From Arenibacter amylolyticus (GTDB lineage Bacteria > Bacteroidota > Bacteroidia > Flavobacteriales > Flavobacteriaceae), in NCBI RefSeq assembly GCF_002150785.1, contig NZ_MTAZ01000047.1, forward strand, positions 1 to 43,769: a stretch of 43,769 nucleotides of DNA. Reading direction: 5' to 3'. Each line of letters begins with the position of its first letter. Positions within the stretch are counted from its first letter, which is position 1. Shown piece by piece: positions 1 to 43,769 of the stretch. Made by a program: the position numbers and the translations under genes. Below the pieces are notes generated by a model. It was not told the DNA's origin and did not search any database. It worked only from the letters and a program-made list of their open reading frames with translations.

Positions 1-72
1 ATTACTCTTAGGTAAAATAGACCAACTACTGTAATATTAGGCGAATCCAAGGTGTAAGAGACTCTAAGATGT

Positions 73-86
73 TGGACTAAAGTCCA
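73..86. repeat. Short perfect hairpin in the left intergenic region
   Basis: TGGACT and AGTCCA form a 6-bp stem around an AA loop. From memory, palindromes built on GGACTAAAGTCC or GGGCTAAAGCCC recur between genes in flavobacteria, so this may be a REP-like copy. It has no T-tract and so is not an obvious terminator. The rest of positions 1-252 holds no gene that I can support; it is the region downstream of the minus-strand acylase gene. Confidence 0.4.
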
Positions 87-252
87 GATTATCCGTTGCC
101 TAATTACCACCTGGCAGTTCATATTTATAAATCAAGGAGCAGCAGACTTGATTTTTAGGAAGCTTCATTAATGGATTTATTATTCGTTTCACTATAATTA
201 GGTGAACCAGATCAACTTCTATCATTTTCAAATCAGCCCATTTTCAAATAAG

Positions 253-2649
253 CTAATTAACAGGCCTTAGGGTAAGGAGGGATTTCCTGAAGGTAATAAT
301 CTCTTCCCTGTTCATCATCATCTTCCTATATTCCCCTTTATTGAACATTTCTGCCTGATCTTTATAGTGTTTACTAAACGGATTCCCGGATTGTCCGGTG
401 GGCAAAATACTGGTACTGTTTTCCACATCGGAAAAATCTATCACCCTCCTTGTGGAAGGTCCGGAGGTCACAGGATATCTCCCCGTTTCGTTGTACTGGA
501 AAGCCATATTATTAATCACCTCCCTTGTGGCGCTCATCGGGAAGGGACCCACGTTTAGAAAACGTCTCAGCGCTTTCACCTTCCCTATGGGGTGCTCGTG
601 CTCCAAGGTATGCACCTTTCCCCAGGTCCATTTTCGTGGATCGTTCCCTAAATCGGCTTTCAATGAATTAATGGCCATCTTAAAGGCATGGTTTACCCTG
701 TTGGTTTTAGTCTCCACTGTATCAGATGTATGAACATCATCGAACCATATGGATTTTTCCTTTTTCGCCATGGGTGCAATCATCCGTTTACTTAAGTGGG
801 TACTTAGCAATTGCTGAAACATTTCTGGCCCCAATTCATCCTCAAAAGTATTTTTAAGGAAGGCGTAAATCCACCGGTGATAAATGGTAGGGGCAATACT
901 ATCTATCCCGCTGCCCCCTTGCCAGGCGTTAATTTTATCCAGTTTTTTTATTTCGGTAGCGTCCAGCTGGGAAACATCCATATATTTAGATAAAGCGGCA
1001 ACTATTTCTGTATTTACGTCAGACACCTCATCTAGTAGCATCTCCTCTACCTCCTCCCTATTCCATTCGTCTTTAGACTCTAGCAATTCTACAATCCGCT
1101 TTGCCCTATTTTCGGGCAAGTAGTACCCGGGATATAGTATACCCGCGATGGAATCGGGCTGGTTATTGGCCGAATACACATAATTCCAAGGCGGATTTAT
1201 GGCCTTTGGATTTTCTGAAAAATCCAAGTATTCCAGTGGTTCGTGCTTTCCACTACTCCCATCCAGAATCAATTTTGTATGGGTATTCTCTGGCATTTTA
1301 TAGAGTTGCGCCGAGGCAAACCAAGCAATATTACCCGCTGCGTCCCCGTACATAAGGTTAAGGCCGGGAGCATGAATATTGGGGAGTGCCGCTTGGAACT
1401 CGGATAAATTTTGAGCTTGGGTAATTCCATAAAGGGCATCCATCACCTTATTTTCCATCTTGGTATAAATCCAGGACATCGCTATGGGGCGTTCCCCACC
1501 TACCACATCTATAATTCCGTTTAGAATTGGACCGTGATCTGTTTTTTTATAGGTGAACGGTACGTCTTCTCCGTTTTTCACTTCGATAGTCTTACTCACT
1601 ACTTCAAATTCTTTCCATCCGTTTGGCGTCTTATAGAGCGTTGAATCGTCTTCCTTTACCTCCTCGTAATAAAAATCGATATCATCATTCTCGAACATCG
1701 TCATACCATAGGCCAACTTTCTATCATGACCCAGCAATGGGAAGGGCACACCGGCCAAATGATAGCCATATTTTTCATAATTAGGGGTAGTCACATGTGC
1801 CTCGAACCATACGGAAGGCTGAGCAAAACCGATATGTGGATCATTGGCAAAAATAACCTGACCGTTCTTTGTTTTTTGCGGGGCTAGTACCCAACTATTA
1901 CTACCTTCAAATTGAGGCAAAGGCAATGGTTGTAGCACTTTATGAACCATGCTCGCTATTTGATTCCCTAAAGTATCCTTGGGAATGGGGTTGTAGTTTT
2001 TTATCAAGGTGTAAGTGGAATCTACATCCATCTCCAGGTCTATTAAATACTCGGGCCCCAGCTTATTTTTAATATTGGTCAATAGGGGATCTGTCTTATG
2101 CGCCATGGCAAAACTAAAGGCCATATACCCCATAGTATTATACACATCCTTTAGGGTAAAGGGTCTTTTTTCTATTCCGGTAAGATAGAACTCTATGGGG
2201 GTTGGCCCCACCTCCATAAAATGGTTGACTCCTTCCAAATAAGCTTGAGAGAGCTTTACCATGGGCGAATTAACATCCAATTGTGCCACAGTTTTCTCTG
2301 AGGCCTCATTGATCCCCAATGCTAGAAAAAACTTATCGGTATCCACTAATTCCTCGCCGAAGATTGCAGAAAGTTTTCCTGCCCCTATCCTTCGCAATAA
2401 TTCCATTTGCCAGAGTCGGTCTTGGGCATGCACATACCCTAAACTCCTATAGGCGTCCTCTAGGTGCTCTGCATAGATATGGGGGATCCCATAGTCGTCA
2501 TAATAAACTTCTACCTGTTCTTTTAAATTTGGCAACGCTTGCTCCCCGGAGTAAGTGGGAGAAAGTAAATATTTTGCCACAAAGGCTAAGATGGCCAGTA
2601 CAATGATTAAGCTTACAATAGCCCAAAGCAGTTTTTTAAGTATCCTCAC
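253..2649 (-). CDS. Penicillin acylase family (Ntn hydrolase) protein
   Basis: An 798-residue protein of the penicillin G acylase / acyl-homoserine lactone acylase family, which cleaves amide bonds between an acyl chain and an amine. Residues about 8-28 form one hydrophobic helix, a signal anchor or uncleaved signal. The family sequence GIPHIYA follows (about 54-60). The autocatalytic cleavage site is visible as EG|SNSW: after processing, Ser250 would be the N-terminal nucleophile of the beta chain, with the alpha chain before it and a beta chain of about 550 residues after it. The length is normal for the family and no key motif is missing. The enzyme would act in the periplasm. The gene stands alone, 148 bp downstream of dsbD and behind a terminator. 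The substrate cannot be read from the sequence; beta-lactams, AHLs and N-acyl amino compounds are all possible. Confidence 0.9.
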   Translation of the reverse strand: MRILKKLLWAIVSLIIVLAILAFVAKYLLSPTYSGEQALPNLKEQVEVYYDDYGIPHIYAEHLEDAYRSLGYVHAQDRLWQMELLRRIGAGKLSAIFGEELVDTDKFFLALGINEASEKTVAQLDVNSPMVKLSQAYLEGVNHFMEVGPTPIEFYLTGIEKRPFTLKDVYNTMGYMAFSFAMAHKTDPLLTNIKNKLGPEYLIDLEMDVDSTYTLIKNYNPIPKDTLGNQIASMVHKVLQPLPLPQFEGSNSWVLAPQKTKNGQVIFANDPHIGFAQPSVWFEAHVTTPNYEKYGYHLAGVPFPLLGHDRKLAYGMTMFENDDIDFYYEEVKEDDSTLYKTPNGWKEFEVVSKTIEVKNGEDVPFTYKKTDHGPILNGIIDVVGGERPIAMSWIYTKMENKVMDALYGITQAQNLSEFQAALPNIHAPGLNLMYGDAAGNIAWFASAQLYKMPENTHTKLILDGSSGKHEPLEYLDFSENPKAINPPWNYVYSANNQPDSIAGILYPGYYLPENRAKRIVELLESKDEWNREEVEEMLLDEVSDVNTEIVAALSKYMDVSQLDATEIKKLDKINAWQGGSGIDSIAPTIYHRWIYAFLKNTFEDELGPEMFQQLLSTHLSKRMIAPMAKKEKSIWFDDVHTSDTVETKTNRVNHAFKMAINSLKADLGNDPRKWTWGKVHTLEHEHPIGKVKALRRFLNVGPFPMSATREVINNMAFQYNETGRYPVTSGPSTRRVIDFSDVENSTSILPTGQSGNPFSKHYKDQAEMFNKGEYRKMMMNREEIITFRKSLLTLRPVN

Positions 2650-2690
2650 CAGTATAGTTTAATAGCTAAAGGTAAATTAAATATGGTGAA

Positions 2691-2718
2691 AAAAAAAGAC
2701 ACTCCTAAGAGTGCCTTT
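2691..2718 (-). terminator. Rho-independent terminator after the dsbD operon
   Basis: Read on the minus strand, a stem CACTC/GAGTG (2700-2704 with 2709-2713), extended by CTTT/AAAG across one mismatch, is followed by a run of about nine T. It lies between the dsbD stop and the acylase start, so it should end the upstream operon. A second perfect 8-bp hairpin lies closer to dsbD at 2755-2780 (AGGGTTGT with ACAACCCT) but has only a weak T-tract. Confidence 0.6.
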
Positions 2719-2797
2719 AAGCGATGTAGCTTTATTCGATAATAGGCAAAAGTTAGGGTTGTACTACTTAAAACAACCCTCGACTCCCCTACTATTT

Positions 2798-4780
2798 TTA
2801 TTTGACCATGCTTAGATTTCGGAAATTTGAAACTCCCTTCTTAAGCCATTCCTTATAGGTATCCCTATCGGTATATTGCTTGGCAGAATTTAATATTTCC
2901 AAATCTGGTGAGAGCAGTACGTAATAGGGCTGTGATGCCGCATTAAAATTAATCGTTTGGAAGGTACCCCATTTTTCACCTACGGTAGTGATTTCCTTTA
3001 CCCGCCCCGATTCATATTTGTAATGGAACTGTTCTTCCGTCGGCAACTTCTTTCGATCATCAATATATAAGGATATCAATACATACTCATCTTTCAAAAT
3101 AGGATAGATATCTGGCTCACTCCAAACGTGCTCCTCCATCTTTCGACAGTTAACACAAGCCCAGCCCGTAAAGTCTAACAAAATAGGTTTGTTTACCTCT
3201 TTGGCATAGGCCACTCCCTCGTCAAAATCTTTAAAACAATCTATACCCAATGGGCAATCGCTTTCCTGGGCTACCACACTATAAAAATCTGGCGGTGGAA
3301 AGCCACTCAACAATTTTAAATTGGTAACCTTGGTAACTCCCAATATCAGGTAAACAGAGAAAGCAGCAGCTAGTAGTCCGGTAATTTTTCTTCCTGTAGA
3401 CAACTTTTGCTTAGGCCCTTCATGTGGGAAACGCAATATCCCAAATAGATATAAGGTTAACAGTACAAACAATAGGATCCAGATCCCTAAAAAGATTTCC
3501 CTTTTAAAGATTCCCCAGTTCCCCACCAAGTCTGCATTAGACAAGAATTTAAAGGCAAGGGCCAATTCTAAAAAGCCCAGGGTTACTTTTACGGTAGTCA
3601 TCCATCCACCAGATTTAGGCATAGAATTTAACCATGCTGGGAACAGGGCAAATAAACCAAACGGCAAGGCCAGGGCAAAACCAAATCCGACCATACCAAT
3701 GGTAAGGTTGGTAGCCACATCCCCGTCTGCCAAAGCAGTACTTCCTAATAATCCGCCTAAAATAGGCCCCGTACAGGAGAAAGAAACAATAGCCAGCGTT
3801 ATTGCCATAAAGAATATCCCGATTCCCCCGCCCACTTTAGAAGAGGCCGCATCCATCTTATTGGCCCAGGAGCTAGGTAAGGTTAGTTCATAGTATCCAA
3901 AAAAGGAAAAGGCAAAGAATATAAATATGATAAAGAAGGCAATGTTTAACCAGATATTAGTAGCAATGGTGTTCAAGATCTGGGAATCTACCGAATCGAA
4001 AAGGTGAAACGGAAGGCTTAATAAAAAGTAGATCAGTACAATAAAAAAGCTATACAACAAGGCATTGGCAATGCCTCGGGATTTATGACCCGATTGTTTG
4101 GTAAAGAAAGAAACCGTAAGAGGTATCATAGGGAATACACAGGGAGTGAGTAACGCAATAAACCCTCCTAAGAATCCTAGTCCAAAAATGACCCATATTC
4201 CGGTCTTTTCGTCCACGTGATCCCTATCCCCTTCTACTAAAAGAGGTTTATTCTTTAGGTCTACAACTAATGCTGCACTTAGTTCCTTGCTTCGTTCGTC
4301 TATCTCTTTTTCTACTACAACAGCTTTTTCCCCCGTTAGTGAAATGTAGAAAACCTCATCTTTAGGGATACAAACCTCGTTACATATTTGATAGAATAGA
4401 CCTACTTCTACCTGCGTAACCGTTGGGTCTAGGAGCTTAATTTTTTGAGTAAAAATGGCCTCATTCCTAAAAAAGGTCTCTTCTACCTCAAAAATTTCGG
4501 AATATTCCGTAATGGTAGCACTTTCTGTAGCCTCCCCTATCAATTCATAGTCTTCCCCTGCTTTTACAAAGGTAAACTCACTAGGAAGGGAGCCATTTTC
4601 ATTGGTATATTGGGAAAATATATACCATCCCTCATAGATATCGGCCTTAATAATTAAATTGTATTCCGTATCCGATATCTTTTCTGCTTTGTAGCTCCAT
4701 GCAGTAGGATTTTCGTTTGTTTGGGCTTGGCCCCAAAACATCCCGAATATTAATATAAGTACTCCAGTTAATTTCCTCAT
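2798..4780 (-). CDS. DsbD-type thiol:disulfide interchange protein
   Basis: A 660-residue inner-membrane protein that would carry electrons from cytoplasmic thioredoxin to periplasmic thiol proteins. Three parts are visible. After a signal peptide (about 1-19) there is a periplasmic DsbD-alpha-like domain with a cysteine pair C133/C137 in CNEVC. A multi-helix membrane domain (about 195-480) has its two redox cysteines, C214 in LLTPCVFPMIPL and C336 in FSCTGPILGG. A C-terminal thioredoxin-like domain has a C542-V-N-C545 centre. All six expected cysteines are present, so the relay looks complete. The start codon overlaps the tilS stop in an ATGA, which means translational coupling to tilS. The family is sure; the physiological partner (cytochrome c maturation, DsbC-like or other) is not visible. 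Confidence 0.92.
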   Translation of the reverse strand: MRKLTGVLILIFGMFWGQAQTNENPTAWSYKAEKISDTEYNLIIKADIYEGWYIFSQYTNENGSLPSEFTFVKAGEDYELIGEATESATITEYSEIFEVEETFFRNEAIFTQKIKLLDPTVTQVEVGLFYQICNEVCIPKDEVFYISLTGEKAVVVEKEIDERSKELSAALVVDLKNKPLLVEGDRDHVDEKTGIWVIFGLGFLGGFIALLTPCVFPMIPLTVSFFTKQSGHKSRGIANALLYSFFIVLIYFLLSLPFHLFDSVDSQILNTIATNIWLNIAFFIIFIFFAFSFFGYYELTLPSSWANKMDAASSKVGGGIGIFFMAITLAIVSFSCTGPILGGLLGSTALADGDVATNLTIGMVGFGFALALPFGLFALFPAWLNSMPKSGGWMTTVKVTLGFLELALAFKFLSNADLVGNWGIFKREIFLGIWILLFVLLTLYLFGILRFPHEGPKQKLSTGRKITGLLAAAFSVYLILGVTKVTNLKLLSGFPPPDFYSVVAQESDCPLGIDCFKDFDEGVAYAKEVNKPILLDFTGWACVNCRKMEEHVWSEPDIYPILKDEYVLISLYIDDRKKLPTEEQFHYKYESGRVKEITTVGEKWGTFQTINFNAASQPYYVLLSPDLEILNSAKQYTDRDTYKEWLKKGVSNFRNLSMVK

Positions 4781-6084
4781 TGTTCCAAACTAATCTTTAC
4801 AATATTTTTTGTTGTTTCCGTAATTTTAAATCGATCATCGGCACGTTTTCCTATGATCCATACCACATGATTCCCGGAACACAGTAACCATTGGCTTTCC
4901 TTGGAGAAGCTATCCAGTTTTTCATCTTTGAAAAATTTGGACACTTTTTTTTTGCCCCTCATTCCTAAGGGGTAAAAATAGTCCCCTTTTTCCCTTTTCC
5001 GAATAATTAAGGGATACTTTAACTTTTCTTTGTCTACATAAAGGATATTTTGGGAAAACTTTTCCATTTGATCAATTTCCTCGATTTTCATGGGAATTGG
5101 TTCATTAATTATCGCCTGCCCTTCGGATATTCGATAAACAGTTTCCACCTCAGGGGTGATTCTACGTAACATTAAATATTCCCTATCCTTCAGTAATCTA
5201 TGGGTGGGAGAATGTACCTCTTTCCCACTATTGGCCGTTAACAGCCCATAAATATCGTCCCATTGGGTAAACCCATACTCCTTAAAGAAATGGAAGAGAT
5301 AGCTCTTGGTAGGCTGTAAGTTTAACAATGCAGTCGTTGACACTTTCTCTTGGTTTTCCTCCTTAATAAAGAGTTGTTTTCTCAAGTTTTGTATATAATC
5401 CTGATTTATTTTTAAGGTATCCAATAAATGCTCTTGGGTCCTTAAAAAATTTTCTAAAAATGTTGGATGCAATTCCTTTAATCTAGGTACAATAGTGTGC
5501 CTAATATTATTTCTTAAATACTTAACATCCTCATTACTGGCATCTTCCCGCCATGCCAACTTATTTTCTTTGGCATAGGTGACCACCTCCTCCCTGGAAA
5601 ATTTGAGTAAGGGTCTAGAAATAGATGCTGTCTTGGCAGGTATACCGGTTAATCCTTCAATTCCCGTACCTCGTGACAGGTTAATGAGAAAGGTCTCCAA
5701 ATTATCATCGGCATGATGGGCGGTGACCAAGGTTTTTATGGCATGGTCCTGCTTTAATTCCTTAAACCAATTATATCGCAGTTCTCTGGCTGCAATCTGA
5801 ATGGTAAGTTTGTGTTGTGTTGCGTATTCCCTTGTCTGAAAATGGGTAACATACAAGGTTTTGTCCAAATCCTTTGCCAATTGCCTTACAAAGGCTTCAT
5901 CCTTGTTACTCTCCTCCTCTCGCAAATGAAAATTACAATGTGCCAGAGCAAAATCCAATTTGGAGGCAGCACATAAATGTGCCAAAACCACGCTGTCTAC
6001 CCCTCCACTAATCGCCAGTAAAAATACCTCCTTACCTAGGTGGGGGAAGTTTTCCTCTATATGATTTATAAATCGATTTAACAC
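4777..6084 (-). CDS. tilS: tRNA(Ile)-lysidine synthase
   Basis: A 435-residue cytoplasmic enzyme that attaches lysine to C34 of the AUA-reading tRNA-Ile using ATP; it is essential for AUA decoding. The PP-loop P-loop motif SGGVDS is at residues 26-31, followed by the family stretch HCNFHLR and by TAHHADDNLETFLINL. The C-terminal part carries the TilS C-domain signatures RKREKGDYFYPLGM and KKVSKFFKDEKL. Length is typical of the full-length (E. coli-like) form. The gene overlaps dsbD by 4 bp and lies 59 bp after the alpha/beta hydrolase, as part of a minus-strand operon. Confidence 0.96.
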   Translation of the reverse strand: MLNRFINHIEENFPHLGKEVFLLAISGGVDSVVLAHLCAASKLDFALAHCNFHLREEESNKDEAFVRQLAKDLDKTLYVTHFQTREYATQHKLTIQIAARELRYNWFKELKQDHAIKTLVTAHHADDNLETFLINLSRGTGIEGLTGIPAKTASISRPLLKFSREEVVTYAKENKLAWREDASNEDVKYLRNNIRHTIVPRLKELHPTFLENFLRTQEHLLDTLKINQDYIQNLRKQLFIKEENQEKVSTTALLNLQPTKSYLFHFFKEYGFTQWDDIYGLLTANSGKEVHSPTHRLLKDREYLMLRRITPEVETVYRISEGQAIINEPIPMKIEEIDQMEKFSQNILYVDKEKLKYPLIIRKREKGDYFYPLGMRGKKKVSKFFKDEKLDSFSKESQWLLCSGNHVVWIIGKRADDRFKITETTKNIVKISLEQ

Positions 6085-6143
6085 GGCACTAAAATAAGGA
6101 AGAATAATGGATTAAAGTCATGCAAAAATGATGGTTTGTCCCC

Positions 6144-7013
6144 TTAATTCTTACCCTTCCCGTTAGAATCTTTGGGGAGGATGGATTTATAATCGCTTTT
6201 CTTCATCCAATTGGATATTATTTGAAGTACCTCCTTGCTACAAAGATCCTTGTGCAATTCGTGATACCCACCTTCCATTAATTGTAAGGTGGTTACAGCA
6301 GCGTTTTCATGAAAACCCTGAGTTCCCTTATAATCAATTATACGGTCTCCAGTCCCATGTAGCAAGAGAGTGGGCGTTTTTAAGTGAGCGGCATGGTCAA
6401 TTGCCCATTGGCCGGCTGCCATCACCGGAAAGGAAAACATAGGGCTTACCCTATCATGAATATATGGGTCTTGCTTATACTGTTCCACTTCTTCGGGAAT
6501 CCTGGAGATACCGGAGGGATCCAGACCTGCAGAAAGGGTAACATGCGGCAACAACCTCAGCATGGCTTTGCCTAAAGTCATTTTCCATGTAGGGGGTTGA
6601 AAGGCTAATTTTAAATAAGGGCTGCTAGCCACCACCCCTTTAAGCTTTACTTTAGATCGCAGGGCATAATTAAGCACCAGGTTTCCTCCCATACTATGGC
6701 CGTATAAGAAAATGGGCGTATCGGGGACTAGGGCTTTACCTTTAGCTACTACTGCGTCTAATAACCCCATAAGGGCTCCATAGCTAGGGCAATCCCCTCT
6801 TTTTCCTCCCGACTGGCCGTGACCAAAATTATCGTAACTAATTACCGCCATGTTTATATCTAGAAGGGTGGGCACCACCTCGGGGAAATAGCGTCCGGAA
6901 TGCTCTCCAAAACCGTGTACTAATACCACCAAACCCTTAACTATTGGCGGTGGCACGTACCAGCAGTATATTGTGGTATCCTTATACTTTAACGGAAGGG
7001 TTATAGTTTCCAT
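6144..7013 (-). CDS. Alpha/beta hydrolase, monoacylglycerol-lipase-like
   Basis: A 289-residue serine hydrolase with no signal peptide, hence cytoplasmic. The sequence shows the oxyanion-region motif LVHGFGEHSGRY (about 31-42), the lipase-type nucleophile elbow GHSMGG with Ser107, an acid region LLLHGTGDRIID, and the catalytic His in GGYHELHKD near the C-terminus. This arrangement (HGFGEHSGRY plus GHSMGG) is that of the lysophospholipase / monoglyceride-lipase group, usually annotated as hydrolase_4. Substrate is unknown; short glycerides or lysophospholipids are reasonable guesses. It sits 44 bp after pabB and 59 bp before tilS. Confidence 0.85.
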   Translation of the reverse strand: METITLPLKYKDTTIYCWYVPPPIVKGLVVLVHGFGEHSGRYFPEVVPTLLDINMAVISYDNFGHGQSGGKRGDCPSYGALMGLLDAVVAKGKALVPDTPIFLYGHSMGGNLVLNYALRSKVKLKGVVASSPYLKLAFQPPTWKMTLGKAMLRLLPHVTLSAGLDPSGISRIPEEVEQYKQDPYIHDRVSPMFSFPVMAAGQWAIDHAAHLKTPTLLLHGTGDRIIDYKGTQGFHENAAVTTLQLMEGGYHELHKDLCSKEVLQIISNWMKKSDYKSILPKDSNGKGKN

Positions 7014-7057
7014 ATATCCATTTATCTACTATACTGGTTTGTGATTCACCTAGAAAC

Positions 7058-8383
7058 CTAGCGTTGATCTTCCCTATGGTTATGCACATCTTCCAAAACT
7101 TGCTGCATGGCCTTTGCCTTTAGCAGGCATTCCTCATACTCCCTTTCCGGGGAGGCTTTTGCAGTGATGGCACTCCCTACCGAGAAAGAGGCATAGGATT
7201 TATTTTTATTATAAAGAATACTCCTGATAACAACATTAAAGTCGAAGTCGCCCTCCGGACTAATATACCCCACACTTCCAGAGTACAGTCCCCTTTTAGT
7301 AGCTTCTAAAGCCTCTATTATTTTCATGGCCGAAACTTTTGGCGCCCCGGTCATACTACCCATGGGAAAAGTTTCTTTAATAATATCTATCGGGTTTTTA
7401 TTGGGAGCCACCTTAGACGTTATAGTAGAGATCATCTGATGCACCTGATCAAAAGAATATACTTTACACAATTCCTCTACCTGCACGGTGCCTTTCAGCG
7501 CGCTCTTGGAAAGATCGTTCCGTACTAGATCTACAATCATAATATTTTCTGCCCTTTCTTTAGGATCAGCGGCCAAGGTTGCAGCCAATTCAGAATCCTC
7601 CGCAACATCATATGCTCTTTTAGCGGTACCTTTAATAGGTTGTGAAATCACCTTCGTTCCCTGTTTTTTAAGATATCGTTCCGGTGATGCAGACAATAGA
7701 TAGTGGTGATTTAATTTTAAAAAAGTGGCAAATGGAGCCCTCGAAATAGCATTTAACCCAAAATAGGTTGCTACAGGGTCTATTTCCAATCCCTCTGCAT
7801 AAAATTCTTGGCAAAAATTAGCCTCGTAGATATCCCCTCTATGAATATGGTTCAGCATGGTTTTTACGTTGGCATAATAATCCTCCTTGGCGATTCTGTG
7901 TTTAATGGAAACCGCTGTTTGGGGAAGCCTATTTTGCGAATAAGTGGTACTGGAACTATTAAGGTCTTTAAAATCCTCCTCAATCTCTTCATCCACCATA
8001 TTTAAATAGTGAAAGCTTACTAGGTTACCTTTAAGAAAAATGATTTTTTTAGGTTGAAAGAAAAATAGGTCTGGAAATTCTAAGCCGTCGTAATTGGAGG
8101 ACGATAATCGTTCTACATCATTTTTAAGGTCGTAGGACAAATAACCAAAGATCCAATCTTTAGTGCTAGACTGAAAGGTTTTTAAATCCTCAAAGGCATT
8201 TTCATAATCGGTCACCATGGAGGTGAGTCCATCCACTGCAAGGATGGCATCAAAGGAATGGTATTCCCCATGATGTCCATTGCTATCTTGCCAGACCACC
8301 TCATCAAACTGCTGGGCCCATTGTAGCAAATTGGTTTTAAACCGATTTATATCCTCAACCGTAAACGATGCCTTTTTTCGCAA
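7058..8383 (-). CDS. pabB: Aminodeoxychorismate synthase component I
   Basis: A 441-residue chorismate-binding enzyme of the TrpE/PabB/MenF family. It should make 4-amino-4-deoxychorismate for folate synthesis, using ammonia from a glutaminase subunit (PabA/TrpG) that is not in this window. The sequence carries [33 protein letters not shown] and [16 protein letters not shown]. The key discriminator is Lys251 in PIKGT: in PabB this lysine forms a covalent intermediate with chorismate, while TrpE has Ala (PIAGT). The call is therefore PabB rather than anthranilate synthase. The start is 6 bp after the FMN reductase stop, in one operon. Confidence 0.9.
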
Positions 8384-8389
8384 AAGATT

Positions 8390-8923
8390 TTAAATTTTAG
8401 AAAGGAATTTTCCCAAAGCAGTCTGATGCGCTTGTTTGAGCTCCACGTCTGTAATTCCCTCAGTTGGGGTAAAGGTATAATTAAATGAGGGCAAAGAAAA
8501 GGTAGCTACTACTTCTCCCCCAAATCTTGTGAATAGCTTTTGCGTTGCTTCCAGTGAATTTAGAGCTCCTCCCCTCCCTTTGGAAGTTGCCATTAATAGC
8601 ACTTTTTTATCCTTTAAAAAACTTCTATCTACCCTGGAGAGCCAGTCTAATACATTCTTAAAAAAAGCGGAGGGATACCCATTGTGTTCATTCACGGAGA
8701 CAATAAGGCCTTCAACTTGACTTATTTCCGTTAACAACTCCTTTATAATTGGAGCATATCCTTCTTCTTTCTCTAAATCCTCACTAAAGACGGGAAGACT
8801 TATTTGCGACATGTTTAAGGTGCGCACTTCCTTATCGGTTATCAGGGAAGCAGTATGCTCCACCAATTTGAAATTGATGGACTTGGTGGAATTACTTCCG
8901 GCAAATGCTAGTAGTTTCGACAT
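8390..8923 (-). CDS. NADPH-dependent FMN reductase family protein
   Basis: A 177-residue flavodoxin-like oxidoreductase. The N-terminal LLAFAGSNSTKSINFKL is the FMN phosphate-binding loop typical of the NADPH-dependent FMN reductase / azoreductase (SsuE/YieF-like) family. SVNEHNGYPSAFFKNVLDW (about 97-115) matches the flavin-contacting segment around the usual PxYN position. It is cytoplasmic and of normal length. It is the first gene of the minus-strand operon toward dsbD. Upstream, the minus strand has a near-consensus -7 box TATTTTCG, but I found no -33 partner at the right spacing. The electron acceptor (quinone, FMN, metal) cannot be told. Confidence 0.85.
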   Translation of the reverse strand: MSKLLAFAGSNSTKSINFKLVEHTASLITDKEVRTLNMSQISLPVFSEDLEKEEGYAPIIKELLTEISQVEGLIVSVNEHNGYPSAFFKNVLDWLSRVDRSFLKDKKVLLMATSKGRGGALNSLEATQKLFTRFGGEVVATFSLPSFNYTFTPTEGITDVELKQAHQTALGKFLSKI

Positions 8924-8964
8924 CCTTTTTTTTAATTATTACAACGAAAATACCGCAAAATGGA

Positions 8965-8993
8965 TTGAATTGCGAGCAAATTATCTAATTTTA
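8965..8993 (+). promoter_or_regulatory. Bacteroidota-type promoter for the DUF1624 gene
   Basis: TTG at 8965-8967, an 18-nt spacer, then TAATTTTA at 8986-8993, one base from the Bacteroidota -7 consensus TAnnTTTG. It points to the gene starting at 9052. Confidence 0.55.
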
Positions 8994-9051
8994 CACCTTC
9001 AATCACCAACCCTACTGGTATACAGTCACATACAACTATCATTCACAATTA

Positions 9052-10251
9052 ATGGGGAATTCCAATTTAAGACTATATTTTATAGACGCTATAAGAGCCT
9101 GGGCAATCTTAATGATGCTGCAAGGGCATTTTGTAGATGGCTTGTTAGATACTGCCTATAGGGACAATACCAATACTTATTATTCCATTTGGAGGTATTT
9201 CAGAGGGATTACCGCGCCAGTTTTCTTTACGGTATCTGGGTTTATATTTACCTACTTACTTATAAAGGCAGATAACGTTGGCTTAAGCAACCCGCGCGTT
9301 AAGAAGGGGGTGAAACGAGGGCTACAGCTGATTATAATTGGCTACCTACTAAGATTAAACATATTTGGCCTCTTAAACGGACAGATTTACGACTCTTTTT
9401 ACTTAGTGGACGTACTTCATTGTATAGGGGTTTCTATTTTGGGGATTATTGGGATCTATCTGTTAACAACCAAAAGGAGCAGGTATTTTTTTCCAGCCCT
9501 ACTTTTAATCTTTACCCTAGTACTGTTTGTAATGGAACCCTATTACAAACAATACCCACATCATTATATGCCTAGCTTCTTGGCCAATTACCTTACCAAA
9601 GCCCATGGTTCTGTATTTACCATTATTCCTTGGTTTGGATATGCAAGTATTGGAGCATTCCTTTCAGTTTGGTTTCATCGATTTAGAAATAGCACTTACT
9701 TATACCCTGTAGCCATCCTCAGCTTTTTAGGGATAGGGACATTACTTATTTATTTTTCCTCACCCTTCTTTTTATCCCTATCCAACCTAACAGGAATGGC
9801 TTTGTTTTCTAAGATTTACCTTAACAATTATCTATTCATTAGATTGGGTGATGTTTTTATAGTGTTTGCCGTTTTTATGTTTTTCAGAAGGTTTCTGACG
9901 CACAATACCTTATTGAATATTGGTAAAAGCACCCTCTCCATATACGTTATTCACTTTATAATCCTATATGGAAGTTTTACCGGTTTGGGCCTATACCGCT
10001 ATTTCCATCACTCCTTAGCCCCTTCTATTGTGATTCCGTCAGCAGTTGCCTTTATGATCGTGACCACCATACTATCCTTAAAATATGAAGCCAACAAGGC
10101 ACAGATTAAAATTCATTTTGCCACGGGCGTTAAGGCAGTGTCTAACAAACTAGCCGTATGGCTGGGAATGGAAAGTTTCCCTGGCTTAGGAATCATTTGG
10201 TCTAAATCTAAAACAAGTCTGCTACGCTTATTTAGAATGGTAAAGAATTAG
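9052..10251 (+). CDS. DUF1624 / HGSNAT-like membrane acyltransferase
   Basis: A 399-residue polytopic membrane protein with about ten hydrophobic segments. The N-terminus IDAIRAWAILMMLQGHFVD resembles the DUF1624 (heparan-alpha-glucosaminide N-acetyltransferase catalytic) family, where a conserved Arg and His lie on the first helix; here His is in LQGHF. PVFFTVSGFIFTYLL is the usual second block. The family uses acyl-CoA to acylate sugars across the membrane, but in bacteria few members are characterised. It is less likely to be a family-3 acyltransferase (OafA type), which has a similar start. The last 60 residues are less hydrophobic and basic. The divergent FMN reductase gene shares the upstream region. 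Specific substrate unknown. Confidence 0.75.
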   Translation: MGNSNLRLYFIDAIRAWAILMMLQGHFVDGLLDTAYRDNTNTYYSIWRYFRGITAPVFFTVSGFIFTYLLIKADNVGLSNPRVKKGVKRGLQLIIIGYLLRLNIFGLLNGQIYDSFYLVDVLHCIGVSILGIIGIYLLTTKRSRYFFPALLLIFTLVLFVMEPYYKQYPHHYMPSFLANYLTKAHGSVFTIIPWFGYASIGAFLSVWFHRFRNSTYLYPVAILSFLGIGTLLIYFSSPFFLSLSNLTGMALFSKIYLNNYLFIRLGDVFIVFAVFMFFRRFLTHNTLLNIGKSTLSIYVIHFIILYGSFTGLGLYRYFHHSLAPSIVIPSAVAFMIVTTILSLKYEANKAQIKIHFATGVKAVSNKLAVWLGMESFPGLGIIWSKSKTSLLRLFRMVKN

Positions 10252-10307
10252 TATACCAATACCCCTTATTATGATGGTTTGACTTATGTTCGCGGAAAAT
10301 ATTAATT

Positions 10308-10547
10308 ATGAGCGAACCTATTAAAAAATACTCTCCTGTGGCAATAGCCATGGAGGTAGATAAAAGATATTCTTGGTGTACTTGTGGTCACAGTATTAAT
10401 CAGCCATTATGCGATGGGTCCCACAGGGCAAAAAAAGCCACCCCTCCCCTAGCATATGTTGCTACGGAAGAGAAAACCGCCTATTTCTGTACTTGTAAAC
10501 TCACTAAGAACCCTCCTTTTTGTGATGGATCACATAAGGAGATTTAG
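10308..10547 (+). CDS. Double CDGSH iron-sulfur domain protein
   Basis: A 79-residue protein built of two CDGSH units. The first has ligands C24, C26, C35 and H39 (CTC...CDGSH); the second has C61, C63, C72 and H76. Each unit is expected to hold a 2Fe-2S cluster with 3Cys-1His coordination, as in mitoNEET-family proteins. There is no membrane anchor, so it is probably cytoplasmic. It starts 56 bp after the DUF1624 gene and is followed by a terminator, so the two may be cotranscribed. The partner and role (redox sensing, cluster transfer) are unknown. Confidence 0.92.
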   Translation: MSEPIKKYSPVAIAMEVDKRYSWCTCGHSINQPLCDGSHRAKKATPPLAYVATEEKTAYFCTCKLTKNPPFCDGSHKEI

Positions 10548-10602
10548 TATTGAGTACAGAGTAGTGAGCTACTTCAATTACACACTACGCTAGAAATAAA
10601 GG

Positions 10603-10637
10603 AAAGTCCTGTTGGTATTAAGCCTCGGGACTTTTTT
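10603..10637 (+). terminator. Terminator after the CDGSH gene
   Basis: AAAGTCC pairs with GGGACTTT across a loop of about 19 nt and is followed by T7. It lies about 55 bp downstream of the CDGSH stop. Confidence 0.65.
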
Positions 10638-10695
10638 TAATTTTATACCTTCCTCATCTATTTATTATTGACGAGCTTGTTCGTTATTTTTTTGC

Positions 10696-10733
10696 TGGGC
10701 GTTCCCCTATCGGGTCGCTCTTTCCGCTATAAC
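10696..10733. repeat. GGGCGTTCCCC-type intergenic repeat
   Basis: GGGCGTTCCCC at 10698-10708 followed by TATCGGGTCGCTCTTTCC and GCTATA. I recognise this segment from memory as a widespread intergenic repeat of flavobacterial genomes; only one copy is seen in this window, so the repeat status cannot be shown from the sequence alone. Confidence 0.4.
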
Positions 10734-10796
10734 TTTTTTGTTTGGTATTTTTATTTCATATCATCCGCTTTCCCTATACAAGCGGTGTTCAAAATA

Positions 10797-10823
10797 CCTA
10801 CAAGGTTAGGCAAACCTTGCAGG
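10797..10823. repeat. CAAGGTT hairpin, REP-like
   Basis: CCT-a-CAAGGTT and AACCTTG-c-AGG form a 10-bp stem with one internal mismatch around a 5-nt loop (AGGCA). There is no T-tract, so it is not a terminator. Hairpins of this CCTACAAGGTT form are, from memory, common dispersed repeats in Bacteroidota. Confidence 0.5.
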
Positions 10824-11012
10824 ATCAAACGCTAATTGGTCAAAAAAGGTTGCCGCTGCAATAGCTAACGCGAATTAATGTGACAATTTGGAAATGTGTT
10901 AGTTTGAAAATGAAGTGATTGATGGAATAAGGTGAATGAGAGTGATTTGGACCTGATTTAATAATACTAAACTAATAGCGGAGTCCAAGCTACGTTTAAA
11001 GGATTCAATCGC

Positions 11013-11079
11013 CAGTGAACGGCAATCAATTAGTTCAGTGAATAGCAATCGGTAATCAGTTTTGCAGTGAACAATTTTC
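11013..11079. repeat. CAGTGAA / GCAATC degenerate direct repeats
   Basis: CAGTGAA occurs at 11013, 11036 and 11065. In the first two copies GCAATC follows at the same offset (CAGTGAAcgGCAATC and CAGTGAAtaGCAATC); the third is decayed. Spacing is 23 and 29 bp, too irregular and too degenerate for a CRISPR array. Confidence 0.55.
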
Positions 11080-11329
11080 TAGTATTTAGATTTGAGTAGT
11101 GAGTAGTGAGATTTGGTGGCTCATAGGTGTAGTGAAATAACGCAAAACTATATTTCTAGCTTTATGAAGCATTATTTGATAATTTCCAACCGCGCCAATT
11201 ATCAAGTTTGCAACTAATTGCAAAAGCTTAAACAAAAGCTCCTCCCTTTTTGAAAGGAAGGTGGTTTGCCTGAATGTGCAAAGCGGAGGGATATTTTTAT
11301 AGTAGTAAGTTGTAATAGCTACGATTTCG

Positions 11330-11341
11330 TCTGACAGTTAA
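11330..11341 (+). repeat. IS left inverted repeat
   Basis: TCTGACAGTTAA, the perfect inverted match of 12594-12605; it lies 8 bp beyond the transposase stop codon. Confidence 0.85.
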
Positions 11342-11349
11342 TAGTTTTT

Positions 11350-12540
11350 TTAGGCATTTTGACTCTTGGAATAATTTTGGTTTAGGGGCTCGTTTGGAGC
11401 CCCTTGACCATTCCAGTCGTCGGACAGGTTTTTCCTGACAGGTTGATCCCCACCAGAGCCTGTTTCCGCTTTACCTGCCTCTAATAAAGGTACAATTTTA
11501 TCGGATTGTAAATCCAACATTTTTTCATCAGCCAAATATTTGCTGTCCAGTAGGGTCTGCATCGGTGTTCTTCCAAAACAGTGCTTTCCTGTGTGGGTTC
11601 TTTCATTATTGTAATACTACAACCAGCCATCCAGATCTACCTGTATTTCTTCAATGGAAGAATAGATTTTCTTTCTAAATGCTACTGCGTAAAACTCATC
11701 TTGGATGGTCCTGTGGAACCGCTCACAGATTCCGTTGGTCTGTGGGCTTTTGGCCTTGGTCCTTGTATGGTCGATATCTTCAATGGCCATGTAAAGTTGG
11801 TATTCATGGTGTTCTCTGTTGCCACAGTATTCGGTCCCTCTATCTGTTAATATCCTTAGTAGTCTCAGGTCCTGTTCTTCATAGAAAGGTAGTACCCGGT
11901 CATTTAGCATATCCGCAGCCACCAGTGCGTTTTTGCGGTCGTAGAGTTTAGCATGGGCCACCTTGCAATACGTATCAATAAAGGTTTGTTGGTAGATTCT
12001 TCCAACCCCTTTGATGGTTCCCACATAATAGGTGTCCTGGGCTCCCAGGTAGCCAGGATGGTGCGTTTCTATCTCCCCATGTGCTTTCTTCTCTTCCTTG
12101 GCCTTTTCTAGAGCAGTAAGCTGGGATTCTGTAAGGACCAATCCATCTTGCGCCATTCTGGTTTCCAAATATTTCAGTCTCTTTCTAAAAGTCTCCAGAT
12201 CGTTGCGAAGCCAAACACATCGCACACCCGCTGGTGAAATGAAGATACCTTTCTTTTTAAGCTCGTTGGAAGCACGGAGTTGTCCATAGGCAGGAAATTC
12301 AAAAGCGATTTGCACTACAGCTTTTTCCACTTCTTCCTCAATTCGATTCTTGAGGTTTGGCTTCCTTCTATTGAGTTCCCGAAGTGCTAACTCACCTCCT
12401 TGGTCATAGAGCTCTTTGAAACGATAAAAGCTATCTCTGCTATAACCAAAAAGTTTACAAGCCTGGGATACGTTGCCCAATTGTTCTGCTAACTATAATA
12501 AACCTACCTTAGATTTAATTACCTTTGTTTCTGTATTCAT
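11350..12540 (-). pseudogene. IS481-type transposase with two in-frame TAG codons
   Basis: The full frame from ATG at 12540 to TAA at 11350 is 396 codons. It is interrupted by TAG at codon 16 (context KVGLL*LAEQLGNVSQ) and by TAG shortly before the C-terminal tail (context LDGWL*YYNNERTHTGK). No frameshift is seen. The N-terminal helix-turn-helix region (GNVSQACKLFGYSRDSFYR) and the DDE core remain: Asp in QDTYYVG, Asp in LTDRGTEYCG and Glu in NGICERFHRTI. From memory, related transposases have Glu at the first site, so GAG to TAG is the simplest change; the second could come from GAG or AAG. The longest uninterrupted piece, 11617-12480, lacks both ends and is unlikely to be active. Confidence 0.85.
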
Positions 12541-12550
12541 TCTGACAGTT
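12541..12550 (+). repeat. Internal copy of the IS terminal repeat
   Basis: TCTGACAGTT, identical to the first 10 bases of the left inverted repeat, lies immediately upstream of the transposase start codon. With the right terminal repeat 45 bp away it forms an inverted pair. Confidence 0.6.
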
Positions 12551-12593
12551 TTAAGGATTAATATTTGTTGTTTTCACTCTTTAAATATAATTC

Positions 12594-12605
12594 TTAACTG
12601 TCAGA
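12594..12605 (-). repeat. IS right inverted repeat
   Basis: TTAACTGTCAGA, the perfect inverted match of 11330-11341. The following 240 bp up to lpdA contain no gene; around 12753-12784 there are two ACCTTGAAC motifs of a kind common between flavobacterial genes. Confidence 0.85.
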
Positions 12606-12783
12606 TTTTATCGTGGTTACTTCAACTTTTAAACTTGTTCATTTGCAAGTACCGTCTTGGAGCCAGAAACCACCCGCTAAACGTTTGCAGAACCGAATGC
12701 CATACCTTTTCCCGTATGTAGTCACATGTTTCCATGAAATATCTGGAAAGCGCTACCTTGAACCTGAAACATTAAACCTTGAA

Positions 12784-12815
12784 CATAAAAAAAACTTGTT
12801 GGAGTTCCAACAAGT
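12784..12815 (-). terminator. Terminator of lpdA
   Basis: ACTTGTTGGA at 12794-12803 and TCCAACAAGT at 12806-12815 form a perfect 10-bp inverted repeat, followed on the minus strand by T8. It is 35 bp downstream of the lpdA stop. Confidence 0.85.
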
Positions 12816-12849
12816 CTTTTTTATGTGTTAGCTATAATTAAAATGCTGT

Positions 12850-14256
12850 TTAGATATGCAAAGCGCGATCTTCGGTTGCTGCTAGCGCTGCTTCCTTAAT
12901 TGCCTCGGCATAGGTAGGGTGCGCGTGACTCATTCTTGAGATATCTTCGGCTGATGCCCTAAATTCCATGGCTGTAACACCTTCAGCAATCAAATCGGCC
13001 GCACGAGCCCCAATCATATGTATACCAAGTACTTCATCGGTTTCCTTATCGGCAAGAATTTTTACAAATCCGTCCAAATCCATACTAGCACGGGAACGTC
13101 CCAATGCTCTCATTGGAAACTGCCCCACTTTGTACTGAGTTCCTTCCTCCTTCAATTGCTCTTCGGTTTTACCAACAGCCGCTACTTCTGGCCATGTATA
13201 AACCACCCCGGGAATAAGGTTATAATCTATATGAGGCTTTTGTCCCGCCAATAATTCGGCTACCATAGTTCCTTCCTCCTCCGCTTTATGCGCCAACATA
13301 GCACCACGAACTACATCGCCAATTGCGTATATGTTAGGAACATTGGTTTGTAAATGATCATTAACAGCTATGGTGCCGTTTTTCTCTAATTGTACTCCTG
13401 CAGCTTCTAGTTTTAGACCTTCGGTAAAAGGTCTTCTACCTACCGCAACTAAACAATAGTCTCCTTTCAGTTCTACTTCGGCTCCTTTTTTATCATCAGC
13501 CTTAATAACTACCTCGTTGCCATTGTTCTCCACGGATTTTACTTTGTGCGATAGCAAGAATTTCACCTTCTGCTTCCGCATCACTTTTGTTAACTCCTTG
13601 GATAAGGCTGCATCCATTCCTGGAATGATACGATCCATAAATTCTACTACGGTCACATCTGCACCCAATCGCTTGTATACCTGACCCAGTTCCAATCCGA
13701 TAGCTCCTCCTCCGATGATTACTAAATGTTTTGGAATTTCTTTCAGTTTCAATGCTTCCGTAGAGGTAATTACACGCTCTTTATCTAGCTTTATAAAAGG
13801 AAGACTCGATGGTTTGGAACCAGTAGCTATAATTACATTCTTTACCTCAATGGTTTCTGTTTCCCCATCGGCCTTTGCAATATTAATATGCGTAGCATCC
13901 TTAAAACTTCCCAAGCCTTCGTATACAGTAATCTTATTCTTGTCCATCAAGAATTTTACCCCATCACAGGTTTGGTCCACTACAGATTGTTTTCTGGAAA
14001 TCATCTTTTCCAAATCTACCTTTATTTCACCCGGAATGTCAATACCGTGTGTTTCAAAATGCTTCACTGCATCCTCATAATGATGCGAAGAATCCAACAA
14101 AGCTTTGGATGGTATACAACCAACGTTCAGGCAGGTGCCCCCTAAGGTGGAATACTTCTCTATAATTGCGGTTTTCATTCCTAATTGGGCACATCTAATA
14201 GCAGCGACATATCCTCCAGGACCGGAGCCAATAATGGCTACATCGTATTGGGTCAT
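12850..14256 (-). CDS. lpdA: Dihydrolipoyl dehydrogenase (E3)
   Basis: A 468-residue FAD disulfide oxidoreductase that reoxidises dihydrolipoamide in the pyruvate, 2-oxoglutarate and branched-chain 2-oxoacid dehydrogenase complexes, passing electrons to NAD+. The FAD-binding GSGPGG is at residues 10-15, the redox disulfide C42/C47 in GGTCLNVGCIPSK, the NAD-binding GGGAIGLELG near 186, the second FAD motif TNVPNIYAIGD, and the catalytic His-Glu region SHAHPTYAE near the C-terminus. Full length and complete. It stands alone with its own promoter and terminator. Confidence 0.96.
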   Translation of the reverse strand: MTQYDVAIIGSGPGGYVAAIRCAQLGMKTAIIEKYSTLGGTCLNVGCIPSKALLDSSHHYEDAVKHFETHGIDIPGEIKVDLEKMISRKQSVVDQTCDGVKFLMDKNKITVYEGLGSFKDATHINIAKADGETETIEVKNVIIATGSKPSSLPFIKLDKERVITSTEALKLKEIPKHLVIIGGGAIGLELGQVYKRLGADVTVVEFMDRIIPGMDAALSKELTKVMRKQKVKFLLSHKVKSVENNGNEVVIKADDKKGAEVELKGDYCLVAVGRRPFTEGLKLEAAGVQLEKNGTIAVNDHLQTNVPNIYAIGDVVRGAMLAHKAEEEGTMVAELLAGQKPHIDYNLIPGVVYTWPEVAAVGKTEEQLKEEGTQYKVGQFPMRALGRSRASMDLDGFVKILADKETDEVLGIHMIGARAADLIAEGVTAMEFRASAEDISRMSHAHPTYAEAIKEAALAATEDRALHI

Positions 14257-14299
14257 ATTATTAATGTATTGATAAAGATTAGTTTTAACTTAATTGAAA

Positions 14300-14329
14300 C
14301 AAAAATACAAATGTTTTGTGGTTGCACAA
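14300..14329 (-). promoter_or_regulatory. Promoter of lpdA
   Basis: On the minus strand TTG (14327-14329), a 19-nt spacer and TATTTTTG (14300-14307), an exact TAnnTTTG match. A 12-base inverted repeat GGTTG-CA-CAACC at 14320-14331 covers the -33 element and could be a regulator site. Confidence 0.75.
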
Positions 14330-14373
14330 CCAAGCAAGTTTGCGAAATTAAGATGGTTTTATTTTTTTAGGGC

Positions 14374-14832
14374 TTAGAGGGGAATTTCCGTGTTGTTTTT
14401 CACCTCCTTAATAACAAAGGCGCTTTGGGTACTACCTATATGGTTTAGGGCCGTAAGCTTAGTCACCATAAAGTCGCGATACGCTTCCATATCCCCCACA
14501 TATATTTTAAGGATATAATCGTAATCGCCACTAATATGATGGCACTCCACCACCTCGTCCAATTGAAGCACTTCCCGCTCAAACTGGGCTATATGATCTT
14601 TTGTATGTTGTGTTAGCTTTACGTGGCACAGCACTACAAACGATCTATTCACCTTCTTCTTATCTACCAGGGCTACGTACTTGGTAATCACCCCCGTTTT
14701 CTCTAAACGCCTTATACGTTCATAGGTTGCGGTAACTGAAAGCCCCAACAACAAGCCGTACTCTTTAGTGGTTCGCTTGCTATTCTGTTGCAGCAGTCTC
14801 AATAACTTTAAATCTGTTGCGTCCAATTTCAT
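14374..14832 (-). CDS. Lrp/AsnC family transcriptional regulator
   Basis: A 152-residue DNA-binding protein with the Lrp layout. An N-terminal helix-turn-helix spans about 4-50 (DLKLLRLLQQNSKRTTKEYG, then GLSVTATYERIRRLEKTGVI). A C-terminal RAM effector-binding domain covers about 65-150 and includes VVECHHISGDYDYILKI. Such regulators respond to amino acids. It is divergent from the methionine gamma-lyase-like gene, 156 bp apart, followed by the NhaC-family transporter. This is the standard arrangement for an Lrp paralogue controlling catabolism and transport of one amino acid; methionine or another sulfur amino acid would fit. Confidence 0.93.
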   Translation of the reverse strand: MKLDATDLKLLRLLQQNSKRTTKEYGLLLGLSVTATYERIRRLEKTGVITKYVALVDKKKVNRSFVVLCHVKLTQHTKDHIAQFEREVLQLDEVVECHHISGDYDYILKIYVGDMEAYRDFMVTKLTALNHIGSTQSAFVIKEVKNNTEIPL

Positions 14833-14988
14833 GCTGATATATTTTCGGTATTAAAAACCCCAATAAAGGATTGGTAGAAATAAAATCTAAATACAACGTT
14901 CATTTAGTTTTATATACTGCAAATTAGCTATTTCATTGATTACATCACTATAAACACATAAATTTATAGATAAATAAAAAGATATATC

Positions 14989-16188
14989 ATGAAGTATAAA
15001 GGTGCCGATCATTTACAAGACTTACAATATTTTGGAGAATTTGGTGGAGTTAATCCCTCCATTTCCGATTCTTCCACCTATACATTTTTGTCAGCCAAAA
15101 CCATGTTCGATACTTTTGAAGGGAACACGGAGGGTTGCTATCTGTATAGCAGACACTCTTCCCCATCCAATTTATATTTAGGAGAAGCTTTAGCAGCCCT
15201 GGAAGGTACGGAAACTGCTAATGTAACAGGCAGTGGCATGGGGGCCATCACAGCTGTTATCTTACAATTGTGCAACGCGGGAGACCATATTGTTAGCAGT
15301 AGAACAATCTATGGAGGCACCTATGCTTTCATGAAGAACTTTTTGAAGAAATTTGATATCCGCATTTCATTTGTGGACACCACGGATACAAAGGCGGTAA
15401 CCAAGGCTATTACGCAAAAAACAAAAATGATTTACTGTGAGTCGGTCAGTAATCCCCTGCTAGAGGTAACGGACATTGAAGCGATGTCTCGCATTGCAAA
15501 AAAGCACGGTATTCCGTTGGTGGTAGATAACACCTTTTCTCCCCTATCTATTACTCCTGCAAAATTAGGGGCCGATATTGTAATTCATAGCCTCACTAAA
15601 TTTATTAATGGAACAAGCGACTGTGTTGCTGGAGCCGTTTGTGGTACTAAAGATTTCTGTCTTAGTCTAAAAGATGTAAATTCTGGTGCGGGAATGCTTT
15701 TAGGGAGTACGTTAGATAGTTTACGGGCGGCATCTATCTTAAAAAATATGCGAACCCTACATATTAGAATGAAAAAACACAGTGAAAATGCACTGTATTT
15801 GGCCCAGAAATTTGAAGAGGACGGACTCAAGGTAGGTTATCCCGGATTGGCATCGCACAAAGACCATAAGACCATGATTCAACAATACAATGCAGCATAC
15901 GGCTATGGAGGCTTATTAACCCTTGATGTTGGTTCTTTGGAAAAGGCAAACGCACTTATGGAGCTAATGCAAGAGAAAAACCTTGGCTATTTAGCAGTAA
16001 GCCTCGGATTTTACAAAACCCTCTTTAGTGCACCAGGCTCTTCTACCTCTTCCGAGATTCCGATGGAAGAACAATTGGAAATGGGACTTTCCAATGGACT
16101 GATTCGCTTCTCTATAGGGCTGGATGATAATATTGAGCGTACTTATACCACCATGAAAAGTTGTATTAAGGAGTTGGGTATCCTTTAA
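14989..16188 (+). CDS. Cys/Met-metabolism PLP enzyme, methionine gamma-lyase-like
   Basis: A 399-residue PLP enzyme of the cystathionine gamma-lyase / methionine gamma-lyase class. The PLP lysine is K204 in HSLTKFINGTSD; the tetramer-contact YSR motif is YSRHSSP (about 53-59); the family segment TGSGMGAI and the active-site TIYGGTYAF follow. Methionine gamma-lyase splits methionine to methanethiol, 2-oxobutyrate and ammonia. The cysteine that marks the Pseudomonas enzyme (C116 in a LYGCTF context) is Gly here. The exact reaction (methionine, cystathionine or homocysteine lysis) is therefore not settled. Divergent Lrp and downstream NhaC-family genes favour catabolism over biosynthesis. The start ATG follows an AT-rich leader with AAAAAGATA. 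Confidence 0.85.
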   Translation: MKYKGADHLQDLQYFGEFGGVNPSISDSSTYTFLSAKTMFDTFEGNTEGCYLYSRHSSPSNLYLGEALAALEGTETANVTGSGMGAITAVILQLCNAGDHIVSSRTIYGGTYAFMKNFLKKFDIRISFVDTTDTKAVTKAITQKTKMIYCESVSNPLLEVTDIEAMSRIAKKHGIPLVVDNTFSPLSITPAKLGADIVIHSLTKFINGTSDCVAGAVCGTKDFCLSLKDVNSGAGMLLGSTLDSLRAASILKNMRTLHIRMKKHSENALYLAQKFEEDGLKVGYPGLASHKDHKTMIQQYNAAYGYGGLLTLDVGSLEKANALMELMQEKNLGYLAVSLGFYKTLFSAPGSSTSSEIPMEEQLEMGLSNGLIRFSIGLDDNIERTYTTMKSCIKELGIL

Positions 16189-16393
16189 ACAATTTGTTTG
16201 TCTCACCAATAATTACTAGCCACTGGTAAAAAATTATACCATTTCAATTATATGCATAAGAGGTGTTTACCTTAACAATGATATAAAGGGGCATTGTCTA
16301 GAAATGGGGGTGCCCAAATTGGAACCTATTTCATTTAGGCTTGCAGAACATTGGGCAAAATCGTAATATTACCCAGGAACTAAGAACAGATAG

Positions 16394-17896
16394 ATGCAAA
16401 ACCAAAGCCCTACCCCCAGCCAAACTGAAAATGAACATATTACAGAAAACAAGGAATTAAATATTTGGGAAGCTCTCATACCTGTATTTGCACTGGTAGG
16501 AATGCTATCCTATAATGTCTTTGTTTTTGGAGACGATGCGCTGGGTGGCTCTAACCAATTTATCCTTCTTATGGGAGGTGCTGTTGCGGCGATTGTAGGG
16601 GTGTTAAATAAGGTCCCCTACGGTAAAATGATTGCCGAGGTGGCAGATAATGTGAAATCTACCACGGGTGCCTTACTCATCCTACTTATGGTAGGGGCGC
16701 TTTCTGGTACTTGGCTTATCAGTGGAATTATCCCCACCATGATCTATTATGGACTTCAAATTTTAAATCCCACTATTTTTCTAGCTGCCTGTGTTATAAT
16801 CTGTGCGGTGATTTCCGTGGCCACTGGAAGCTCATGGACCACTTCGGCTACGGTGGGTATTGCTCTGGTAGGTATTGGCACCACCCTGGGAATTCCCTTA
16901 GGGATGACTGGAGGCGCCATCTTGTCTGGAGCGTATTTTGGGGATAAAATGTCGCCTTTAAGTGACACCACCAACTTAGCACCTGCCATGGCTGGTAGCG
17001 AACTATTTAGCCACATTAAGTATATGGCTCTTACCACAGTTCCTACTATAATTGTTACTATATTGGTATTTGTCATCCTAGGCTTCACCTTGGATACCAG
17101 TGGTACGGCAGACACCCAAGGGATAATGAATTCTATAGAGCAAACCTTTAACATTAATGGATGGCTATTTTTGGTGCCGATAGCGGTAGTAGTTCTTATT
17201 CTTAAAAAGGCTCCTCCCCTTATGGCTTTGTTAGTAGGTACCTTATTAGGAGCAGTATTCGCCTTAATTTTCCAACCCAATATTGTTATGGAGCTCACTG
17301 GAGCCTCATCGCTTACTATAGAATCCGGATATCGGGGAGTAATGAACGCTATCACTATACAGACTAATATTGCCACCGAAAATGCGGTCCTGAGCGATCT
17401 ATTTTCTTCCAAGGGAATGACAGGAATGCTGGGGACAATCTGGTTAATTATATGCGCCATGGTTTTTGGAGGGGTTATGGATGGCATTGGTGCCCTGGCA
17501 AGAATTAGTAGTGCCCTTTTAAGTTTAGCAAAATCCACCTTTAGTTTATTTGCCAGTACGGTTGCCAGTTGTTTGGCATTGAACCTTACCGCCTCGGATC
17601 AGTATCTATCCATTGTGGTTGCCGGTAAGATGTTTACAAAAGCGTATCGAGAAAAAGGCTTAGCTCCAGAAAACCTTAGTCGTACCTTGGAAGATTCTGG
17701 AACAGTTACCTCTGTGCTTATACCGTGGAATACCTGTGGTGCCTACCATTCCGGAGTATTGGGAATAGGCGTGGCAGAATATTTCGTCTATGCCATATTT
17801 AATTGGTTGAGTCCGTTTATGACGTTAATTTTTGCTGCCTTTAATATTAAGATAAAACAGCTGGCCAACAATACGATGGAGTTCGCTAAAAGTTAA
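16394..17896 (+). CDS. NhaC-family transporter
   Basis: A 500-residue polytopic inner-membrane protein of the Na+/H+ antiporter NhaC family, with about 11-12 hydrophobic segments after a 30-residue polar N-terminus. The family signature GAYFGDKMSPLSDTTNLAP is clear (about 175-193), and a later motif SGTVTSVLIPWNTCGAYHSGVLG follows (about 435-457, written in part: VLIPWNTCGAY). The family includes Na+/H+ and malate/lactate exchangers and, by comparative genomics, a predicted methionine transporter group (MetT). The position 205 bp after a methionine-gamma-lyase-like gene and next to an Lrp regulator makes amino-acid transport a serious option. Confidence 0.88.
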   Translation: MQNQSPTPSQTENEHITENKELNIWEALIPVFALVGMLSYNVFVFGDDALGGSNQFILLMGGAVAAIVGVLNKVPYGKMIAEVADNVKSTTGALLILLMVGALSGTWLISGIIPTMIYYGLQILNPTIFLAACVIICAVISVATGSSWTTSATVGIALVGIGTTLGIPLGMTGGAILSGAYFGDKMSPLSDTTNLAPAMAGSELFSHIKYMALTTVPTIIVTILVFVILGFTLDTSGTADTQGIMNSIEQTFNINGWLFLVPIAVVVLILKKAPPLMALLVGTLLGAVFALIFQPNIVMELTGASSLTIESGYRGVMNAITIQTNIATENAVLSDLFSSKGMTGMLGTIWLIICAMVFGGVMDGIGALARISSALLSLAKSTFSLFASTVASCLALNLTASDQYLSIVVAGKMFTKAYREKGLAPENLSRTLEDSGTVTSVLIPWNTCGAYHSGVLGIGVAEYFVYAIFNWLSPFMTLIFAAFNIKIKQLANNTMEFAKS

Positions 17897-18313
17897 TGGT
17901 CTATCTTTCCAAGGGCAATTACCTCTTTGGTGCGTAATTCACATTGGGAATACTTTTTACAGCATCAGCTATGTTATACATTTAGCCTATAAATGAGCTC
18001 CCTTCTAGTTAAATAATCGCTACGGCTTAATATTAAATAAATAGGTGTTTACCATTGAGCCACACTAGCATTAAAACACTAAGGAACATTCATTAAATTC
18101 CTGTTCATTACAACCGTACCGATATAGCGGGTTTAGGAGGAAGACAGGTCCTAAAACCCCATATAAACCTCACAAAACCATGATTGACCCCCGTAGTAAT
18201 AGTGAGCCATCTATTAAAGCTATAACCTTATAAATTTTTTAGATCCAAATTTCTTCCAAAGCTTGATATAAGCTGTAATTTTGTATCAGAAATCAACAAT
18301 AAAAATTAAACAT
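17897..18313. other. Gene-free stretch between nhaC and the peroxiredoxin gene
   Basis: About 417 bp without a supportable gene. The one structure I see is an inverted repeat at 18129-18159 (GGGTTTAGGA with TCCTAAAACCC, one extra A) with a 10-nt loop and no T-tract. The right end holds the peroxiredoxin promoter. Confidence 0.5.
18276..18283 (+). promoter_or_regulatory. -7 box of the peroxiredoxin gene
   Basis: TAATTTTG matches TAnnTTTG exactly, 30 bp before the ATG at 18314. No clear -33 element is found at 19-20 bp. Its position means the in-frame TTG at 18281 lies in the promoter and cannot be the start codon. Confidence 0.6.
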
Positions 18314-18958
18314 ATGACTTTTGTAGGAAGAAAATTTCCAGATCTTAGTGTAAACGCAATGAATGAAATGGGCGATACTTTTAAACTGAACGTTTTAGAA
18401 GAAGCCAAAAAAAACAATAAGAAAGTACTCCTGTTTTGGTACCCAAAGGATTTCACCTTTGTATGTCCAACAGAATTACACGCTTTCCAAAATGCTTTGA
18501 GCGAGTTTGAAAGTAGAAATACCATAGTAATCGGTGCTTCTTGTGACACTGCAGAAGTTCACTTCGCTTGGTTAAGCACTTCCAAAGAAAATGGAGGAAT
18601 TGAAGGTGTTACTTACCCAATATTGGCAGATAGCAACAGAAACCTTGCTTCTACCCTAGGTATCTTAGACATCACCAATGAGCAGTACAACGAAGAGACT
18701 GGTGTAGTAACCGTTGAAGGTGACAACGTAACTTACCGTGCCACTTACTTAATTGATGAGGAAGGTACTGTATTCCACGAAGGAATTAACCATATGCCTT
18801 TAGGAAGAAACGTAAACGAATACCTTCGTTTAATTGACGCTTATACCCACGTTCAGCAAAAAGGAGAAGTTTGTCCTGCAAACTGGGAAGAAGGCAAAGA
18901 AGCAATGACTGCTGATAGAGACGGAGTAGCTAGTTACTTGGCCACTCATTCTAACTAA
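18314..18958 (+). CDS. Typical 2-Cys peroxiredoxin (AhpC/Prx1 type)
   Basis: A 214-residue cytoplasmic peroxidase that reduces H2O2 and organic peroxides. The peroxidatic cysteine is in FTFVCPTELHAF (about residue 50) and the resolving cysteine in GEVCPANWEEG (about 186-196). The ATG at 18314 is chosen over an upstream in-frame TTG because the upstream codons overlap the promoter -7 box and family members begin near MTFVGRKFP. A thioredoxin gene follows 78 bp downstream, across a hairpin, and is a natural reductant. Confidence 0.94.
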   Translation: MTFVGRKFPDLSVNAMNEMGDTFKLNVLEEAKKNNKKVLLFWYPKDFTFVCPTELHAFQNALSEFESRNTIVIGASCDTAEVHFAWLSTSKENGGIEGVTYPILADSNRNLASTLGILDITNEQYNEETGVVTVEGDNVTYRATYLIDEEGTVFHEGINHMPLGRNVNEYLRLIDAYTHVQQKGEVCPANWEEGKEAMTADRDGVASYLATHSN

Positions 18959-18976
18959 GAGCTATCAATAAGTATC

Positions 18977-19010
18977 AGGAGTCCATTAAAGTAATGGACT
19001 CCTCTTCTTT
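18977..19010 (+). terminator. Hairpin between peroxiredoxin and thioredoxin, possible attenuator
   Basis: A perfect 12-bp stem, AGGAGTCCATTA with TAATGGACTCCT, around a 3-nt loop, followed by CTTCTTT rather than a clean T-run. Termination may be only partial, leaving some readthrough into thioredoxin. Confidence 0.6.
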
Positions 19011-19036
19011 AAGTACGAATTTAAAAATTTAGAGAT

Positions 19037-19351
19037 ATGATATTAGAATTAGAAAATGATAATCTTAAGGAGATTATCGATCAGAATAAAAAGGTAGTTG
19101 TACAGTATTCTGCCACATGGTGTGGTAACTGTAGAATTATGAAGCCTAAGTTTAAAAAAGAAGCTTCCGAAAATGAAGGGATCACCTTTGTACTTGCGGA
19201 TGCTGAAAAGTTTCCTGAGTCCAGAAAATTGGCCAAGGTAGATAACCTACCTACGTTTGCAGTTTTTGAGAATGGGGAGATCAAGAATCAGGTACAGACT
19301 AACAAGCACGATGTGCTAAAAGATTTGATTAGTGAAATTACCAGTAATTAA
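19037..19351 (+). CDS. Thioredoxin family protein
   Basis: A 104-residue cytoplasmic thioredoxin fold with active site WCGNC (about residues 31-35) in the context QYSATWCGNCRIM and the cis-Pro loop DNLPTFAVFENG. CGNC differs from the classical CGPC, which usually changes redox potential. It lies between a 2-Cys peroxiredoxin and a small acidic protein gene, with which it overlaps by 20 bp. It is probably the dedicated electron donor of the neighbouring peroxidases. Confidence 0.92.
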   Translation: MILELENDNLKEIIDQNKKVVVQYSATWCGNCRIMKPKFKKEASENEGITFVLADAEKFPESRKLAKVDNLPTFAVFENGEIKNQVQTNKHDVLKDLISEITSN

Positions 19352-19589
19352 GCAACTTACCGAGTTCATCGCCGAAAATGACGAGGACTATGTTTTGGAA
19401 ACCATAGAAACCTTAGAGTCTATCTCGGAGGTATCTTCCTTAAAGGACGAAGAACTGGATGTTATAGGAGAATTGATCTCAAATCTATATGGAGCGTTGG
19501 AAGTCAACAAGTCCATTCAAGAAGGCAAATCCCAAAAAGATGCCCTCAATGAGTTTATGCAAAGGGTTTTGGGATCTATTGACCAGTAA
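19332..19589 (+). CDS. Small acidic protein, DUF6952-like
   Basis: An 85-residue acidic protein of unknown function. It starts at GTG inside the last codons of the thioredoxin gene (20-bp overlap), so translation is probably coupled. The sequence is helical and rich in Glu, Asp, Leu and Ile, has no cysteine, and has no signal or membrane segment. I recognise it as the kind of protein annotated DUF6952 in flavobacteria, usually next to thioredoxin. A terminator follows at once. Confidence 0.8.
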   Translation: MKLPVIKQLTEFIAENDEDYVLETIETLESISEVSSLKDEELDVIGELISNLYGALEVNKSIQEGKSQKDALNEFMQRVLGSIDQ

Positions 19590-19624
19590 GTACTCTAGGC
19601 GTACCGGTCTAACAAATAAAATAC

Positions 19625-19668
19625 AAAGCCGTTTATAAATAGGAAATCCTTTTATAAACGGCTTTTTT
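19625..19668 (+). terminator. Terminator after the thioredoxin-DUF6952 unit
   Basis: AAAGCCGTTTATAAA and TTTATAAACGGCTTT form a perfect 15-bp stem with an 11-nt loop and a following T-run. Confidence 0.92.
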
Positions 19669-19782
19669 GATTAAAACACCCCAATTCTTCGCATAAACTG
19701 TAGCAACCTACTTTTTTATCCATGATTGCTTACATTTACGCTATATATTTTTTATTTTCACGGCAAATTAAAACTAAGAATC

Positions 19783-20289
19783 ATGGCTACTGTAACACTT
19801 AAGGGAAATCCCATCAATACAATAGGAACTTTGCCTGCCACAGGCAGCAATGCTCCGGCATTTACTTTAACTAAAGGAGATCTTTCCTCCGCCACCTTAT
19901 CCGACTACAAAGGAAAAAAGGTAGTATTAAACATTTTTCCCAGCATAGATACCGGAACCTGCGCTCAATCTGTACGTCAGTTCAACAAAGAAGCGGCCGA
20001 ATTAGAGAATACCGTAGTATTGTGTATTTCCAAAGACCTTCCATTTGCACAAGGACGTTTTTGTGGTGCAGAAGGAATAGAAAATGTAGAAATGCTTTCC
20101 GATTTTAAAGATGGAAATTTTGGCGAAGCTTATAAGGTAGCGTTTACAGACGGTCCGCTTGCCCCACTTCTTTCCAGATCTGTGGTAGTTTTGGATGAAG
20201 AAGGGAAAGTTCTCTACACGGAGCAAGTAGCAGAGACCGTAGATGAGCCCAATTACAAAGCAGCATTAGAAGCCTTATTGAATGCCTAA
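19783..20289 (+). CDS. tpx: Thiol peroxidase, atypical 2-Cys
   Basis: A 168-residue peroxidase of the Tpx family, which reduces alkyl hydroperoxides with electrons from thioredoxin. The peroxidatic cysteine is in [15 protein letters not shown] (about residue 60) and the resolving one in GRFCGAEG (about 94), as in E. coli Tpx. Start chosen at ATG 19783 ([11 protein letters not shown]), because family members begin here and the extra upstream residues would translate an AT-rich leader. Length fits the family. The 3' end overlaps dgkA by 8 bp. Confidence 0.95.
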
Positions 20290-20647
20290 GGAAAGTTTCC
20301 TTGTCAATAGGATCCGCAGCATAGGTTTTGCAGTGAAAGGCGCTATATTACTAATAAAGACCGAAGCCAGTTTAAAGGTTCAGGTCTTTATTAGTTTGAT
20401 AATGACCGCTGCAGGCTTTTATTTTGACATTTCTGGTACAGAATGGAGCCTACAAGTTCTTGCCATCGCCTTGGTGCTCGGAATAGAGGGAATGAATACG
20501 GCTATAGAAAAACTATCCGATTTTGTGCAGCCCAATTTCGATCCAAGAATTGGGTTTATAAAGGATATAGCGGCCGGTGCAGTTCTTCTAGTATCGATCG
20601 CCGCCTGCGTTGTTGGACTCATTATCTATATTCCAAAGATTTTTTGA
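20282..20647 (+). CDS. dgkA: Diacylglycerol kinase, prokaryotic DgkA type
   Basis: A 121-residue integral membrane kinase with three transmembrane helices that phosphorylates diacylglycerol (or undecaprenol in some phyla). Visible are [11 protein letters not shown] at the N-terminus, [11 protein letters not shown], and the family hallmark [15 protein letters not shown], whose Glu and Asn residues bind ATP-Mg. The start codon lies inside the end of tpx, so the two genes are coupled. Confidence 0.93.
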
Positions 20648-20822
20648 GATCCTTATTATTTCTTGCAACTATAAAATATATGTGGATAAATGGAGTTGAT
20701 TGGTATACAGTCGCTAACAGCCCCACATAGGGATAAGCCATGGCCAACCCCTATAGATTGGCAAAAAGTAGAGTTCCGTATACCAGTAAATTTGTAATTT
20801 AGCCCCCAGAATAAAAGATGTA

Positions 20823-23213
20823 ATGACAAAGAAGGCAAGAAAATCTAAGTCGACCCCTACCAAAAAAGGCTTCCCCTTTAAACTATCTAAAAAGAACAAG
20901 GTTATTTTGGGTGGTTTGTTGATGTTGCTGGGCGTAGCCCTGTTTTTTTCTTTCCTTTCCTTTTACTTCACTTGGCAAGATGACCAAAGCATCCTAAGTG
21001 AGTTTTCTAACAGGAAAGAACAAGCTAAAAACCTTTTAAATAAGTTTGGGGCCAGTATAGGGCATTTAGTCCTCTACCAAGGATTTGGTATCTCGTCCAT
21101 CATATTCACCTTCCTTATATTTATTTCTGGGACTCATTTATTTTTCAGCCTCTCCAAACAAGGGCTGCTCAGAAAATGGTACTGGGGATTGGTCTTTATC
21201 ATTTGGATATCCATTGCCTTCGGATTTTTCGCCCCATCCAAACCCCTCTTGGGCGGTATGGTAGGCTTTGAAATAAACGACTTCCTACAAGATTATGGCG
21301 GTAAAATAGGGGTATTTCTTTTACTGTTATTTGGACTGATTGTAATATTGGTGCGATTCTTTCAATTTTCACCAGAGGCAGCTGTAGCCTACATAAAAAA
21401 GAAGAAAAAATCGGTGGCTTCAGAATTTAAAACAGCTACAGATCCCTCCCCTATTTCATCCGTTGCTGCAGATAAGGAGAATTTGGCGCTAACGGAAGAA
21501 GAAGAGGAAGAAGCCGTGGTTTCCATGGATACCTATACCCATAAGAAAGACATTCCCCCAATACAGAAGGAGGAAACAGAAGATGAACTCCAAATTAATG
21601 TAGGCCATGAGGAGGAGACCATCGCTATGGAAGTGGAGAAAATAAACGAAGAGACCGAAGAGGTGGATAATATCTCCAGTAAATTGGTGGAAGATTTTGG
21701 GGAATTTGATCCCACTCTAGAGTTAGGGAATTACAAATTTCCAACGTTGGATCTCCTAGACCATCACGGTGCTTCGGGCGGAATTACCATTAACCAGGAG
21801 GAGCTAGAGGAAAATAAAAACAAGATTGTAGACACCCTAAAGAACTACAAAATTGGCATTGCCCAGATTAAAGCTACTATTGGACCAACGGTAACCTTAT
21901 ATGAGATTGTCCCGGATGCTGGGGTGCGTATTTCCAAAATAAAAAACTTGGAAGACGATATTGCCCTTTCCCTCGCAGCCTTGGGAATCCGTATTATTGC
22001 CCCAATTCCAGGGAAGGGAACCATAGGAATTGAGGTGCCCAATAAAAATGCCACTATTGTTTCCATGCGGTCCGTAATTGCCTCCAGCAAATTCCAAAAG
22101 GCCGAAATGCAATTACCTATTGCCTTTGGGAAGACTATTAGCAATGAGACCTTTGTAGTAGATTTGGCTAAAATGCCCCACCTACTAATGGCTGGTGCTA
22201 CAGGACAGGGTAAATCCGTGGGATTAAATGCGGTATTAACATCCTTGCTCTTTAAAAAACATCCTGCCGAGGTAAAGTTTGTGCTAATAGATCCAAAAAA
22301 GGTAGAACTAACCCTATTTAACAAAATAGAACGTCATTACTTGGCCAAACTGCCCGATTCTGAGGAAGCCATCATCACGGATAACGCCAAGGTAATTAAC
22401 ACCTTAAATTCACTCTGCATAGAGATGGATAATAGGTACGAGCTATTAAAGGTGGCCATGGTGCGAAACATCAAAGAATACAACGTTAAGTTTAAGGCTC
22501 GAAAATTAAATCCCAATGACGGGCATATGTTCCTTCCTTACATCGTTTTGGTCATTGATGAATTTGCCGATCTTATTATGACTGCCGGTAAGGAAGTAGA
22601 GACCCCTATTGCCAGATTAGCCCAATTGGCCAGGGCGGTAGGTATACATTTAATAATTGCTACCCAAAGACCGTCGGTAAATGTGATTACGGGTATTATT
22701 AAGGCCAACTTCCCGGCTAGAATAGCATTTAGGGTGACTTCCAAAATAGACTCTAGGACCATTCTAGATGCCCAAGGGGCCGATCAGTTAATTGGTCGTG
22801 GAGATATGCTCTTTACCCAGGGCAACGAAGTTACTAGAATTCAGTGTGCATTTGTTGACACCCCTGAGGTAGCAAAGATTACGGACTTTATTGGGTCTCA
22901 AAGAGCCTATCCAGATGCCCATATGCTTCCAGAATATGTTGGAAACGACGAGTCTGGCACAGGTATTGATTATAATATTTCCGAAAGGGACGCTAAGTTT
23001 AGGGAAGCGGCCGAAGTAATTGTTATTGCACAACAAGGGTCTGCCTCGTTAATCCAAAGAAAGCTAAAATTGGGCTATAACCGCGCAGGAAGAATAATAG
23101 ACCAATTGGAAGCTGCAGGGATCGTAGGTCCGTTTGAAGGCAGTAAGGCGAGACAAGTACTGGTGCAAGATATGATTGCGTTAGATCAGCTCCTGAGCAA
23201 TGAAACGCCCTAA
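20823..23213 (+). CDS. ftsK: DNA translocase FtsK
   Basis: A 796-residue septal DNA pump that moves chromosome termini during division. The N-terminal basic tail is followed by four transmembrane helices (about 28-185). A Glu-rich linker runs about 215-290. The motor domain has Walker A GATGQGKS (about 457-464) and Walker B LVIDEFADL. The C-terminal winged-helix gamma domain (about 730-796, GSASLIQRKLKLGYNRAGRI) reads polar sequences. The linker is short, as in many Bacteroidota. A -7 box TAAATTTG at 20787-20794 may drive the ftsK-lolA-lptF/G-ribB operon; I see no -33 at standard spacing. Confidence 0.96.
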   Translation: MTKKARKSKSTPTKKGFPFKLSKKNKVILGGLLMLLGVALFFSFLSFYFTWQDDQSILSEFSNRKEQAKNLLNKFGASIGHLVLYQGFGISSIIFTFLIFISGTHLFFSLSKQGLLRKWYWGLVFIIWISIAFGFFAPSKPLLGGMVGFEINDFLQDYGGKIGVFLLLLFGLIVILVRFFQFSPEAAVAYIKKKKKSVASEFKTATDPSPISSVAADKENLALTEEEEEEAVVSMDTYTHKKDIPPIQKEETEDELQINVGHEEETIAMEVEKINEETEEVDNISSKLVEDFGEFDPTLELGNYKFPTLDLLDHHGASGGITINQEELEENKNKIVDTLKNYKIGIAQIKATIGPTVTLYEIVPDAGVRISKIKNLEDDIALSLAALGIRIIAPIPGKGTIGIEVPNKNATIVSMRSVIASSKFQKAEMQLPIAFGKTISNETFVVDLAKMPHLLMAGATGQGKSVGLNAVLTSLLFKKHPAEVKFVLIDPKKVELTLFNKIERHYLAKLPDSEEAIITDNAKVINTLNSLCIEMDNRYELLKVAMVRNIKEYNVKFKARKLNPNDGHMFLPYIVLVIDEFADLIMTAGKEVETPIARLAQLARAVGIHLIIATQRPSVNVITGIIKANFPARIAFRVTSKIDSRTILDAQGADQLIGRGDMLFTQGNEVTRIQCAFVDTPEVAKITDFIGSQRAYPDAHMLPEYVGNDESGTGIDYNISERDAKFREAAEVIVIAQQGSASLIQRKLKLGYNRAGRIIDQLEAAGIVGPFEGSKARQVLVQDMIALDQLLSNETP

Positions 23214-23244
23214 AGGACATTAACAAATAGATAAAGAAAAGAAG

Positions 23245-23889
23245 ATGAAAAGATTATTTCTCCTAGTACTATTTACCATTAGCAGTACCATGGCCATGGC
23301 CCAAGACTCTAATAAGGCCAAATCCCTATTGGATGAAGTTTACAATAAGGTAATGAGCTACGATAATATTTTTGTGGATTTCAAGTACTCCCTTCGGAAC
23401 GAGGAGGCCAATATTAACACAGATACCCGCGGAGACGTTACTATGCAGGGCGATAAATATGTGTTTAATTATATGGGTGCCAAACAATTGTACGACGGGA
23501 AGAAAGTATATACCGTAGTTCCAGAAAATGAAGAGGTTACCGTAGAGGAAAAAATAGACGATGAAAATACCATCACCCCTTCCAAAATGTTGACTTTTTA
23601 CAAGGAAGGACATCGCTACGATTGGGATATCCTACAAAATGTTCAGGGAAGAAAAATACAGTTTGTAAAGCTAACTCCCATCGATAGTAATTCTGAAACA
23701 AAATCGATCCTTTTAGGAGTGGACGTAGAAACCAAGCATATTTACAAGTTAATAGAAACCGGTAAGAACGGGACCAAAACCACAATTACTGTTAATTCTT
23801 TTAAAATTGACCAACCTTTGTCCAAAACCTTATTTACTTTTGATGAGGACAAGTACATAGAAAACGGGTACTACATTATAAGAAATTAA
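23245..23889 (+). CDS. LolA-like outer-membrane lipoprotein carrier
   Basis: A 214-residue periplasmic protein with a cleavable signal peptide (cut after MAMA at about residue 19). The rest shows the LolA pattern: SLLDEVYNKVMSYDNIFVDF, a mid segment GDKYVFNYMGAKQLYDGKKV, and FKIDQPLSKTLFTFDEDKY at the end. It would carry lipoproteins from the inner to the outer membrane. It lies 31 bp after ftsK and 4 bp before the LptF/G permease gene, so envelope transport genes are grouped. Confidence 0.88.
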   Translation: MKRLFLLVLFTISSTMAMAQDSNKAKSLLDEVYNKVMSYDNIFVDFKYSLRNEEANINTDTRGDVTMQGDKYVFNYMGAKQLYDGKKVYTVVPENEEVTVEEKIDDENTITPSKMLTFYKEGHRYDWDILQNVQGRKIQFVKLTPIDSNSETKSILLGVDVETKHIYKLIETGKNGTKTTITVNSFKIDQPLSKTLFTFDEDKYIENGYYIIRN

Positions 23890-23893
23890 AGCA

Positions 23894-25384
23894 TTGAAAA
23901 TTCTAGACCGATATATATTATCGAGGTTCCTCTTTAATTTTTTCAGTTCGTTTGTAATATTGATGTTCATCTTTATTTTTCAAACGATATGGTTATTTAT
24001 TGACGACTTGGCTGGGAAGGGGCTAGACCTGCTAATTATTGGCAAGTTTATGTTCTACCTATTGCCCAACCTCATGGAACGGGTAATCCCCTTAACGGTA
24101 TTACTATCGTCTATCCTTACCTTTGGATCCTTTGCCGAGAACTACGAATTTGCAGCTATGAAAGCATCGGGTATTTCCCTGCAGCGGTCCATGCTGGGTC
24201 TTATCATATTTGTAACCTTTTTGGGCGGACTTACTTTCTATTTCGCCAACAACATCATCCCCATCTCAGAACAGAAAATCTATAACTTACGGAGAAATAT
24301 TGCCAAGGTAAAGCCTGCCGCAATTATTACGGAAGGGGTTTTCAGTGATTTGGAAGGAACGGATATGAATATGAAGGTAGATAGGAAATATGGGGAGAAA
24401 GATCGGTTCCTAGACAATGTTATTATTCACAAAAAATCTGGAAGGGGCGTAAATACCACGGTGATTAAAGCAGAATCCGGAGAACTTATTAGTAGTGAGA
24501 AGTCGGATATCCTTCAATTGGTGCTCAAGGACGGGAACTATTATGAAGAAATGACCGCCAAAAGCGCTCAGGGCCGACTGAAAAATCCGTTTGCAAAGGC
24601 CAATTTTAAAACCTATACCATTAATAAGGATGTTTCCGATTTAAATGATGTAGACCTCAATGAGGAGCGGGACATTAGTACGGAAAAAATGAAAAATATT
24701 ACGCGCTTGTCCAAAGACATTGACTCTTTGCAAGAAGACAATGTTAAAGCGGTAACGGCCTTTTCCAAGAATATTGTCAATAGAATGGGTGCTTTTATAA
24801 AGCTTAACAAACCAGATTCTCTATCGGCCAAAGTAATTGCAGAGAAGAAGCGGGAAAGGGATTCCCTAGGGACCACGGTTTCCACGGACAGTATAGTTTC
24901 CCTATACCCGGAGTATCAAAAAATGCAATTGTTGTCCAGTGCAAAAACGGCTACAGCCAATATTTTAACCACTATTAAAGGAAAGCGACAAGAATTACAG
25001 ATTAAATACAAGATTTACCGTCTGCATATTCTATCGCTGCATAAAAAATATGCCTTGGCCCTATCCTGTATAATCCTCTTTTTTGTGGGAGCTCCCCTAG
25101 GAGCCATTATACGAAAAGGCGGACTAGGACTACCCATGGTAATTGCTATTATATTATTTCTTACCTATTACTTTATTGGGGTATTTTCTGGCAACTATGC
25201 CAAGGAAGGTAACATCCATCCTATTATTGGGGCATGGCTACCTACCTTTATTATGTTACCTTTAGGTGTTTTTCTAACAAGACGGGCCACCACCGATAAA
25301 GGCTTGGTGACCTTTGGAAGTACTATAGATTTTTTTAAAGGATTATTTAAAAAGTTTAATAAAACTGCTACGCATGACAACTAA
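23894..25384 (+). CDS. LptF/LptG-family permease with enlarged soluble part
   Basis: A 496-residue permease of the YjgP/YjgQ family, the inner-membrane part of the LptBFG lipopolysaccharide extractor. It starts at TTG 4 bp after lolA (residues KILDRYILSRFLFNFFSSF, the usual first helix). N-terminal helices at about 12-35, 55-80 and 100-122 precede a large periplasmic domain, and C-terminal helices follow from about 390 to 470. E. coli LptF and LptG are about 360 residues; here about 130 extra residues, charged and probably helical (about 255-385), lie between the periplasmic domain and the next helix. Whether it is LptF- or LptG-like cannot be told. It overlaps ribB by 11 bp. Confidence 0.9.
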   Translation: MKILDRYILSRFLFNFFSSFVILMFIFIFQTIWLFIDDLAGKGLDLLIIGKFMFYLLPNLMERVIPLTVLLSSILTFGSFAENYEFAAMKASGISLQRSMLGLIIFVTFLGGLTFYFANNIIPISEQKIYNLRRNIAKVKPAAIITEGVFSDLEGTDMNMKVDRKYGEKDRFLDNVIIHKKSGRGVNTTVIKAESGELISSEKSDILQLVLKDGNYYEEMTAKSAQGRLKNPFAKANFKTYTINKDVSDLNDVDLNEERDISTEKMKNITRLSKDIDSLQEDNVKAVTAFSKNIVNRMGAFIKLNKPDSLSAKVIAEKKRERDSLGTTVSTDSIVSLYPEYQKMQLLSSAKTATANILTTIKGKRQELQIKYKIYRLHILSLHKKYALALSCIILFFVGAPLGAIIRKGGLGLPMVIAIILFLTYYFIGVFSGNYAKEGNIHPIIGAWLPTFIMLPLGVFLTRRATTDKGLVTFGSTIDFFKGLFKKFNKTATHDN

Positions 25385-26516
25385 AGTGGATGACACCATT
25401 ACACTAAATACCATAGAAGAAGCCATTGAAGATATTAGGCAAGGGAAGGTTATTATTGTAGTGGACGATGAGAACAGGGAAAATGAGGGCGATTTTATTG
25501 CAGCTGCTGAACTAGCTACCCCTGAGATGATCAACTTTATGGCCACTCACGGAAAGGGACTTATCTGTGCCCCCCTGACGGAACAAAGGTGTAAGGAATT
25601 GGGTTTACATATGATGGTTCATAACAATACGGATCCTATGGAAACCGCCTTTACGGTTTCGGTAGACTTACGGGGAGAAGGAGTTACCACAGGTATCTCT
25701 GCCTCAGATAGAGCCAAGACCGTGCTCGCTATGACCAAACAAGACCTAAAACCGCACGATTTGGCAAGGCCAGGACATATTTTTCCGCTGGTAGCCAAAG
25801 ATGGAGGGGTTTTACGGAGAACCGGACACACGGAGGCGGCCATAGACTTTGCCCGTTTAGCCGGACTACAGCCAGCTGGGGTTATTGTTGAGATTATGAA
25901 CGATGATGGCACCATGGCCAGACTACCTCAGTTATACCAGGTGGCCAAGAAGTTTGATTTAAAGATTGTCTCTATAGAAGATTTGGTGGCCTACCGAATG
26001 GAGCACGATAGCTTAATCCAAAAAAAGGAGGATTTTGATATAATGACCAGGTTTGGCAAGTTTAGACTCAGGGCCTACCAACAGACCACCAACAATCAGG
26101 TGCATATAGCGTTGACAAAAGGAGGCTGGAAAAAAGATGAAAAGGTACTTACACGTATAAACTCTACCTTAATTAACAACGATATCCTAGGAACGCTGAC
26201 CAATAATCCCGATAAGAAGTTGGAAGACATGTTCAATGCCATTAACACCGAGGGCAAAGGAGCTATCGTTTTTATCAATCAAGAAAGCAAATCACTGAAC
26301 CTCTTGGGTAGATTGGGCGAATTAAAAAAGTTACAAAAAGAAGGAATTTACAAGGCCCCTAAAGTAGATATGGACGCCAAAGATTTTGGAGTTGGGGCAC
26401 AGATTCTGCACGATCTGGATATCGCCAAAATTAGATTGCTAACCAATTCGTCCCATATTAAACGAGTAGGAATTGTAGGATACGGGCTAGATATTGTAGA
26501 ATACGTCACCTATTAA
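25374..26516 (+). CDS. ribB: 3,4-dihydroxy-2-butanone 4-phosphate synthase with degenerate GTP cyclohydrolase II domain
   Basis: A 380-residue two-domain protein. The N-terminal domain (about 1-205) is a complete DHBP synthase: [12 protein letters not shown] holds the metal-binding acids, and [13 protein letters not shown] the catalytic His and Glu. It would make the four-carbon riboflavin precursor from ribulose 5-phosphate. The C-terminal domain (about 220-380) aligns with GTP cyclohydrolase II in order ([10 protein letters not shown] start, [16 protein letters not shown] end), but it contains no cysteine. The zinc motif ECLTGD is replaced by STLINND, CDCG by NNPD, and RQEGRGIG by NQESKSLN. 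It should not release formate from GTP, so another ribA is needed elsewhere. Proteins of this form have been described as RibBX (from memory). Confidence 0.92.
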
Positions 26517-26564
26517 TACATCAGTACAGCTCACTTCAAATTTATAAAGGAGTACAGTATAAAA

Positions 26565-26596
26565 AAAAGGCCGGTAATTAAAATTATCGGCCTTTT
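26565..26596. terminator. Bidirectional terminator between ribB and the epimerase gene
   Basis: AAAAGGCCGGTAATT pairs with AATTATCGGCCTTTT with one G-T wobble. An A-run lies on the left and a T-run on the right, so it can end both convergent genes. Confidence 0.9.
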
Positions 26597-26627
26597 CATT
26601 TTTATAAGCTTCAAAGTACTGACTACC

Positions 26628-27797
26628 TTATAAACTTTGCCCTTTGGCCTCAATATTTTCGAAACTCTTCCAACATTGGAACATAGCTCTTGGAACGTGG
26701 AAACAGCCTTTCCACTTACCACCTTTTAAAGTTAATAACGGCTTTCCTTCCCTGTTAAGATACCCAAACCATTCGCCATTCTCTGGATCTGAAAAATGGC
26801 TCCACGCATAGTCGTGTACTTTTTGGTACCACTCCCCTATATTCTTATTCCCCGTATGTTCAAAAGATTTGGACAAAGCTACTAGGGTTTCTAAATGCAC
26901 CCACCATAATTTCTGGTCCCATTCTAACTGCTGTGGGGGTTTCCCCTTGGCATCCAAGAAATAGAATATTCCCCCATGCTCTTCATCCCAGCTATACTCC
27001 AGAATATTTAGGATAACCTGGGTAGCCTTTTCTATTAGGTCTTTATCATTTTTTCTTACCCCTATATCAATCATAAACCACATGGCCTCAATCCCGTGTC
27101 CTGGATTTAACAAACGGCCATTAAAGCTGTCGCATAGTTTTCCTTCTGGAGTAACAAATTCGTAAATAATCCCAGAATCTTTCTGTAAAAACACCTCCAT
27201 TACTTCGCTAACACTAAAGTCGATGGTTTTTTCTATTTCTTCAGCGTCTAGTACATCTTCTAACTCCAATACTAAATTTGAGAGGATCATGGGAAGCGAA
27301 AACCCCTTTAATGGTCTTGCATCCGTGTTTTTCTCATAAACACCTTTAGAATTGTCCTTTTTCTTTAAAATATTGTAATAGGTCTGTTTAGCCAACTCCC
27401 TTATGGATTCGTCGCCGGTAGCCTTTGCGTACTGACTAAAAGCCATTGCTGCAAAACAGTCCGAGAAAATATTATAAGGTTGTACCAAGGGTTTCCCCTC
27501 TTTAGTAAGGGAAAAGTAGAAATTCCCATCCTTATCCATGGCGTGTTCACGAAGGAAATCGATACCCGATTTTGCTATTTCAAGCCATTTTGGATTTTTC
27601 TCCACCTGATTGTACAGCATGGAAAACGTCCAAGCCTGTCGCCCCTGTAGCCACACAAATTTATCGGTATCAAACACCTCTCCAGTTTGATCTAGACAGG
27701 TAAAGTACCCTCCATTTTCCGTATCTAAGGAATGATTTTCCCAAAAAGGAATGACATCGTTCAGCAGGGTATTTCTATAAAGCTCAGAATTTTTCAT
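26628..27797 (-). CDS. N-acylglucosamine 2-epimerase (AGE family)
   Basis: A 389-residue (alpha/alpha)6-barrel epimerase expected to convert ManNAc to GlcNAc, the step after NanA in the Bacteroidota sialic-acid route. Conserved histidines are in [10 protein letters not shown] (H234), WWVHLETL (H301) and [10 protein letters not shown] (H367); H234 and H367 match the catalytic pair of the family by context. It is cytoplasmic, without signal peptide. The gene has its own promoter with the proposed operator 7 bp before the ATG, and is divergent from the GntR regulator. A cellobiose epimerase would look similar, but FHVPRA and the locus support the ManNAc enzyme. Confidence 0.9.
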
Positions 27798-27804
27798 AAT
27801 AATC

Positions 27805-27819
27805 TTATGTTAGACATAA
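27805..27819 (-). promoter_or_regulatory. Proposed operator 1, epimerase promoter
   Basis: TTATGT-TAG-ACATAA, a perfect 6+6 palindrome with a 3-nt centre. It contains GT-N3-AC, the FadR-type GntR half-site pattern. It starts 2 nt downstream of the -7 box. A decayed version, TTATATTAGACAGTA (12 of 15 identical), lies at 27840-27854. Confidence 0.8.
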
Positions 27820-27821
27820 TA

Positions 27822-27829
27822 CAAATTTA
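27822..27829 (-). promoter_or_regulatory. -7 box of the epimerase gene
   Basis: TAAATTTG on the minus strand, an exact TAnnTTTG match. No good -33 element lies 19-20 nt upstream, which would fit a promoter that is weak or needs help. Confidence 0.65.
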
Positions 27830-27968
27830 AAAATATTTCTTATATTAGACAGTAGTTTCCTTTAATAGTTAAGAGCAGAATTATTTTTTTATTTATGATA
27901 CAATACTATTTTTACAAGTTGTGCAATTTACCTCTTTGTTAATTGCAGAATAAACCTACCAAAAAATT

Positions 27969-28688
27969 ATGGATAAATCGTTGAAATTAGAGCCGTTAGA
28001 GACCTTATCACTTGCAGATAAGGTGGAGGCGCGCTTATTGCAGTTTATAAAAGAGAATAAGTTAAAGGCGGGCGATTCCATTCCAAAGGAAATGGATTTT
28101 GCAGAATCCCTAGGGGTGAGTCGCACTGTAGTAAGGGAAGCTATTTCCCGATTACGCACCTTGGGCATTATTGAATCTAAAAAGCATCGCGGGATGATCT
28201 TGACCAATCCGGATATTATGCATAATCTGGAGCGTATGTTAGATCCCACCCTATTAGCAACAGGCACCTTAAAAAACCTGTTTGAATTACGGATGATAAT
28301 GGAAATGGGGATGGCCGACTTCCTTTTTGAGTATAAAACCCAAAGCGATCTTGAAGAATTGGAAGAAATTGTTCAGTTAGAAGAAGAGGCCGCTTACAAC
28401 CAGAGTGTATTTTCTCTGGACAAGGAAATTGCATTTCATGGAAAACTTTATGAAATGTCTAAAAACACTACGCTTCAAAAATTTCAGGATCTCCTCTTAC
28501 CTGTATTTGAATTTGTACACCTAAACGATACCAATTTAAAGGACTATAAATATTCTAGCGGAGAATTTGTAAATCATAGAATGTTATTAGACAATCTTAA
28601 AGTGGGCACCCCGGAAACTTTTAGGGTAGCCATGCGCAGACATTTAGAACCCCATTTTGATAGAGTATTTAACAAAGAAAAAAAATAG
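27969..28688 (+). CDS. GntR-family regulator, FadR/FCD subfamily, NanR-like
   Basis: A 239-residue regulator. The N-terminal winged helix (about 14-78) shows IPKEMDFAESLGVSRTVVREAISRLRTLGII, typical GntR (quoted in part: SLGVSRTVVREAI). The C-terminal FCD domain (about 100-230) has the metal- and ligand-binding pattern with a conserved acid plus His in EIAFHGKLYEM, a later FVNHRMLLDN and MRRHLEPHFDRV. This subfamily binds sugar acids and similar ligands. It lies between the epimerase gene and the convergent sialidase operon, and the three palindromes in the locus fit its recognition pattern. It is probably a repressor released by a sialic-acid intermediate (inference). Its stop codon lies inside the terminator stem. 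Confidence 0.9.
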   Translation: MDKSLKLEPLETLSLADKVEARLLQFIKENKLKAGDSIPKEMDFAESLGVSRTVVREAISRLRTLGIIESKKHRGMILTNPDIMHNLERMLDPTLLATGTLKNLFELRMIMEMGMADFLFEYKTQSDLEELEEIVQLEEEAAYNQSVFSLDKEIAFHGKLYEMSKNTTLQKFQDLLLPVFEFVHLNDTNLKDYKYSSGEFVNHRMLLDNLKVGTPETFRVAMRRHLEPHFDRVFNKEKK

Positions 28689-28710
28689 CGGGCATTGCCC
28701 GCTATTTTTT
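28676..28710. terminator. Bidirectional terminator between the regulator and the sialidase operon
   Basis: AAAATAGCGGGC, loop ATT, GCCCGCTATTTT: a perfect 12-bp stem with A- and T-runs on both sides. It serves the GntR gene (plus) and the convergent sialidase gene (minus). The regulator's TAG stop at 28686-28688 is part of the stem. Confidence 0.93.
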
Positions 28711-28761
28711 TTCCAATTGGTTTAGCTCAATTTCATCTCTATGAGCTATCGGTCTAAAAAA

Positions 28762-29898
28762 TTACTTTCTCTTTCTTCTAGAAGGCTTCTTGTACTTATC
28801 TTTTCCATCGGTAGCCCATTTTAAAGAAAAGCTTACAAATGGATTTTTAGAGTAGCCGTCTTGCTCAAAGAACAATCCTATATCCCCATTTTCCAATACG
28901 GTCATAGAAGAATACGCAGAACTACCGGTGTAAATAGTTTTTCCTTCCGTCCAAGTCTCTCCTTCGTCATAACTTACACGTACGGTCATATTCATTCTCC
29001 CTTTTTCCATTTTAGCATTGGAAAAAAGAAGTCTGTTTTTCTTGTAACCATCCTCTATAGCGGTATACCTAATGATACTGGCATTACAACCTGGATCTAT
29101 TAACTGTGGCTCTTCTGTAGTTGTCCATGTTTTCCCTTGATCCGTAGAACGGTGCACATAACGCATCCCCGCATTATTCACTCGCGCATTAATCATCCAA
29201 GTACCATCTGCCAATTCTATTACCTTAGATTCATCTGCAGGCTGAATTGGAGTATCTATCAAATACCAAGATTTACCATGGTCGTCACTTGCAAATAAGT
29301 GTAGTCCGCTGTTAAGGTTCACCATAGTATGCAATAATTTCCCATCTCTGGTCTGGATTCCACGTCCGGAAGTGATAAATTTAAAATCATTATGCCATTC
29401 TTCCTTGGCAATCTGACTGGTAATATCCTCGGGCTTCGTCCAAGTTTTTCCATTATCAGCACTTTTCACAACATGGAAGTAGTATACATCTCTTTCCTTG
29501 TCCAAATCCATATAGTTGTAAAACATAAATATTTCATTGGTTTTTGCATCCACAATCATAGAAGGATCCGAAGCAGACTGTCCATAAGGGAAGTCTACCA
29601 CCGTTTCTATATCACCCCAAGTTTTTCCATTGTCGCTACTTCTTCTTATCACAATATTGATATCCTTACTCCATTTAAGGTCGCCACATCCAGGAACTCT
29701 CTCGTCAATAGCAGCTATTAAATCACCATTGGGCGCTGTAATGATAGCAGGAATCCTAAAACAGGCTACTCCATCTACTTCCTCTGCATTAAATAGGTCT
29801 TTGTACACCTTTACCCCATCGGCAATTTGATGGTTTTCCGTTTGTCCTGTAAGGACCATGCTGCTACATAACAACAGCCCGATAAATAACTTTCTCAT
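28762..29898 (-). CDS. Exo-alpha-sialidase (GH33), secreted
   Basis: A 378-residue sialidase with a signal peptide (about 1-20). The arginine-triad FRIP motif is in CFRIPAI (about 46-52). Five Asp boxes of the SxDxGxTW form are present: SSDNGKTW, SADNGKTW, SDDHGKSW, STDQGKTW, SYDEGETW. A catalytic Tyr candidate lies in GSSAYSSM. It would release terminal sialic acid from glycans in the periplasm or outside. The C-terminus ends in a basic tail KYKKPSRRKRK. It is the last gene of the operon, 123 bp after the creatininase-like gene; a weak -7-like TAAAATTG at 29925-29932 could give extra transcription. No lipobox, unlike the second sialidase. Confidence 0.9.
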   Translation of the reverse strand: MRKLFIGLLLCSSMVLTGQTENHQIADGVKVYKDLFNAEEVDGVACFRIPAIITAPNGDLIAAIDERVPGCGDLKWSKDINIVIRRSSDNGKTWGDIETVVDFPYGQSASDPSMIVDAKTNEIFMFYNYMDLDKERDVYYFHVVKSADNGKTWTKPEDITSQIAKEEWHNDFKFITSGRGIQTRDGKLLHTMVNLNSGLHLFASDDHGKSWYLIDTPIQPADESKVIELADGTWMINARVNNAGMRYVHRSTDQGKTWTTTEEPQLIDPGCNASIIRYTAIEDGYKKNRLLFSNAKMEKGRMNMTVRVSYDEGETWTEGKTIYTGSSAYSSMTVLENGDIGLFFEQDGYSKNPFVSFSLKWATDGKDKYKKPSRRKRK

Positions 29899-30021
29899 TT
29901 TCTGTTTATTAATTTATAGTTGTTCAATTTTACTCATGCTTCATTTTGGAAGAAAGCCCAAGCTTTAATTACCTGAACCATTAGCTCCTAGGGAATTCCT
30001 TAGGGATCCTCCTCCATTTAC

Positions 30022-30795
30022 TTACTCGTACATATCCTCAAGATCTGCTTTGGAGAGGGCTTCCATAAACGCTCCAATATTCTTTGCAGAAACATCAAAG
30101 AATTTCTTTCCTTTTTCAGCAGTGGAGAATTGAGGGTTTCCAACACCTGTATCTTCAGTCACTTGCGTCCATTGCCTTTGGGAGCTTACCCATCCTTCCT
30201 TTAATCCTTTTATTTTAAAAGTTTTTCCTTTCCCAGATCCCGCTTGGTCCAAAGACAAAACCCATTCTGGGGTTAGGTGCATAACCACGGAGGTTTCCAA
30301 TTCTCCGGCATGATCTCCGGGTTCCTCAAAATATGGTTGGGGATCTGTGTTGTTCCACCAATTTAACGCGCAAACAAATACCTTGGGAAATTCCAAACTC
30401 AACTCACGTATAAATTGTTTAAAGTTATTTCCACCATGCCCATTCACTATCACCAACTTCCGTATGTCATGAGCATCCAATACCTGAACCACGTCCTTTA
30501 AGACGGCATATTGGGTACTAGGACTCATATTCATACATAGTTTTACGTCCATTTGGCCTGTATTTACGCCAAAGGGGATAGTAGGTAGCACCACTACTTT
30601 TGCTCCGTTTTCCCAAGCTTGCCTCGCCGCCGCAACTGCTACATTTTCGGCCAAAATATTATCCGTCGCATAAGGAAGGTGATAATTATGTGCTTCCGTA
30701 GCTCCCCACGGAAGAACGGCCACCTCGTAATCCATTTCCTTTACGGATTTCCAATTGTTTTCTGCTAATACATAGGGTCTTGGCTTGCTTTTCAT
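30022..30795 (-). CDS. Creatininase-family amidohydrolase of unknown substrate
   Basis: A 257-residue metal hydrolase. Metal ligands of the creatininase fold are visible: Glu34, His36 and Asp45 in WGATEAHNYHLPYATD, His120 in VNGHGGNN, and an acid in GDHAGELETS (about 160-169). Known members open cyclic or linear amides: creatininase, formamidopyrimidine deformylase ArfB and the peptidase MftE. There is no signal peptide, so it works in the cytoplasm, although most of its operon partners are exported. It sits between two sialidases, 45 bp after the lipoprotein sialidase and 123 bp before the other. No sialic-acid role is known to me. It could act on a lactam, lactone or N-acyl derivative of sialic acid, or be a passenger. 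Confidence 0.88.
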   Translation of the reverse strand: MKSKPRPYVLAENNWKSVKEMDYEVAVLPWGATEAHNYHLPYATDNILAENVAVAAARQAWENGAKVVVLPTIPFGVNTGQMDVKLCMNMSPSTQYAVLKDVVQVLDAHDIRKLVIVNGHGGNNFKQFIRELSLEFPKVFVCALNWWNNTDPQPYFEEPGDHAGELETSVVMHLTPEWVLSLDQAGSGKGKTFKIKGLKEGWVSSQRQWTQVTEDTGVGNPQFSTAEKGKKFFDVSAKNIGAFMEALSKADLEDMYE

Positions 30796-30840
30796 TGGTA
30801 TGGATTTTTAACTATTTAATTTCCTAGACAACCTATCATG

Positions 30841-32418
30841 CTAGAACAATTCGTTCAGATTTACTTTTTCAAAAAACAACTCCTTGTTCCCTTCGTATAA
30901 AATACCAATATGATTTTCATCGATCACCGTCATACACGAATACCCGTAGCAGTCGTCCTCGTGAAGCTCCAATTGATTTTCAGTTGGCCAGGTAACTCCT
31001 TGGTCAAAACTGGTCTTGATGGTCATATTGGTTCTTCGCTTTTCATTATTTGGGTTGAAAAAGAAAAGGATTCTTCCCTTCTCTGCATGATCAAAACTGA
31101 TTAAACTAGCCATGCAAACAGGTTCTATTAGCGCTTTTCTTGAAGAAACATGTTCTTCCCAGGTTTTTCCTAAGTCCTTGGTGATGGCCACCGCCCTTGC
31201 TCCACCTCGATTGTCGCGCATATTGAGCATTAGACTTCCATCATCTAACTGTACCACCTGTGCCTCGGTAGTATTGGGTCTTGCACCTGTACCTATTTTC
31301 CAGGTAGTACCTTGGTCCTTACTATAGATTATTGTAGAATGAGGCATTCTATCCTTATCCTTAAATTGGGCAGGGAAAACCAAGGTACCATCCTTCAGGC
31401 TAATACCCTTTCCGGGCCCTTGTAGTAATAATTGCCACTCTGGCTTTTTAACCTGAGAAGTAATATTTATTGGATCGGACCATGTTAGGCCGTCGTCTTC
31501 GCTCTTAACTAATATAAACTGACTTGTTTCTTCGGGGGTCATACCTGGATTGGAAGCATGCCAATTACGTTTTCCAGGATGTCCATGTGCCCATACCGCA
31601 GCAACCCAAATGGTCCCTGTATTGCGATCTACTAGGATGGCGGGATCGCCAATTCCATTTTCCTCCTCAGGTTTACCACCGTATTCACCCATATCCATAA
31701 TTACCTTCATGGGTTCCCAAGTAGTTCCTCCATCCGTACTGCGACTCATCCCTACATCTACATCGGCCTGAAGGTCTACAGGCCCGTTATAGCGATTGTC
31801 ATATACGGCAATTAAAGTACCCTTATTAGTAGTTACCAAACCGGGAATACGATAGGTATCCACATTGTCTTGATTATGCTGCCTTAAAGCTATCCCTACT
31901 CTTTGCGAAGTAGTAGACTTCTCTAAGGTTGGCTTAAGTACCTGCCCATTAGACAAGGTAATGGATACACTTTTGGCACTTATTTTATTGGATAAATCTA
32001 CCGTATCCCGTAATGCCATGGACAACCAAAAATAATTATCTCCAGCCTGTAATGGTTGATGACCTTTAATCCGTATTTGAGATTTTATTTGATTACTTCC
32101 TCCAAACTTGGTACCTGTTTCAAAACGAGGTTCCTTAAAGGAAGCATATACTTCCATCGCAGTAATATCGCTCAGGTCCGTAGTACCTTCCAAGTTAAAG
32201 TCCATAGCGGTTATTGCCAGGTCCGAACCTTGCTCGGGAATAGACAATTTAACTTCCACCACCTTATTCTTTTGCTTGAAAGTGAGCACTGGAAGTACGG
32301 GTTGACCAGTTTCGTAGGTAAACCCACTTATCGGCTCCTTATTGGAGGTGTTGCCACAAGACCCTAATACCAAAGCCATTATGGCAATAATTGCATAATA
32401 TTTATTCTTTCTCATCAT
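30841..32418 (-). CDS. Exo-alpha-sialidase (GH33) lipoprotein with N-terminal beta domain
   Basis: A 525-residue lipoprotein sialidase. The signal ends in the lipobox LGSC with Cys21, so it is anchored in the outer membrane. Residues about 35-170 form a beta-rich N-terminal domain like that of Bacteroidota sialidases, with a probable carbohydrate-binding or packing role. The catalytic propeller begins with YRIPGL (FRIP variant) near 188 and has Asp boxes STDGGTTW, SEDDGLTW, SKDQGTTW, TKDLGKTW and SFDQGVTW. A catalytic Tyr region is CYGYSCM near the end. It is divergent in sequence from the 378-residue sialidase, so the two are not a recent duplication. It starts 51 bp after the SGNH hydrolase gene. 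Confidence 0.92.
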   Translation of the reverse strand: MMRKNKYYAIIAIMALVLGSCGNTSNKEPISGFTYETGQPVLPVLTFKQKNKVVEVKLSIPEQGSDLAITAMDFNLEGTTDLSDITAMEVYASFKEPRFETGTKFGGSNQIKSQIRIKGHQPLQAGDNYFWLSMALRDTVDLSNKISAKSVSITLSNGQVLKPTLEKSTTSQRVGIALRQHNQDNVDTYRIPGLVTTNKGTLIAVYDNRYNGPVDLQADVDVGMSRSTDGGTTWEPMKVIMDMGEYGGKPEEENGIGDPAILVDRNTGTIWVAAVWAHGHPGKRNWHASNPGMTPEETSQFILVKSEDDGLTWSDPINITSQVKKPEWQLLLQGPGKGISLKDGTLVFPAQFKDKDRMPHSTIIYSKDQGTTWKIGTGARPNTTEAQVVQLDDGSLMLNMRDNRGGARAVAITKDLGKTWEEHVSSRKALIEPVCMASLISFDHAEKGRILFFFNPNNEKRRTNMTIKTSFDQGVTWPTENQLELHEDDCYGYSCMTVIDENHIGILYEGNKELFFEKVNLNELF

Positions 32419-32469
32419 CTCTTTAAGGTAGTTATTTATAGGTTCTTAGCCTATTAACCGATTAATTTT

Positions 32470-33123
32470 TTAGTTGACATAAGGTCTTAGGACCCGTTTC
32501 CATTTTTTATACCCCTGCTTGCTCAAATGCAAGCCATCATAGGTAAACTTTGGTTTTAACGCTCCTTTAGCGTTCCTAAATCTTTTATGAAGGTCTATAA
32601 AAGAAACATTATTCCTTTTAGCGAGCTCCTCTAGGGACCGGTTTACCGACATAATTAGTTGCTGATTACTTTTATGCCCGGAAAATTTGTCGCCTACCTT
32701 CGGATTCACTGGCAGGATACTCTGTAAGAATATCTCCGTATTTTCTGAATCTTTTTGTATCTCATGCAAAATGGATGCCACATGATCTACCACATAGGAT
32801 TTGGATTTTCCCCTAGCCAGATCATTGGTTCCAATCAACAGAAATATCTTTTTGGGTTGTGAAGAAGTCACTTCGGAAAGCCGATTGAGGATACCCGCTG
32901 TTACATCCCCACTTATTCCCCTATTCACCGCGTTTACATTGGGAAACAAAGCTTTCCAATCCCCTCCTTCGGTAATACTATTTCCCAAAAAAATTATTTC
33001 ATTCTCCGTATCTGGGGTCGATTCAAACAAGGCCTTTCGCTGATAATAATGATCGGAAAAGGTTTGTGCATTTACACTCGTAACCAAGATTCCTACCGAC
33101 AATAGAAATAAAAACTGCTTCAT
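32470..33123 (-). CDS. Secreted SGNH/GDSL hydrolase
   Basis: A 217-residue exported esterase, signal peptide cut after VNA (about 19). SGNH blocks: FLGNSITEGG with nucleophile Ser49, RGISGD (block II Gly), LLIGTNDLA (block III Asn) and YDGLHLSKQGY with the catalytic Asp/His near the C-terminus. This is the small GDSL type close to PAF-acetylhydrolase-like and sialate O-acetylesterase-like proteins. In this operon deacetylation of sialic acid or of neighbouring sugars is plausible. It starts 12 bp after the hexosaminidase gene. Confidence 0.88.
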   Translation of the reverse strand: MKQFLFLLSVGILVTSVNAQTFSDHYYQRKALFESTPDTENEIIFLGNSITEGGDWKALFPNVNAVNRGISGDVTAGILNRLSEVTSSQPKKIFLLIGTNDLARGKSKSYVVDHVASILHEIQKDSENTEIFLQSILPVNPKVGDKFSGHKSNQQLIMSVNRSLEELAKRNNVSFIDLHKRFRNAKGALKPKFTYDGLHLSKQGYKKWKRVLRPYVN

Positions 33124-33135
33124 AACTATTCTAAA

Positions 33136-35187
33136 TTAAAATGAAGGGTCGTATTTAAGGTCTTGTACCTCTCTAACGTTGTTCCCATCCAAGGATACGG
33201 GTATAAACGTATACATCCATTTCCAAGAACGACCTCCATGGGGTATCTTCAAAAGTACCGTATTCCAACCTTTTTTCAATTTTACCTTGGCGGGTTCCCT
33301 ATAAAAATAATCCTCATCTATAAAAGGAATCTCATCGGTTGCTACTGCCAACTCTGGCTGTTGCCATACTGGGGGTGCAACTTCCTCATTGTTCACCCAA
33401 ATCTTTGGTTCTGTAAAATGCCATTGACCTTGACTGGGCGCAGGTCCTCCCCTTCTACCTCCAGACCTGGACCAACCGTAAAACCCTATCCAAAAAGTCT
33501 GTTCCCTCGCCTCTGAAGAATAAATTTTGGTATGCGCATAATAGGTTCCAGATTTGGCTTCCGTTATTGCTGGGAATCCAAAGTAATGTTTAAGATGTAT
33601 GGTTGCCCCTACCGGAGTATCATCCCATTTATAGGTGGTCCCATCTACCGTATAACTAGATTGCAACTCCTTCTCTACAGGAAATGAGGCTGTAAAGTCG
33701 CCCTTATGATCAAAGGGACCTATAATCTTCCATAAAGCTTCCGTCTGGGCCACATATGGAAACTCTTTATCTTTAAAGAAATGGTCTCTATGTACCAATA
33801 CTTTTTGTTCAAAATCCATAAACCTTTTCAGCTCTTCGGATCCTTTCGGTGGAAGTTTGGCCCAATACTCTAAATAGTTTTTCTCCCTACCCTTCCAAAT
33901 GGCATCGGAATAAAAAACAATAGAAGGATAAATGGGGTTCTGTTTTAATATATCGCGTTCATTAGCCACATTGTTGTCTGGCCATGCACACAATATTCCT
34001 CCCAAGGCCAGGGAATCTCCAGCAGGCTGTCTACAGGGTTGTTGGAAAAACAAACGAGCCATTCCCGCAAAGGGATCCAAGTGATTAATGTAATTGGCCC
34101 TAGAGTCTATAAATCGGTGTCCCTTACGTACCTCGTGTTGTGCCCAAAGTTGATTAATAGAGGTACTATCCCCTTCAATTTCAATACCTTCTTTCCATAC
34201 TATTAGCTCACGGCCCTTACCTTTTATGTGGTTCATTAAGGTAAGAATCATCTCGTCTTCCACATATTCTGGCTCATTCCTAACTTCATCGGTCCCTATG
34301 TGGATATAGGGCATTTCTTCGGCATCGGCAAGTGACATCAACTCGTCAAAAAGATCTATTAGAATGGGGAGCACCCTTTCCTCTTTCATCGTCTTTATTC
34401 CAAAAGCTTTTCTAAAGGCCCTGGTGTGCCCAGGTATATCAAATTCTGGAATCACCGTTATTTGACGTTCCTTACTGTAGGCAAGTATTTCTTTAAAATC
34501 TTCTTGAGTATAATATTTGCCCACATGTCTACTAAAGGATGAATCCGCTTTTAATTCTGGGTATAATTTACTTTCTAAACGCCATCCTGGATCATCTGTT
34601 AAATGCCAATGAAATATATTGTACTTGTATTTAGCCAGAACATCTATTTGTTCTTTTAGCTGTGCCACACTTTGGTAGTTTCTACCCGTGTCGTGCATAA
34701 ACCCCCTAATTTTAAAAGCGGGCCAATCCTTAATGTCCAATTGTGGCAAGCTCCAACTCCTTCCCTTTTCCCTTATCACCTGGGCCAAGGACTGCAGACC
34801 ATAATAAGCTCCCTTTTCCGTAGGGGCAGTAATGGTTATTTTTTTATCGATTTTTAAGGTATAGGCTTCTTGGTTGGTGAGATTGGAATTTTGTAAAATT
34901 TCTACTTCCAGTCCTTTTTTATCGGTCCACAGACCTTCGGTACGCAATACCTTTTCAGGAGCTAACTCCGCTGTTTTAAAGTCGTTGTTTACAAGACGTA
35001 ATCCAGAAAAAGTTACCTCTTTCTTCCCATAAGTTAGTTCCTGTGGCGTGGGAATAAGCGGATATTTATCTGCAAGCTGCGTCGGCTTTCCTTGAGCACA
35101 GGCACTTAAAGCAAATAATAGCACCACACCCATATTTAACCCAGCGTTGCAGGAGTACCACCTTATTTTATCAACTATTTTCTTCAT
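33136..35187 (-). CDS. GH20 beta-N-acetylhexosaminidase lipoprotein
   Basis: A 683-residue exported hydrolase; the signal ends in LSAC (Cys30), so it is likely a lipoprotein. An N-terminal GH20b-like domain (about 40-155) precedes the (beta/alpha)8 catalytic domain, which has FMHDTGRNY, FHWHLTDDPGWR and the catalytic pair D300-E301 in HIGTDE. The usual GH20 form is HIGGDE; the Thr is a minor variant. The C-terminal 180 residues are an extra beta-rich domain, perhaps carbohydrate binding. The enzyme would remove GlcNAc or GalNAc exposed after galactose/sialic acid trimming. It lies 42 bp after the O-acetylesterase gene. Confidence 0.9.
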   Translation of the reverse strand: MKKIVDKIRWYSCNAGLNMGVVLLFALSACAQGKPTQLADKYPLIPTPQELTYGKKEVTFSGLRLVNNDFKTAELAPEKVLRTEGLWTDKKGLEVEILQNSNLTNQEAYTLKIDKKITITAPTEKGAYYGLQSLAQVIREKGRSWSLPQLDIKDWPAFKIRGFMHDTGRNYQSVAQLKEQIDVLAKYKYNIFHWHLTDDPGWRLESKLYPELKADSSFSRHVGKYYTQEDFKEILAYSKERQITVIPEFDIPGHTRAFRKAFGIKTMKEERVLPILIDLFDELMSLADAEEMPYIHIGTDEVRNEPEYVEDEMILTLMNHIKGKGRELIVWKEGIEIEGDSTSINQLWAQHEVRKGHRFIDSRANYINHLDPFAGMARLFFQQPCRQPAGDSLALGGILCAWPDNNVANERDILKQNPIYPSIVFYSDAIWKGREKNYLEYWAKLPPKGSEELKRFMDFEQKVLVHRDHFFKDKEFPYVAQTEALWKIIGPFDHKGDFTASFPVEKELQSSYTVDGTTYKWDDTPVGATIHLKHYFGFPAITEAKSGTYYAHTKIYSSEAREQTFWIGFYGWSRSGGRRGGPAPSQGQWHFTEPKIWVNNEEVAPPVWQQPELAVATDEIPFIDEDYFYREPAKVKLKKGWNTVLLKIPHGGRSWKWMYTFIPVSLDGNNVREVQDLKYDPSF

Positions 35188-35229
35188 ATTTCACGGTAAA
35201 ACGTTGGTATCTAAATATTTATTAAATTT

Positions 35230-37320
35230 TCAATCTATCAAATTGGAAAACGTGGACGCTGGAATCCCATGGGCATTGGTCAAATTCCCATCGGAATAGG
35301 AACTATAACCGTACCTCACATATCTAGGTTTTTTCACCTGTTTGCTCCAAACCCGTAACACCCCGCTATCTATTTGGGTCTTTGCCTTTACAAATACCTT
35401 ATCATCACCGGCGATTTCAATATCCGTTACCGATTTTCCATTGGTAGTCTGCAATCCTTCCCCGTGGAGAAAGTGTACTTCCAATTCCTTATCCTGTACA
35501 TTTACAAAATCTAACAAGGGTCCGGAAAAAGGAATATCCAATCCGTAATTTTTTGCCAGGGCAATCTTAGACAAACGTTTGCCTACCACCCATTTTTTTT
35601 TGGGGTGCACATTTGTGGGGTGCCCCACATCCATGCTCACGGCCATTCCGGTATTGGGAATGGACAGAAGTTTTCGTTGCGAATCCCTAAACTTCCCCCA
35701 ATTAGGCCTGTTGATGCTACTTAATTGAACATAATTAAATGCCATAGCGGGATTATTCCAATGCTTACGCCAATCTGCCACCAACATTTTAAACAGCTTG
35801 GTATGTAATATTTCCCGTTCTGCATTAGACTCTCCCTGGTACCAGATAACTCCTTTAATGGGGAAATCTTTTATAGGATAAATCCCCGCGTCGAACAACA
35901 TGGTAGGATCAAAGGGATGCCTAGCTTTAATGCGATATTGGCTCATAGCAACCATGTTTTTCTCCTTGCGTTGATTTACCCACGGCTGCACCAAGGGATG
36001 ACGATGGGTATCGTTTAGCAAACTAATAGTTTCATGGGTGGTCTCCATGGCCTCCCTACTAATCCAACTTTGAGTGGTAGATCCTCCTACCGCATTGGAA
36101 ATGATGCCTACTGGCACCTTTAATTCTTTTTGAAGATTATAGGCAAATGCGTAGGCAACTGCAGAAAAATTTTCCATGCTAGACCCTAAAGCCGTGTTCC
36201 AGCCCGAAGGTTTAAAAAAGCCTTCCGCATTGCAGTATGCCAACTCCTCCTTGGTATAAGCGCGATTGGAAGTGTGCGCTTTTGGATCCATAGAAAAAAG
36301 AAAGATATTGGAGCTTATGGAATCCTTTAGGATGGAGGCTCCCTGCTTTTCCTCGGCCAGTTTAAAAGCCATATTGGATTGCCCGGATGCCAACCAAACC
36401 TCTCCTACATAGGTTTCGGAAATATGGATTTCCCCCGATTGCTTGGAAGAAATCGTCAATTGGTACGGACCGCCCGCTTTCTGTGCAGGATAGGTAACTT
36501 GCCATTGACCATGGCGAGAAACTTTGGTGCGCTTGATTTTACCATTAAACTGTATGGTAATCTCGTCCGTGGCATTTGCCACCCCCTTGATGACCAAGGG
36601 TATATTTCTTTGAAAAACCATTTGCTCCCCGTAAAGCATGGGAAGTGCTAATCCTCCATAGTCACCACTAATAAATTGAGCTATTTTCTTGGCTATTATG
36701 GTAGCCCCTTCTTTGGCAGGGTGAAGATCATCTGCATAGTATTCCGGGAATCGGTACAAGGGCTCTTGAAGATTAATCACAGGAACTCCAGCTTGTTGGC
36801 CTATGAGATCTATCTTAGACTGAATCTCTAAATAATTCTCCCGCATCCCTTCTTCAAACCAATGGTGGCCAGAAAAGGAGGGAGACATTTGACAGATGAT
36901 AACTTCTGGGGAAGAAGGCAATTCTCTATATTCCTGAATCATCGCTAGATAATCGGAAACAAAGCTATCCTTATGATCGGGCCAATTATTATTCCCTTGA
37001 TCGTTAAGCCCTAAATGAATTACGACCAAATTTGGCAAGAAAGCCTTAGAAGCATCAAATTGAGGGGTATCCCAATAAGGTTTATGCCCCTTTTTTAGCA
37101 TAGTAGCTCCGGGATGTCCAAAGTTCGCTACCTTGTAGACATCCCCGAGCATTTGCTGCAATTGAACTGGATAAGCATTACGCTCCCTATTCTCAATTGC
37201 AGTTCCATAGGTAACGCTGTTCCCTACGCAGGCCACCTTTATTTGCTGTGCATGCATGGAAAAAGTCATTAAAAAAATAAGCAAATAAAAATTTCTCAAC
37301 TCAATTCCATTAAACACCAA
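35230..37320 (-). CDS. nanS: Two-domain sialate O-acetylesterase
   Basis: A 696-residue exported esterase with a signal peptide (cut after HA, about 24) and two SGNH-type catalytic domains. Domain 1 (about 25-220) has VGNSVTYG with Ser35, HLGLND and DDLHP with His200. Domain 2 (about 305-650) is the SASA type, with WLASGQSNM (Ser315), YQGESNA and DVGHPTNVHP (catalytic Asp/His). The layout and size match, from memory, the two-domain NanS of Tannerella forsythia, which removes acetyl groups from O-acetylated sialic acids so that sialidases can act. It starts 50 bp after nanA in the same operon. Both catalytic sites look intact. Confidence 0.88.
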   Translation of the reverse strand: MVFNGIELRNFYLLIFLMTFSMHAQQIKVACVGNSVTYGTAIENRERNAYPVQLQQMLGDVYKVANFGHPGATMLKKGHKPYWDTPQFDASKAFLPNLVVIHLGLNDQGNNNWPDHKDSFVSDYLAMIQEYRELPSSPEVIICQMSPSFSGHHWFEEGMRENYLEIQSKIDLIGQQAGVPVINLQEPLYRFPEYYADDLHPAKEGATIIAKKIAQFISGDYGGLALPMLYGEQMVFQRNIPLVIKGVANATDEITIQFNGKIKRTKVSRHGQWQVTYPAQKAGGPYQLTISSKQSGEIHISETYVGEVWLASGQSNMAFKLAEEKQGASILKDSISSNIFLFSMDPKAHTSNRAYTKEELAYCNAEGFFKPSGWNTALGSSMENFSAVAYAFAYNLQKELKVPVGIISNAVGGSTTQSWISREAMETTHETISLLNDTHRHPLVQPWVNQRKEKNMVAMSQYRIKARHPFDPTMLFDAGIYPIKDFPIKGVIWYQGESNAEREILHTKLFKMLVADWRKHWNNPAMAFNYVQLSSINRPNWGKFRDSQRKLLSIPNTGMAVSMDVGHPTNVHPKKKWVVGKRLSKIALAKNYGLDIPFSGPLLDFVNVQDKELEVHFLHGEGLQTTNGKSVTDIEIAGDDKVFVKAKTQIDSGVLRVWSKQVKKPRYVRYGYSSYSDGNLTNAHGIPASTFSNLID

Positions 37321-37370
37321 ACAACCTTATAGTTAAGCCCTTATTAAAGAACAGTGTATTGTAGAACTAT

Positions 37371-38273
37371 TTATACCTTACCTAGATATGGAGTAATTCC
37401 CAAAGCATCCAATTCTGACTTCGCCTCTTCAATTTGAGCCTCCGTTAGCGTGGTATGCGGGAACCTACTAGGACCTAAATCCAATCCTAATGCCTTCATA
37501 AAGGATTTTGCAGCACCGTTAAAACCACCTTTTGCATTTAAGACATCTACAAACTTCATGGATTTCTGCTGAAGATCTGCAGCCAATGTATGATTATTAT
37601 TATTAAACGCTTCCTCTATAGCTAAGTACAATGGAGCCAAGTGGTTATAGGTACTCCCTACCCAGCCATCGGCACCAAAGGGAAGACTAGCAAGGAAAAT
37701 CTCATCAAATCCAAATAAAATATTAGCAGACCCTCCATTAAACTCCTTAGAGTATTTATAATCTATAAGATTGTTGTTGGTAAACTTAATTCCGGCTAGA
37801 TTGGGAATCTGCGGTGTTGCCAACGCTAAGAATTCTGCCATATTAAAATTGGCTCCAGTCAATACAGGGATATGGTAATAATAAAAAGGAATATTAGGTG
37901 CACAGGCGGCAATTTCCTTACAATATTCTACTAACTTATTAATATCGGATAATCTAAAGTAATAAGGAGCCAATGCAGCAATCCCGTCTACCTTATCAGC
38001 AGCATAGGCAGCCAACTCCTTAGCTTCCTGCAAGCTAGTATGCCCTACATGATCTATTACAAATAGGTCGCTCGACTTATTTTGACCCCAAGCCTTCGTA
38101 ATTTCCTTCCTTTCGGCTACGGACAAAGAGGTAAAGTCTCCAGTAGACCCATTTATAAAAACCCCTTTCACCCCATTTCCTTTTAAGAAATCCGCATATT
38201 GCGGTACTATCTCTACATTAAGCGAAGAATCCTGGTGCATGGGTGCATAGGTCGCTGCTATAAGTCCTTTCAT
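37371..38273 (-). CDS. nanA: N-acetylneuraminate lyase
   Basis: A 300-residue (beta/alpha)8 aldolase of the DHDPS/NAL class, which splits Neu5Ac to ManNAc and pyruvate in the cytoplasm. The Schiff-base lysine is K163 in LAGIKFTNNN, the catalytic tyrosine Y133 in FYYYHIP, and the carboxylate-binding loop is GSTGDF (42-47; most homologues have GSTGE). It is the first gene of a seven-gene minus-strand operon ending with the secreted sialidase at 28762. The promoter with proposed operator 2 lies just upstream. Confidence 0.92.
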   Translation of the reverse strand: MKGLIAATYAPMHQDSSLNVEIVPQYADFLKGNGVKGVFINGSTGDFTSLSVAERKEITKAWGQNKSSDLFVIDHVGHTSLQEAKELAAYAADKVDGIAALAPYYFRLSDINKLVEYCKEIAACAPNIPFYYYHIPVLTGANFNMAEFLALATPQIPNLAGIKFTNNNLIDYKYSKEFNGGSANILFGFDEIFLASLPFGADGWVGSTYNHLAPLYLAIEEAFNNNNHTLAADLQQKSMKFVDVLNAKGGFNGAAKSFMKALGLDLGPSRFPHTTLTEAQIEEAKSELDALGITPYLGKV

Positions 38274-38286
38274 TTTTCAAATGCTG

Positions 38287-38301
38287 TTATGTTATACATA
38301 A
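38287..38301 (-). promoter_or_regulatory. Proposed operator 2, nanA operon promoter
   Basis: TTATGT-TAT-ACATAA, the same 6+6 palindrome as operators 1 and 3. It lies 2 nt downstream of the -7 box and 13 bp before the nanA start codon, so it should cover the transcription start. Confidence 0.82.
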
Positions 38302-38303
38302 TA

Positions 38304-38336
38304 CAAATCTAGGTAAACAAATTGAGGTGCACAAAA
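38304..38336 (-). promoter_or_regulatory. Promoter of the nanA operon
   Basis: On the minus strand TTTTG (38332-38336), a 20-nt spacer and TAGATTTG (38304-38311), an exact TAnnTTTG match. Confidence 0.78.
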
Positions 38337-38551
38337 GGAATTTTAGAAGAATTATTAAATAACACCTCAAACAAAACCCAAGCAATCTACACCTAAGCCA
38401 TATTTTACTAGTGCTAATATAACTTTTCAATTTATTGATCCGAATAAGTTTTTAACAATATTTCATTCATTTATATGTAGGAATATCACATTGTCAGGGG
38501 TAAACATCATAAAATCACAATTTATAATTCACCAAAAAAAACTGCAAATAT

Positions 38552-38582
38552 TTTGTTAAGAAACCATTATTTAATATCATTG
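38552..38582 (+). promoter_or_regulatory. Promoter of susC/susD
   Basis: TTTG at 38552-38555, a 19-nt spacer and TATCATTG at 38575-38582, one base from TAnnTTTG. Confidence 0.68.
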
Positions 38583-38584
38583 CA

Positions 38585-38599
38585 TTATGTAATACATAA
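38585..38599 (+). promoter_or_regulatory. Proposed operator 3, susC promoter
   Basis: TTATGT-AAT-ACATAA, 2 nt downstream of the -7 box and 11 bp before the susC start codon. The positional match to operators 1 and 2 is exact. The region 38312-38551 between the two divergent promoters is AT-rich with no gene. Confidence 0.82.
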
Positions 38600-38610
38600 G
38601 AACTAACAAA

Positions 38611-41600
38611 ATGATACACAAAAACAAACTCTTAAAGCATGTGCTAGCACTAACGGCCTTTCTATTTATGGGAGGTTTGTACGCACAACAGAAAACAGTC
38701 AGCGGAACTATTTCCGACGACACAGGACAACCCCTTCCTGGGGCCAACGTATTAGTACAAGGTACTACCACGGGGACACAATCGGATTTTGATGGAAACT
38801 ATACCATTCAAGCAAGTGACGATGACATTTTGGTATTTAGCTACATTGGTTTTACCACCAAAAACATTCCAGTTGGAAACCAAACTACTATTAATGTAAC
38901 CTTATCAGAGGATGCTGCCTTGTTAGACGAGGTGGTTGTAACCGGGTACGGTTCTCAGACCAGGGCAACACTTACCACTTCTGTATCTAAATTGGATACA
39001 AAAATTTTGGAAACTTCTACAAGATCCAATGCCGCAACAGCCCTACAGGGTACGATTGCAGGTTTACGTGTAACCAACACTACCGGACAACCAGGTTCTA
39101 CCCCACAAATCGTATTGCGTGGTGGTACTAATTTTGATGGCACCGGTTCCCCTCTGATCTTAATAGACGGGATCCCTGGATCTTTTTACGCACTTAACTC
39201 GGACGACATTGAGTCTATAGAAGTACTGAAAGATGCAGCTGCTACCGCTATTTATGGTGCAAGATCCGCCAACGGGGTTATCTTGGTAACCACCAAAACA
39301 GGAAAAGCTGGAAAATCCTCTATCAACTACAAGTACAAATACAGTATGAACGAGGAGCGCAACGATCAAAAGTATATTGGTGCAGAAGACTTCATTAATT
39401 ACAACAGACAGTCCATTGCTTGGTATAGGGAAGCTATTAACAACCCTGGATCTTTTGGTGCCTTTTTAGATGGAGCCAATTCTATGGGAACCGGTGGAAA
39501 CACTACCAACTCTCCATTTACTACCCAGTTGTTAACTGCGGATAACCAGTACCTATTAAATCAGCCTGGTTGGAATGCGATTCCCGATGTTCTAAACCCT
39601 AATCAGCAAATTTTATTCTTTGACAACAAGAGTGTAGGAGATCGCATTTATCAGAACAGCGCCTCCAAGGATCACTACCTATCTTTTGATGGTGGTAACG
39701 AAAAAGGAACTTACTACTTAGGTTTAGGCTTATTGGATAACGATGGATTGATTTTAGGATCTGGTTTTAAAAGATACTCTGGAAAGTTTTCAGGATCTTA
39801 TAGGATTACAGACAATTTTAAGATTAATTCCAACGTGCTTTATTCGCACTCTAACCTAAACCGTAGCCCACTAGGTGGTGATGACACGGTGTTTAGAAGA
39901 TTCCAAGGTCAGGCACCTACTTCTAGAACCTATGACAACAATCCTGATGGAACTTGGTCCGATATTTATGCCGTGGGACAAAACCAAGGCTTTGGTAACC
40001 CATTATATTATCAAGATAAGTTTATCAGAAAAAATCTAGAGCAGCGTTTGTCTGCATCCGTAGGATTTGACTGGAACATCCTAGATAATTTAATCTTTGC
40101 TGTGAATGGTAGTCACTTTGCCATTAACAACCACAACGAGAACTTTAATAAAGCCTTTAGGGTAGGAAGCACTACTGGTCCCATTAGAGCCGAAAGAGCT
40201 GCCTCTGTTAGCTTAGGAAGAACTCTAAGAAACCAGTTGACGGGTACCCTTAACTACACCAAAAGAGTTGGTGATCACAATTTTAACGCTTTGGTGGGAG
40301 CTGAGTATTATAAAGACAATTTCTTTAGCACTTCTGCAGGAACCAGAAACTCGCCTACAGATTTAATCCCGACCTTGAATGCAGGTGCAGAAGCAGACGG
40401 AATACCGTCCAGCTTTGAAACCGAGTATGTACTAACATCGACCTTTGGACGTTTATTGTACGATTACGACAACAGATACTTGATCAGTGGTACCTTTAGA
40501 CGTGATGGATCCTCTAGATTGGGTAACGAGAAATTTGGCTTCTTCCCAGGAGTATCCGTAGGATGGAACTTACACAACGAGAGCTTCTTTATGGATTCTA
40601 ACATTAGCAATACCATTTCTAGGGTAAAACCAAGATTGAGTTACGGTGTTAATGGTAACCAAGATGTTTTAAGTAATTACGGAGTATTTGGTGCTTACGG
40701 AAGTCAAGGTATCTACGACGGTCAAACCGGATATGCCAACTCCTTACTACCAACTTTGGATTTGAAATGGGAGAAATCTACCACCTTTAATGCTGGTTTG
40801 GATATCTCATTTTTCAACAACAACCTTACTTTCATTGCCGATGTGTATTCTAGGGATATCAAGGATAAATTGGCAGACCTAACCTTACCCTTCTACACTG
40901 GGTTCAGCAGTATTTTAACCAATAACGGAACCATTAGAAACAAAGGTTTTGAACTTCAAGTAAACGGGAACGTTATTAATAGCGAGGACCTAACTTGGAA
41001 TGTGGGAGCTACTTTTACTTCCAACAAAAACTACGTGGTTAAACTTCCTGAGAATGCCAACGATCTAAACAGACAGGCAGGACAGTTAATTTGGAATGCC
41101 AAAACTGGTCAAGAAGAGTGGATCGGTGGATACCAGGAAGGTAAACGAGCAGGTAACGATCTAGTAATTGCCTATGAGCAAGAGCGTATCTATAGGGATC
41201 AAGCCGATGCTGATGCAGACGCTTCTATTGAGGATACTTTCTTACCTGGCGATAAGTTTAAGCACTTTGCTGGAGATGTTAAGTGGAAAGACCAAAATGG
41301 TGATGGTGTTATCAACAGCCTAGACAGAAAGGTGATTGGTAGAACTACTCCAGATTTCATTGGTGGACTTACTACTAGCTTAAGATATAAGAACTTTAAT
41401 CTATTTGTGAAGACCGATTTTGCAACAGGACATTTGGTATGGAACCATATTAGAAATAAAGGATATGGACAAACCCAAGGTAACTTAAACCAGCCTATAG
41501 AGGTATTGGATTCTTGGACACCTAATAATATGGATACAGAGTGGCCACGCTTCGTTTTTGTAAACGGTACCAAGAACGTATGGAGAGGAAACGAAGGAGC

Positions 41601-41874
41601 ATCCTTTGGGGATAGCTCTAGCTTAATGAACGCCGCTAACGACCAGTTCTGGGAAAAAGGAGATTACTTAGCCTTGCGTGAAGTAACCCTAAGCTATGAC
41701 GTACCTGCAGCATACTTCAATGACGCTATTAAGCGATTGAGCCTGTTTGTTACTGGTAGCAACTTACACTACTTTAAGAGCTTCTCTGGTGACACACCTG
41801 AAATTGGTGGAGTACAGTACGGTGCCTTCCCGGTTCCTAAAACTGTTACTATTGGATTAAACTTAACATTTTAA
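38611..41874 (+). CDS. SusC-type TonB-dependent outer-membrane transporter (sialoglycan locus)
   Basis: A 1087-residue TonB-dependent receptor. A signal peptide is cut after LYA (about 25). A carboxypeptidase-D-regulatory-like domain (about 30-110, GTISDDTGQPLPGANVLVQG) is followed by the plug (about 115-230, LLDEVVVTGYGSQ) and a 22-strand barrel ending in an aromatic TIGLNLTF. The segment DQNGDGVIN looks like a calcium loop common in SusC proteins. It would import sialic acid or sialylated glycans together with the SusD partner 11 bp downstream. The locus and shared operator suggest a NanO-like role; specificity itself cannot be read from the sequence. Confidence 0.93.
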   Translation: MIHKNKLLKHVLALTAFLFMGGLYAQQKTVSGTISDDTGQPLPGANVLVQGTTTGTQSDFDGNYTIQASDDDILVFSYIGFTTKNIPVGNQTTINVTLSEDAALLDEVVVTGYGSQTRATLTTSVSKLDTKILETSTRSNAATALQGTIAGLRVTNTTGQPGSTPQIVLRGGTNFDGTGSPLILIDGIPGSFYALNSDDIESIEVLKDAAATAIYGARSANGVILVTTKTGKAGKSSINYKYKYSMNEERNDQKYIGAEDFINYNRQSIAWYREAINNPGSFGAFLDGANSMGTGGNTTNSPFTTQLLTADNQYLLNQPGWNAIPDVLNPNQQILFFDNKSVGDRIYQNSASKDHYLSFDGGNEKGTYYLGLGLLDNDGLILGSGFKRYSGKFSGSYRITDNFKINSNVLYSHSNLNRSPLGGDDTVFRRFQGQAPTSRTYDNNPDGTWSDIYAVGQNQGFGNPLYYQDKFIRKNLEQRLSASVGFDWNILDNLIFAVNGSHFAINNHNENFNKAFRVGSTTGPIRAERAASVSLGRTLRNQLTGTLNYTKRVGDHNFNALVGAEYYKDNFFSTSAGTRNSPTDLIPTLNAGAEADGIPSSFETEYVLTSTFGRLLYDYDNRYLISGTFRRDGSSRLGNEKFGFFPGVSVGWNLHNESFFMDSNISNTISRVKPRLSYGVNGNQDVLSNYGVFGAYGSQGIYDGQTGYANSLLPTLDLKWEKSTTFNAGLDISFFNNNLTFIADVYSRDIKDKLADLTLPFYTGFSSILTNNGTIRNKGFELQVNGNVINSEDLTWNVGATFTSNKNYVVKLPENANDLNRQAGQLIWNAKTGQEEWIGGYQEGKRAGNDLVIAYEQERIYRDQADADADASIEDTFLPGDKFKHFAGDVKWKDQNGDGVINSLDRKVIGRTTPDFIGGLTTSLRYKNFNLFVKTDFATGHLVWNHIRNKGYGQTQGNLNQPIEVLDSWTPNNMDTEWPRFVFVNGTKNVWRGNEGASFGDSSSLMNAANDQFWEKGDYLALREVTLSYDVPAAYFNDAIKRLSLFVTGSNLHYFKSFSGDTPEIGGVQYGAFPVPKTVTIGLNLTF

Positions 41875-41885
41875 AAATTAAGAAG

Positions 41886-43391
41886 ATGAAGAAATATATA
41901 TATCTATTAATCGCTGTAGTTACTTTCACGGCCTGTGAAAGTGAGCTGGAACTAAACAGTCCCAGTGAATTGACAGCACAAGGTTTCTGGGATTCCGAAA
42001 CTGGTGCTAGAACTGCGCATACAGGATTGTATGCCAACCTAAGAAGTTCTGCAGGAACTTTATGGTTGCTGGGAGAGATTAGAAGTGATATTTGGGGGGG
42101 AAGAACTTTTGAATCTCCTTCTAATGAATCTTTGATTCGTTCCGACATCACGGTTGCCACTGCTCCTTTTGGAGGGTGGGCTGGACTTTATACAAGAATT
42201 CATAGGTTGAACGACTTTTTGGTAAATGTTCCCAATATTGAATTTGTGAATGAGGATGACAAGCAGCACCTACTGGGACAGGCGTATGGATTACGTGCAT
42301 TGTACTACTATACGCTATTGAAAACATGGGGAGATGTGCCTATTATTCTAGAGCCATTAACCGATGTAGATCCCAATGTCTTGGCCAAGGAGCGTTCTCC
42401 GCAAAGCGAGGTGATGGAATTAATAAAGTCTGACATAGCTGCCTCCTTAAGCGCTTTTGGATCTGACGACAGCTTCTTTGAGGGCAAAAAAATCTACTGG
42501 TCCAAAGCAGCTACCCTTACCCTTAAAGGGGACGTATACATCTGGTCTGGTAACCTAATGGGTGGTGGTACTGCCGATTTTACCGAGGCTAAAAACGCCC
42601 TTGAGCAAATTGCATCTTTAGGTGTAAGCTTAGAGCCTAGCATTGATGATCTATGGGGAGTAGCCAATGAAAATAACAACGAGTTTATTTTCGCATTGGA
42701 TTACAAGCAAGATGAAGCTGAAAACTTTTACAACAGTTTAACTGGAAGAAGCACGGAAGTAAACCCAACCTTCAATGACAATGGTGAGTCCATGTCCGAC
42801 TTCGTAATTGCAGGTGCTAATAGATATGGACAGTCTGAAAAGACCATTTTATTACTGGACGATAATGACGATGCACGTAAAGATGCAACCTTCATTAGAC
42901 TGTATGTGGATGACAATGGCGGATTGGGGTACCCTACCTATAACGAAGATGCCTATTTTGGTTCTGTCTTCAACAAGTTCTTAGGAAGAGTATTTGGTAC
43001 TGAAAGAATTTTTGAAAACAACGTACCAGTTTACCGTTATGCCGATGTAGTTCTTTTATTGGCCGAAGCCAAGAACTATTTAGGTGAGGATCCTTCTGCA
43101 GAAATCAACCAGATTCGCGAAAGAGCTTATGGGGATAATTATAACCCATTGTTTCATGCGTATGTGAACGGATCTCAAACCGAAAACACCAACGCCATCC
43201 TAAATGAACGATACAAGGAGTTTATCGGTGAAGGTAAAAGATGGTGGGATCTAAGAAGAGCAGGAGCCAGCTTTGTATTCGACAATATTGAGTTCCTAAG
43301 CCCTGGAGATGAGTTTAAATTGATTTTACCGATTACTACAGATATGATCGGTAGAAACCCATTATTAGAGCAATCTCCAGGATATAACTAA
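41886..43391 (+). CDS. SusD/RagB-family surface glycan-binding lipoprotein
   Basis: A 501-residue lipoprotein, lipobox FTAC with Cys17 followed by acidic residues. It shows the SusD pattern: N-terminal LNSPSELTAQGFWDSETGA, a TPR-like helical core (LLGQAYGLRALYYYTLLKTWG, quoted in part: RALYYYTLLKTWGDVP), and the C-terminal RYADVVLLLAEAKN plus NERYKEFIGEGKRWWDLRR typical of RagB/SusD. It forms the lid of the SusC transporter and binds the glycan. Transcribed with susC and followed by a strong terminator. Confidence 0.93.
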   Translation: MKKYIYLLIAVVTFTACESELELNSPSELTAQGFWDSETGARTAHTGLYANLRSSAGTLWLLGEIRSDIWGGRTFESPSNESLIRSDITVATAPFGGWAGLYTRIHRLNDFLVNVPNIEFVNEDDKQHLLGQAYGLRALYYYTLLKTWGDVPIILEPLTDVDPNVLAKERSPQSEVMELIKSDIAASLSAFGSDDSFFEGKKIYWSKAATLTLKGDVYIWSGNLMGGGTADFTEAKNALEQIASLGVSLEPSIDDLWGVANENNNEFIFALDYKQDEAENFYNSLTGRSTEVNPTFNDNGESMSDFVIAGANRYGQSEKTILLLDDNDDARKDATFIRLYVDDNGGLGYPTYNEDAYFGSVFNKFLGRVFGTERIFENNVPVYRYADVVLLLAEAKNYLGEDPSAEINQIRERAYGDNYNPLFHAYVNGSQTENTNAILNERYKEFIGEGKRWWDLRRAGASFVFDNIEFLSPGDEFKLILPITTDMIGRNPLLEQSPGYN

Positions 43392-43433
43392 ACACATAAT
43401 TAGTTGTTATTTAGTTGAGTTAGTTTATTTATT

Positions 43434-43463
43434 AAGGAGGGGGTGGTTCCCCTCCTTTTTTTG
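43434..43463 (+). terminator. Terminator after susD
   Basis: AAGGAGGGG pairs with CCCCTCCTT around a 6-nt loop and is followed by a T-run, about 45 bp after the susD stop. Confidence 0.9.
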
Positions 43464-43517
43464 TTTTATACTTTCCTTAGTCAGCACAATCCGCGCACTT
43501 ACTACCACTCCCCTACG

Positions 43518-43688
43518 CTAGTCATTAGTGCGTTTATCCCCAAAGTATTCGAATTTCCTTTTCAACAAGATTGATAGGGTCTCCACCTCCCTTGGAAGGG
43601 TAACTCTACCAAACTGATTACGCACTACTATCATATGAATAAACTTAAACTGTCCAGAATTTTTGATAGAATTAGTTATACTTTTCAT
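43518..43688 (-). CDS. Possible small hypothetical protein, 56 residues
   Basis: An open frame from ATG at 43688 to TAG at 43518. An in-frame stop lies four codons upstream, so it is not the tail of a longer gene here. The product is basic (begins MKSITNSIKNSGQFKF and has RVTLPREVETLSILLKRKFE), with no signal or transmembrane segment. The leader TATAAATAAATCCA is A-rich, as Bacteroidota leaders are. I recognise no family. At this length a chance frame is quite possible. Confidence 0.4.
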   Translation of the reverse strand: MKSITNSIKNSGQFKFIHMIVVRNQFGRVTLPREVETLSILLKRKFEYFGDKRTND

Positions 43689-43708
43689 TGGATTTATTTA
43701 TAAAAAGG

Positions 43709-43740
43709 ATTAGTTCTGTTCTAATAACTAATTCTGTTCA
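43709..43740. repeat. Inverted and direct repeats upstream of the small reading frame
   Basis: ATTAGTT (43709-43715) and AACTAAT (43726-43732) form an inverted repeat with 10-nt spacing. The same segment holds two near-identical 10-11-nt direct repeats, TAGTTCTGTTC and TAATTCTGTTC. It may be a regulator site for the small frame, or chance in AT-rich DNA. Confidence 0.4.
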
Positions 43741-43769
43741 TTTTTTCCATTGATGAAATGCGCAGCATT

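Follow-up and report, generated by a model that had tools for sequence, protein, structure and literature searches.

Does a palindrome that recurs in a single locus of Arenibacter amylolyticus serve as the operator of a regulator encoded there, and which genes would such a switch control? Within the window (the whole stretch of 43,769 nucleotides analyzed here), a pattern scan found three exact copies of TTATGTNNNACATAA and none elsewhere, bearing out what a first-pass annotation had noted by eye. Putative operator 1, TTATGTTAGACATAA (27805-27819), lies in the divergent region common to the epimerase and regulator genes, 7 bp 5' of the epimerase start codon; putative operator 2, TTATGTTATACATAA (38287-38301), lies 13 bp 5' of the nanA start codon; and putative operator 3, TTATGTAATACATAA (38585-38599), lies 11 bp 5' of the susC start codon, none of the three being assigned to a strand. 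That annotation had placed one copy before each of these pathway genes and had recognized in them the GT-N3-AC core form of FadR-type GntR operators; the exact copies and the core are both present, and the 3-nt spacing is typical of this subfamily (PMC4494728).

The genes around these sites form a set for sialic acid utilization. On the minus strand, operator 1 precedes a gene for N-acyl-D-glucosamine 2-epimerase (AGE; 26628-27797; NCBIfam NF052547, 657 bits, cut-off 600), and on the plus strand lies the gene for a FadR-type GntR regulator of 239 aa, the presumed repressor (27969-28688; Pfam GntR 5.6e-16, FCD 1.6e-13). Operator 2 precedes a presumed operon of seven minus-strand genes. The first is nanA, coding for an N-acetylneuraminate lyase of the DHDPS family (37371-38273), and Pfam matches identify a protein with GDSL and sialic-acid-type acetylesterase (SASA) domains (35230-37320), a GH20 family glycosidase (33136-35187), a GDSL esterase family protein (32470-33123), a creatininase-family amidohydrolase (30022-30795), and, as the product of the last gene, a sialidase-like BNR-repeat protein (28762-29898). 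The remaining member, at 30841-32418, encodes an exo-sialidase-like BNR protein; E is 2.4e-147 for its best solved match, and other high-ranking matches carry the name sialidase. Operator 3 precedes plus-strand genes for a SusC-type TonB-dependent outer-membrane transporter (38611-41874; TIGR04056, 770 bits) and a SusD-family protein (41886-43391; domain match). The nanA protein scores below both NCBIfam nanA cut-offs; every one of the 36 solved sequences that it matched at 1e-20 or better bears the name N-acetylneuraminate or acylneuraminate lyase. Homology thus supports the designation of a sialic acid locus, with a lyase, an epimerase, a sialidase, and outer- and inner-membrane transport, the inner-membrane transporter being encoded on another contig. 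Also on other contigs is nagB.

A FadR-type regulator gene had been claimed for the locus, and its product indeed combines a GntR winged helix-turn-helix with an FCD effector domain, both above Pfam cut-offs. A ROK domain is absent among its Pfam matches, and at E 0.001 this genome yielded no other homologue of the regulator as a whole. Its best NCBIfam match is NanR (96.7 bits, below the cut-off of 260). The AlphaFold model has a mean pLDDT of 71.9, and among the 50 matches listed for it, the NanR-sialic acid complex 6on4_A had the highest TM-score (0.57/0.61), ranking 7 by E-value. The carboxylate-binding Arg128 of Escherichia coli NanR and the metal ligands His176, His222, and His244 are kept in 57/57 aligned regulators, and the metal ligand Asp172 is replaced by Glu in 57/57, a conservation that is not specific to sialic acid loci, as the 57 include other loci. 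Arg203, His214, and Asn165, which touch Neu5Ac in E. coli NanR, are not conserved in the aligned regulators.

When copies at unrelated genes were looked for in the whole 3.99-Mb genome, as had been suggested, exact TTATGTNNNACATAA was found in 3 places, all of them the window sites, while the reversed pattern was found in 2. At three per genome, 0.008 copies are expected in the 10.8 kb concerned (Poisson P for at least three, ~9e-8). Only exact sites carry weight, because matches with mismatches did not exceed their controls: 36 window matches with up to three mismatches against a shuffle mean of 39.0, and 20 genome places with one mismatch against 29 for the reversed pattern. For that reason, a half-match at 27840-27854 was rejected as an operator. 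The 17 further one-mismatch places in the genome were likewise considered as operators, and only the site on contig C10 precedes a recognized pathway gene (neighbors were compared with window proteins, and Pfam was used at three places, C10, C31, and C58:12242). Counts across whole genomes were non-discriminating in several genomes of the genus (forward/reversed, 5/5 in G010, 5/6 in G014, and 4/6 in G017), and 2 to 4 forward sites were present even in the four genus genomes that lack a close regulator. Since genome-wide counts alone do not discriminate, the case for the palindrome rests on position.

If A or T is allowed at both ends, the pattern, WTATGTNNNACATAW, occurs at 7 genome places against 2 for the control. 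Three of the additional places, on C6, C37, and C58, are internal to open reading frames that gave ParA-like, DUF983, and glycosyltransferase matches. The other (G000:C10:122137-122151) lies on another contig, 51 bp 5' of the ATG of a gene for a NanM mutarotase-sodium symporter fusion, the inner-membrane transporter, for which no counterpart was found in the window locus. The start first annotated for this gene, a TTG 3 bp from the site, was replaced by the in-frame ATG, preferred for its signal-like start as judged by eye. In several relatives, the NanM-symporter gene lies within ~2 kb of the epimerase gene and has a W-ended site. The regulon is therefore not self-contained, as the first-pass annotation had held, and three sites do not exhaust it; what stands of the NanR-like regulon proposed there is the type of regulator, the palindrome, and the gene set, to which comparison now adds a tie between site and regulator.

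That tie is evident in relatives. An exact W-ended site lies within 350 bp of 45/47 regulators that are at least 54% identical, and in a set with short flanks, such a site stands beside 43 of 44 regulators at 54% identity or above and 0 of 14 at 40% or below. Across 46 loci (up to 44 kb, most ~20 kb), there are 119 exact sites against 1 of the reversed pattern; in this count, one locus just under 54% sits in the distant set and gives 2/8 sites there. All but one of the 119 are not deep inside an open reading frame, and the sites are conserved though flanking bases diverge. The regulators without an adjacent exact site at this level of identity belong to L108 and L115 (one mismatch, short contig). 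In L108, a further SusC/D locus whose regulator is 67% identical, the one site is located before susC, 5 kb from the regulator gene. At the class level, exact sites occur in 8/15 loci, whose regulators are 44-68% identical; L139 and L143 have only one-mismatch sites, and L140, L141, L145, and L146 (48-50%) and L147 (35%) have none. L126 (49% identity) has no site, although it lies beside an epimerase and a sialidase. In L127-L129, three stretches of 20 kb in which neither nanA nor an epimerase was matched, the operator lies beside regulators that are 44-45% identical. Because it is present in these three loci and in L108, the putative operator is tied to the DNA-binding domain of the regulator, not to sialic acid as such.

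The bases of the site also vary with residues of the regulator. The arms ATGT/ACAT are found at the three window sites and at 120/121 sites of regulators with Thr53. The center base is A or T in 115/121 sites of Thr53 regulators and G or C in 11/11 sites of Asn53 regulators; by our own assignment, residue 53 corresponds to the Asn/Thr position of the recognition helix that a published contact analysis had independently linked to the central operator bases (PMC4494728). In the wing, Lys71-Lys72 accompanies ATGT arms in 123/124 sites, and Arg-Thr or Asn-Lys accompanies TTGT in 5/5. Locus L130, which has two regulators, was left out of these counts, and Fisher values for the associations overstate their significance because the sites are related by descent. 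L105 combines Arg71 with ATGT arms, so that residue 71 alone does not track the arms; the other exception is one TTGT site in L121. At the class level, L138 has Thr with G/C centers, and L137 has Arg71 with ATGT.

The putative promoters are arranged around the sites in two ways. Putative -7 boxes lie at 27822-27829 (minus strand; TAAATTTG, 2 nt from operator 1) for the epimerase, at 38304-38311 (minus strand; TAGATTTG, read from the sequence) for nanA, and at 38575-38582 (plus strand; TATCATTG, one letter off TAnnTTTG) for susC. Further upstream of the box, TTTG occurs 20 nt away at the nanA promoter (38332-38335) and 19 nt away at the susC promoter (38552-38555); no clear -33 TTTG was seen at the epimerase promoter of the window, and TTG occurs at that distance in only 4 epimerase contexts. 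Among relatives, TAnnTTTG adjoins the operator in 31/37 epimerase contexts, a -7 box does so in 19/21 nanA contexts (TAnnTTTG in 17/21), and in 23/34 susC contexts (TAnnTTTG in 2, TAnnATTG in 21), against shuffle means of 0.17 to 0.42. A scan for E. coli sigma-70 promoters gave 41 matches against a shuffle mean of 43.3. Most epimerase, nanA, and susC promoters thus have the operator directly adjoining the -7 box on its start-site side, while most transporter promoters have it over the -33 region; such placement points to repression by a block of RNA polymerase. At the transporter, TAnnTTGY occurs 12-15 nt downstream of the operator in 11/17 contexts, and likewise at susC in 6/34, the first pattern having been picked after viewing the sequences and the count repeated with the published consensus of SM5, a motif whose most probable assignment is an alternative sigma factor (PMC9723704). 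We suggest only tentatively, and with more doubt than conviction, that one repressor serves two promoter classes: an ordinary TAnnTTTG type, whose operator overlaps the start site, for the enzyme genes and most outer-membrane genes, and a TAnnTTGY, SM5-like type for the transporter gene and some susC genes. If so, the transporter would need a second signal via the alternative sigma factor in addition to loss of the repressor.

Together with the regulator, the palindrome very probably switches the sialic acid pathway. The sites, gene content, conservation, and covariation described above are the observations on which the following explanation is built, and we consider it highly likely as a whole. 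WTATGTNNNACATAW would be the operator bound by the regulator encoded at 27969-28688, a binding that we infer from sequence, as we do the -7 boxes, the start sites, and the operon. Without sialic acid, a dimer would occupy four promoters, those of the epimerase gene, the nanA operon, and susCD in this locus and that of the NanM-symporter gene, which is unlinked. In the locus itself, the operator would span about -2 to +13, straight after the -7 box; for the transporter, it would reach from about -39 to -25 and overlie the -33 region. Polymerase would be blocked at each. The family of the regulator suggests both repression and the inducer: sialic acid, or a product formed early in its breakdown, would enter the FCD domain, the regulator would leave the DNA, and outer-membrane uptake, sialidases, the mutarotase-transporter, the lyase, and the epimerase would be induced jointly.

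Other explanations of the palindromes have to be weighed against this one. That they arose by chance or shared promoter ancestry and lack function is hardly credible: A/T-rich palindromes do arise easily, as the 2 genome copies of the reversed control illustrate, but the 119 sites against 1 in the 46 loci have been kept while their flanks diverged. The palindrome might instead be the target of a different factor, such as a Crp-type global regulator, as one would look for Crp-like sites upstream of sugar genes and the predicted Bacteroides Crp motif, wwwTATGTTnTAnAACATAwww, has the same half-site TATGT (PMC3878776). However, TATGT and ACATA are separated by 6 nt in that motif and by 3 nt here, three exact genome copies are few for a global factor, and, across genera, the palindrome occurs where the GntR gene does and covaries with GntR DNA-binding residues, all of which make this alternative very improbable.

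Activation by the regulator, at all of its sites or at some of them with repression at others, appears unlikely. The transporter operator does lie upstream of a -7-like box in the 11/17 contexts mentioned, where activators can also work; at the majority of epimerase, nanA, and susC promoters, however, the operator covers the predicted start site, and a bound dimer should block polymerase. It is possible, if the less probable case, that the operator is as described and the regulator senses ManNAc, GlcNAc, or a hexosamine phosphate, not sialic acid. The same operator in L127-L129 makes it probable that sensing has shifted within the family, and several Neu5Ac contacts of E. coli NanR are not conserved; against this stand the retained Arg128 and metal-site positions, which, shared as they are with other loci, are non-specific.

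Release of repression by sialic acid has a precedent in E. coli NanR, a GntR/FadR repressor released by Neu5Ac (PMC8012715). The two proteins belong to the same subfamily, presumably perform the same task, and correspond at the metal-ligand positions, with Glu here for Asp172, but they are only ~20% identical, and the N-terminal extension is ~17 residues shorter here in the alignment. The E. coli operator consists of GGTATA direct repeats, in contrast to the single palindrome found here; no GGTATA pairs 2-8 nt apart occur in the window, and the 7 single TGGTATAW matches there (shuffle mean, 5.4) include none at these promoters. NanR of Bacteroides (BT0433) shares the phylum and pathway, but belongs to the ROK family, not to GntR (PMC3878776); deletion of nanR in B. 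fragilis is reported to cause constitutive expression (PMC3969230). The present locus indicates that Bacteroidota have at least two unrelated sialic acid regulators, ROK and GntR. Published FadR-subfamily operators resemble the present sites in palindromic form, 3-nt center, and GT/AC core, and differ in their consensus, TKGT/ACMA rather than ATGT/ACAT, a mismatch that does not exclude the regulator from the subfamily, as the consensus averages many regulators (PMC4494728). The FadR set of that study contains 0 regulators from Bacteroidetes.

Similar gene groups have been reported in the siaC locus of Capnocytophaga canimorsus, with a gntR-like gene, epimerase, and sialidase together (PMC2533406), and in the sialic PUL of Tenacibaculum maritimum, with a NanM-symporter fusion, SusC/D, lyase, and epimerase together (PMC5561996); the available text of these reports describes no operator or regulon for either, and the open-access literature, as far as its accessible text goes, yielded no description of a GntR sialic acid operator in this Bacteroidota group. 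The putative operator offers a testable, genome-searchable marker for sialic acid use in this group, and a regulator family whose operators shift with few residues provides a natural set with which to measure GntR DNA recognition.

The first-pass annotation had proposed that one 15-bp palindrome marks three promoters of a sialic-acid locus. Re-reading of the window bore out the exact copies at 27805-27819, 38287-38301 and 38585-38599, which lie 7, 13 and 11 bp upstream of the start codons of the epimerase, nanA and susC genes, respectively, three genes of one pathway. A scan of the 3,985,366-base genome found no other exact copy, while the reversed pattern, read backwards as a control, occurred at 2 places. 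When A or T was accepted at both ends (a W-ended site), 7 places were found versus 2 for the reversed control. The proposed regulon of only three sites has to be extended, as a fourth W-ended site (G000:C10:122137-122151, locus L035) lies 51 bp upstream of the ATG of a gene elsewhere in the genome, whose 871-aa product is a fusion of a NanM-type N-acetylneuraminate mutarotase with a sodium:solute symporter. The remaining three places fall within frames with ParA-like (contig C6), DUF983 (C37) and glycosyltransferase (C58) matches. At five other loci (L051, L052, L053, L055 and L056), a NanM-symporter gene with a W-ended site upstream lies about 2 kb or less from the epimerase gene.

Within the locus, the N-acyl-D-glucosamine 2-epimerase (26628-27797) exceeded its NCBIfam cut-off. 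The nanA product (37371-38273, minus strand) is similar to solved N-acetylneuraminate lyases and scored under both NCBIfam nanA cut-offs (160 versus 281 bits and 128 versus 382 bits). On the same strand its gene is followed, with intergenic gaps of 12 to 123 bp, by genes for an acetylesterase, a GH20 enzyme, a GDSL protein, a sialidase-like protein, a member of the creatininase family and a second BNR protein. The series presumably forms one operon, and susC and susD are located on its other side. A creatininase-family amidohydrolase (30022-30795 in the window) recurs in these sialic-acid loci, and the operator precedes such genes in 7 contexts. Between the convergent ends of the GntR regulator gene (27969-28688) and the nanA operon, a 17-pair stem-loop with a T-run (28677-28713) is probably a terminator. 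Used whole as a query at E 0.001, the regulator matched only itself in this genome; the GntR domain alone matched the regulator, a 492-aa frame and, below the cut-off, a 251-aa frame.

The regulator was used as a query against 18 genus, 397 family and 395 class genomes. Among loci with regulators at least 54% identical, an exact W-ended site lay within 350 bp of the regulator in 43 of 44 with 1.5-kb flanks, the single exception (L086) having a one-mismatch site. In longer stretches, where L001, L108 and L125 joined these regulators, the count was 45 of 47, and the two without such a site were L108 and L115, which covers the same place as L086. No such site was near the regulator in the 14 loci at 40% identity or less with 1.5-kb flanks. 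In 46 loci (920,621 bp), 119 sites were found versus 1 reversed-pattern match. Whole-genome counts by themselves would not reveal this association, the reversed pattern being equally common in several genus genomes. The 121 unique oriented contexts preceded epimerase (37), susC (34), nanA (21), NanM-symporter (17), creatininase-family (7) and other (5) genes. Fifteen class-level loci contained an exact site (8), only a one-mismatch site (2) or none (5). At three loci with neither a nanA nor an epimerase match (L127, L128 and L129), regulators 44-45% identical have this operator too, and L127 contains GH28, symporter, MIOX, NAGLU and GH43 genes; beside the epimerase of L126 (49% identical), the operator was not found. 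Two such regulators in one genome, for example in G097 (L105 and L108), make cross-talk possible.

Residues of the regulator covary with the operator, in counts that are non-independent because the loci share descent. Residue 53 is Thr in 47/47 regulators at least 54% identical; at 44-49% one regulator has Thr and three have Asn, and at lower identity it is Asn in 6/6. Thr53 accompanies an A/T centre base in 115/121 sites and Asn53 a G/C centre base in 11/11; among the palindromes listed at the class level, Asn loci have a G/C centre in 6/6 and Thr loci an A/T centre in 5/7 (L138 being the exception). Wing residues 71-72 go with ATGT arms when Lys-Lys (123/124 sites) or Arg-Lys (L105; 3/3), and with TTGT arms when Asn-Lys (2/2) or Arg-Thr (3/3). 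Since L127-L129 combine Asn53 and a G/C centre with Lys-Lys and ATGT arms (6/6 sites), changes of centre and arm are separable. TTGT/ACAA arms mark the palindromes of more distant regulators (33-40% identical) whose loci carry nanA or NanM matches. Distant regulators of this kind, with TTGT-N3-ACAA palindromes, are those of L130, L131, L132, L066 and L067, and at L130, L132 and L066 the arm overlaps a TATATTTG box.

Bacteroidetes promoters carry TTTG/TANNTTTG at -33/-7 (PMC6847099). TAnnTTTG starts 8-11 nt upstream of the operator in 31/37 epimerase, 17/21 nanA and 2/34 susC contexts, and TAnnATTG occupies this place in 2 more nanA and 21 more susC contexts (shuffle means for the three genes, 0.17 to 0.42). 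TTG near -33 accompanies the box in 4/31 epimerase, 11/19 nanA and 19/23 susC contexts. With the box taken as -12 to -5, as in PMC9723704, these operators would span about -2 to +13. At NanM-symporter genes the arrangement is reversed, the box lying 10-16 nt downstream of the operator (TAnnTTGY in 11/17, TAnnTTTG in 2/17, neither in 4/17; shuffle means 0.16 and 0.13), and the operator in this genome is predicted to span about -39 to -25. Boxes downstream are also found in susC contexts (TAnnTTGY 6/34, TAnnTTTG 2/34). In the F. psychrophilum start-site map (PMC9723704), TAnnTTGY appears as motif SM5, for which the authors consider recognition by an alternative sigma factor most likely. The promoter at G000:C10:122137-122151 has the SM5-type box, not TAnnTTTG.

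In both arrangements the operator-bound regulator would obstruct RNA polymerase, so that repression is the best reading. Sialic acid itself or an early product of its breakdown is the likely effector. All 57 of 57 regulators retain Arg128 and the metal ligands of E. coli NanR, with Glu replacing Asp172; these residues also occur in regulators of other loci and so do not identify the ligand. An AlphaFold model of the regulator (mean pLDDT 71.9, built from four sequences) had its top TM-score, among the matches listed, with NanR bound to sialic acid, six listed matches being better by E-value; this resemblance of the model weakly supports the effector proposed here. Upstream of the epimerase -7 box, CTAATATAAGAA (27837-27848, minus strand) stands at the position expected of the -33 TTTG and is kept in several genus members; it is possibly another factor's site.
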